This document shows, piece by piece, positions 1-42,651 of a stretch of 42,651 nucleotides of DNA. Position 1 is the stretch's first letter. The number at the start of each line of letters is the position of its first letter. Below the pieces are notes generated by a model. That model made no database searches. It saw nothing but the letters and a program-made list of their open reading frames with translations, and was not told where the DNA came from. The translations under genes were made by a program, and so were the position numbers. Source of the DNA: Prescottella subtropica (GTDB taxonomy: Bacteria > Actinomycetota > Actinomycetes > Mycobacteriales > Mycobacteriaceae). The stretch covers positions 1-42,651 of the forward strand of contig NZ_SKCH01000030.1 of the NCBI RefSeq assembly GCF_005434945.1. Reading direction: 5' to 3'.

Positions 1-253
1 GGTCGTAGCCGAGTCCGATCATCCGGCGGGCGGCGGTTTCGGTGAGTCCCAGGATGCCGGCGACCTCGACGTGCGCGGACTCGCCTTCCCGGGATTCGTT
101 GCGGCCGGCCTGCTTGTCCTCGGTGCAGCGGGCTTCGAACAGGTCGGTGACCGCGTCGATTTCGGTGAACTGTTCCCGCGCGATCCGCGCATGCAACACG
201 CGTAACGCGTCGGCTGCATCCGTAGCGTCGGGAACCACCCCTTGTTCGAACAT
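1..253 (-). CDS. DUF222/HNH endonuclease family protein (13E12-like), N-terminal part only
   Basis: Only the first ~84 codons are present; the gene runs off the left edge. Reading leftward from the ATG at 253-251 the protein starts MFEQGVVPDATDAADALRVL and continues through an arginine/alanine-rich helical stretch to a segment reading VAGILGLTETAARRMIGL. This is typical of the DUF222 domain that precedes a C-terminal HNH nuclease motif in the actinobacterial 13E12 repeat family. The HNH part is outside the window, so nuclease function is inferred from the family. No good Shine-Dalgarno precedes the ATG. Instead an SOS-box-like palindrome overlaps it, matching the known LexA control of some 13E12 genes in M. 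tuberculosis. The family is usually multicopy and its role is unsettled. Confidence 0.8.
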   Translation of the reverse strand, partial: MFEQGVVPDATDAADALRVLHARIAREQFTEIDAVTDLFEARCTEDKQAGRNESREGESAHVEVAGILGLTETAARRMIGLGYD

Positions 254-261
254 AGTTTCGA
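246..261. promoter_or_regulatory. LexA/SOS box overlapping the start codon of the DUF222 gene
   Basis: The sequence TCGAACATAGTTTCGA differs at one position from the mycobacterial SOS-box consensus TCGAAC-N4-GTTCGA. It covers the ATG of the leftward DUF222 gene, so LexA bound here would block initiation directly. The match is seen; LexA binding is inferred from the consensus and from the gene family. Confidence 0.65.
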
Positions 262-315
262 TTCTAGGGCACGCCACCGACAGGCATCGGTGAATCCGCG
301 GATAGGGATGCGACG

Positions 316-672
316 ATGACCCGCATGGTCCTCGAGCATGCGCTGCTGAACGTCCGAGCCGGCCTCGAAGCGGACTTCGAGTCGGCGTTCGAGGAGGCGA
401 AGTCGATCATCTCGACGATGCCGGGGTTCGAGCGATTGACGCTGTCGCGCTGCGTCGAGCGGCCGGGAACGTATCTGCTGCTCGTCGAATGGGAGACGCT
501 GGACGACCATGTCGAGGGCTTTCGTGGCTCACCGGAGTACGAGCGGTGGCGTCGACTGCTGCATCACTTCTACGATCCGTTCCCACTCGTCGAGCACTAC
601 GAACGGGTGCTCACTGAGCCCATGCCCGATGCGGGTAGGGCGGGGGAGGGTGAGGCGGAGTCGCGCTCCTGA
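316..672 (+). CDS. Antibiotic biosynthesis monooxygenase (ABM) fold protein
   Basis: A small protein of 118 residues with the ABM/dimeric alpha-beta barrel pattern: an opening strand (VLEHALLNV), a helix (EADFESAFEEAKSIISTMPG), a strand with conserved aromatic and acidic residues (YLLLVEWETLDDHVEGF) and a closing segment FYDPFPLVEHYERV. Members act as small cofactor-free monooxygenases, haem degraders or stress proteins; the substrate cannot be read from sequence. The ATG at 316 follows a weak purine stretch, and the ATG at codon 4 (325) is an alternative. The last ~18 residues are a low-complexity Gly/Glu/Ala/Ser tail outside the fold. The gene converges on the MarR gene with 12 bases between stop codons. 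Confidence 0.8.
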   Translation: MTRMVLEHALLNVRAGLEADFESAFEEAKSIISTMPGFERLTLSRCVERPGTYLLLVEWETLDDHVEGFRGSPEYERWRRLLHHFYDPFPLVEHYERVLTEPMPDAGRAGEGEAESRS

Positions 673-684
673 CGGGTGACTACC

Positions 685-1215
685 TCAATACCACTTGCCC
701 GGCTGCTCGCCGGTGTCGAAATCGCCTGCGCGGACGCGTAGTTCGGTGAGGATGCGGATGAGGGCGTCGAGTTTGTCGGGGGCGAGGCCGGGTTCGGCGA
801 ACACGGTTGCGTTGAGGGCTTCGGTGGCGCGGCGGGACAGGTCGCGGCCGGCGTCGGTGATTTCGACGAGCGTCGTGCGACGGTCGGTGGGGTGCGGGAC
901 GCGGCGGACCAGGCCGGCTTTCTCGAGGCGGTCGACGGCATTGGTGACGCTGGTGGGATGCACCTGGAGGCGGGCGCTGGCTTTCGCCATGGGCAGTGCG
1001 CCGCTGCGCGTGAACGTCAGCAGTGTGAGTAGTTCGTAGCGGGAGAACGTGAGCCCGAACGGTTTGAGGGCCTCGTCGACGCGGGCCATCATGATCTGCT
1101 GCGCCCGGACCACCGATGTCACCGCGGCCATACCGTCCGCGACTGCGCCCCAACCGTGGCCGGTCCACTGGCGGTGCGCTTCCTCGATCGGATCCAGCGG
1201 CAACGGTGACGGCAT
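685..1215 (-). CDS. MarR family transcriptional regulator
   Basis: The 176-residue protein has the MarR winged-helix layout. An N-terminal dimerisation helix (EEAHRQWTGHGWGAVADGMAA) is followed by FSRYELLTLLTFTRSGALPMAKASARL. The recognition helix is VHPTSVTNAVDRLEKAGLV and the wing RRVPHPTDRRTTLVEITDAG. A C-terminal helix pair completes the dimer interface. MarR proteins are usually ligand-responsive repressors of nearby genes; no adjacent target is certain, and the convergent ABM monooxygenase or the 25-codon gene upstream are possibilities. A strong hairpin at 1262-1290 separates it from that upstream gene, so it probably has its own promoter in 1216-1260, where I could not assign hexamers. 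Confidence 0.92.
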   Translation of the reverse strand: MPSPLPLDPIEEAHRQWTGHGWGAVADGMAAVTSVVRAQQIMMARVDEALKPFGLTFSRYELLTLLTFTRSGALPMAKASARLQVHPTSVTNAVDRLEKAGLVRRVPHPTDRRTTLVEITDAGRDLSRRATEALNATVFAEPGLAPDKLDALIRILTELRVRAGDFDTGEQPGKWY

Positions 1216-1261
1216 GGCTCGATCATCCCACGCGGGTGAACCCGGGCGTAATCACGCGTAC

Positions 1262-1290
1262 GGGCCGGGTTCCCGAAGGAGACCCGGCCC
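1262..1290 (-). terminator. Strong stem-loop terminator with UUCG tetraloop
   Basis: GGGCCGGGT at 1262-1270 pairs perfectly with ACCCGGCCC at 1282-1290. On the leftward strand the interior forms a further TCC-TTCG-GGA stem with an extra-stable UUCG loop and one bulged base. There is no clear U tract. The hairpin lies just after the 25-codon gene and before marR, so it probably ends the small transcript. Confidence 0.65.
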
Positions 1291-1308
1291 GGACGAAGCG
1301 TTATCGGA

Positions 1309-1386
1309 TCAGCTGAAGGTGCTGACCTGCTCGAAGAGCTTGTAGGCGATCGACACGATGTTGATGACGGCGCTGAGCATTTCCAT
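1309..1386 (-). CDS. 25-residue hydrophobic/amphipathic peptide
   Basis: A short reading frame starting at ATG 1386-1384 and ending TGA 1311-1309. The product begins MEMLSAVINIVSIAYKLF and ends EQVSTFS: one mostly hydrophobic helix with few charged residues. It has its own GAAGGA Shine-Dalgarno six bases before the ATG, a leader hairpin (GGTGGC 1417-1422 pairing with GCCACC 1428-1433) and a strong terminator hairpin 19 bases after the stop. This packaging is unusual for a chance ORF. I recognise no family. Its size and character recall small channel-forming or membrane-active peptides such as corynebacterial PorA/PorH, but there is no sequence basis for equating them. Confidence 0.6.
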   Translation of the reverse strand: MEMLSAVINIVSIAYKLFEQVSTFS

Positions 1387-1493
1387 GTTCAATCCTTCAG
1401 GGTGATGCGATGAAGTGGTGGCGGACGGCCACCGCAGGAAAAACTAGCATTCCGGACAACCGGTCGGATGCGGCGACTCGCCCGAATGTTCGT

Positions 1494-2885
1494 TCAAATG
1501 TGTGACGTGCGTGACGCCGCGACCAGCGCCCGCCCGTCCTCGAAACGCAGGAAGCCCGCTGCGACAGCCCGATCGGCGGCCGCCGTCACCGCGGTGACGT
1601 AGTCGTCCGGGCTCGGGTACAGCGCCGCGAGCGTGTCCGCGTCCAGACGTACCGTCGCACCGTTGTGCGGTACCTGCACCGTCTCACCGGTCAGCGTCGC
1701 GGTCGGTGCGTCCACGGCCGGTGTGCGGACGCCGCCGACGGCGTTGCCGAACCGGTCCCGCACGATCGTGCCGTCGACGGACTCGATCGGATCCGCGGTG
1801 GCCGGCGCGACACCGTCGGCCACCCATGCCCGCAGCGCCCGTAGCGCCGCCGACACGACCTGCGCCTGCTGGCCGTCGTTGACGATCGGGATCACCGCCG
1901 ACAGGTCCCGGATCGTGCCGAACTGGGCCGTGTACTGCGGGTACAGGATCCGCAGCGCATGTGCGTCGGAATGGGCGGCGCCGGCGATCTCCCACGTCCG
2001 GAGCAACTCGGTGTCCGGTTGCCGGGCGGCGACGAACGACCGTTCGGGTGTGCCGCCGAGTTCGAACAGTTCGGTCTCGGTGACGATCTGGAACACCGGC
2101 ACATCCAGATCGGTGCGGATCCGGGCGGGGGAGACCACGGCGGGCCCGTCCGGCCCGTCGAGCATCGGGACCCCCGTGCCGGAACCGAGGGGCGCCCCGA
2201 AACCGGCACGGCTGTGGATCACGATGCCGTCGAACACCTCGTCCAAAGGTTGGATCGCGTTGGCGTACGTGAGCATCCGCATCGCCGACTGGGACTGCCC
2301 GGTGGCGAGCAGATACTCGACGTCGAGCCCGGCGAGGGGATCGGCGCCCCGCGGCGCCCGCAGCGCGGTACCGGCCTGGGAGAAGATGTCGTACGAGTAG
2401 GCGTCACCCGGATGGTGCAGGGGACCGTACCGCAGCGGATTCCACGCCTTGTGTCCCACCGCATTCGGCCCGAGTGGGCTGCCGCCGGTGCTGTTCACAC
2501 CGGCGGCCTGCGCCGACACCCCCACCCATGCGTATCCCTGCAGCAACTCCGAATGCATGTATCCGAAGTCCACGTCCACGTCGACGCCGCCGCTGATGTT
2601 GAGCCACTCGACGACGACGGTGCCGTTGAACCGCTCCGGATCGGCCGGCCGCCGCACCAGTAGTCGGGTCCGGTACGGGGCCTGCCCGGCCTCGGTCGCC
2701 GACCACCGCCCGTCCGGGCCCCACTCGCCGTCCTCGCGGTACGCCGTGGCCGTACCGCTGAGGAAGAACTCCTGCTCGAGGTAGCCGGCGGCCGTCAGAT
2801 CGACGGACGTTGCGGTGGCCGGTGTGCCGTGGATCCCGGTGGTCGAGGGATTGTCGGTGTCGAATCGTCGTGCGTGCAGGAACAT
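1494..2885 (-). CDS. Alpha/beta hydrolase domain protein
   Basis: The 463-residue protein matches the large actinobacterial family annotated as alpha/beta hydrolase domain-containing. It has an early strand RLLVRRPADPERFNGTVVVE followed by WLNISGGVDVDVDFGY. The nucleophile elbow is GQSQSAMRM with Ser198, and late acidic and His candidates are in the segment reading WEIAGAAHSDAHAL. No signal peptide or membrane segment is seen, so it is probably cytoplasmic. The substrate is unknown; relatives are annotated as esterases. The start ATG at 2885 has a weak ribosome site. Upstream, ATCTA-ACGC-TAGAT at 2939-2952 includes a TAGATT -10-like hexamer on the leftward strand, so the gene may have its own regulated promoter. 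Confidence 0.82.
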   Translation of the reverse strand: MFLHARRFDTDNPSTTGIHGTPATATSVDLTAAGYLEQEFFLSGTATAYREDGEWGPDGRWSATEAGQAPYRTRLLVRRPADPERFNGTVVVEWLNISGGVDVDVDFGYMHSELLQGYAWVGVSAQAAGVNSTGGSPLGPNAVGHKAWNPLRYGPLHHPGDAYSYDIFSQAGTALRAPRGADPLAGLDVEYLLATGQSQSAMRMLTYANAIQPLDEVFDGIVIHSRAGFGAPLGSGTGVPMLDGPDGPAVVSPARIRTDLDVPVFQIVTETELFELGGTPERSFVAARQPDTELLRTWEIAGAAHSDAHALRILYPQYTAQFGTIRDLSAVIPIVNDGQQAQVVSAALRALRAWVADGVAPATADPIESVDGTIVRDRFGNAVGGVRTPAVDAPTATLTGETVQVPHNGATVRLDADTLAALYPSPDDYVTAVTAAADRAVAAGFLRFEDGRALVAASRTSHI

Positions 2886-2938
2886 TCGGATCGAGCCTCT
2901 CTACCCGGGGCTGCGCCGCCCGCATCCCCATCCATGAA

Positions 2939-2952
2939 ATCTAACGCTAGAT
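2939..2952 (-). promoter_or_regulatory. Small palindrome overlapping a possible -10 of the hydrolase gene
   Basis: ATCTA at 2939-2943 and TAGAT at 2948-2952 form a 14-bp inverted repeat with a 4-bp centre. On the leftward strand the same bases supply TAGATT (2943-2938), a plausible -10 about 50 bases before the ATG. No convincing -35 was found. An operator is inferred only from symmetry and position. Confidence 0.35.
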
Positions 2953-3000
2953 GTGGTGCCGATCACACAAACTCTCGTTGGATGGGACGTCCGGATCGGT

Positions 3001-4137
3001 TCAGCTGCCGAAACGCTCGTTCACCTCCGCGGCGGTGAGCCCGTAGTCCTCGAGGGTGTACCGGTGCGCCGGCGCGCGGCCACCGGTCCGGCTCTCCGCA
3101 TGCATGGCCTCCATCGACGCCCGGGCCTGCTCGGAGAACGGAATCGAGAACTGCGAGTAGATCTTCTCGACGGTGCCGAGCGGATCGCCGACGAAGTCGC
3201 CGTACTCGACGTCGACGAACTGCGCCGGGTCGTACTTCGCGCGGGCCGCGGTGAAGTCGTCGAGGCCCCGGGCCCACAGGTCCAGCTGGCTGCGGCCGAT
3301 CACCTCGCCGCGGAACCGGTTCGACCACCCGTCGGTCGCGTGCTCGGCGAGACTGCACATCGACGGGATGATCGTGGTCGGCGGGCGGTGCGTCTGCACG
3401 ACCAGTGCATCCGGGTACACCGCCATCAACTCGTCGAGTGCGAACAGGTGACTCGGATTCTTGAGTACCCAGCGGCGGTCCCGATCGGGCAGGCCGATCA
3501 GCTGCAGGTTCTTCTTGTGCCGCGCATACGCGTTGGTCCAGTCCTGACCCTCGAGCCACGTCGAGTACGTCGGCAGGTGGGCCAGGCACTCGTACGACAC
3601 CGACTTGAACGTCTGCCGCAGCAACTGCCAGCACTCCTCGACCTCACCGGCCGACATGTAGTGCACGCCCATGAACTCGGGGTGCTCGACGTGATGCTGC
3701 CCGAACTGCTTCTCGATCGCCGCGAACACCGGGTTCGACTCCCACGTGTCCCGCGGCGGACGTGGCTGCGGCATCTCCGTCAACCACATCTCCAGACCCT
3801 GATGGCCCGGGTCCGCGGTGAGCAGACGGTGCAGCGCGGTGGTGCCGGTGCGCGGCAGTCCGGTCACGAAGATCGGACGGTCGATCGCGACGTCGGCGTG
3901 CTCGGGGAACTGCTTCCACGCCGCCTCCGACAGCAGACGGGCGACCAGAGCGCCACGCAGGAAGACGCGGGAGATCTTACTGCCGAACGGCGTCAGATCC
4001 TCGTCCCGCGCATACGATTCCAGCAGGACACCGAGGGCCTCGGTGTAGTCGTCGACACCGAAATCGGTCAGGCCGGTCATCTTCGTCGCGGACGCGTGCA
4101 GGTCCTCGACGGTACCGACAGTCGTGCGTTCGGTCAT
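3001..4137 (-). CDS. Sulfotransferase (PAPS-dependent)
   Basis: This 378-residue protein transfers a sulfo group from PAPS to an unknown hydroxyl or amine acceptor. The 5'-phosphosulfate-binding loop reads IFVTGLPRTGTTALHRLL with the glycine at residue 93. A later segment (RWVLKNPSHLFALDELMAVY, then VVQTHRPPTTIIPSMCSL) corresponds to the 3'-phosphate-binding region of the bacterial Sulfotransfer_3 type. The length fits. From memory it resembles M. tuberculosis Rv3529c, and the next two upstream genes match Rv3530c and Rv3531c in type and approximate size. It is the last gene of a leftward three-gene operon starting at 6134, 43 bases after the SDR stop. PAPS synthesis and PAP removal genes lie on the other side of the shared control region. 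Confidence 0.9.
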   Translation of the reverse strand: MTERTTVGTVEDLHASATKMTGLTDFGVDDYTEALGVLLESYARDEDLTPFGSKISRVFLRGALVARLLSEAAWKQFPEHADVAIDRPIFVTGLPRTGTTALHRLLTADPGHQGLEMWLTEMPQPRPPRDTWESNPVFAAIEKQFGQHHVEHPEFMGVHYMSAGEVEECWQLLRQTFKSVSYECLAHLPTYSTWLEGQDWTNAYARHKKNLQLIGLPDRDRRWVLKNPSHLFALDELMAVYPDALVVQTHRPPTTIIPSMCSLAEHATDGWSNRFRGEVIGRSQLDLWARGLDDFTAARAKYDPAQFVDVEYGDFVGDPLGTVEKIYSQFSIPFSEQARASMEAMHAESRTGGRAPAHRYTLEDYGLTAAEVNERFGS

Positions 4138-4180
4138 TATTCCCTCTCAGTGTTGTCCGGTCGTTCCGCAGGCTCCACTC

Positions 4181-4963
4181 CTAGTGATGGAATTCGCCGC
4201 AGTTGACGTCGAGGCACTGCCCGGTGATCGCGGACGCCATCGGCGACGACAGGAAGATCACCGCGTCGGCGACCTCCTCGGTGGTCGGCAGACGCTTGAG
4301 ATCGCTGGCCGCGGCGGTGTGTTCGTAGATCTGCTCGATCGTGATCCCGAACTTGTTCGCCTGATGTTCGAAGTACTGCTTCAGGGTGTCACCCCAGATG
4401 TAGCCGGGAGCAACGGAATTGACGCGGATACCCTGCGGGCCCAGTTCGGTGGCCAGGGACTGCGACATCGCGAGCAGCGCCGACTTCGCCAGCTTGTAGC
4501 TGCCGTACCGTTCCTGGGAGTGCCGCACCACCATCGAATTGACGTTCACGACGGAGCCCTTCGACTCGGCCAGTGCCGGCGTGAACAGTTGCGTGAGCCG
4601 CAGTGCGCCGAGGACCGTCAACTCGACGGCGTCCCGGATGTGCTGGAAGTCGGTGCGCGCGAACGGCTTCATCGACGGCACCCTGAATGCGTTGTTGATC
4701 AGACCGTCGACCCGGCCGTAGGCGTCGAGTGCGGTGGCCGCCAGGTTCTCCGCCGACGCCTGATCGGTGATGTCGGTGGACACCGTCACGGCGCGGCGGC
4801 CCAGGTCGGCGACCTCCTTGGCGACCTCGTCGAGGCGTTCCTGGGTGCGGGCGGCGAGTACCAGGTCGGCGCCGGCTTCGGCACAGCGCAGCGCGAGGGT
4901 GCGGCCGAGTGCCGGTCCCACGCCGGAGACGACGACGATCTTGTCCTGCAACAGATTCGACAT
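4181..4963 (-). CDS. SDR family NAD(P)-dependent oxidoreductase
   Basis: A classical short-chain dehydrogenase of 260 residues. The cofactor motif is SGVGPALGRT (Gly14, Gly16, Gly20), followed by LINNAFRV. The catalytic region has Ser in VNVNSMVV and the YxxxK pair in RYGSYKLAKSALL, and the C-terminus ends ITGQCLDVNCGEFHH. I chose the ATG at 4963 because the Rossmann fold begins immediately after it; an in-frame upstream extension is antisense to the neighbouring gene and unlike SDRs. The gene starts four bases after the DUF1214 stop, so the two are probably translationally coupled. It probably oxidises or reduces a hydroxyl/keto group on the same substrate that the sulfotransferase modifies, which is inferred from context. 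Confidence 0.93.
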   Translation of the reverse strand: MSNLLQDKIVVVSGVGPALGRTLALRCAEAGADLVLAARTQERLDEVAKEVADLGRRAVTVSTDITDQASAENLAATALDAYGRVDGLINNAFRVPSMKPFARTDFQHIRDAVELTVLGALRLTQLFTPALAESKGSVVNVNSMVVRHSQERYGSYKLAKSALLAMSQSLATELGPQGIRVNSVAPGYIWGDTLKQYFEHQANKFGITIEQIYEHTAAASDLKRLPTTEEVADAVIFLSSPMASAITGQCLDVNCGEFHH

Positions 4964-4967
4964 GTGT

Positions 4968-6134
4968 TTACCCCAGCATTCGGTCGGCGACGGCGGCTCG
5001 GCGCGCCGCGATGCGGGCGGCGTAGTCCTCCGGCGTGATGGTGTTGTGATCGTGGAACGGCAGGGCCGCGGCGACGTCGTCGACCTTGACGACCTCGACG
5101 GTCGGGCCGTCGGCGGGCGTGAACGCGCGCGACGTGCGCTGCCACCGGAACTGCAGGTAGCCGCGGGGGTGGCCGAGGGCCTCGAGCCAGTTGGTGACAC
5201 CGGGATTGCGTTCGGACAGGACCATCCGGATCATGCCGTCCGGATCGACCTGGGCCTGAGCGTTGTTCAGCGACGTCTGGTGGTCCAGGTAGTCCAGCGA
5301 GATGTACCACAGGCTACCCAGCTGGAAACCCTGGTACGGCGCATCGGATTTCGGGACGGTGATGATCATCGCCTCGTCGTCGGCGAGTTCGTAGTGGCCC
5401 ACCGACGAGTACTGTGTGGCCAGCCCTCCCGGCGTCAGGCGCGGCGCGGTCATGGTGTTGACCGGCAGGGTGTCGTAGAACCACTGCGGGAACTGCAGCC
5501 ATGTCTTGACCCGTCCGACCAGTGCCTTCCCGGCGCGGGCGAACCGCTTCTCGGTCTCCTCGCGGGTGAGCGCCGGCGGCGGCACCCCGATCCGGTCGGC
5601 GCGTTCGATGCGGATGGTGCCGCGCCGCTGGCTCCAGTCGCTGTACACCTCGCGGACCACGAGCTGCGACGATCCGGGCGCGAGCGTGAAGTGGTTGCGG
5701 CGGCCGTCCGCCGGACCCGGGCCGAACGTGGCGACGAAGCTGCCGTCGTCCTCGAGGTGCAGTTCGCGGTCGTCGAACGCGATCTCGCTGCCCGGCACGT
5801 TGGCGTTGGTGTAGTTGCCGCTGAGTACCTGGAAGCTCAGATCCGCGGTGGTGCCGCGGGTGCCGGTGACGATGTACTCGGCGTCGTCGTTGATCCGGGT
5901 GCCGAAGTACAGCGTGTCCGGGTTGTCGAGTCCCATCTTCGTGAACGGGCCGGTCCCGGAGAGGAAACTCGGATGGGTCTTCTCCGTCGCCCACGCGGCG
6001 TGCACGGTCGCGAGGATGCCGCCGGCGAGGTACTGCATGCCCTCGAGGAGGTCCTGTTCGGACCGGATGTGGGGGGCGTCCGCCACGAGCTTCTCGGCCT
6101 CGGCGATCGCCTCGGCGAGTGGATCCGTCAGCAC
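4968..6134 (-). CDS. DUF1214-type protein, first gene of the sulfotransferase operon
   Basis: The 388-residue protein has no signal peptide or transmembrane segment. Its middle is rich in beta strands (NPDTLYFGTRINDDAEYIVTG, then LSFQVLSGNYTNANVPG) and its C-terminal part reads LGSLWYISLDYLDHQTSLNN and PDGMIRMVLSERNPGVTNWL. This pattern is typical of DUF1214/DUF1254-like proteins, whose biochemical role is not settled. From memory it corresponds to Rv3531c of M. tuberculosis (similar size, same neighbours), which lies in the KstR-controlled cholesterol region. The ATG at 6134 follows GAAGGAG on the coding strand, a good ribosome site. Function in the sulfation locus is unknown; a substrate-binding or hydratase-like role would be a guess. 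Confidence 0.78.
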   Translation of the reverse strand: MLTDPLAEAIAEAEKLVADAPHIRSEQDLLEGMQYLAGGILATVHAAWATEKTHPSFLSGTGPFTKMGLDNPDTLYFGTRINDDAEYIVTGTRGTTADLSFQVLSGNYTNANVPGSEIAFDDRELHLEDDGSFVATFGPGPADGRRNHFTLAPGSSQLVVREVYSDWSQRRGTIRIERADRIGVPPPALTREETEKRFARAGKALVGRVKTWLQFPQWFYDTLPVNTMTAPRLTPGGLATQYSSVGHYELADDEAMIITVPKSDAPYQGFQLGSLWYISLDYLDHQTSLNNAQAQVDPDGMIRMVLSERNPGVTNWLEALGHPRGYLQFRWQRTSRAFTPADGPTVEVVKVDDVAAALPFHDHNTITPEDYAARIAARRAAVADRMLG

Positions 6135-6155
6135 ATCGTGCTCCTTCGATCAGGT

Positions 6156-6171
6156 GGTACAAATATGTACC
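6156..6171. promoter_or_regulatory. 16-bp palindromic operator O1 (GGTACA-N4-TGTACC)
   Basis: GGTACAAATATGTACC is a perfect 6-bp inverted repeat with a 4-bp spacer, in the intergenic region between the leftward DUF1214 operon and iclR. A copy with 15 of 16 identical bases occurs before cysD at 7228-7243. The natural candidate binder is the IclR protein encoded between the two sites; this is inference. Confidence 0.6.
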
Positions 6172-6201
6172 CAAGTGGTAGATCGCGTCGTGATCCGACG
6201 A

Positions 6202-6215
6202 TAGAACGTGTTTCA
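6202..6215. promoter_or_regulatory. KstR-like box in the DUF1214/iclR intergenic region
   Basis: TAGAACGTGTTTCA fits every fixed position of the published KstR consensus TnnAACnnGTTnnA. It lies 11 bases before the IclR ATG and touches its AAGGAG ribosome site, and is about 70 bases from the divergent DUF1214 start. KstR represses cholesterol catabolism genes in mycobacteria and rhodococci. Binding here is inferred. Confidence 0.5.
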
Positions 6216-6226
6216 AGGAGTGGTCA

Positions 6227-7165
6227 ATGATCTCTGCAGAATCCACCGGTGCCGCCGAACCCGGCGGCCGCCGTTCCCCGCCCACCGCGCGGGTCGTGCA
6301 GGTGATCGACTACCTGGTCGCGCGCCCCGACCAGCGGTTCGGGCTGTCCGAACTCGCCCGCACCCTGGGGATCAGCAAGCCGACATGCCTGGGCATCGTG
6401 TCCGAACTGGCCGCGGCCGGGTACCTCACCCGCGACCCGCGGGAGAAGACGTACGGCCTCGGACCCGCGCTCATCGCGGCCGGTCGGGCCGCGCAGCGCG
6501 GCTTCGCGGTCGGTGCGATCGCCCGCGCCCACCTCGAGGGGCTCGCCGCCGAGTACGGCGCGGTGTGCACGGCGTCCACCGTCGTCGGCGACCAGGTGAC
6601 GATCCTCGAGAACGTCACCCCGCCCGGAGTGGCGCTGGGGCGCACCGCCGCCCGGGCCGGACAGTCCTACCCGTTCGCGCCGCCCGTCGGACTCATGTAC
6701 GTGATCTGGGACGGCGACGACGACCTCGAGGCGTGGCTGCGCCGCGAACCGGCCCTGCCCGTCGTGCTCGACCGGGATCTGCTCGCCCGTGTCGTCGACG
6801 ACTGCCGTCGCGCCGGCTATCTCGTCGAACGGCTCACCCCGGTCGGCCGCAAACTGTTCTCGCTCATGGCCGGGGTCGCCGGGCGGGACCTGCCGGCGGA
6901 ACTGAAGGAGTTGATCGGCGAGGTCGTCTCCAGCCTCGGCGAGCGCGTCTACCTCGCCAGCGAGACCGCGGCCGACGTCGACTATCCGGTCAGCCTCGTC
7001 GCCGCACCCTGCTACGACAGCGACGGGCGTCAGGCGCTCGTGCTCACTCTCGACGTCGGCGGATCCGTCAGTGGTGCCGAGATCGCCCGGCGCGGCGCGG
7101 CCCTCGTCGCGGCCGCCGATGCGGTGACCGCGGAGATCGGGGGCCGCCCGCCGGTGCGTGCGTGA
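6227..7165 (+). CDS. IclR family transcriptional regulator
   Basis: The 312-residue protein has the two-domain IclR architecture. An N-terminal winged helix covers residues ~20-85 (VVQVIDYLVARPDQRFGLSE, with recognition region TLGISKPTCLGIVSELAAAG and wing YLTRDPREKTYGLGPAL). The C-terminal effector-binding domain runs to the end and contains CTASTVVGDQVTILENVTPP. The ATG at 6227 follows AAGGAG. It sits between the sulfotransferase operon and cysD-cysNC-cysQ, and both flanking control regions carry the same palindrome, so it is the obvious local regulator of both arms. The ligand is unknown. The M. tuberculosis trio that I liken this locus to has, as far as I recall, no adjacent IclR gene. 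Confidence 0.93.
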   Translation: MISAESTGAAEPGGRRSPPTARVVQVIDYLVARPDQRFGLSELARTLGISKPTCLGIVSELAAAGYLTRDPREKTYGLGPALIAAGRAAQRGFAVGAIARAHLEGLAAEYGAVCTASTVVGDQVTILENVTPPGVALGRTAARAGQSYPFAPPVGLMYVIWDGDDDLEAWLRREPALPVVLDRDLLARVVDDCRRAGYLVERLTPVGRKLFSLMAGVAGRDLPAELKELIGEVVSSLGERVYLASETAADVDYPVSLVAAPCYDSDGRQALVLTLDVGGSVSGAEIARRGAALVAAADAVTAEIGGRPPVRA

Positions 7166-7169
7166 ACCA

Positions 7170-7198
7170 TTGACCGCGGGTGGAACGCGTTCTATTCT
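7170..7198 (+). promoter_or_regulatory. cysD promoter (TTGACC-N17-TATTCT)
   Basis: A canonical pair: TTGACC at 7170-7175, 17-bp spacer, TATTCT at 7193-7198. Transcription would start near 7205, leaving a ~60-base leader that contains operator O2. The KstR-like box sits inside the spacer and overlaps the first two bases of the -10. Confidence 0.6.
7181..7194. promoter_or_regulatory. KstR-like box inside the cysD promoter
   Basis: TGGAACGCGTTCTA fits all fixed positions of TnnAACnnGTTnnA and contains the perfect palindrome GAACGCGTTC. It lies between the -35 and -10 hexamers, where a bound repressor would block RNA polymerase. Identity of the binder is inferred from the consensus. Confidence 0.5.
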
Positions 7199-7214
7199 CG
7201 GCGCACAGGAGCAT

Positions 7215-7248
7215 TATGAACCGAATCGGTACAAATATGAACCGAATC
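7215..7248. promoter_or_regulatory. Operator O2 and 21-bp-spaced direct repeat in the cysD leader
   Basis: GGTACAAATATGAACC at 7228-7243 matches operator O1 except at one base. In addition TATGAACCGAATC occurs twice (7215-7227 and 7236-7248), 21 bases apart, i.e. two helical turns on the same DNA face. This arrangement suggests binding of more than one regulator dimer just downstream of the inferred cysD transcription start. Confidence 0.55.
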
Positions 7249-7266
7249 TCCGTGGAGGAGTTGCGC

Positions 7267-8193
7267 GTGACATCCCCGACATCCCCGCCCGCCTACGAGC
7301 TGACGCACCTGCAGGCGCTCGAGGCCGAGGCGGTCCACATCTTCCGTGAGGTCGCCGCGACGTTCGAGCGTCCCGGCCTGCTGTTCTCCGGCGGCAAGGA
7401 CTCGGTCGTGATGCTGCATCTCGCGGCCAAGGCGTTCTGGCCGGCGCGCGTGCCGCTGCCGGTGATGCACGTCGACACCGGCCACAACTTCGACGAGGTC
7501 GTCGAGTTCCGGGATCGGACCGTCGACCGTCTCGGCCTGCGCCTCGTGGTCGCGAGTGTCGAGGACGACATCGCCGCCGGCAACGTCGTCGAGGAGACGG
7601 GTCCGCGGGCGAGCCGCAATCGGCTGCAGACGCATTCGCTGCTGCGCGGTATCCGGGAGAACCGGTTCGACGCGGTGTTCGGCGGGGCCCGCCGCGACGA
7701 GGAGAAGGCCCGCGCCAAGGAACGCGTCTTCAGTTTCCGGGACGAGTTCGGGCAGTGGAATCCCAAGGCCCAGCGCCCCGAACTGTGGAGCCTGTACAAC
7801 GGCCGGCACCGCAAGGGTGAACACATCCGGGTGTTCCCGCTGTCCAACTGGACCGAACTCGACATCTGGCAGTACATCGCGGAGGAGAACATCGAGCTGC
7901 CGGACATCTACTACGCGCACCGGCGCCGGGTCGTCGAACGTGACGGAATGCTGTTGGCGCACACCCGGTTCCTGACGCTCCTTCCAGGCGAAGAGTCCCG
8001 GGAGGAACTCGTCAGATTCCGCACCGTCGGCGACGCCACCTGCACCGGCTGCGTCGAATCGAGTGCAGCGACCGCCGACGAGGTCGTGACCGAGGTCGCG
8101 GCCAGTCGCATCACCGAACGGGGCGCCACCCGCGCCGACGACCGGATCTCCGAGGCCGGCATGGAAGATCGCAAGAAGGAGGGGTACTTCTGA
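7267..8193 (+). CDS. cysD: Sulfate adenylyltransferase subunit 2 (ATP sulfurylase small subunit)
   Basis: CysD condenses ATP with sulfate to adenosine 5'-phosphosulfate (APS), driven by GTP hydrolysis in its partner CysN. The PP-loop motif SGGKDSVV lies at residues 41-48 after LLF, followed by the family segments VPLPVMHVDTGHNFDEVVEF, FGGARRDEEKARAKERVFSF and SNWTELDIWQYI. The product ends MEDRKKEGYF, the usual CysD terminus. I chose GTG 7267 because GGAGGAG (7254-7260) is six bases upstream; this gives 308 residues, normal for the family. Longer in-frame starts would run through the promoter and operators. The TGA overlaps the cysNC ATG by one base. In M. tuberculosis cysDN also lies a few genes before argS, so this position looks ancestral. 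Confidence 0.97.
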   Translation: MTSPTSPPAYELTHLQALEAEAVHIFREVAATFERPGLLFSGGKDSVVMLHLAAKAFWPARVPLPVMHVDTGHNFDEVVEFRDRTVDRLGLRLVVASVEDDIAAGNVVEETGPRASRNRLQTHSLLRGIRENRFDAVFGGARRDEEKARAKERVFSFRDEFGQWNPKAQRPELWSLYNGRHRKGEHIRVFPLSNWTELDIWQYIAEENIELPDIYYAHRRRVVERDGMLLAHTRFLTLLPGEESREELVRFRTVGDATCTGCVESSAATADEVVTEVAASRITERGATRADDRISEAGMEDRKKEGYF

Positions 8194-10049
8194 TGGTGCA
8201 CACCCGGCAACTACTGCGCGTCGCGACCGCGGGCAGCGTCGACGACGGCAAGTCCACCCTCATCGGACGGCTGCTGTACGACTCCAAGTCGATCTTCGAG
8301 GACCAGCTCGAGGCTGTCGAACGCAGCAGCCGTGACCGCGGCGCCGAGCACACCGACCTGGCGTTGCTCACCGACGGGCTGCGTGCCGAACGCGAGCAGG
8401 GCATCACGATCGACGTCGCGTACCGCTACTTCGCGACGCCGCAGCGCAAGTTCATCATCGCCGACACCCCCGGCCACGAGCAGTACACCCGCAACATGGT
8501 CACCGGGGCGTCGACGGCGGACCTCGCGCTGATCCTCGTCGACGCCCGCAAGGGCATCCTCGAGCAGACCCGTCGGCACGCGTTCCTGTCCACGCTGCTC
8601 GGCATCCCGCACCTGGTGCTGTGCGTCAACAAGATGGACCTCGTCGACTGGTCGCAGGAACGGTTCGAGGAGATCAAGGACGAGTTCGCGCAGTTCGCCA
8701 CCAAGCTCGACGTCCGTGACCTCACGTTCGTCCCGGTGTCGGCGCTCGAGGGCGACAACATCGTCACCCGCACCGAGAACATGCCGTGGTACGAGGGGTC
8801 GTCGCTGCTGCACCACCTCGAGGAGGTGCACATCGGCTCCGACCGCAACCTCATCGACGCCCGACTGCCCGTGCAGTACGTGATCCGCCCGCACCAGCAG
8901 ACCGATGCCGACCTGCACGACTTCCGCGGCTACGCCGGCACCGTCGCGAGCGGCGTGTTCAAGCCGGGCGACGAGGTGGTCGCGTTGCCGTCCGGGTTCA
9001 CCTCGACCATCTCGGCGATCTGGGGGCCGGGCGGGCAGCCCGTCACCGAGGCGTTCGCGCCGTCCGCGGTGTGCGTGCAACTCGCCGATGAGATCGACAT
9101 CAGCCGCGGCGACACCCTGTGCCGGCCGAACAACCGGCCGCTCGTCGGGCAGGAACTCGACGCGATGGTGTGCTGGCTCACCGAGGCGTCGTCGCTGCGA
9201 CCCGACGCCCGCTACACCGTCCTGCACACCACCCGTGCCACCAAGGCGCAGGTCGCGCGGCTCGACTACCGGCTCGACGTCAACACCCTGCACCGCGACG
9301 AGACGGCACAGTCGCTGTCGCTCAACGAGATCGGACGCATCCAGCTGCGCACTCAGCAGCCGCTGATGTTCGACCCGTACCGACGCAACCGGGTCACCGG
9401 CAGTTTCCTGCTGGTCGACGACGCCACCGGCAACACCGTCGCCGCCGGCATGATCACCGGGCCGACCCTGTCGGACTCGAAGGTGGTGTGGCACGCGGCC
9501 GCCGTCTCCCGCGACGAACGCGCCACCCGCGGCACGACGGTGTGGCTGACGGGACTGTCCGCGTCCGGGAAGTCCACGGTGGCAGTCGAACTCGAACGAC
9601 GCCTCATCGCCGCCGGGGTACCCGCCTACCGGCTCGACGGCGACAACCTGCGGCACGGGCTCAACGCCGACCTCGGGTTCGGGGCACAGGATCGTGCCGA
9701 GAACGTCCGCCGGGTCGGGGCCGTCGCGCACCTGCTCGCCGACGCCGGACTAGTCGCGGTCGCGTCCCTCATCAGCCCGTACCAGGAGGATCGGGAGAAG
9801 GTGCGACGCCTGCACGAGGAGGCCGGACTGCCGTTCGTCGAGGTGTTCGTCGACACCCCGCTCGCACAGTGCGAGGCCCGCGACCCCAAGGGCATGTACG
9901 CCAAGGCGCGCGCGGGGGAGATCACCGGGTTCACCGGTGTCGACGACCCGTACGAGGCCCCCGGGAACGCCGAGGTGGTGCTGCGCCCCGACGATGGCGA
10001 TCCGGTCGCGCAGGCCGCGAAGATCATGGAGTATCTGGGGCTGTGCTGA
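8193..10049 (+). CDS. cysNC: Bifunctional sulfate adenylyltransferase GTPase subunit / APS kinase (CysN-CysC fusion)
   Basis: The 618-residue protein joins the CysN GTPase and CysC APS kinase, so the operon makes PAPS, the sulfo donor, in one complex. CysN covers roughly residues 1-445: P-loop GSVDDGKST (14-22), DTPGHEQYTRNM from Asp91, NKMD (146-149) and EF-Tu-like barrels. CysC covers about 446-618: P-loop GLSASGKST (454-462), the APS region LDGDNLRHGLNADLGF and the segment ISPYQEDREKVRRLHEEAGL. Size equals the mycobacterial fusion. The kinase P-loop is intact, so PAPS rather than only APS is expected. It starts on the cysD stop (TGATG) and its own stop overlaps the cysQ start. Confidence 0.97.
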   Translation: MVHTRQLLRVATAGSVDDGKSTLIGRLLYDSKSIFEDQLEAVERSSRDRGAEHTDLALLTDGLRAEREQGITIDVAYRYFATPQRKFIIADTPGHEQYTRNMVTGASTADLALILVDARKGILEQTRRHAFLSTLLGIPHLVLCVNKMDLVDWSQERFEEIKDEFAQFATKLDVRDLTFVPVSALEGDNIVTRTENMPWYEGSSLLHHLEEVHIGSDRNLIDARLPVQYVIRPHQQTDADLHDFRGYAGTVASGVFKPGDEVVALPSGFTSTISAIWGPGGQPVTEAFAPSAVCVQLADEIDISRGDTLCRPNNRPLVGQELDAMVCWLTEASSLRPDARYTVLHTTRATKAQVARLDYRLDVNTLHRDETAQSLSLNEIGRIQLRTQQPLMFDPYRRNRVTGSFLLVDDATGNTVAAGMITGPTLSDSKVVWHAAAVSRDERATRGTTVWLTGLSASGKSTVAVELERRLIAAGVPAYRLDGDNLRHGLNADLGFGAQDRAENVRRVGAVAHLLADAGLVAVASLISPYQEDREKVRRLHEEAGLPFVEVFVDTPLAQCEARDPKGMYAKARAGEITGFTGVDDPYEAPGNAEVVLRPDDGDPVAQAAKIMEYLGLC

Positions 10050-11173
10050 CCGACACCGAACTGGCCGCCGACCTCGCCGCCCGCGCCGGCACCCTGCTGC
10101 TCGAGTTGCGGTCCCGCGAACTGGGGGAGACGCCGCTCGACCCGGCCGCAGCCAAGGCACTGAGCCGCCACGGCGACCACGCCGCGAACACCCTGCTGCT
10201 CGCGGAACTCGCGGCGGCCCGCCCCGGCGACGCCGTCCTGTCCGAGGAATCCGCGGACGACGCTGCCCGCCTGGACAATCCGCGGGTATGGATCATCGAT
10301 CCGCTCGACGGGTCCCGCGAGTACGGGCTGCCCGGACGCGCCGACTGGGCCGTGCACGTCGCGCTGTGGGAGCGTGACGGGGAACGGGGCAGCGGCATCA
10401 CCGCGGCCGCCGTCGCGCAACCCGCACGAGACGAGGTGTACGTCAGCGGCGTCACCCGGGCAGCGACCACATACAGGGACCGCCCGCGGATCGTGGTGAG
10501 CGACAGTCGTCCCCCCGACTTCGCGGCCGAACTGGCCCGGAAAGTCGACGGCGAGATCGTGCCGATGGGATCGGCGGGGGCGAAGGCGATGGCCGTGGTG
10601 CGCGGCGACGCCGACGCCTACGTGCACGCCGGCGGGCAGTGGGAGTGGGATTCGGCGGCCCCGGTCGGGGTCGCCCTCGCCGCCGGACTGCACTGCTCCC
10701 GCATCGACGGCACCCCGTTGCGCTACAACGAGGCCCACCCGTACCTGCCGGACCTGCTGATCTGTCGCCCCGACCTGGCGCAGCCACTGCTCGACGGGAT
10801 CGCCGAGCTCACCGGCACGGCACCGCAGGACAGCCCCCGGGTCGCGATGGCCCGCGAATACGTCCGCGCCCTCGTCACCCACGACGCGAGCAAGGTGCGA
10901 CTCGCCCGGCACTGCCGCCGCTTCGAGAACGGGCAGGCCACCGGCGAGTCCGGCGACGAGATCCGCGGAATGCTCGAGACCGGGGCGCAGTACCGGCCCA
11001 TCACCGGTGTCCGCGACCTCGAGTTCCACGAGTGGGGCACGGACGTCGTCGCCCGCTTCCTGCTCGACATGACCGCCGGCCACGACACGCTGACGGTCGC
11101 GATCACGGAGCACTTCGCGATCGGCGGCGCCGAGATCGACGCGGTCACCGCGGTCATCGAACCACCGCGGTGA
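10043..11173 (+). CDS. cysQ: CysQ-type PAP phosphatase fused to a C-terminal NTF2/SnoaL-like domain
   Basis: Residues 1 to ~262 are a Mg-dependent inositol-monophosphatase-fold phosphatase. Metal ligands are visible in VLSEES (Glu68, Glu69), DPLDGS (from Asp86) and WEWDSAAP (Asp203). CysQ converts PAP, the sulfotransferase by-product, to AMP and can reverse PAPS build-up. The protein does not stop there: residues ~263-376 (VAMAREYVRALVTHDASKVR, HCRRFENGQATGESGDEIRG, EFHEWGTDVVARFLLDM) look like an NTF2/SnoaL-like (DUF8021-type) domain. Plain CysQ is about 250-270 residues, so the 376-residue form is unusual. I chose GTG 10043, which overlaps the cysNC stop (GTGCTGA). The gene ends nine bases from the convergent emb stop with no terminator between. 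Confidence 0.88.
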   Translation: MLTDTELAADLAARAGTLLLELRSRELGETPLDPAAAKALSRHGDHAANTLLLAELAAARPGDAVLSEESADDAARLDNPRVWIIDPLDGSREYGLPGRADWAVHVALWERDGERGSGITAAAVAQPARDEVYVSGVTRAATTYRDRPRIVVSDSRPPDFAAELARKVDGEIVPMGSAGAKAMAVVRGDADAYVHAGGQWEWDSAAPVGVALAAGLHCSRIDGTPLRYNEAHPYLPDLLICRPDLAQPLLDGIAELTGTAPQDSPRVAMAREYVRALVTHDASKVRLARHCRRFENGQATGESGDEIRGMLETGAQYRPITGVRDLEFHEWGTDVVARFLLDMTAGHDTLTVAITEHFAIGGAEIDAVTAVIEPPR

Positions 11174-11182
11174 CCGCCGACG

Positions 11183-14100
11183 TCAGAACCGCAGCGTCAT
11201 CGGCCCCGGATTCCACAGGCCCGACCGGGATTCGGTGACGGTGGTGAGCTCCGCCGGCACCGCCGACTCGTGGCGCGGCGTGAACTGTTCGAGCTGACCC
11301 CAGTCGCGGCGCCAGTCGTGGTTCAGGTACGACGGGATCGTTCGTGCCTCGAGCAACTGGTCGGTCCAGCCGAGCGGGCCGCCACCGAAGTGGTCCTGCC
11401 ACAGGTTCGTCGAGATCGCGCCGGCACGGTCCGGCATGATCCGGAACTGCGGGACCTCCGCGACCCCACCGTGGTGGGTGAACGGCTGCTGGCACGGGAA
11501 CTGCAGGCCCACCGCCCAGTCCGCGAGGACCGGGGTGTCCGAGCCGACGACGTCGTTCAGGATCTGCGTCTGCGGCACCCGCGGGGGAGTGACGGCCAGC
11601 CACTGATCGGGGTCCCGGTTGTCGTCGGACGCGACGATACGGACCGCATCGGCCTCGATCGGCAACTGCTCCAGCGGGACCCGCAGGTTCCGCCACGACG
11701 GTGCCGGACCGATGTCGAGCGGGGCGACCTGTCCGAGGACGGTCACCGAGCCGCCCGGCTGCCGGACCCCGTACTCGACGGCCAGCTCCTGACCGGGGGT
11801 GACGATGCCGTCGGGATCGACGGTCCGGATGCGTCCGGCCGCGGCGATCGACACGAGATCGCCGCGGGTGCCGTTCTCGCCGACCGCCGGCAGCCCGTAC
11901 CAGCCGCTGACGAGGGTCGCCGCCGTCTGGTCGCCGCGGCTGTAGCTGCCGAGGACCGGGGTGGTCGCGGGATCGAGGCCGTACGGCAGGGCCACACTGC
12001 TGCGGTTGACGCCGGTCGCGCCCTCGCCGCCGCCGGTACCGGCCGAGGAGTCGGTGGCGGTGGTGTTGTCGTTCGTGTCCACGAGGTTCGGTGCCGCCGT
12101 CGACTCGTCGCCGGCGTCGGCCTTGAGGTCGGAGGCCACACCGTTCGGGGTGAACCCGGTCGACTCGGAACCGGCCAGCGCGAGCGCGACCTCCCCCGAC
12201 AGGGGACGCAGCATCGACGCATTGGGGTCCATCTCGAGCAGGACGTCGTTCGCCAGACCACAGTTCTGTCCGCGCAACGCGTCGACGTTCGAGCGGGCCA
12301 GCGAGTACGCCGGATACTGCGACACCGCGCCCTTCGCGAGCGACAGGATCTCGAACAGCACGACGGCCGCGGCCGCGATCGTCAACGGTGGCAGCGCCCA
12401 GATCCGGCGACTGCGGGAGCCCGGCGCGGGGACGGCAGATTCCCGCAGATGGCACCAGGCGGCGACCGCGAGCATGCCGATCGACCCGGCCAGCAGCAGC
12501 GTGGCGGCGCCGATCCCGCTGACCGACGGTGGCTTGTCCCACCACGGCACGCCGTACGCGGAGACGTACCACCAGCCGTTCGGGCCGTTGAACGTGATCG
12601 CGAGCAGGAACAGCACCGCGGCCGCGAACAGTGCTCGGTTCCGGGGTGACCGGAGGACCGCGGTGCCGACGGCCACCGACGCCAGGACGGCGAGAGCGCC
12701 CGCCAGACCGGCGTAGATGCCGAGATGATGCGTCCACTTGGTGGGGGTGAACATCATCAGTGCGACCGCGCCGAGGGTGATCGCGATGATCCGGCGGGAC
12801 GGCCCGGACGCGGTGCCCGGGATGCGTCCCCCGTTCCGCAGAATCGTGACGATGCCGACGACGATCGCCAGGAACATCGCGAAGATGCCGAACCGGCGGG
12901 CCAGGGAGCCGTCCGGGGCGATGTTGAGCAGCCACTGGTAGCGCAGGAACTCGGTCGTCCAGTTCTCGTTCGGACCGGCGGCGACGTGCGCGTCCTGCAT
13001 CACCGGGACCGCGGCCAACGTCTGGTCGGCGAAGATCGCGACCAGGATCGCGGTGCCGGACGCGACGATCGGCAGCAGCACCGCCGCATAGCCGACGGTT
13101 TTCGCGCGGGCGACGACGATCCGCAGCAGCGGACGCCCCCCGGCGAGCAGGGCCGCGAAACAGATGAGCCCGGACGGTCCCACCGACAGCGTCGCCGCCG
13201 CCACCAGGATCGCCACGGCCGCCGGCAGCAGCCGCCGCGTCGCGATCGCCCGCTCGATCGAGCACCACGTCAGCAGCACACCGGCCGCGACGATCGGTTC
13301 CGGGCGCAGCCCGTTGTTGTACGGCAGCCACACCGCGAGGAACCCGAGGGCGCCGGTCCACAGCGCCAGCCGGCTCGTACGTGCCGCGACACCCAGACGC
13401 GGCACCACCTCACGGCTGAGCACCATCCAGGTCACGATGCCCGCCAGCAGTGCCGGCAGCCGCACCCAGATGCTCGCGCTCCAGATGTCGTCGAGCAGAC
13501 CGAAGATCTGGTAGTAGGGGGTGCCGAACGGGGTCTCGGGCACCCCGAAGTAGCGGAAGTAGTTCGACATGTAACCCGACGACTGCGCCGACCGGGCCAT
13601 CGTGAACTGGTAGCCGTCGTCGGCGGTGGTCGCACCGATGAAATGCCACAGCACGAGCGTGCCGATCACGGCGGCGTCGACACGCCCGAACCGCCACCAG
13701 CGGGAGGGCAGGAACCGGCGGGACCGGCGGCCGTCCGCGCAGTCGATGCGATGCAGCGCCACCAGACTCAGCAGTGTCGCCAGGACGGCGACGATCATCG
13801 CGACCAGCTTGATCGCGGTCGGTGACGACGAGAACCGGGTATCGAGTTCGGCGTGCACCGACAACCCGGCCGGGGCTGCACCGTCGAGATCGGTGAAGAC
13901 CCCGACCATCTGCGGGCGGACGTCACCGTCGACGGTCTTCGTCGCAGCCGACTCGGTGACCGACGAACCGGTGATCGACGCGACGGTGCGGGTCGCGTCC
14001 GACGAGATCTCCACCGCACAGTCCGGGCCGGACAGCTGCGACAGCGGCACCGACAGCAGCGACGTGTCCCGCAGGATCACCTCGAACCGTGCGGGCGCGT

Positions 14101-14488
14101 CGTCCGTCGCGGCCACCGTCCTCGCGACGAGACCGTACTTCTCGGCACCGGGTGCCCCACCCGGCATCGTCGAGGCGACCAGGCCGCCGGAGGAGAGACC
14201 GCGGACCGTCGCGCACGGAATCCGCGCATCCAGCGACATCGGCGCATACGACACCAGCGGCGCCTGCACACTCGTCGTGACATCGTTCTGCGGCCACGAC
14301 AGCGACGACTGCTCCTGCTGCACCGGTAGCAGCGGGATCGCCACCGCGCACAGCACACCGATCACCGCCGCGACGATCGCGACCAGGCGGGCACGGCGCA
14401 GATCCCACCACGACGGGTGCCCGTCGTTCGTCGGTTCCGGTTGTCTCTTCACGGGCAGCGGTTGCGTCCCCACCATGCTGTCGACCAC
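11183..14488 (-). CDS. Emb-family arabinosyltransferase (EmbA/B/C type)
   Basis: A very large membrane glycosyltransferase of the GT-C fold that adds arabinofuranose from decaprenyl-phosphoryl-arabinose to arabinogalactan or lipoarabinomannan. An N-terminal membrane segment (RLVAIVAAVIGVLCAVAIPL) precedes an extracytoplasmic domain. The catalytic acidic pair is in TTADDGYQFT (Asp290-Asp291). Many membrane helices follow, then a long C-terminal carbohydrate-binding-like domain ending SGLWNPGPMTLRF. Length (~1100) matches Emb proteins. The start is uncertain: the ATG at 14533 overlaps the divergent gene's start codon; I prefer GTG 14488 because TACCAT (14502-14497) lies eight bases before it, fitting a leaderless transcript; ATG 14476 is also possible. 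It is a lone copy here; EmbA, B or C cannot be decided. Confidence 0.9.
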   Translation of the reverse strand: MVDSMVGTQPLPVKRQPEPTNDGHPSWWDLRRARLVAIVAAVIGVLCAVAIPLLPVQQEQSSLSWPQNDVTTSVQAPLVSYAPMSLDARIPCATVRGLSSGGLVASTMPGGAPGAEKYGLVARTVAATDDAPARFEVILRDTSLLSVPLSQLSGPDCAVEISSDATRTVASITGSSVTESAATKTVDGDVRPQMVGVFTDLDGAAPAGLSVHAELDTRFSSSPTAIKLVAMIVAVLATLLSLVALHRIDCADGRRSRRFLPSRWWRFGRVDAAVIGTLVLWHFIGATTADDGYQFTMARSAQSSGYMSNYFRYFGVPETPFGTPYYQIFGLLDDIWSASIWVRLPALLAGIVTWMVLSREVVPRLGVAARTSRLALWTGALGFLAVWLPYNNGLRPEPIVAAGVLLTWCSIERAIATRRLLPAAVAILVAAATLSVGPSGLICFAALLAGGRPLLRIVVARAKTVGYAAVLLPIVASGTAILVAIFADQTLAAVPVMQDAHVAAGPNENWTTEFLRYQWLLNIAPDGSLARRFGIFAMFLAIVVGIVTILRNGGRIPGTASGPSRRIIAITLGAVALMMFTPTKWTHHLGIYAGLAGALAVLASVAVGTAVLRSPRNRALFAAAVLFLLAITFNGPNGWWYVSAYGVPWWDKPPSVSGIGAATLLLAGSIGMLAVAAWCHLRESAVPAPGSRSRRIWALPPLTIAAAAVVLFEILSLAKGAVSQYPAYSLARSNVDALRGQNCGLANDVLLEMDPNASMLRPLSGEVALALAGSESTGFTPNGVASDLKADAGDESTAAPNLVDTNDNTTATDSSAGTGGGEGATGVNRSSVALPYGLDPATTPVLGSYSRGDQTAATLVSGWYGLPAVGENGTRGDLVSIAAAGRIRTVDPDGIVTPGQELAVEYGVRQPGGSVTVLGQVAPLDIGPAPSWRNLRVPLEQLPIEADAVRIVASDDNRDPDQWLAVTPPRVPQTQILNDVVGSDTPVLADWAVGLQFPCQQPFTHHGGVAEVPQFRIMPDRAGAISTNLWQDHFGGGPLGWTDQLLEARTIPSYLNHDWRRDWGQLEQFTPRHESAVPAELTTVTESRSGLWNPGPMTLRF

Positions 14489-14496
14489 GAGAAGCG

Positions 14497-14502
14497 ATGG
14501 TA
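14497..14502 (-). promoter_or_regulatory. -10 element of the emb gene (leaderless start)
   Basis: TACCAT on the leftward strand fits TANNNT and ends eight bases before the GTG at 14488, so transcription would begin at or next to the start codon. No Shine-Dalgarno precedes the candidate starts. Inference from spacing. Confidence 0.4.
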
Positions 14503-14531
14503 ACGGCAATCCACCCGGTAGAAATTCGTGC

Positions 14532-15566
14532 ATGAAGGTCTACACCGGAACCGATGCCGCAGCCGATCTCGCCACCGTCGCCGCCACGGCCCGCCGCGCG
14601 GAGGCCGCCGGATACGACGGCCTGCACGTTTCCGAAACCGTGCACGACCCGTTCCTGCTCGCCCTCGCCGCTCTGCAGGCAACCGAACGGATCACGGTCC
14701 GCACCTCCGTTGCGCTGGCGTTCGTCCGCAGCCCGGTCGCGGTCGCCTACACCGCGTGGGACCTGGCGGCAATGTCCGGCGGACGCTTCCACCTGGGTCT
14801 CGGCAGCCAGATCCGGCAGAACATCGAGGAGAGGTATGCGGCGTCGTGGTCGGCGCCTGCACCCCGCATGCGCGAGTACGTCCGCACACTCCGGGCGGTG
14901 TTCGAGACGTTCCGCACAGGCGAGTTGGTGCCGGAGGTCGGGGAGCACTACCGGTTCACCCGGATGCAGCCGTACTTCAACCCTGGACCGGACGCCGACA
15001 CGCCGGCACCCCCGATCTACCTCGGCGGCGTCGGACGACGCATGTGCACGGTCGCGGGGGAAACCGCGGACGGGCTGATCACCCACCCCACCAACACCGA
15101 CACCCGCTACCTCGTCGACGAGTGCCTGCCCGCACTGCAGACCGGGGCCGGTGCCCGACCGCTCGACACGTTCGAGGTGGTGGCGGGACTGCAGGTGGTC
15201 ACCGGCGCCACCGACGACGCCGTCACCGCCGAACGCGAACGCCGCCGCCGACTGTTCGCGTTCCTCTACTCCACCCCCGCCTACCGCGGCGCCCTCGAAC
15301 GGCACGGCCACCCGGACCTGCAGGACACGCTCGCGGACCTCGTCCGACACGACCGCTGGGACCGACTCCGCGACGTCGTCACCGACGACATCCTCGGGAC
15401 GTTGGTGCCCACCGCCCGCTACGACCGCCTCGCCGACGTGATCCGCGAACGCCTCGAACCGGTCCGCGCGTTCGGCGTGTCGACCGGGGTGACCCTCGCA
15501 TTGCCGGAGAATCCGGACCACGACCGGTTCGTCGCCGACGTCGTCGCCGAACTGCAGCAGATGTAG
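14532..15566 (+). CDS. F420-dependent LLM-class oxidoreductase
   Basis: The 344-residue protein is a luciferase-like (TIM-barrel) oxidoreductase, probably of the TIGR03617 F420-dependent group. Typical segments are the start MKVYTGTDAAADLATVAATA, then AAGYDGLHVSETVHDPFLL, ITVRTSVALAFVRSPVAVAY, WDLAAMSGGRFHLGLGSQI and PIYLGGVGRRMCTVAGETAD. Such enzymes use reduced F420 to reduce or oxidise varied substrates; the substrate is unknown. No signal peptide. The ATG lacks a ribosome site, and TAGAAA (14519-14524) seven bases upstream suggests a leaderless message. The start codon overlaps the longest possible start of the divergent emb gene. A membrane protein follows after 18 bases and may be co-transcribed. 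Confidence 0.9.
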   Translation: MKVYTGTDAAADLATVAATARRAEAAGYDGLHVSETVHDPFLLALAALQATERITVRTSVALAFVRSPVAVAYTAWDLAAMSGGRFHLGLGSQIRQNIEERYAASWSAPAPRMREYVRTLRAVFETFRTGELVPEVGEHYRFTRMQPYFNPGPDADTPAPPIYLGGVGRRMCTVAGETADGLITHPTNTDTRYLVDECLPALQTGAGARPLDTFEVVAGLQVVTGATDDAVTAERERRRRLFAFLYSTPAYRGALERHGHPDLQDTLADLVRHDRWDRLRDVVTDDILGTLVPTARYDRLADVIRERLEPVRAFGVSTGVTLALPENPDHDRFVADVVAELQQM

Positions 15567-15584
15567 ACCGGAAGAGGTGCGGAA

Positions 15585-16856
15585 GTGGTTCGTCTCGCGC
15601 GTGTCGTGGGAATCATCGCGGCCCTGCTGTGCGGGCTGCTCGCCGGACGGGTGCTGTGGTCGCCGCTGCCTCCGAATCCGGGGGCGGACAGCGTCCTGCC
15701 CGCGGTGCTGTTCGCCGGCGGTTCCGGGACGGCGGTCGCTGCACTGCTGGCGGTCGCCGTCACGGCCGCACTCACCCGGCGCCGGTCGATCACACTCACC
15801 ACGGTGGGGACGGTGGCGGGCTTGCTGCTACTCGCCCTGCCCGGTGCGATCGACTACCCGTCGGAGTCGGCGGTGCTTCTGTACTCGAATGCTGTTGCCG
15901 CAGGGTTGATCCTGGGAGCGGTGGCGCCACCGTCGGCGCGGTACGCGAGCACCCAGGCGGGCCTGGCCGGGGGACTGCTCGCCGCCTTCCTGCTGACCGA
16001 GGGGGTCGAAGGTCGAGGTGTCCACGGGGCCGACTTCGGGTGGATCGCCTACACCCCGCTGACGTCCCTGAGTCGGTGGGAACCGTCGGTGCTCGTCCCG
16101 GTGTGGCTGCCGACTGTGGCCGCGGTCCTGGTGGTTCTCGGCGCGCTGCTCGACCGCCGGACATCGTGGACCGCGCGGATCGATTCCCGGGTACTCGTCG
16201 CAGCCCTGGCACTGCCGGTCGCGGCGTTCGCTGCCCACTGGATCCTGGCCGACACCGGGGCACGGCCGGTCGCGTGGGTCGGGTACGTGGTGGTCGCCGT
16301 CGCCGCCGTGGTCGCGATCGCGTGGCGACTGCCCGGGCGGGACGGGCGCGTCCTGTTCGCTGCCGGTGCTGTGGTGGCTGCGTCGCTGGGGACGGCGACG
16401 TCCGAGTCGTGGGTGCTGGTCGTCTCCGCGGTACTGCTGGTCGGAGGACTCGCCGCGGGGCTGAGGTTCCCGGTGCCGCCTGCCGGATTCGCCCTGCTGG
16501 CGGTGGTGGCCGCCGCGGATCTCGTGGCAGGGGAATCGTGGACGGAGGTTCCTGCGGCCGCGGTCACCTTCGTCCTTCCGGCCGCCGCCGGCTACGTCGT
16601 CGGCGCGTGCCTGCCGACGTCCGCGCCCGCGTCGACGGTCGGGCTGTCGTTGCCGTTCACGGTGGGGGTTCCCGCTGCCGCGACGGCGGCCTGGGTGGTC
16701 ACGGCGCGGTACGCCGACTACCGGCCGGGATCGGTGTTCGAGTGGTCCGGCGGCGTCCCGCCCGGTGCTGCCGTCGCCGCGATTGCCGTCGTCGTCGTGT
16801 GCGGTGTCGGCGCGTGGGGTCTGGACCTGCGCTCCGGCAACCGTGAAAGTCGTTGA
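15585..16856 (+). CDS. Polytopic membrane protein of unknown function
   Basis: I do not recognise a family. The 423-residue product is almost continuous hydrophobic helices joined by short loops, beginning MVRLARVVGIIAALLCGLLA and ending in a charged tail DLRSGNRESR. Many stretches of about 20 Ala/Val/Leu residues suggest ten or more transmembrane segments. Few charged residues lie inside the helices, and no transporter or enzyme motif is evident. The GTG at 15585 follows GAAGAGG by seven bases. It lies 18 bases after the LLM oxidoreductase and before a strong terminator, so the two probably form a transcription unit. Confidence 0.8.
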   Translation: MVRLARVVGIIAALLCGLLAGRVLWSPLPPNPGADSVLPAVLFAGGSGTAVAALLAVAVTAALTRRRSITLTTVGTVAGLLLLALPGAIDYPSESAVLLYSNAVAAGLILGAVAPPSARYASTQAGLAGGLLAAFLLTEGVEGRGVHGADFGWIAYTPLTSLSRWEPSVLVPVWLPTVAAVLVVLGALLDRRTSWTARIDSRVLVAALALPVAAFAAHWILADTGARPVAWVGYVVVAVAAVVAIAWRLPGRDGRVLFAAGAVVAASLGTATSESWVLVVSAVLLVGGLAAGLRFPVPPAGFALLAVVAAADLVAGESWTEVPAAAVTFVLPAAAGYVVGACLPTSAPASTVGLSLPFTVGVPAAATAAWVVTARYADYRPGSVFEWSGGVPPGAAVAAIAVVVVCGVGAWGLDLRSGNRESR

Positions 16857-16897
16857 CGGCCCGACGGATCCGCGGCGGAAGCACGGAGAAAAGGCCG

Positions 16898-16929
16898 AAG
16901 GCCCCACTCTCTGTCGAGAGTGGGGCCTT
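16898..16929. terminator. Bidirectional terminator hairpin
   Basis: AAGGCCCCACTCTC (16898-16911) and GAGAGTGGGGCCTT (16916-16929) form a perfect 14-bp stem with a TGTC loop. Rightward it ends the membrane-protein transcript; leftward it follows the tRNA gene by six bases and is followed by GGCC-rich sequence then TTTTCT. Confidence 0.85.
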
Positions 16930-16934
16930 CCGTG

Positions 16935-17007
16935 TGCCCCCGGCAGGATTCGAACCTGCGGCCTTTCGCTCCGGAGGCGAACGCTCTATCCCCTGAGCTA
17001 CGGGGGC
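16935..17007 (-). tRNA. tRNA-Arg (anticodon CCG)
   Basis: On the leftward strand the 73 bases fold as a tRNA. The acceptor stem is GCCCCCG/CGGGGGC with discriminator A. The D arm is GCTC/GAGC, the anticodon stem TTCGC/GCGAA, and the loop CTCCGGA has anticodon CCG. The T arm is the GCAGG/CCTGC pair around TTCGAAT. No CCA is encoded. A possible -10 TACGCT lies at 17049-17044, and the short leader contains a 7-bp hairpin (17009-17026). Decodes CGG arginine codons. Confidence 0.96.
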
Positions 17008-17119
17008 GCACCGGAGTTATCCGGTGTGCCAGTGGGCGGAGTTAGCGTAGCGCATTCTTCGTGATCATCCACATCGCCTGGTAGATCGGCGTTTCTCGGG
17101 CCTCTTCGACCCTCTCGGT

Positions 17120-17187
17120 CTCGCGTTTCGCGCACTTGTCGTGACGAATCCGGGACGGAATCCAGCAACAAGTGCGCGAAACGCGAG
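17120..17187. repeat. Palindromic extragenic repeat, copy 1
   Basis: CTCGCGTTTCGCGCACTTGT (17120-17139) and its exact reverse complement (17168-17187) form 20-bp arms around a 28-base loop. The right arm ends 13 bases beyond the stop of the leftward DUF305 gene, so it may act as that gene's terminator. The same arm sequence, with an unrelated loop, recurs at 28181-28245. Confidence 0.85.
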
Positions 17188-17200
17188 GGGTGAGTGACCG

Positions 17201-17917
17201 TCAGTTCATGGGCAGCGGGGACGCGCCACGCTCGGCGAGCATGCTCGTGATGAGATCCGACTCGCCCTTCTGCGTCGCGACCATCTTCTCCGCGAGATTG
17301 CGCACCGCGGCGACATCCGCGTACTGCGCCGCGTACTCCATCATCGGCAGCCCGCCCTGGTGGTGCCGCAGCATCAACTGCAGGAACATCACGTCGAGTT
17401 CGGTGCCCGACGCCTGCCCGAGTGCCGCCATCTCCTGCGGGGACGCCATGCCGGGCATCGCGCCGCCGCCCGACGACGCGGCGGCGTCACCCGACTGCGT
17501 CGTCGTCCCGTGGCCGGAATGCCCGCCGTGCCCTCCGTCGGTCTCGGTCATCCACGTCATGTAGCCGTCGGTCGGCATCGGCGCCCTGTCCCACAGCGCC
17601 AACCAGCCCTGCATCTGTCCCACCTGGTTCTGCTGGGTGGTCAGGATGTCGTACGCGAGGTTCTTCACGGGCTGGTCGCCGGACTTCGTCAGCGCGATCG
17701 TCGCCATGTCGACGGCCTGGTTGTGGTGCACCGTCATGTCCTGGGAGAACCCGACATCCACCGAATCCGCGGCCGGGACCGGGGTGGTCTCGCCGCCGAC
17801 GGGAAGCTTCACCAGGAAGCCGAGGGCGAACCCGATGGCCAGGACGCCGATCAGGCCGATCACGGTCAGCGCGGTCCGCTGACCGCGCGGATTCGACACC
17901 GGTTCGGTCTCGGTCAT
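17201..17917 (-). CDS. DUF305 membrane-anchored, His/Met-rich protein
   Basis: The 238-residue protein has an N-terminal membrane anchor (TALTVIGLIGVLAIGFALGF) and a probable extracytoplasmic DUF305 domain of ferritin-like helices. Two paired-histidine motifs stand out: MTVHHNQAVDMATIAL and FLQLMLRHHQGGLPMMEYAA. Between them is a linker rich in His, Gly and Met (GGHGGHSGHG). DUF305 proteins are often linked to copper or other metal handling, and the His/Met pattern fits a metal site; function is not proven. I start at ATG 17917, one base past the DUF3105 stop (TGACATG), so the two genes are coupled. The palindromic repeat at 17120-17187 follows its stop. Confidence 0.9.
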   Translation of the reverse strand: MTETEPVSNPRGQRTALTVIGLIGVLAIGFALGFLVKLPVGGETTPVPAADSVDVGFSQDMTVHHNQAVDMATIALTKSGDQPVKNLAYDILTTQQNQVGQMQGWLALWDRAPMPTDGYMTWMTETDGGHGGHSGHGTTTQSGDAAASSGGGAMPGMASPQEMAALGQASGTELDVMFLQLMLRHHQGGLPMMEYAAQYADVAAVRNLAEKMVATQKGESDLITSMLAERGASPLPMN

Positions 17918-17918
17918 G

Positions 17919-18809
17919 TCAGCCGTTCCCGCCGGTGGCCGGGGCCTGCGGTATCGGCAGTCCGGCGGTGCCGCCGGCGCCACCGACCTCGTTCGGATCC
18001 GGGGTGATGTCGCCGCCGTCCATCGGGACGGCGTCCGGGCCCGGGGCGCTCGGGTCGAACGGCGGCGGGTTCGCCGGATCGAACGAGCCGGGGATCGTCG
18101 AGCAACTCGCACCGACCTCGGGGTAGGCGTAGCGGTTCAGGCGCAGCGACTTGATGAACTGGTCGATGCGCTCGTCGTCGGCGTTGTCCACCTTCAACTG
18201 GTGGCCCCACGACTGCAGCGAGATCGGGGAGTCCATGCCCGGGTACGGCGACATCAGCATGTAGCCGTCCCGCGCGCCCGCCCGCTCCTCGAGCTTCTGA
18301 CGCTGCGCGTCGTCGATCTTGTCCGGGTTGTACGTGATCCAGATGGCGCCGTGCTCGAGCGAGTGGACGGCGTTCTCGGTGCGGATCGGATCCGGGTAGA
18401 CCGTGCCCATGCAGGTGGCCCACACGGCGTCGTGCGGTCCGCCGAACGGCGGGGTCCGGTCGTAGGCGACACGCTGGTCGGGGGTGATGTGCACACCGGC
18501 CGGGTAGTCGATCTTCAGGACGCCCTCGATCTCGGACGACGGATCCTGGTTCGACTCCGACGGCGTGAACTTCGCCACCGCCTGCTGGTCGCGGTACTTC
18601 GGCACGATGTTGATCGCGAGGACGGTGATGAGGGCGACGACGGCGACGACCGCGCCGATCGTCAGCCACGGAATCTGCCGCGGTGCCCCGCTGCCCCGCT
18701 TGGACGTGGGCACACCGCCCTGTTTCTTCCGGGAGGCTTTGATCGCCTTGGCTGACTTCGACCCCGTGTTCTTGCCGCCGGGACCACGATTTTCCGAACC
18801 GTTGGGCAT
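17919..18809 (-). CDS. DUF3105 membrane-anchored protein
   Basis: The 296-residue protein has a basic, Lys/Gly-rich cytoplasmic N-terminus (residues ~1-45), one membrane helix (IPWLTIGAVVAVVALITVLA) and an exported DUF3105 domain. Its family signature is YPAGVHITPDQRVAYDRTPP, then FGGPHDAVWATCMGTVY and AVHSLEHGAIWITYNPD. Two cysteines (TCMGT and ASCST) could pair outside the membrane, and the His residues of HSLEHG could bind metal. The tail is Pro/Gly/Asp-rich. I chose ATG 18809 because the upstream in-frame extension is Arg-rich and crosses the promoter region. It is the first gene of a two-gene leftward operon with DUF305, a common actinobacterial pairing. Exact function unknown. Confidence 0.9.
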   Translation of the reverse strand: MPNGSENRGPGGKNTGSKSAKAIKASRKKQGGVPTSKRGSGAPRQIPWLTIGAVVAVVALITVLAINIVPKYRDQQAVAKFTPSESNQDPSSEIEGVLKIDYPAGVHITPDQRVAYDRTPPFGGPHDAVWATCMGTVYPDPIRTENAVHSLEHGAIWITYNPDKIDDAQRQKLEERAGARDGYMLMSPYPGMDSPISLQSWGHQLKVDNADDERIDQFIKSLRLNRYAYPEVGASCSTIPGSFDPANPPPFDPSAPGPDAVPMDGGDITPDPNEVGGAGGTAGLPIPQAPATGGNG

Positions 18810-18986
18810 CTGTTGCGTGCTCTTTCGGTGATTGGACAAGGGCGTCCTCGAGGGGTATGGCGCCTCGTGGGCCACACCACTGTACGGTCCGCGCCTGAGA
18901 GAATCCTCGGAAGCCGCCACGGGGGCGGTGAGGGGACCGTGATCCTGCTGATCGGCACTGGTGGTCCGGTACGGAGTCGCACGCCA

Positions 18987-18992
18987 TAAGAT
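18987..18992 (+). promoter_or_regulatory. -10 element of argS (leaderless start)
   Basis: TAAGAT fits TANNNT and ends eight bases before the argS GTG at 19001, placing the transcription start at the start codon. No ribosome-binding site precedes the GTG, as expected for a leaderless message. Confidence 0.5.
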
Positions 18993-19000
18993 TGACTCCT

Positions 19001-20653
19001 GTGACTCCAGCCGACCTTGCCGAACTGCTCCGAGGGACCGCCGCGAAAGTGCTCGCCGAGCACGGACTCGACGTGTCCGTACTGCCCGCGACACTGACGG
19101 TCGAGCGTCCCCGCAACCCCGAGCACGGTGACTACGCCACCAATGTGGCGATGCAGGTCGCCAAGAAGGCCGGCGCCAACCCGCGTGAACTCGCGACGTG
19201 GCTCGCCGCTGCGCTGGCGGCTGCCGACGGGATCGAGTCGACCGATGTCGCCGGCCCCGGATTCATCAACATCCGCCTGGCCGCGGACGCGCAGGGCGCG
19301 ATCGTCGGCAAGGCGCTCGAGGCGGGTGCCGCGTACGGCAACGGCGACGCACTGGCCGGGAAGCGCATCAACCTCGAGTTCGTGTCCGCGAACCCGACCG
19401 GCCCCATCCACCTCGGTGGCACCCGGTGGGCGGCCGTCGGTGACGCGCTCGGCCGGATCCTGGCCACGCAGGGCGGCGACGTCACCCGCGAGTACTACTT
19501 CAACGATCACGGCCGGCAGATCGACCGGTTCAGCAACTCGCTGGTCGCGGCCGCGCTCGGTGAGCCGGCCCCCGAGGACGGCTATGCGGGCGACTACATC
19601 GAGGACATCGCCGCCCAGGTCCTGAAGCAGGCGCCGAACGCGCTCGATCTGCCCGAGGACGAGCGCCGCGAGGCGTTCCGTGAGGTCGGCGTCGAGTTGA
19701 TGTTCGCGCACATCAAGCGCACCCTGCACGACTTCGGCGTCGACTTCGACGTCTACTTCCACGAGAACTCGCTGTTCGAGTCGGGTGCCGTGGAGCGGGC
19801 CGTCGACACCCTCAAGGGGTCGGGCAACCTGTACCACGAGGACGGCGCCTGGTGGCTCAAGAGCACCGACTACGGCGACGACAAGGACCGCGTCGTCATC
19901 AAGTCCGACGGTGACGCCGCCTACATCGCCGGCGACATCGCCTATTTCCAGGACAAGCGGTCCCGAGGCTTCGACCTGTGCATCTACATGCTCGGCGCCG
20001 ACCATCACGGCTACATCGGACGCCTCAAGGCCGCCGCGGCCGCGTTCGGCGACGATCCGGACACCGTCGAGGTCATGATCGGCCAGATGGTGAACCTGGT
20101 CCGCGGTGGTGTCGCGGTGAAGATGAGCAAGCGGGCCGGCACCGTCATCACCCTCGACGACCTGGTCGAGGCGATCGGCGTCGACGCCGCCCGCTACTCG
20201 CTGGTGCGCTCGTCGGTGGACCAGAGCATCGACATCGACCTCGAGCTGTGGGCGAGCACCACCAACGAGAACCCCGTCTACTACGTGCAGTACGCGCACG
20301 CCCGCCTGTGCTCGATCGCCCGCAATGCCGCCGAGCTGGGCCTGAACTCGGCGAACCCGAACCTGGGTCTGCTCGTCCACGACCGTGAGGGCGACCTGAT
20401 CCGCACGATCGGCGAGTACCCGCGCGTCGTCGCGAAGGCCGCCGACCTGCGTGAGCCGCACCGCATCGCCCGCTACCTCGAGGAGCTCGCGGGCACCTAC
20501 CACCGCTTCTACGACGCCTGCCGCATCCTGCCGCAGGGTGACGAGGAGGCCGGCGACCTGCACACCGCGCGTCTGGCCCTGTGCGACGCGTCCCGTCAGG
20601 TCCTCGCGAACGGTCTGGGACTGCTCGGCGTCTCCGCCCCGGAGCGGATGTGA
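19001..20653 (+). CDS. argS: Arginyl-tRNA synthetase
   Basis: Class I aminoacyl-tRNA synthetase charging tRNA-Arg. The HIGH motif appears as [15 protein letters not shown] and the KMSKS motif as VKMSKRAGT. The C-terminal anticodon-binding domain runs from [20 protein letters not shown] to the end ([11 protein letters not shown]). GTG 19001 gives [17 protein letters not shown], a typical start and 550 residues, the same length as I recall for the mycobacterial enzyme. A TTG nine bases earlier is possible but less likely. It opens the argS-lysA-hom-thrC-thrB operon and overlaps lysA by four bases (GTGA). Confidence 0.98.
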
Positions 20654-22071
20654 ACGGGCATCCCGCCGGTCCCCGGCACGCCGAGATCCCGCACGCCCCG
20701 GGTCTGCCCGCCCGCCCGGCGAACCCGTCGGAGATGACGACGCTGCCGCCGCACGTGTGGCCCCGCGGCGCCGCGCGCGGCACCGACGGTGTCGTCACCC
20801 TCGCCGGTGTCCCGGTCACCGACCTCGCACAGCAGTTCGGCACCCCGCTGTTCGTCGTCGACGAGGACGACTTCCGGTCCCGCTGCCGGGAGATGGCCGC
20901 CGCCTTCGGTGGCGCCGAGCGCGTGCACTACGCGTCGAAGGCGTTCCTGTCCGCGGAGATCGCCCGCTGGGTGCGCGACGAGGGCCTGTCGATGGACGTC
21001 GCGTCCGGCGGTGAGCTCGCGGTCGCGCTGCACGCCGGGTTCCCGGCCGAGCGGATCACGATGCACGGCAACAACAAGTCCGTCGCCGAACTCGAGACCG
21101 CGGTCTCCTCCGGTGTCGGGCACATCGTGATCGACTCGACGGTCGAGATCGACCGGCTCGATGCGGTCGCGGCCCGTCACGGTGTCGTGCAGGACGTGCT
21201 GATCCGGATCACGGTCGGTGTCGAGGCGCACACCCACGAGTTCATCGCCACCGCCCACGAGGACCAGAAGTTCGGTTTCTCGCTCTCCGGTGGCAAGGCC
21301 ATGGAAGCAGCTGCCGCCGTACTCGCGGCCGGGAACCTGCGCCTGATCGGCCTGCACAGTCACATCGGGTCGCAGATCTTCGAGGTCGACGGCTTCGAGT
21401 TGGCCGCGCACCGGGTCATCGGGCTGATGCGCGACATCGTCGACCGCTTCGGCACCGAGAAGACCGCGCAGCTGACCATCGTCGACCTCGGTGGCGGCCT
21501 GGGCATCTCGTACCTGCCCAGCGACACCCCGCCGCCCGTCGACGAACTCGCCGGCAAACTCGCGCGCATCGTCGCCACCGAGTCGGAGGCGGCCGGACTG
21601 CCCGTCCCGACGCTCATGGTCGAGCCCGGCCGCGCGATCGTCGGACCCGGCACGGTCACGCTGTACGAGGTGGGGACGATCAAGGACGTCACCCTCGACG
21701 GCGACGCCACCCGCCGCTACATCAGCGTCGACGGCGGCATGAGCGACAACATCCGTACGTCGCTGTACCAGGCGGAGTACGACGCCCGGCTGGTGTCGCG
21801 GGACAGTATCGGTGAGCCGGTCGTCGCGCGTGTCGTCGGCAAACACTGCGAGAGCGGTGACATCGTGATCCGGGATGCATGGATGCCCGACGACCTCGGT
21901 CCGGGAGACTTGCTCGCGGTCGCATCGACCGGCGCATACTGCTACTCGATGTCGAGCCGGTACAACCTGCTCACCCGCCCGGCGGTGGTCGCGGTGCGTG
22001 GCGGCGAAGCCCGCCTAATCTTGCGTAGGGAAACAGTGGAAGATCTGCTCAGCTTGGAGGTTACGGAGTGA
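20650..22071 (+). CDS. lysA: Diaminopimelate decarboxylase
   Basis: PLP enzyme of the alanine-racemase fold that decarboxylates meso-diaminopimelate to L-lysine, the last step of lysine synthesis; its substrate is also a cell-wall component. The PLP lysine is in [15 protein letters not shown], phosphate-binding glycines in [15 protein letters not shown], and the substrate Cys-Glu-Ser in [13 protein letters not shown] 20650 overlaps the argS stop by four bases and gives 473 residues. The first ~35 are a Pro-rich extension before the conserved domain; an internal ATG near 20734 ([12 protein letters not shown]) is an alternative start. Confidence 0.97.
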
Positions 22072-23377
22072 CCAACGAATCGGCGCAGCGCGCCATCGGG
22101 GTGGCTGTTCTCGGCCTCGGGACCGTGGGCAGCGAGGTGGCCCGGATCATTCGGGACCACCAGGCGGACCTCGAGGCCCGAGTCGGTGCACGACTGGAAC
22201 TGCGTGGTGTCGCAGTGCGCCGCATCGACGGTGACCGCGGCGTGCCGCAGGAACTGTTGACGACGGACGCCGAGGCGCTGGTGACCCGCGACGACGTCGA
22301 CGTCGTCGTCGAGGTCATCGGCGGTATCGACCTGCCGCGCACGCTCGTACTCGCGGCCCTGAACGCCGGCAAGTCCGTCGTCACGGCGAACAAGGCACTG
22401 CTCGCGGAGTACACCGGGGAGCTCGCCGAGGCCGCCGAGCGACAGAACGTCGACCTGTACTTCGAGGCCGCGGTGGCCGGTGCGATCCCGGTGATCCGTC
22501 CGCTGACGCAGTCGCTCGCCGGTGACCGCGTCGACCGCGTCCTCGGCATCGTCAACGGCACCACCAACTTCATCCTCTCCGCGATGGACGAGACCGGTGC
22601 CGACTACGCGGACACGCTCGCCGAGGCCGGCCGACTCGGGTACGCCGAGGCCGACCCGACCGCCGACGTCGAGGGCTTCGACGCCGCATCGAAGGCCGCG
22701 ATCCTCGCGTCCATCGCGTTCCACACCCGCGTCACCGCCGGCGACGTGTACCGCGAGGGCATCTCGTCGATCTCCGCGGACGACCTCGACGCCGCCAAGT
22801 CGCTCGACTGCACCATCAAGCTGCTGTCGATCTGCGAGCGCATCGTCGACGCCGACGGCGGCGAGCGTGTCTCGGCGCGCGTGTACCCGGCACTCGTGCC
22901 GCGGTCGCACCCGCTGGCCGGGGTCAACGGCGCCTACAACGCGGTGGTCGTCGAATCGGCCAACGCGGGCCGGTTGATGTTCTACGGGCAGGGTGCCGGC
23001 GGTGCACCCACCGCGTCCGCCGTCATGGGCGACGTGGTGATGGCGGCCCGCAACCGGGTCCAGGGCGGACGCGGTCCGCGCGAGTCCCGGTACGCGGACC
23101 TGGCCATCGCGCCGATGGGCGACATCCCCACCCGCTACTACGTCAACATGCAGGTTGCGGACCGGCCCGGTGTGCTCTCCGCGGTCGCCGCCGAGTTCTC
23201 CACGCGGGGCGTGAGTATCTCGACGGTGCGGCAGGAGGGTGCCGGCGACGGGGCCCGGCTGGTCGTCGTCACCCACCTCGCGACCGACGCGGCACTGTCG
23301 GAAACCGTTGCCGCGCTTGCCGAACTCGAATCCGTAACCGCTGTGACCAGCGTGCTCCGACTGGAAGGTACCGCCGA

Positions 23378-23381
<4 letters not shown>
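22068..23381 (+). CDS. hom: Homoserine dehydrogenase
   Basis: Reduces aspartate semialdehyde to homoserine with NAD(P)H, the branch point to threonine and methionine. The nucleotide motif [18 protein letters not shown] is at the N-terminus. The catalytic domain includes [20 protein letters not shown] and [22 protein letters not shown]-terminal ACT domain ([20 protein letters not shown], then [13 protein letters not shown]) suggests feedback inhibition by threonine. Length is 437 residues, normal for a monofunctional Gram-positive enzyme. GTG 22068 overlaps the lysA stop (GTGA), and its TGA overlaps the thrC ATG. Confidence 0.98.
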
Positions 23382-25428
<2,047 letters not shown>

Positions 25429-25464
25429 CGGAACACACGCCCAGGATGGGTTACTCGCCGGTTC

Positions 25465-25493
25465 TTGCCGACTCCGGCATCGACAGCTATCCT
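25465..25493 (+). promoter_or_regulatory. rho promoter (TTGCCG-N17-TATCCT)
   Basis: TTGCCG at 25465-25470 and TATCCT at 25488-25493 with a 17-bp spacer. Transcription near 25500 would give a ~255-base leader before the rho GTG. The promoter lies within the loop and right arm of a 13-bp inverted repeat (25435-25447/25489-25501). Confidence 0.55.
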
Positions 25494-25755
25494 GGGCGTG
25501 TCCGTTCATCGTGCGCTTCAGTCGCCGGTGCTTCACCAGGGCGATCACTCCATTTTCTTCGGGGGATACCTGGCACGATCCTCGCGTGGTTCTCTTCTGC
25601 GCTGATCGACAACAGCACCCGCCTTCTCCGGCGGTGTGATGGGGGACAAGCCGCAATTCCATCCAGCGGATACGGCACATCCGAGTTCAGTCAACTGAAT
25701 TGCGGGACGAACCCTCGACTCTGCGCAGCGCGAGCGAGGGAAGGAAAGGACCTCC
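25494..25755 (+). other. Structured 5' leader of rho
   Basis: No credible gene lies in this stretch. CCGCAATTC (25651-25659) can pair with GAATTGCGG (25697-25705). The end of that right arm can instead join a second hairpin, TTCAGT (25686-25691) with ACTGAA (25694-25699), so the two exclude each other. Just before the ribosome site, CCCTCG and CGAGGG bracket a further GC-rich stem. Such a layout suits attenuation, and rho is autoregulated in other bacteria; the switch is inference. Confidence 0.4.
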
Positions 25756-27723
25756 GTGACCGATACGGACCTGATTGCCACGCCCGTTCCGGATTCCCCG
25801 GTGAAGACCGCGGGTGCCGAGGCAGGCAATTCTTCACAGACCTCCGGCGCCGCCGTGCGTGAGGGCGCGGTCGCCGCGTCGACCAAGCGTGCCGACGCCC
25901 GTCGTGGTGCCGGACTCTCCGGGATGGTGCTGACCGAACTCCGCGTGCTCGCGGGTGAACTCGGGATCAAGGGCACGTCCGGAATGCGTAAGGGCGACCT
26001 GATCGCCGCCATCAAGGAACGTCAGGGTGGCGGCAGTGCCGCACCGGCTGCGAACACCGCACCGGCGCCGGTCGTCGAGCAGGCACCCCGCAAGGAGCGG
26101 GCGGCCGAACCCGCCGCCGAGACCACCACGGACGCGTCGGACACCGAGCAGGCGCCGCGTCGCAGCCGTCAGCGTCGCGGTTCGTCGCGTCGCGCCGGTG
26201 CTCCCGAACAGGCGGGTGCCGTCGAGACCGCGGAGGCCGGCGAGGCCAAGGCCGAGTCGCGCACCGAGGCCAAGGACGGCGAGTCCACGCAGGCCGACGC
26301 CCGTGACCAGGGTCGCGACCAGGGCAAGGACCAGCAGTCCGACGAGCGCGGTGGCCGCCGCGAGCGCAGTGATCGTGGTGACCGCAGTGATCGTGGTGAC
26401 CGTGGCCAGGGCGGCAACGGCCCGCGTGACGGCGGCCGCGGCGAGCGTCGCGACGCAGACGACGAGGAGGGCGGCCGCGGACGTCGTGGACGCCGCTTCC
26501 GTGAGCGTCGCCGTGGACGCGACCGCGGCGAGGGCGGCGAGGTGCGGGAGGGTCGCGAACCCGAGATCCGCGAGGACGACGTCCTGCAGCCGGTCGCCGG
26601 CATCCTCGACGTTCTCGACAACTACGCGTTCGTGCGGACGTCCGGTTACCTGGCCGGCCACAACGACGTGTACGTCTCGATGAATCTCGTCCGCAAGAAC
26701 GGTCTGCGCCGCGGTGACGCGATCACCGGTGCCGTGCGGGTGGCCCGCGAGGGCGATCAGAGCAACCAGCGGCAGAAGTTCAACCCGCTGGTGCGCCTGG
26801 ACACGGTCAACGGCCACGAGCCGGAGGCGGCCCGCAAGCGCCCCGAGTTCAACAAGCTCACGCCGCTGTACCCGAATCAGCGGCTGCGTCTCGAGACCAC
26901 GCCGAACATCCTGACGACCCGGGTGATCGACCTGGTCATGCCGATCGGCAAGGGTCAGCGTGCGCTCATCGTGTCGCCGCCGAAGGCCGGTAAGACCACG
27001 GTCCTGCAGGACATCGCGAACGCGATCACGGTGAACAACCCCGAGTGCTACCTGATGGTCGTCCTCGTCGACGAGCGTCCCGAAGAGGTCACCGACATGC
27101 AGCGGTCGGTGAACGGCGAGGTCATCGCCTCGACGTTCGACCGTCCGCCGGCCGATCACACGTCGGTCGCCGAACTCGCCATCGAGCGGGCCAAGCGTCT
27201 CGTCGAAGCGGGGCGTGACGTCGTCGTGCTGCTCGACTCGATCACCCGACTGGGTCGTGCCTACAACAACAGTTCGCCGGCATCGGGACGCATCCTGTCC
27301 GGTGGTGTCGACTCGACGGCGCTGTACCCGCCGAAGCGGTTCCTGGGTGCGGCCCGCAACATCGAGAACGGCGGCTCGCTGACGATCATCGCCTCCGCGC
27401 TGGTCGAGACCGGTTCCACCGGCGACACCGTCATCTTCGAGGAGTTCAAGGGCACCGGCAACGCCGAGCTCAAGCTCGACCGCAAGATCGCCGAGCGCCG
27501 GGTGTTCCCGGCGGTCGACGTCAACCTGTCGAGTACCCGCAAGGACGAGCTGCTGATGAGCCCGGACGAGTTCGCCGTCGTGCACAAGTTGCGGCGCGTG
27601 CTGTCGGGTCTGGACCCGCACCAGGCGATCGACCTGCTCGTCGATCGGCTCAAGAAGTCCAAGAGCAACGTCGAGTTCCTCATGCAGGTCGCCAAGACCG
27701 CGCCCGGGGCACTCGAGGACTGA
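25756..27723 (+). CDS. rho: Transcription termination factor Rho
   Basis: Hexameric RNA-dependent ATPase that ends transcription. The N-terminal Rho domain (MVLTELRVLAGELGIKGTSG, MRKGDLIAAIKERQ) is followed by a long disordered insertion, residues ~88-272, rich in Ala/Glu and then Arg/Asp/Gly. The RNA-binding domain then begins with DDVLQPVAGILDVLDNYAFV, and the ATPase P-loop PPKAGKTT has its Lys at 413. The C-terminus reads SNVEFLMQVAKTAPGALED. At 655 residues it is longer than the E. coli protein (419), as usual in actinobacteria. Two perfect 18-bp tandem copies at 26365-26400 encode RSDRGD twice. GTG 25756 follows AAAGGA. A terminator hairpin lies 11 bases after the stop. Confidence 0.97.
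   Translation: MTDTDLIATPVPDSPVKTAGAEAGNSSQTSGAAVREGAVAASTKRADARRGAGLSGMVLTELRVLAGELGIKGTSGMRKGDLIAAIKERQGGGSAAPAANTAPAPVVEQAPRKERAAEPAAETTTDASDTEQAPRRSRQRRGSSRRAGAPEQAGAVETAEAGEAKAESRTEAKDGESTQADARDQGRDQGKDQQSDERGGRRERSDRGDRSDRGDRGQGGNGPRDGGRGERRDADDEEGGRGRRGRRFRERRRGRDRGEGGEVREGREPEIREDDVLQPVAGILDVLDNYAFVRTSGYLAGHNDVYVSMNLVRKNGLRRGDAITGAVRVAREGDQSNQRQKFNPLVRLDTVNGHEPEAARKRPEFNKLTPLYPNQRLRLETTPNILTTRVIDLVMPIGKGQRALIVSPPKAGKTTVLQDIANAITVNNPECYLMVVLVDERPEEVTDMQRSVNGEVIASTFDRPPADHTSVAELAIERAKRLVEAGRDVVVLLDSITRLGRAYNNSSPASGRILSGGVDSTALYPPKRFLGAARNIENGGSLTIIASALVETGSTGDTVIFEEFKGTGNAELKLDRKIAERRVFPAVDVNLSSTRKDELLMSPDEFAVVHKLRRVLSGLDPHQAIDLLVDRLKKSKSNVEFLMQVAKTAPGALED
26365..26400 (+). repeat. 18-bp tandem repeat inside rho
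   Basis: CGCAGTGATCGTGGTGAC occurs twice in direct succession (26365-26382 and 26383-26400), in frame. It encodes two RSDRGD units of the Arg/Asp/Gly-rich insertion. Such units are prone to copy-number change by slippage. Confidence 0.85.
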
Positions 27724-27734
27724 TGTTCGATCGT

Positions 27735-27772
27735 CCGTCCGGCGGGAATCTTCTCGCCGGGCGGGCTGTTTT
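27735..27772 (+). terminator. Terminator after rho
   Basis: CCGTCCGGCG (27735-27744) pairs with CGCCGGGCGG (27755-27764) over ten pairs including one G-U, with a 10-base loop, followed by GCTGTTTTAG. Confidence 0.8.
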
Positions 27773-27885
27773 AGGAGAACGCGTCGTCGATCTGGCAGAA
27801 TGTTCGACCGCGTGACAACACTGTCCGGTCCCGGTTCACGCCCTCGAACGGCGAGGACGACCCGGCGGCCATCGAAAGGGACACC

Positions 27886-28119
27886 ATGAAGGCTGGCATT
27901 CACCCCGAATACGTTGCAACCACCGTTGTGTGCGGTTGCGGCAACACGTTCGAGACCCACAGCACCGCGACGAGCGGACGGATCACCGTCGAAGTTTGCT
28001 CGCAGTGCCACCCGTTCTACACCGGCAAGCAGAAGATCCTCGACACGGGCGGACGCGTCGCCCGCTTCGAGGCTCGCTACGGCAAGCGCGCCACGAAGAC
28101 GGCTGCTGCCGAGCAGTAG
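27886..28119 (+). CDS. rpmE: 50S ribosomal protein L31 (zinc-binding form)
   Basis: A 77-residue ribosomal protein of the large subunit. It is the cysteine-containing (C+) type: Cys16, Cys18, Cys38 and Cys41 ([14 protein letters not shown] and [16 protein letters not shown]) form a zinc site. Many actinobacteria carry a cysteine-free paralogue used under zinc limitation; none is in this window. The ATG follows AAAGGGACACC. The gene stands alone between the rho terminator and its own strong terminator at 28128-28171. Confidence 0.98.
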
Positions 28120-28127
28120 CTGTCCCG

Positions 28128-28171
28128 CCGACGCCCGGTCCTGCAATGTGCAGGCCGGGCGTCGGTTTTTT
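28128..28171 (+). terminator. Rho-independent terminator of rpmE
   Basis: CCGACGCCCGG (28128-28138) pairs perfectly with CCGGGCGTCGG (28155-28165). Inside, CCTGCA pairs with TGCAGG, with one bulged T. Six Ts follow directly. This is the most classical terminator in the window. Confidence 0.95.
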
Positions 28172-28180
28172 GTCTCCCTC

Positions 28181-28245
28181 CCGCGTTTCGCGCACTTTTC
28201 GCGGCCACTGGGGCAGATTCACATCGACAAGTGCGCGAAACGCGG
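28181..28245. repeat. Palindromic extragenic repeat, copy 2
   Basis: CCGCGTTTCGCGCACTT (28181-28197) and its exact reverse complement (28229-28245) flank a 31-base loop. The 19-base core CGCGTTTCGCGCACTTGTC of copy 1 (17122-17140) is repeated exactly, inverted, at 28226-28244; the loops are unrelated. The right arm ends five bases before the prfA AGGAG, so it lies in or just ahead of the prfA leader. Confidence 0.85.
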
Positions 28246-28261
28246 AGAGCAGGAGCCAACC

Positions 28262-29341
28262 ATGGCAGGGACGACGCAGCCGTCGGCGATCGACGACATC
28301 CTGGCCGAGCATGCGGGTCTCGAGCAGCAGCTCACCGATCCGGCATTGCACAACGATCCGGCCGCGGCCCGCAGGGCGGGGAAGCGTTTCGCCGAACTCG
28401 CCCCCGTCATGGCGACCTACCACAAGCTCCGGGCCGCGCAGGACGATCTCGACGCGGCGCGTGAGCTGGCCGCGGACGATGCCGCGTTCGCCGCCGAGAT
28501 CCCGGGCCTCGAGGAGACGGTCACCGAACTCGACAAGGTGCTCACCGATCTGCTGGCGCCCCGTGACCCGCACGACGGCGACGACGTCGTCCTCGAGCTG
28601 AAGTCCGGTGAGGGCGGTGAGGAGTCGGCACTGTTCGCGTCGGATCTGGCGCGCATGTACGTCCGGTACGCCGAGCGTGCCGGCTGGCGGGTGGAGATCC
28701 TCGACGCCACCGTCTCGGACCTGGGCGGCTACAAGGACGCCACCATCTCCATCAAGTCGAAGGGCGACGCCCGCGACGGTGTCTGGTCGCGGCTGAAGTT
28801 CGAGGGCGGCGTGCACCGGGTGCAGCGGGTTCCGGTGACCGAGTCGCAGGGCCGTGTCCACACGTCGGCGGCCGGTGTCCTGATCTACCCGGAGCCGGAG
28901 GAGGTCGAGGAGGTGCAGATCGACGAGTCCGATCTGCGTATCGACGTCTACCGCTCGTCGGGCAAGGGCGGCCAGGGCGTCAACACCACCGACTCCGCGG
29001 TCCGCATCACCCACCTGCCCACCGGCATCGTCGTCACCTGCCAGAACGAGCGTTCGCAGTTGCAGAACAAGGCGCGTGCGATGCAGGTCCTCTCGGCCCG
29101 CTTGCAGGCGGCGGCCGAGGAGGCCGCGGACGCCGAGGCGGCGGCCGGACGGCAGACGCAGATCCGTACGGTGGACCGCTCGGAGCGGATCCGCACCTAC
29201 AACTTCCCCGAGAACCGGATCGCCGATCACCGCATCGGGTTCAAGGCGCACAACCTCGACGCGGTGCTCGACGGCGAGATGGGCGCGCTGCTCGATGCGC
29301 TCGGTCAGGCCGACCGCGACGCGCGTCTCGCCGCGGAGTGA
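28262..29341 (+). CDS. prfA: Peptide chain release factor 1
   Basis: RF1 recognises UAA and UAG stop codons and triggers release of the finished protein. The stop-codon tripeptide is PVT within [17 protein letters not shown]. The catalytic GGQ (Gly236-Gly237-Gln238) sits in [20 protein letters not shown]. Length is 359 residues, standard. ATG 28262 follows AGGAG by six bases; the reading frame is open far upstream through the rpmE region, but that extension is not protein-like. It is followed after four bases by prmC, the methylase that modifies this GGQ glutamine. Confidence 0.98.
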
Positions 29342-29345
29342 ACCG

Positions 29346-30239
29346 GTGAGCCGACAGCCGTTGCGCCTGGCGATCATCGAGGCCGCCGCCGAACTCGAGC
29401 GGGCGGGGGTGCCGTCGGCGCGGGTCGACGCCGAACTCCTTGCCGCGCACCTCCTGGGTGTCGAACGCACCCGGCTCGGCCTGGTGCCGCTCGTGGACCC
29501 CGAGGTCGTCGACGAGTACCGGCAGCTGGTGGCGCAGCGGGCGGCGCGAATCCCGTTGCAGCACATCACCGGAACGGCGTCGCTCGGTATTCTCGACCTG
29601 GCGGTCGGGCCGGGTGTGTTCGTGCCGCGGCCGGAGACCGAACTGCTACTGGCGTGGGCGCTCGACCGTCTCGCCGCGAGCGGAACCCGCGCCCCGGTGG
29701 TGCTGGACCTGTGCACCGGGACCGGTGCGCTCGCACTGGCGATCGCGCAGGCCCGGCCGGACGCCGTCGTGTACGCGGTCGAACGCGAGACGAGCGCGCT
29801 CGCATGGGCCCGACGGAACGCGGACCGGCGCCGGGACGCCGGCGACACCCCGATCCGTCTCGTGCAGGGCGACGTGACGGATCGGGCGCTGCTCACCGAA
29901 CTCGAGGGCGGCGTCGACCTTGTCGTCTCCAACCCGCCCTACATCCCCGAGGGTGCGGTCCTCGATCCCGAAGTGGCCGACCATGATCCGCACACCGCGC
30001 TGTTCGGGGGAGTCGACGGCCTGTCCGTCATCAAACCGATGATCAACAATGTCGCGCGGTGGTTGCGGATCGGCGGTGCGGTCGGCGTCGAGCACGACGA
30101 CACCAACGGGGGACAGGTCGCGGACCTGTTCCGGGCACGCCGGGTGTTCGGCAACGTCGTCGAACATCCGGATCTCGCGGGCCGGCCCCGCTTCGTGGTC
30201 GCGCAGCGCGTCGCGACGGAGGTCGAGGCGGCACGATGA
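29346..30239 (+). CDS. prmC: Release-factor glutamine methyltransferase
   Basis: PrmC (HemK) methylates the glutamine of the GGQ motif in release factors using S-adenosylmethionine. The SAM site reads VLDLCTGTGALALAIAQARP and the catalytic NPPY (from Asn196) is in VVSNPPYIPEGAVLDPEV. An N-terminal helical domain binds the release factor. GTG 29346 gives 297 residues, normal for the family. It lies directly after its substrate gene prfA, the usual arrangement. Confidence 0.97.
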   Translation: MSRQPLRLAIIEAAAELERAGVPSARVDAELLAAHLLGVERTRLGLVPLVDPEVVDEYRQLVAQRAARIPLQHITGTASLGILDLAVGPGVFVPRPETELLLAWALDRLAASGTRAPVVLDLCTGTGALALAIAQARPDAVVYAVERETSALAWARRNADRRRDAGDTPIRLVQGDVTDRALLTELEGGVDLVVSNPPYIPEGAVLDPEVADHDPHTALFGGVDGLSVIKPMINNVARWLRIGGAVGVEHDDTNGGQVADLFRARRVFGNVVEHPDLAGRPRFVVAQRVATEVEAAR

Positions 30240-30272
30240 AAGCCGTCCGGCGGTGAGTGGAAGGATGAGAGC

Positions 30273-30935
30273 GTGAGCACTGTCTACGACTGCAAGGACC
30301 CCGACAACCGCGAAGCCGGACTGACCGCGGCCAAGAACGCGCTCAAGGCCGGTCGCCTCGTCGTCCTCCCCACCGACACCGTGTACGGTCTCGGCGCCGA
30401 CGCCTTCGACGGCGACGCCGTCGCGAGCCTGCTGCGCGCCAAGGGCCGCGGCCGGGACATGCCGGTCCCGGTGCTCGTCGGGTCGTGGACCACGATCGAC
30501 GGTCTCGTGTATTCGGTGCGCCCGCAGGCCCGGGATCTGATCAAGGCGTTCTGGCCGGGTGGCCTGAGTGTCGTGGTGCAGCAGGCGCCGTCGCTCGCGT
30601 GGGATCTCGGCGACAGTCGCGGCACCGTGATGCTGCGGATGCCGCTGCATCCGGTGGCCCTCGAACTGCTGCGCGAGGTCGGGCCGATGGCGGTGTCGAG
30701 TGCCAACATCTCGGGACGGCCGGCGGCGACGACGGTCGAGGAGGCCCGCGACCAACTCGGTGGTGCGGCGAGTGTCTACCTCGACGGCGGCACCGCGACG
30801 CACGCGGTCGCGTCGACGATCGTCGACCTCACCGGTGACGAGCCGCGGATCCTGCGTGCGGGTGCCGTCCCGACCGGGGACGTCGCCGACGTGCTCGGGG
30901 TGACCGCCGAGAGCCTGCTGCCGGAAGGCCGCTGA
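30273..30935 (+). CDS. sua5: L-threonylcarbamoyladenylate synthase (Sua5/YrdC family)
   Basis: Makes threonylcarbamoyl-AMP from threonine, bicarbonate and ATP, the first step of the t6A37 modification of tRNAs that read ANN codons. Family motifs: LKAGRLVVLPTDTVYGLGAD, LLRAKGRGRDMPVPVLVGSW, FWPGGLSVVVQQ and GPMAVSSANISGRPAATTVE. The 220-residue length is the short form with little or no C-terminal Sua5 domain. GTG 30273 follows GAAGGATGAGAGC. It lies 33 bases after prmC and two bases before wecA, so it is part of the prfA-wecA operon. Confidence 0.96.
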   Translation: MSTVYDCKDPDNREAGLTAAKNALKAGRLVVLPTDTVYGLGADAFDGDAVASLLRAKGRGRDMPVPVLVGSWTTIDGLVYSVRPQARDLIKAFWPGGLSVVVQQAPSLAWDLGDSRGTVMLRMPLHPVALELLREVGPMAVSSANISGRPAATTVEEARDQLGGAASVYLDGGTATHAVASTIVDLTGDEPRILRAGAVPTGDVADVLGVTAESLLPEGR

Positions 30936-30937
30936 CC

Positions 30938-32095
30938 GTGCTGGCCCTCGCCCAGGCCGGTAACGGTGCGGGTGTGCCGCTGCGTGAGCTGCTGCTGGTG
31001 CTGCTCACCGCGGCGGTGGTCACCTATCTCGGCACGGGTCTGGTCCGGCTGGGCGCGATCCGGTTCGGTGCGGTCGCGGTGCCCCGCGACCGTGACGTGC
31101 ACGTCGAGCCGATTCCGCGACTCGGCGGTGTCGGCATGTACATCGGCATGTTCGTCGCGCTGCTGTTCGCCGGCCAGCTGCCGGCACTGACCCGGGGTTT
31201 CGAATTCTCCAGTGACATCAATGCGGTGCTGGTCGCCGGGTTCGTGATCGTGCTGGTCGGTTTCGTCGACGACCGCTGGGGCCTCGACGCGCTCACCAAG
31301 TTCGTCGGCCAGGTCACCGCATCCGGGATCCTCGTGGTGATGGGCCTGAGCTGGTACATCATCTACCAGCCGTTCGACGGCACCACCGTGATCCTCGACC
31401 AGTTGCAGGCCGGGCTCGTCACCGTCGCGGTCGCGGTCGTGACGATCAACGCGATGAACTTCGTCGACGGACTCGACGGGCTCGCCGCCGGACTGGGGCT
31501 GATCGCGTCGCTCGCGATCTGCGCGTTCTCGGTCGGGCTGCTGCACGATCAGGGCGGTGACGTGAGCGTCTACCCGCCCGCAATGATCGCGGCGGCCCTC
31601 GCCGGAGCCTGTCTCGGATTCTTGCCGCACAACTTCCAGCCGGCCCGGATCTTCATGGGCGACTCCGGGTCGATGCTGATCGGACTGACCCTGGCGGCGG
31701 TGTCGACGAGCGCGTCCGGACGGATCAGCCCGAACGCGTACGGGTCGCGGGACCTGCTGGGTCTGCTGTCCCCGGTGCTGCTCGTGTGCGCCGTCATGTT
31801 CATCCCGATCCTGGACCTGCTGCTCGCGATCGTCCGTCGGACACGGGCGGGTGTCAGTCCGTTCAGCCCCGACAAGATGCACCTGCACCACCGGCTGCTG
31901 CAGATCGGGCATTCGCATCGCCGGGTCGTGCTCGTGATCTACCTGTGGGTCGCGGTCCTCGCGTTCGGTGCCGTGGGCTCCGCACTCATGGACCGCCGCA
32001 TCGTGGTGCTGCTCGTCGCCGGTGGTCTCGTGTTCGCGCTCCTGGTGACCGCGGTGCCGTCGTGGCGGGATCTGCAGAGTCAACGCCGCAGGTAG
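30938..32095 (+). CDS. wecA: UDP-GlcNAc: decaprenyl-phosphate GlcNAc-1-phosphate transferase
   Basis: Integral membrane enzyme that starts the linker unit of arabinogalactan by placing GlcNAc-1-phosphate on decaprenyl phosphate. Signature cytoplasmic motifs: GFVDDRWGLDALTKFVGQ, MNFVDGLDGLAAGLGL, RIFMGDSGSMLIGLTLAAVS and the His-rich PDKMHLHHRLLQIGHSHRR. About eleven membrane helices are expected. The 385-residue length fits. GTG 30938 starts two bases after the sua5 stop. It is called rfe in mycobacteria, in the same position before atpI. Functionally linked to the Emb enzyme at 11183, which extends the same polymer. Confidence 0.96.
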   Translation: MLALAQAGNGAGVPLRELLLVLLTAAVVTYLGTGLVRLGAIRFGAVAVPRDRDVHVEPIPRLGGVGMYIGMFVALLFAGQLPALTRGFEFSSDINAVLVAGFVIVLVGFVDDRWGLDALTKFVGQVTASGILVVMGLSWYIIYQPFDGTTVILDQLQAGLVTVAVAVVTINAMNFVDGLDGLAAGLGLIASLAICAFSVGLLHDQGGDVSVYPPAMIAAALAGACLGFLPHNFQPARIFMGDSGSMLIGLTLAAVSTSASGRISPNAYGSRDLLGLLSPVLLVCAVMFIPILDLLLAIVRRTRAGVSPFSPDKMHLHHRLLQIGHSHRRVVLVIYLWVAVLAFGAVGSALMDRRIVVLLVAGGLVFALLVTAVPSWRDLQSQRRR

Positions 32096-32130
32096 TGGGC
32101 GGGGGAGGGTGCCCCGGTGTGCGCTTCCTC

Positions 32131-32136
32131 TAATCT
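32131..32136 (+). promoter_or_regulatory. -10 element of atpI (leaderless start)
   Basis: TAATCT fits TANNNT and ends seven bases before the GTG at 32144, so the message would be leaderless. This sets the atpI start at 32144 rather than at an earlier in-frame GTG. Confidence 0.5.
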
Positions 32137-32143
32137 GGGCAGC

Positions 32144-32596
32144 GTGAATTCCACCCCAGCATCGTTCTCCACCGATCCCACCGCAGCGCTTCGACGTGGA
32201 CTGCGTTACGGGCTGCTCGGGCTGCTCGTGCTCGCTGTCGGAGGTGTGATCGTCGGAAGCCTGGTCGCGGGAGTCTCCGGCGTGTGGGGTGCTCTGCTCG
32301 GTGCCGCGGTCGGCGGCGGCTTCATCCTGTGCACCGTCCTGGCCGTGCTCCTGACCGCGAAGCTGCCGGCGACGACAGCGGGTGCGGTCCTGCTCGGCAG
32401 CTGGCTGCTCAAGATGATCCTGGCGATCGTGGCCCTGGCGCTCCTGGACTCGCTCGACTTCTACCACCGTCCGACGATGGTGGCGGTCATCGCGCTGTCC
32501 CTCGTCGTCGTCCTGGGGGCCGAGACGTACGGTGTGCTCCAGACCAAGGTTCCGTACGTGACCCCGGAGTCGGACGACGAGCCCGGCACCGTTTGA
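32144..32596 (+). CDS. atpI: AtpI-like membrane protein of the ATP synthase locus
   Basis: The 150-residue protein has four hydrophobic segments (GLRYGLLGLLVLAVGGVIVG; GALLGAAVGGGFILCTVLAV; GAVLLGSWLLKMILAIVALA; TMVAVIALSLVVVLGAETYG) and an acidic tail. AtpI proteins are thought to help c-ring assembly or Mg handling, and are not part of the mature enzyme. The start GTG 32144 gives MNSTPASFSTDPTAALRRG and is preceded by a -10, not a ribosome site. A 378-base non-coding region separates it from atpB, so the structural genes probably have their own promoter. Confidence 0.9.
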   Translation: MNSTPASFSTDPTAALRRGLRYGLLGLLVLAVGGVIVGSLVAGVSGVWGALLGAAVGGGFILCTVLAVLLTAKLPATTAGAVLLGSWLLKMILAIVALALLDSLDFYHRPTMVAVIALSLVVVLGAETYGVLQTKVPYVTPESDDEPGTV

Positions 32597-32598
32597 CG

Positions 32599-32632
32599 CC
32601 CGATCCTGGAACACGTTCCAGGTAGAATCGGG
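32599..32632. promoter_or_regulatory. 18-bp perfect palindrome abutting a -10 hexamer ahead of atpB
   Basis: CCTGGAACACGTTCCAGG (32605-32622) is a perfect palindrome whose core fits TnnAACnnGTTnnA. TAGAAT (32623-32628), a good -10, follows directly. CCCGAT (32599-32604) and ATCGGG (32627-32632) extend the symmetry as a hairpin with a 4-base bulge. The nearest -35-like TTGACG is 24 bases upstream, too far for a standard promoter. Probably the atpB operon promoter with an operator; binder unknown. Confidence 0.5.
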
Positions 32633-32974
32633 GGGCCGTCTACACAACGTCGTAGATGTCTTGATAGGGTCTGGACCAAGCAAGTGCGCTGACACCGGCA
32701 CAGTCCCGACGGGCTGTCGCTTCGGCTGTGCTTGCAGGTAGCCGGGGCTGCCGAAATTGTCCGAATTGAAGATTCGGGCGGAACTGCCCCCTGGTTGCCG
32801 AGTCGACGACAGTCGCCGACACCGACAGACGCCAGAACCGGTTCGCCCGAGTCTCCAGCTGCTGACGAATACGCGAGCCGACCTGGTCGACTTGTTAGAT
32901 CGTCAATGTCCGATCGAACCGCAGACAGGGATGCCTGCGGCCGACTACGGGAGAGACCGCTGAGCGTCACCTTC
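32633..32974 (+). other. Long structured leader of the ATP synthase operon
   Basis: No convincing gene is present. Hairpins include ACAG-T-CCC-gac-GGG-CTGT near 32699-32716, an alternative pairing of GCACAG with the downstream CTGTGC, and CCGAAT-tgaag-ATTCGG at 32760-32776. Short in-frame extensions of atpB through this region have no resemblance to AtpB. The length (~330 bases) and structure suggest a regulatory 5' UTR; function is inferred. Confidence 0.4.
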
Positions 32975-33754
32975 ATGGCCGCGGGTGAATATCATCCGCC
33001 GTCACTCGATGATTTCTACCCGCCTGCAGTGCTGTTCGAGGGCACCGCCTTCGAGCTCGACCGCCTGATGCTGATCCGTCTCGTGATGTCGGCGCTGGTC
33101 GTGCTGTTCTTCGCGATCGCGATGCGGAGCCCGAGGCTCGTGCCGCGCGGTGTCCAGAATGTCGCCGAGTACGCGCTCGATTTCGTTCGAATCCAGATTG
33201 CCGAAGACATCCTCGGCAAGGAGCAGGGCAAGCGCTTCCTGCCCGTCATCACGACGATCTTCTTCATCGTCTTGGCGAGCAACCTCGCGAGTGTCGTTCC
33301 CTTCTTGAACATCTCGCCCAACGCGAAGATCGGCATGCCGCTGGTCCTCGCAGCGCTGGCCTACATCACCTTCAACTACGTCGGCATCAAGAAGCACGGC
33401 TTCTTCAAGTACGTCAAGTCCAGCGTCGTCGTTCCCGGCGTCCCGCCGGCCCTGCACGTGCTGCTGATCCCGATCGAGTTCCTCTCGACCTTCGTGCTCC
33501 GGCCGTTCACGCTGATGGTCCGACTCATGGCCAACATGCTCGCCGGCCACATCCTGCTGGTGCTCTTCTTCGGCGCCACGCAGTACTTCTTCTTCACCTC
33601 CGGTGGGTTCCAGGCGATCTTCGGCGTTCCGTCGATCCTCGCCGGTATCGCCATGACGTTCTTCGAACTCCTGGTGATCGGCCTGCAGGCCTACGTCTTC
33701 GCACTGCTCACCGCGGTGTACATCGACCTGGCTCTGCACGCAGACTCGCACTGA
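32975..33754 (+). CDS. atpB: ATP synthase Fo subunit a
   Basis: Membrane stator subunit forming the proton half-channels against the c-ring. Conserved parts: GVQNVAEYALDFVRIQIAED, FFIVLASNLASVVPFLNISP, the essential arginine helix LMVRLMANMLAGHILLVLFF, and the last helix FELLVIGLQAYVFALLTAVY. The start is uncertain. ATG 32975 gives MAAGEYHPPSLDDFYPP (259 residues). A CTG at 32960 (reading LSVTFMAAGEY) sits four bases after GGGAGAG and could be the real start; ATG 32908-32906 region starts are less likely. The sequence resembles the corynebacterial/nocardial form more than my recollection of mycobacterial AtpB. Confidence 0.95.
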   Translation: MAAGEYHPPSLDDFYPPAVLFEGTAFELDRLMLIRLVMSALVVLFFAIAMRSPRLVPRGVQNVAEYALDFVRIQIAEDILGKEQGKRFLPVITTIFFIVLASNLASVVPFLNISPNAKIGMPLVLAALAYITFNYVGIKKHGFFKYVKSSVVVPGVPPALHVLLIPIEFLSTFVLRPFTLMVRLMANMLAGHILLVLFFGATQYFFFTSGGFQAIFGVPSILAGIAMTFFELLVIGLQAYVFALLTAVYIDLALHADSH

Positions 33755-33774
33755 CCACACACAGATAGACCTGA

Positions 33775-34074
<300 letters not shown>

Positions 34075-34083
34075 GAACACACC

Positions 34084-34644
34084 ATGTCAACCACCATCGC
34101 ATTGCTCGCGGCCGAGGGGGAGAGTCACAACCCCCTCCTGCCCGCGACGTATGACATCACTTGGTCGATCGTTGCCCTGGTGGTCGTCGGGTTCGTCTTC
34201 TGGAAGTTCGTCCTTCCGATGTTCCAGAAGGTTCTCGCCGAGCGCACCGAGCAGATCGACGGCGGCATCAAGCGCGCCGAAGAGGCTCAGGCCGAAGCCA
34301 AGGCCGCGCTGGAGCAGTACCACGCCCAGCTCGCCGAGGCCCGGACCGAAGCCGCGCAGATCCGCGAGGAAGCACGTACTCAGGGCCAGCAGATCATCTC
34401 CGAGATGAAGGCGCAGGCACAGGAGGAGAGCGACCGTATCGTCGCCGCCGGTCACAGCCAGCTGACTGCACAGCGTCAGCAGATCGTGACCGAGCTGCGG
34501 GCCGACCTCGGCAAGACCGCGGTCGACCTGGCGGAGAAGGTCATCGGAGAGTCACTCGCCGACGACGTCAAGCGCGCCGGAACGGTCGATCGCTTCCTCA
34601 ACGAGCTGGACGCTGTCAGCGCCGATTCCGCAGCAGGAAAGTGA
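34084..34644 (+). CDS. atpF: ATP synthase Fo subunit b
   Basis: Peripheral-stalk subunit of 186 residues. One N-terminal membrane helix ([20 protein letters not shown]) is followed by a long charged coiled coil ([20 protein letters not shown] and on) that grips F1 through the delta subunit. The ATG follows the atpE stop by nine bases. Unlike the mycobacterial arrangement, where a b-like segment is fused to delta, here b and delta are separate genes. Confidence 0.97.
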
Positions 34645-34649
34645 GCACC

Positions 34650-35474
34650 ATGTACGCAGCGAGCCGTGAAGCCCTGACGCAGACTCGTGCTGCGCTCACC
34701 GCGGCGTTGGATTCCGTTTCCCCCGGCGCGGCCACCGCGGCCGCGGCGCAGGCCGGATCCGAGCTGTTCTCGGTGGTCGAGGTTCTCGACGGTCAGCGCA
34801 CTCTCCGTAGTGCGCTCGCCGACGCGTCCTCGCCTGCCGCTGGTCGTCAGGCCCTGGCCCGCAACGTGTTCTCGGGGAAGGTCGGCGCCGAGGCGCTGGC
34901 AGCCCTCGAGGCCGCAGCGGGCCAGGACTGGTCGTCCTCGGCAGATCTGCTGAACTCCCTGGTCACGCTCGGACGTGAGTCCCTGCTTCGGGCTGCGGCC
35001 GACCAGAACCAGAGCGACGCGGTCGAGGACGAACTCTTCCGCCTCGGACGCATCGTTGCCGGAAACCCGCAGCTGGAGCAGGTTCTGTCGGATCGTTCGA
35101 GGACGGCCGCCGGTACGCGAGAGCTGCTGTCGAAGCTGCTGTACGGCAAGGTCACCGCGATCATGGAGGCCCTGGCCGTCCAGGCTGTCGGACGCCTGAA
35201 GACCGCGCCGGCGGATGCTTTCGACGAGCTGTCGGCTCTGGCCGCCGCCCTGCGGAACAAGGCCGTCGCGCATGTGCGCAGCGCCTCCGCGTTGTCGAAC
35301 GAGCAGGTCGATCGGCTCACTGCGACGCTGACTCGCACCTACGGAAAGCCCGTCACCGTGCACGTGGAGATCGAGCCCGATCTCCTCGCCGGCATGGTCG
35401 TGCGGGTTGGCCACGAGGTCATCGACGGGAGCGCGGCCGGTCGCCTCGCTGCCCTGCGTAAGACCTTCAAGTAG
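34650..35474 (+). CDS. atpH: ATP synthase F1 subunit delta
   Basis: Stator subunit linking b to the top of F1. The 274-residue product starts [20 protein letters not shown] and ends with the conserved delta C-terminal pattern [20 protein letters not shown], then [21 protein letters not shown]. It is about 95 residues longer than the E. coli delta, an actinobacterial trait. ATG 34650 lies five bases after the atpF stop and is preceded by GGAAAGTGAGC. Many Ala and Ser codons in the N-terminal half indicate a helical bundle. Confidence 0.95.
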
Positions 35475-35535
35475 CCGACGACCGAACATATACTCCCGAT
35501 CTTTTCGAAGACCAGATACCGAGAGCAGGAAAAAC

Positions 35536-37179
35536 ATGGCGGAGCTGACGATCTCCTCCGACGAGATCCGTAGCGCGATCGAGAACTACACCGCGAACTA
35601 CTCACCGGAGGCCTCCCGCGAGGAGGTCGGCGTGGTGTCCGACACCAGCGACGGCATCGCTCACATCACCGGCCTGCCGTCGGCGATGGCCAACGAGCTG
35701 CTGGAGTTCCCGGGCGGCGTGCTCGGTGTGGCCCTGAACCTGGAGGCCACCGAGATCGGTGCCGTCATCCTGGGTGACTACGAGCACATCGAAGAGGGTC
35801 AGGAAGTCAAGCGGACCGGCGACGTTCTGTCGGTGCCGGTCGGTGACGGCTACCTGGGCCGCGTCGTCGACCCGCTGGGTCGCCCGATCGACGGCCTCGG
35901 CGACATCGAGACCACGGAGACCCGCGCCCTCGAGTTGCAGGCCGCCACGGTGCTCGAGCGTCAGCCCGTCGAGGAGCCGCTGCAGACCGGCATCAAGGCG
36001 ATCGACGCCATGACCCCGATCGGCCGCGGCCAGCGTCAGCTCGTCATCGGTGACCGCAAGACCGGCAAGACCGCGGTCTGCGTGGACGCCATCCTGAACC
36101 AGAAGGCGAACTGGGCGACCGGCGACCCGAAGCAGCAGGTCCGCTGCATCTACGTCGCGGTCGGCCAGAAGGGCTCGACCATCGCCGGCGTCAAGGCTGC
36201 TCTCGAGGAGCAGGGCGCGATGGAGTACACCACCATCGTCGCCGCGCCTGCGTCCGACTCCGCCGGCTTCAAGTGGCTCGCGCCGTACACCGGTTCCGCT
36301 ATCGGTCAGCACTGGATGTACCAGGGCAAGCACGTCCTCGTCGTGTTCGACGACCTGACCAAGCAGGCCGAGGCGTACCGGGCCATCTCGCTGCTGCTGC
36401 GTCGCCCGCCGGGACGTGAGGCCTACCCGGGTGACGTCTTCTACCTGCACTCGCGTCTGCTGGAGCGTTCGGCGAAGCTGTCCGACGAGCTCGGTGGCGG
36501 TTCGCTGACGGCCCTGCCGATCGTCGAGACCAAGGCCAACGACGTCTCGGCGTACATTCCGACCAACGTCATCTCCATTACCGACGGCCAGGTCTTCCTC
36601 GAGTCCGACCTGTTCAACAAGGGCATCCGCCCCGCGATCAACGTCGGTATCTCGGTGTCCCGAGTCGGTGGCGCCGCGCAGACCAAGGGCATGAAGAAGG
36701 TCTCCGGTTCGCTGCGTCTCGAGCTGGCCCAGTTCCGTGAGCTCGAGGCCTTCTCGGCCTTCGCCTCGGACCTCGACGCGGCGTCGAAGGCGCAGCTCGA
36801 GCGTGGTCAGCGTCTGGTCGAGCTGCTCAAGCAGGACCAGTACTCGCCGATCGCGGTCGAGGATCAGATCGTGTCGATCTACCTCGCCGGTGAAGGCGTG
36901 TTCGACTCGGTTCCGGTCGGCGACGTCCGCCGCTTCGAGACCGAACTCCTCGACGATCTGCACCGCAACGCGGCCTCCGCGTACGAGCAGATCAAGGGCG
37001 GCAAGGCTCTCGACGACGCGTCCATCGCGACGCTGAAGGCTGCCACGGAGAAGTTCAAGACCGGCTTCCTCACCTCGGACGGCCAGCGCGTCGTCAACGA
37101 GGCCGAGGCTCAGGCGCTGGACGCTTCCGCGGTCGGCCAGGAGAAGGTCACCGTCAAGCGCACCACTGTCAGCAAGTGA
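35536..37179 (+). CDS. atpA: ATP synthase F1 subunit alpha
   Basis: The non-catalytic nucleotide-binding subunit of the F1 hexamer, 547 residues. P-loop [10 protein letters not shown] spans residues 172-181. Also seen: [40 protein letters not shown] and the signature [17 protein letters not shown]. The Ser/Arg finger region is intact. A C-terminal tail of about 40 residues ([20 protein letters not shown]) exceeds most bacterial alpha subunits. A similar C-terminal extension in mycobacteria suppresses ATP hydrolysis; whether this one does so is inference. ATG 35536 follows AGCAGGAAAAAC. Confidence 0.98.
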
Positions 37180-37227
37180 GCGTGGTCCTCATGACTCAGC
37201 GTCACCCGAAGGGAGAGTGATCGGTCG

Positions 37228-38208
37228 ATGGCAAGCATCCGCGAACTGCGTTCTCGCATCAAGGCGACCAACTCGACCAAGAAGATCACCAAGGCGCAGG
37301 AACTGATCGCGACCTCGCGTATCACCAAGGCGCAGGCGCGCGTCGCGGCTTCCAAGCCGTACGCCGAGGAGATCACCAAGGTGCTGACCGAGCTCGCGAG
37401 TGCGTCGGCATCGCTCGACCACCCGCTGCTCAACGAGCGCACCGCACCGAAGCGGGCTGCGGTTCTGGTCGTCACCAGTGACCGCGGTATGTGTGGCGGC
37501 TACAACTCCAACGTCCTCAAGGAAGCGGAGGAGCTCCTGCAGCTGCTGCGTTCGGAGGGCAAGGAGCCGGTCGTCTACATGCTCGGAACCAAGGGCCTCA
37601 CGTACTACACGTTCCGTAATCGTGCGCTCGGCGGTGCGTGGACCGGCTTCTCTCAGGAGCCGGGCTACGCGGACGCTGCAACGGCGAGCCGGCATCTGGT
37701 CGAGCTGTTCATGGCCGGTTCCGGTACCGAGGTCGAAGCGGCGAACGGCGAAGGCACGATCGAGGGCGTCGACGAGCTCCACATCGTCTACACCCGTTTC
37801 GTGTCGATGCTGACGCAGGCCCCCGAGGTCCGTCGGATGGCGCCGCTCGAGGTGGACTACACCGACGATCACATCGATCTCGGTGACGACATGCTCACCG
37901 ACGGCCGGCACGAGGGTCAGAACGGCCCGACTGCGGTGTACAACTTCGAGCCCGAGGCCTCGACGCTGCTGGCGGCACTGCTGCCGAAGTACATCAGCAC
38001 GCGGATCTTCGCCGCGCTGCTGGACTCCGCTGCCTCGGAATCCGCCGCCCGTCGTACCGCCATGAAGGCGGCCACCGACAACGCGACGGAGTTGGCCAAC
38101 ACCCTGAGCCGGCAGGCGAACCAGGCCCGTCAGGCTCAGATCACCCAGGAAATCAGCGAGATCGTCGGCGGCGTTGACGCACTCGCATCGAGTGCAGGAA
38201 GTGACTAG
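37228..38208 (+). CDS. atpG: ATP synthase F1 subunit gamma
   Basis: The rotor shaft, 326 residues. The N-terminal helix begins [20 protein letters not shown], and the central domain contains [20 protein letters not shown]. The C-terminal helix includes [20 protein letters not shown] and ends in [22 protein letters not shown] 37228 follows AAGGGAGAG with normal spacing. The next gene, atpD, starts six bases after the stop. Confidence 0.97.
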
Positions 38209-39663
<1,455 letters not shown>

Positions 39664-39669
39664 GCCGAC

Positions 39670-40038
39670 ATGGCGGAAATGACCGTTGAACTCGTTGCCG
39701 TCGAGCAGCGTCTCTGGTCGGGATCGGCGACGCTGGTCAGCGCTCAGACGACCGAGGGCGAGATCGGCATCATGCCCGGGCACGAGCCGGTCCTCGGCCA
39801 GCTCGTCGAGGGCGGCGTGGTCGCGATCACGACCGTCGACGGTGAGCGCGTGGTCGCCGCCGTGCACGGTGGCTTCCTCTCGGTGACCGCCACCACGGTG
39901 ACGATCCTCGCCGAGTCGGCCGACATGGCGCAGGACATCGACGTGGCCGAGGCCAAGGCGGTGCTGGCCGAGGGTGGCGACGATGTCGCTGCCGTCACGG
40001 TCGCCAAGGGCCGGCTGCGTGCGGTCGAACGCGCCTAG
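39670..40038 (+). CDS. atpC: ATP synthase F1 subunit epsilon
   Basis: Rotor subunit of 122 residues that couples gamma to the c-ring. The beta-sandwich domain includes [40 protein letters not shown] and [20 protein letters not shown]. The C-terminal helical part is short and lacks a full two-helix hairpin, as in mycobacteria, so classical epsilon inhibition is probably weak. It is the last structural gene of the operon; DUF2550 follows after 41 bases. Confidence 0.96.
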
Positions 40039-40079
40039 GTAGTCAGTTCACGACGAGCCGCGACGGGAGCCGACGAGCA

Positions 40080-40517
40080 GTGACGATCGGGATGGTTGTT
40101 CTCATCATTCTGGTGGTGCTGCTCGCGGCCTCCGTCGCGGCTCTCGTGTATCGGTTGACGATGCTGCGCCGCGGCGGTACTGCGGCGATCCTGCGGGTCA
40201 CGCCGGCGCCGGGTGGTAGCGGCTGGCGGCACGGTGTGGTGCGCTACGGCGAGAGCTCGCTGGTGTTCTACAAGCTGTCGAGTCTGCGGCCCGGTCCGGA
40301 CACCCGGATGAGCAGGCAGGGGATCGAGGTCGGTTCCCGGCGGGGTCCGGTCGGCGACGAGTACGACATCATGACCGACGAGATCGTGATTCTCGACGTC
40401 ACCGACGGTGACCGCACGTACGAGATCGCCCTGGACCGGGGTGCGTTGACCGCATTCCTGTCGTGGGTCGAGTCGCGGCCGTCGGGGCGGTCGATGCGCG
40501 GCCGCCCGGCAGGGTGA
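40080..40517 (+). CDS. DUF2550 membrane-anchored protein
   Basis: A 145-residue protein with one N-terminal membrane helix (VVLIILVVLLAASVAALVYR) and a soluble domain with the DUF2550 pattern (GSGWRHGVVRYGESSLVFYK, then RQGIEVGSRRGPVGDEYDI and VTDGDRTYEIALDRGALTAF). It matches in position and type Rv1312 after atpC in M. tuberculosis. Function unknown. GTG 40080 is preceded by GACGGGAG. A strong terminator hairpin follows 15 bases after the stop and probably closes the whole atp transcription unit. Confidence 0.92.
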   Translation: MTIGMVVLIILVVLLAASVAALVYRLTMLRRGGTAAILRVTPAPGGSGWRHGVVRYGESSLVFYKLSSLRPGPDTRMSRQGIEVGSRRGPVGDEYDIMTDEIVILDVTDGDRTYEIALDRGALTAFLSWVESRPSGRSMRGRPAG

Positions 40518-40532
40518 GACACGAACACATGC

Positions 40533-40571
40533 ACGAAAGGGAGGCCGTGACGGCCTCCCTTTCGTTGTTTC
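40533..40571. terminator. Bidirectional terminator between the atp operon and the adenosyltransferase gene
   Basis: ACGAAAGGGAGGCCG (40533-40547) pairs perfectly with CGGCCTCCCTTTCGT (40551-40565) around a TGA loop, and TGTTTC follows. It lies between convergent genes and can serve both strands. Confidence 0.92.
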
Positions 40572-40583
40572 TGCGTGTGGGGG

Positions 40584-41162
40584 TTACTCGGAGCGGCCGG
40601 CGCCGGGCGCCCACAGCACGTCGCCGTCGGGATTGGCGACGCGACTGAGGATGAACAGCAGATCCGACAGACGGTTGAGGTACTTCGCGGGTAGGACGCT
40701 GGTGTCGTCGGGGCTCGCCTCGACCGCGGCCCACGCGGAGCGTTCCGCGCGTCGGGCGACGGTGCGGGACGTGTGCAGGAGCGCCGCGAGTGGGGTGCCG
40801 CCGGGCAGGATGAACGAGTTCAGCGGTTCGAGTCGCTCGTTGAACGTGTCGCACCACTGCTCGAGACGATCGATGTAGGTCTGCGTGACCCGCAGCGGCG
40901 GATACTTCGGTTCGGCGACCACCGGGGTGGACAGGTCGGCACCCGCATCGAACAGGTCGTTCTGGATCTGCCGGAGGACGTCGACGACCTCCGCGGGCGG
41001 GTCGCCGAGCGCCAGTGCGACGCCGATGCTCGCGTTGGTTTCGTCGCAGTCCGCATAGGCGACGAGTCGGGCGTCGTTCTTCGACACGCGCGAGAAGTCG
41101 CTGAGTCCGGTGGTCCCGTCGTCGCCTGTCCGGGTGTAGATCCGGGTGAGATGCACAGCCAT
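40584..41162 (-). CDS. Cob(I)alamin adenosyltransferase, PduO type
   Basis: Transfers the adenosyl group of ATP to cob(I)alamin, making adenosylcobalamin (coenzyme B12). The 192-residue protein starts [20 protein letters not shown]; the ATP-binding N-terminus [19 protein letters not shown] is typical. [20 protein letters not shown] and the C-terminal [20 protein letters not shown] complete the PduO helix-bundle signature. ATG 41162 is 55 bases from the divergent murA start. It corresponds in position to Rv1314c. Adenosylcobalamin would serve methylmalonyl-CoA mutase in propionate metabolism, an inference from the organism type. Confidence 0.95.
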
Positions 41163-41203
41163 GGCGCTACGGTACCGCTCAGCACACGCTGCATTCCCCT
41201 GGC

Positions 41204-41209
41204 TAGGCT
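41204..41209 (+). promoter_or_regulatory. -10 element of murA (leaderless start)
   Basis: TAGGCT fits TANNNT and ends eight bases before the murA GTG at 41218, where no ribosome site is present. The arrangement supports GTG 41218 as the start. Confidence 0.5.
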
Positions 41210-41217
41210 GTGCGATT

Positions 41218-42474
41218 GTGAGTGAACGCTTTCTTGTCACCGGCGGAAACCGACTTGTCGGTGAGGTGTCGGTGGGTGGGGCGAAGAACAGCGTCCTGAA
41301 GTTGATGGCCGCGGCCCTGTTGGCCGAGGGCACGACGGTGATCAGCAACTGTCCCGACATCCTGGATGTTCCGCTGATGGCCGACGTCCTGCGTGGACTC
41401 GGCTGCGAGGTCGTCCTCGACGGGGACGTCGCGACCATCACGACGCCGGCGCAGCCCAAGTACCACGCGGACTTCGAGGCCGTCCGGCAGTTCCGGGCGT
41501 CGGTGTGTGTGCTGGGACCGCTGGTGGCGCGTTGCCGGAAGGCGGTCGTCGCCTTGCCCGGTGGCGACGCCATCGGATCGCGTCCCCTCGACATGCACCA
41601 GTCGGGTCTGCGCCTTCTGGGTGCCCGCAGCGAGATCGAACACGGATGTGTCGTGGCCGAGGCGGACGACCTGCACGGGGCCAACATCCGACTGGCGTTT
41701 CCGTCGGTCGGTGCCACCGAGAACATCCTGATGGCCGCGGTCCTCGCCAAGGGCGAAACCGTCATCGACAATGCTGCGCGCGAGCCGGAGATCGTCGACC
41801 TCTGCACGATGCTGAACCGGATGGGCGCGAAGATCGCCGGTGCGGGTTCCACCACCCTCACGATCCGGGGTGTCGAACGGTTGGAGCCGACGTCGCATCG
41901 GGTGATCGGGGATCGGATCGTCGCCGCGACGTGGGGGATCGCTGCCGCCATGACAGGCGGAGACGTGACGGTCCACGGCGTCAACCCCAAGCATCTCACC
42001 CTGGTGCTCGACAAGCTGCGATCCGCGGGATCCCGGATCACGGTCGCGCCGAACGGTTTCCGGGTCGAGCAGGACGGGCGCCCGCAGGCGGTCAACTTCG
42101 CGACGCTGCCGTACCCGGGGTTCCCGACGGACCTGCAGCCGATGGCCATCGGCCTGGCGGCGGTCGCGGAGGGCACCTCGATGATCACCGAGAACGTCTT
42201 CGAAGCTCGTTTCCGTTTCGTCGAGGAGATGATTCGACTCGGCGCCGACGCCCGCACCGACGGGCATCATGCCGTGGTCCGCGGGGTTGCCGAGTTGTCG
42301 AGTGCGCCGGTCTGGTCGTCGGACATCCGTGCCGGCGCCGGCCTTGTCCTCGCGGGACTGGTCGCCGACGGCGTCACCGAAGTCCACGACGTCTTCCACA
42401 TCGACCGCGGATACCCCCGGTTCGTGGAGGATTTGTCCGGACTCGGTGGCGATATTCGCCGTGTGAACGACTGA
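41218..42474 (+). CDS. murA: UDP-N-acetylglucosamine 1-carboxyvinyltransferase
   Basis: First committed enzyme of peptidoglycan synthesis, joining enolpyruvate to UDP-GlcNAc. The 418-residue protein begins [20 protein letters not shown] and has the conserved [19 protein letters not shown]. The active-site loop reads [16 protein letters not shown]: Asp117 replaces the cysteine that fosfomycin alkylates in most bacteria. This Cys-to-Asp change is also known in M. tuberculosis and confers natural fosfomycin resistance. Other segments, such as [20 protein letters not shown], are normal. It lies just upstream of what is probably the rRNA operon. Confidence 0.98.
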
Positions 42475-42651
42475 CAGCCCCGTTTTATGGCTGTTGACCT
42501 GGCGATTTGGTGTTTGTCGGATGGTTCGCGTAACTTATTCCAGGTCAGAGCGACACGGACACCGACCCGGACGCGATCTTCACAGGTCAGCGAGGGAAAA
42601 CGAGGTTGTACGGGGAGCGCCTGACGGTCTCCGAGTTTGACTGGTGTTCAC
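42475..42651 (+). promoter_or_regulatory. Non-coding region after murA, probable rRNA operon control region
   Basis: No gene is visible. A 6-bp hairpin (ACAGCC 42474-42479 with GGCTGT 42489-42494) follows the murA stop. TTGACC (42494-42499), TTGTCG (42514-42519) and, near the right edge, TTGACT (42637-42642) are -35-like; a -10 for the last would lie beyond the window. In mycobacteria murA is followed by rrs and its promoters. That this is the rrn promoter region is inferred from synteny. Confidence 0.45.

Follow-up and report, generated by a model that had tools for sequence, protein, structure and literature searches.

A candidate sulfation module under predicted dual control by KstR and an IclR-like regulator in Prescottella subtropica

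Our analysis of a 42,651-nucleotide stretch of the Prescottella subtropica genome (hereafter the window) suggests that one of its loci encodes a dedicated sulfation module under the dual control of KstR and a local IclR-like regulator, a reading to which we assign a probability of roughly 0.7. The initial annotation had proposed a dedicated, regulated sulfation system with a possible steroid link. The former idea is sharpened by the apparent presence of the genome's only APS kinase in the module and by motifs shared between its two arms, and the latter gains support from predicted KstR sites and from the co-occurrence of KstR. In the proposed mechanism, CysD2 and CysN2 would activate sulfate to APS, which the fused APS kinase would convert to PAPS; the Stf1-type sulfotransferase would then pass the sulfuryl group on to an acceptor hydroxyl, and CysQ would dispose of the PAP left over. 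The most probable role of the SDR is to form or adjust the hydroxyl or keto group of the acceptor, and the DUF1214-like protein, with its largely β-strand fold, might have some catalytic or binding role. KstR is predicted to lie over the -10 elements of both promoters and to leave once sterol side-chain breakdown yields its ligand, while the IclR-like protein, bound about 45 bp downstream, would provide a second, module-specific gate responding to an effector. We infer this KstR binding and derepression in P. subtropica, as well as the turnover of PAPS, from sequence. The placement of PAPS synthesis and PAP removal under the predicted switches of the sulfotransferase trio in many relatives points to sulfation as the purpose of the module and sterol growth as its trigger, and suggests that sterol handling in these bacteria includes an overlooked sulfation component.

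All the genes named in the initial annotation are present at positions 3001-11173, where it had placed them. The left arm, on the reverse strand, comprises the trio of a sulfotransferase, an SDR and a DUF1214-like protein. The sulfotransferase (3001..4137) scores far above the PF13469 cut-off (199.9 against 27 bits) and has the Mycobacterium tuberculosis enzyme Stf1 (Rv3529c; PDB: 2zq5), of which it is the orthologue, as its nearest structure (sequence search, E 2.1e-171; fold search, 63% identity). Its residues L94-P95-R96-x-G98-T99-T100, R251 and S259, which we take to have a PAPS-binding role, show no variation across 31 aligned sequences, and these features together argue for an Stf1-type enzyme. 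Its structure prediction is only fair (pLDDT 69.8), and its fold matches include the sulfotransferases of curacin synthase and olefin synthase and retinol dehydratase. The SDR (4181..4963, with an ATG start at 4963) exceeds the cut-offs of PF13561/PF00106 and of NF005909 (432.4 bits, cut-off 258). For the third member (4968..6134) the earlier DUF1214 family call falls short by profile (PF06742, 18.1 vs 25 bits) but is supported by the match to the uncharacterised structure 6ans, both by sequence (E 3.9e-30) and as the top fold match (TM 0.79) of a model with a pLDDT of 86.7. VPA0106/VPA0735 are weak fold matches to this model, and the label of "redox partner" previously attached to this protein was not borne out.

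The regulator, encoded on the forward strand between the two arms (6227..7165) and proposed to act locally on both, contains a helix-turn-helix of the IclR type (PF09339, 28.5 bits, cut-off 22), but the effector domain expected from its earlier designation as IclR remains below threshold (PF01614, IclR_C, 19.6 vs 24 bits), and hence we term it IclR-like. The right arm, likewise on the forward strand, begins with the ATP sulfurylase small subunit CysD2 (7267..8193; TIGR02039, 455.4 bits, cut-off 396.6), whose GTG start is preceded by GGAGGAG and, further upstream, by a palindrome described below. This is followed by a fusion of the ATP sulfurylase large subunit CysN2 with the APS kinase CysC (8193..10049; NF004035, 973.6 bits, cut-off 715), and by a CysQ-like PAP/PAPS phosphatase (10043..11173), which begins at a GTG inside cysNC, so that the two genes overlap by 7 bp. 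The earlier assignment of the last gene as cysQ is favored by PF00459 (91.6 bits, cut-off 27) and by context, but not by the equivalog model TIGR01331, which is its best NCBIfam match and yet scores only 75.8 vs 228.8 bits; its C-terminal tail of 114 residues (about 10829-11173) had no Pfam match at E 0.1. The argS gene (18992-20653) lies about 8 kb to the right of the module.

The two arms share a similar promoter layout, in which a TTGACC element is followed by a KstR motif overlying the -10 and, approximately 45 bp further on, by the palindrome GGTNCA-W4-TGNACC, such that the same two motifs recur in the same order at near-equal spacing. The predicted promoter of the DUF1214-SDR-sulfotransferase arm (6198..6227, reverse strand), as read from the sequence, consists of TTGACC (6227-6222), an 18-nucleotide spacer and TATCGT (6203-6198). 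The predicted KstR operator covering its -10 and spacer (6202..6215, reverse strand) fits TnnAACnnGTTnnA, the motif definition taken from a study of the KstR regulon (PMC1995591), and downstream of this promoter lies the conserved, proposed IclR-type operator GGTACAAATATGTACC (6156..6171, unstranded). The corresponding predicted promoter of cysD-cysNC-cysQ (7170..7198, forward strand) comprises TTGACC (7170-7175), a 17-nucleotide spacer and TATTCT (7193-7198), with a predicted KstR operator of the same definition over its -10 and spacer (7181..7194, forward strand) and, within the leader of cysD, the proposed IclR-type operator GGTACAAATATGAACC (7228..7243, unstranded). Both motifs were first spotted in the window, by visual inspection or with the help of a known consensus, and relatives were tested afterwards; the window is thus not an independent test of either.

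Allowing up to one mismatch, the above two operators are the only sites for the palindrome in the 4.4-Mb genome. In its exact form it is found 23 times in 15 of 24 further genomes scanned, at the module locus by coordinates in every case, with no match to a reversed-pattern control, and it is absent from the other 9 of the 24. Counts over loci were made on the best 80 of 165 stretches encoding a relative of the sulfotransferase and consequently favor close relatives; they refer to 79 loci for DUF1214 (L034, at a contig edge, being dropped) and to the 73 loci with CysD for cysD, and since the relatives are not mutually independent, the Fisher values on locus or genome counts ignore kinship. Within this set CysD and an APS-kinase domain each occur at the same locus in 73 cases, and a looser version of the palindrome tracks the IclR-like gene, being found at 66/67 loci with the gene and at 1/12 without it. 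The strict KstR motif lies upstream of DUF1214 in 73/79 loci and upstream of cysD in 49/73. The combination of TTGACC with a KstR half, with a spacer of 5-15 and the half slightly altered from its first version, is seen upstream of DUF1214 in 56/79 loci, of cysD in 63/73 and of both arms in 46/73, with a single match elsewhere in 1.63 Mb. An earlier, narrower pattern (spacer 8-13), which missed the window's own cysD promoter, gave 32/79, 49/73 and 18 loci, respectively, and one match elsewhere; further relaxation of the -35 gave 59 (DUF1214) and 63 (cysD) loci with seven matches elsewhere. Of the 18 Nocardia loci, none has the palindrome or the strict KstR motif upstream of cysD, and 15 have the looser TTGACC-KstR form there.

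The adjacency of the two arms is not a peculiarity of one strain, as it recurs in Rhodococcus, Prescottella, Nocardia, Amycolatopsis, Saccharopolyspora and further families. An APS kinase is encoded within 10 kb of the sulfotransferase in 24/36 genomes outside the Mycobacterium-like genus and near the trio in none of the 28 genomes within it (30 gene copies, a few of them near contig ends); the adjacency is also absent in all five genomes of genus g29 in family f14. The sulfotransferase itself is found in 64 of the 249 genomes of the order, all 64 of which encode KstR above cut-off. Conversely, it is present in 64 of the 70 genomes with such a KstR, being missing from the remaining six and from nine with a KstR-like match below the cut-off.

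The M. tuberculosis genes Rv3531c-Rv3530c-Rv3529c presumably comprise the gene types of the trio of the window in an identical order, one also seen in the Mycobacterium-like genomes. The likeness between the two, which the initial annotation had pointed out, proved real in light of the orthology of the sulfotransferases and of published KstR binding: KstR was positive by EMSA at Rv3531c/Rv3532, where its site heads the operon, and MSMEG_5932, listed as the orthologue of Rv3531c, was 6-fold de-repressed in a kstR mutant (PMC1995591). Neither Rv1285 nor cysD occurs in the main text of that paper, and a kinase-inhibition network paper names KstR and Rv1285 (CysD) in separate tables. In the open-access literature we found nothing linking genes for sulfate adenylyltransferase to control by KstR, or an Stf1-type sulfotransferase to sterol chemistry, and found no acceptor or metabolic function for Stf1/Rv3529c and its two partner genes; work on Rv3529c cited elsewhere concerns host TLR2 signalling rather than a metabolite.

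As for the acceptor, a sterol-derived alcohol is our leading guess, held with slightly better than even confidence. We know of no textbook sterol step that requires sulfation, and the words sulfotransferase and sulfate adenylyltransferase are absent from a paper on the steroid transcriptome of Saccharopolyspora hirsuta. An unlikely but still appreciable alternative is that the module is indeed dedicated to sulfation but acts on a cell-envelope lipid, quinone or glycolipid, as in the case of mycobacterial sulfolipids and sulfomenaquinone, and that growth on sterols or lipids does no more than turn this sulfation on. Consistent with this, mycobacterial Stf0 starts sulfolipid-1 (according to a title cited in PMC8557817), Stf3 has been proposed to sulfate menaquinone, and Kendall et al. 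argued that the regulon of KstR extends beyond cholesterol (PMC1995591). Further, a search of four chosen loci uncovered in three of them a paralogous run, cysQ-cysD-cysNC-SDR-sulfotransferase-DUF1214, namely in Prescottella equi DSM 20307 (L155), Rhodococcus sp. HNM0569 (L156) and R. erythropolis NBRC 15567 (L157), in which strict patterns found neither a KstR motif nor an IclR-type palindrome; this suggests that the chemistry of the module is not inherently tied to sterols. On the other hand, the invariable presence of KstR in the genomes with the sulfotransferase, and the neighborhood of the trio in one Mycobacterium-like genome, where it adjoins kstD and genes for hydroxy-oxovalerate aldolase, acetaldehyde dehydrogenase and lipid transfer, argue for a sterol-derived acceptor, although the neighborhood comparison centered on the gene types of the module itself and may have overlooked a lipid partner. 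The distance between the trio and kstR is 49-116 kb in 19/28 Mycobacterium-like genomes, namely those with both on one contig.

Curacin synthase, olefin synthases and retinol dehydratase use sulfate as a leaving group for elimination. It is conceivable, though improbable, that sulfation is likewise a chemical step of sterol breakdown, in which the SDR would set the hydroxyl, the Stf1-type enzyme would convert it to a sulfate leaving group, and an elimination, perhaps on the DUF1214-like protein, would remove the oxygen. If so, the paralogous run would act in this way on a different substrate, and the Rv3531c-Rv3529c operon would carry out the step with PAPS from the general pool.

A considerably more doubtful proposal is that cysD-cysNC-cysQ is a sulfate-assimilation or sulfur-starvation operon, possibly with a role in the indirect oxidation of sulfite that has been proposed for R. 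qingshengii IGTS8, and that its nearness to the trio is incidental. The position of cysDN close to argS may be an old one, and in IGTS8 CysD2 and Stf0 appeared exclusively in sulfate-free dibenzothiophene cultures (PMC8557817). The order of the IGTS8 genes, however, fits a different type of locus, exemplified by L154 from another R. qingshengii strain (Stf0-cysD-cysNC-sulfatase), and we rejected the equation of the window proteins with IGTS8 CysN2C-CysD2-Stf0; at L154 there is no KstR or IclR-type motif, and no SDR or DUF1214 partner was found beside Stf0. Moreover, the P. subtropica genome contains a separate cysH-cysD-cysN operon, whose CysN lacks CysC and whose CysH passes the APS-reductase model TIGR02055 but fails the PAPS-reductase model TIGR02057. 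The possibility that another cysDNC locus supplies all the PAPS is thus realized only in that a second CysD/CysN pair exists; being devoid of an APS kinase, it would not account for the supply. The window CysNC is the sole APS kinase match of the genome, just as the window sulfotransferase is its sole PF13469 match; a PF00685 profile search of the genome gave no match, nor did one with PF09037, for which the control also matched nowhere, though the same model recognizes the Stf0 of L154. Because a separate APS-reductase-type operon exists and no APS kinase match other than that of this CysNC was found in the genome, we rejected general sulfate assimilation as the function of the cysD arm. PAPS from the module need not feed reduction, which has its own operon, and the linkage of the APS kinase to the sulfotransferase, apart from sulfate reduction, is the arrangement expected of a dedicated PAPS-sulfotransferase module. 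The two motifs common to both arms and the adjacency in two-thirds of the genomes outside the Mycobacterium-like genus further argue against an incidental association.

The KstR of P. subtropica (in L145) is well supported (NF033703, 335.3 bits, cut-off 280; PDB KstR, E 5.8e-87); a 206-residue ORF in L142 was rejected as KstR, since it matched nothing in the PDB at E 0.001 and no NCBIfam model at 1e-10. Least probable of all is that the sites are used by another TetR-type or other regulator, leaving the module co-regulated but not sterol-linked: the KstR sites here are sequence motifs and some genomes have a second KstR-like protein below the cut-off, but KstR itself is above it in every sulfotransferase genome, the own genome has 27 KstR-motif sites vs 2 for a reversed control, with one between kstR and an acyl-CoA-dehydrogenase-like gene, and binding at the M. 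tuberculosis Rv3531c site is published (PMC1995591).

A sulfation branch under KstR would enlarge a bacterial sterol regulon that ranks among the best studied, and these loci make the question of Stf1 function directly testable in harmless Rhodococcus strains. Among known systems, the mycobacterial operon is the closest in its trio but differs in the lack of a linked APS kinase; in the window, the motifs of the trio are also found at the genes for PAPS supply and PAP removal. The paralogous run contains the six gene types of the window in one direction, which suggests that these parts travel together. Its sulfotransferases are 54-55% identical to that of the window but form a separate clade (support 100/100), and its DUF1214 paralogue in P. 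equi passes PF06742 (26.3 bits). The Stf0-CysD2-CysN2C locus of IGTS8 resembles the window in having a dedicated CysD-CysNC beside a sulfotransferase and apart from the CysH operon, but differs in its Stf0 family (PF09037), in its sulfatase, and in being reported without sulfate rather than with sterol (PMC8557817). In rhizobia, the relationship of nodPQ to nodH offers a functional parallel. There, an ATP sulfurylase/APS kinase is dedicated to a single sulfotransferase under an inducer-specific switch. This system differs in its Nod-factor acceptor, in its control by NodD and in being devoid of the CysQ-SDR-DUF1214 set.

The genes of the module form two arms. The left arm, transcribed leftward, comprises genes for a DUF1214-like protein (4968-6134), an SDR (4181-4963) and a sulfotransferase (3001-4137); the right arm, transcribed rightward, comprises an IclR-like regulator gene (6227-7165), cysD (7267-8193), the fused cysN-cysC (8193-10049) and a gene resembling cysQ (10043-11173). 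All genes named in the initial annotation are thus present, but the DUF1214, IclR and CysQ labels are weaker, with scores under the Pfam cut-offs for DUF1214 and IclR_C and under that of the specific CysQ model. The sulfotransferase is 90% identical to its counterpart in Prescottella equi DSM 20307, and the genome's nearest named relatives belong to Prescottella and Rhodococcus. CysQ ends in a tail of 114 aa (10829-11173) with no Pfam match at E 0.1, which recurs in many Rhodococcus and Prescottella loci; no such tail was found on CysQ of Antrihabitans (L042, L062) or Speluncibacter (L016). The ends of cysQ and of an arabinosyltransferase (Emb) gene (11183-14533) lie 9 bp apart, and an Emb match adjoins cysQ in 6 of 80 fetched loci, all Prescottella-like (L002-L005, L028, L061). 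On the other flank, a PF20091 alpha/beta hydrolase gene (1494-2885) lies 115 bp downstream of the sulfotransferase on the same strand, and has the same place in Prescottella-like loci, in R. globerulus and kin (L012-L014) and in Speluncibacter (L016).

The union of the sulfotransferase trio with cysD-cysNC-cysQ around one regulator, from which a dedicated, regulated sulfation system had been proposed, recurs beyond one strain. A search of 84,980 species genomes gave 165 stretches encoding a relative of the sulfotransferase. In the best 80, a sample biased towards close relatives, DUF1214 is co-located in 79, SDR in 77, CysD and APS kinase in 73 each, the IclR-like regulator in 67 and CysQ in 51; Rhodococcus, Prescottella, Nocardia, Amycolatopsis and Saccharopolyspora are among the genera represented. 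In 249 genomes of the order, drawn separately, the sulfotransferase was matched at E <= 1e-80 in 64, of which 63 encode an APS kinase anywhere. The kinase lies within 10 kb of the sulfotransferase in 24 of the 36 genomes outside genus g2, contig ends or fragmented genomes affecting some of the 12 exceptions, and in none of the 28 genomes of g2 (30 gene copies, a few similarly affected). This genus is almost certainly Mycobacterium, since one of its sulfotransferases scores 734 bits against Stf1 of M. tuberculosis. Adjacency is absent from all five genomes of g29 (family f14), and in one g29 locus (L128) cysQ still lies divergent to the trio. At two loci, L039:6800-8034 and L128:8614-11134, cysQ alone is so placed, the fetched stretch giving no match to cysD or cysNC.

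The two arms share a promoter design, predicted from sequence as are all promoters and operators described here, in which TTGACC is followed by a site for the cholesterol repressor KstR over the spacer and -10 element, and then by a palindrome. The KstR motif TnnAACnnGTTnnA, defined in PMC1995591, occurs at 6202 and 7181, one in the predicted promoter of each arm. Its tightened form TNRAACNNGTTYNA has 27 sites genome-wide versus 2 for the control. The genome encodes a kstR gene (NF033703 over cut-off; PDB KstR, E 5.8e-87), and one tightened site adjoins it, divergent from an acyl-CoA-dehydrogenase-like gene, an arrangement described in PMC1995591 for mycobacteria and Nocardia farcinica. The strict motif stands upstream of DUF1214 in 73/79 loci and of cysD in 49/73, with 139 sites in the 1.63 Mb of all loci together. 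By a widened pattern, adopted after a narrower version proved too narrow, TTGACC with a KstR half-site precedes DUF1214 in 56/79 loci, cysD in 63/73 and both in 46/73, with one occurrence elsewhere. The palindrome starts 40-47 bp after the half-site at cysD (45 bp in the window) and 36-44 bp, mostly 41, at DUF1214 (42 bp in the window). A third KstR-like site in the window (32607-32620, TGGAACACGTTCCA) is distant from the module. In genome G214 (L130:6858-12793) cysD-cysNC and the trio all point the same way in a single run that lacks the strict KstR motif.

In the window's 4.40-Mb genome (G000; the window is on contig C24) exactly two sites match the pattern GGTNCAWWWWTGNACC with at most one mismatch, against 1 for the reversed-pattern control; they are the predicted operators GGTACAAATATGTACC, between the DUF1214 and IclR-like genes, and GGTACAAATATGAACC, in the cysD leader. 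Of 24 further genomes, 15 carry the exact palindrome, with 23 sites that by coordinates all fall at the module locus (control, 0); the nine without it include G230 of g2, the Saccharopolyspora and both Nocardia. Relaxed to GGTNCA-N4-TGNA[AC]C, the palindrome is found in 66 of 67 loci with the IclR-like gene versus 1 of 12 without it (79 loci), and genome G238 (L136:2454-7222) keeps both sites although about 4 kb separate cysD from the IclR-like gene; the palindrome is therefore probably tied to that regulator. Its distribution suggests that the regulon has two targets, both at this locus. In the Mycobacterium-like G230 (L129:7107-9232), a 49% identical IclR-like gene lies divergent to the trio, the gap holding a degenerate palindrome and a KstR motif.

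That another cysDNC locus supplies all PAPS is made unlikely by the genome, whose second CysD (63% identical) runs with a CysN lacking CysC, the only APS kinase match being the C-domain of the module's CysNC. The other co-directional neighbours of this second CysD are CysH, a gene resembling nitrite/sulfite reductases, for which no model exceeded its cut-off, and a SirB-like gene (a by-eye reading, with no model match at 1e-30). This CysH scores above the cut-off of TIGR02055, the APS-reductase model (239.1 bits, cut-off 235.3), and below that of TIGR02057, the PAPS-reductase model (156.7 bits, cut-off 254.2), although it also exceeds those of less specific cysH models that bear the name PAPS reductase. 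In its sequence CCRLRKVVPL, IGCAPCT and KTECGLH correspond to the signatures given for APS reductase in R. qingshengii (PMC8557817). Given an APS-reductase-type CysH operon and a single APS kinase, sulfate reduction can start from APS, which would leave the module's PAPS free for sulfation. The module's sulfotransferase is the sole PF13469 match in the genome, which has no PF00685 match; PF09037 also gave none, its control being silent too, yet that model recognises an Stf0 in L154 of R. qingshengii.

A paralogous co-directional run, cysQ-cysD-cysNC-SDR-sulfotransferase-DUF1214, was found in Prescottella equi DSM 20307 (L155:3586-10582), Rhodococcus sp. HNM0569 (L156:4471-11411) and R. erythropolis NBRC 15567 (L157:3376-10358), with a gap of about 0.4-0.5 kb before the SDR match. 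Identity to the window is 54-55% for the sulfotransferase, 49-50% for SDR and 28-31% for DUF1214, and the APS kinase is separate from the module-locus copy, which it replaces in HNM0569. By the strict patterns, KstR and IclR-type motifs are absent from this run (L155-L157), as from the other cysDNC locus type compared (L154). That these six gene types occur together in two units speaks for a part of SDR and DUF1214 in the sulfation chemistry.

KstR is over cut-off in 70 of the 249 genomes, including all 64 with the sulfotransferase, which come from five families (Fisher 5e-53, kinship ignored); six KstR genomes lack the sulfotransferase, and nine more, all of family f9, have a sub-cut-off KstR match and no sulfotransferase. 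The distance between the trio and kstR is 9 kb in G224, 49-116 kb in g2 (19/28 genomes with both on one contig), and 45 kb to 6.2 Mb in nine other genomes with both on one contig, a part of those outside g2. In the g2 locus L127 the trio is surrounded by kstD, 4-hydroxy-2-oxovalerate aldolase, acetaldehyde dehydrogenase and lipid-transfer/thiolase genes. In the proposed working, KstR would leave both promoters once sterol side-chain breakdown yields its ligand, and the IclR-like protein, sited a little past the probable transcription starts, would add a second condition; the cysD arm would synthesize PAPS and remove PAP, and the trio arm would prepare and sulfate the acceptor. Because of the KstR co-occurrence, a sterol-derived alcohol is favoured as the acceptor, with an envelope lipid ranked behind it. 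A bolder reading is that the sulfate might serve as a leaving group for oxygen removal, as the sulfotransferase's fold matches, at low TM-scores and from an only fair model (pLDDT 69.8), include curacin and olefin synthase sulfotransferases and retinol dehydratase; tyrosylprotein and cholesterol sulfotransferases are matched too. The DUF1214 model (pLDDT 86.7) is closest to uncharacterised structures.

The resemblance of the trio to Rv3531c-Rv3530c-Rv3529c of M. tuberculosis, pointed out in the initial annotation, holds for the sulfotransferase, which by sequence and tree is orthologous to Stf1 (Rv3529c). Its best match by sequence and fold is 2zq5 (63% identity in the fold search), titled 'sulfotransferase STF1 from Mycobacterium tuberculosis H37Rv'; in a 44-row tree four g2 sulfotransferases nest within the module's type, and the three from the paralogous run form a separate clade (100/100). 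Stf1 is one of the four sulfotransferases that a review attributes to M. tuberculosis, and a host TLR2 effect of Rv3529c is cited in the literature. We found no open-access literature linking KstR control to sulfate adenylyltransferase genes or this sulfotransferase to sterol chemistry, and neither cysD nor Rv1285 occurs in the main text of the KstR paper (PMC1995591). That paper reports KstR binding at Rv3531c/Rv3532 of M. tuberculosis by EMSA, with 12 of 13 tested motifs bound, and 6-fold de-repression of MSMEG_5932, marked as the orthologue, in a kstR mutant. The cassette of R. qingshengii IGTS8 differs in being of Stf0 type: L154:4402-9465, from another R. qingshengii strain, holds Stf0-cysD-cysNC with a convergent sulfatase gene, the order reported for IGTS8 peg167-170 (PMC8557817).
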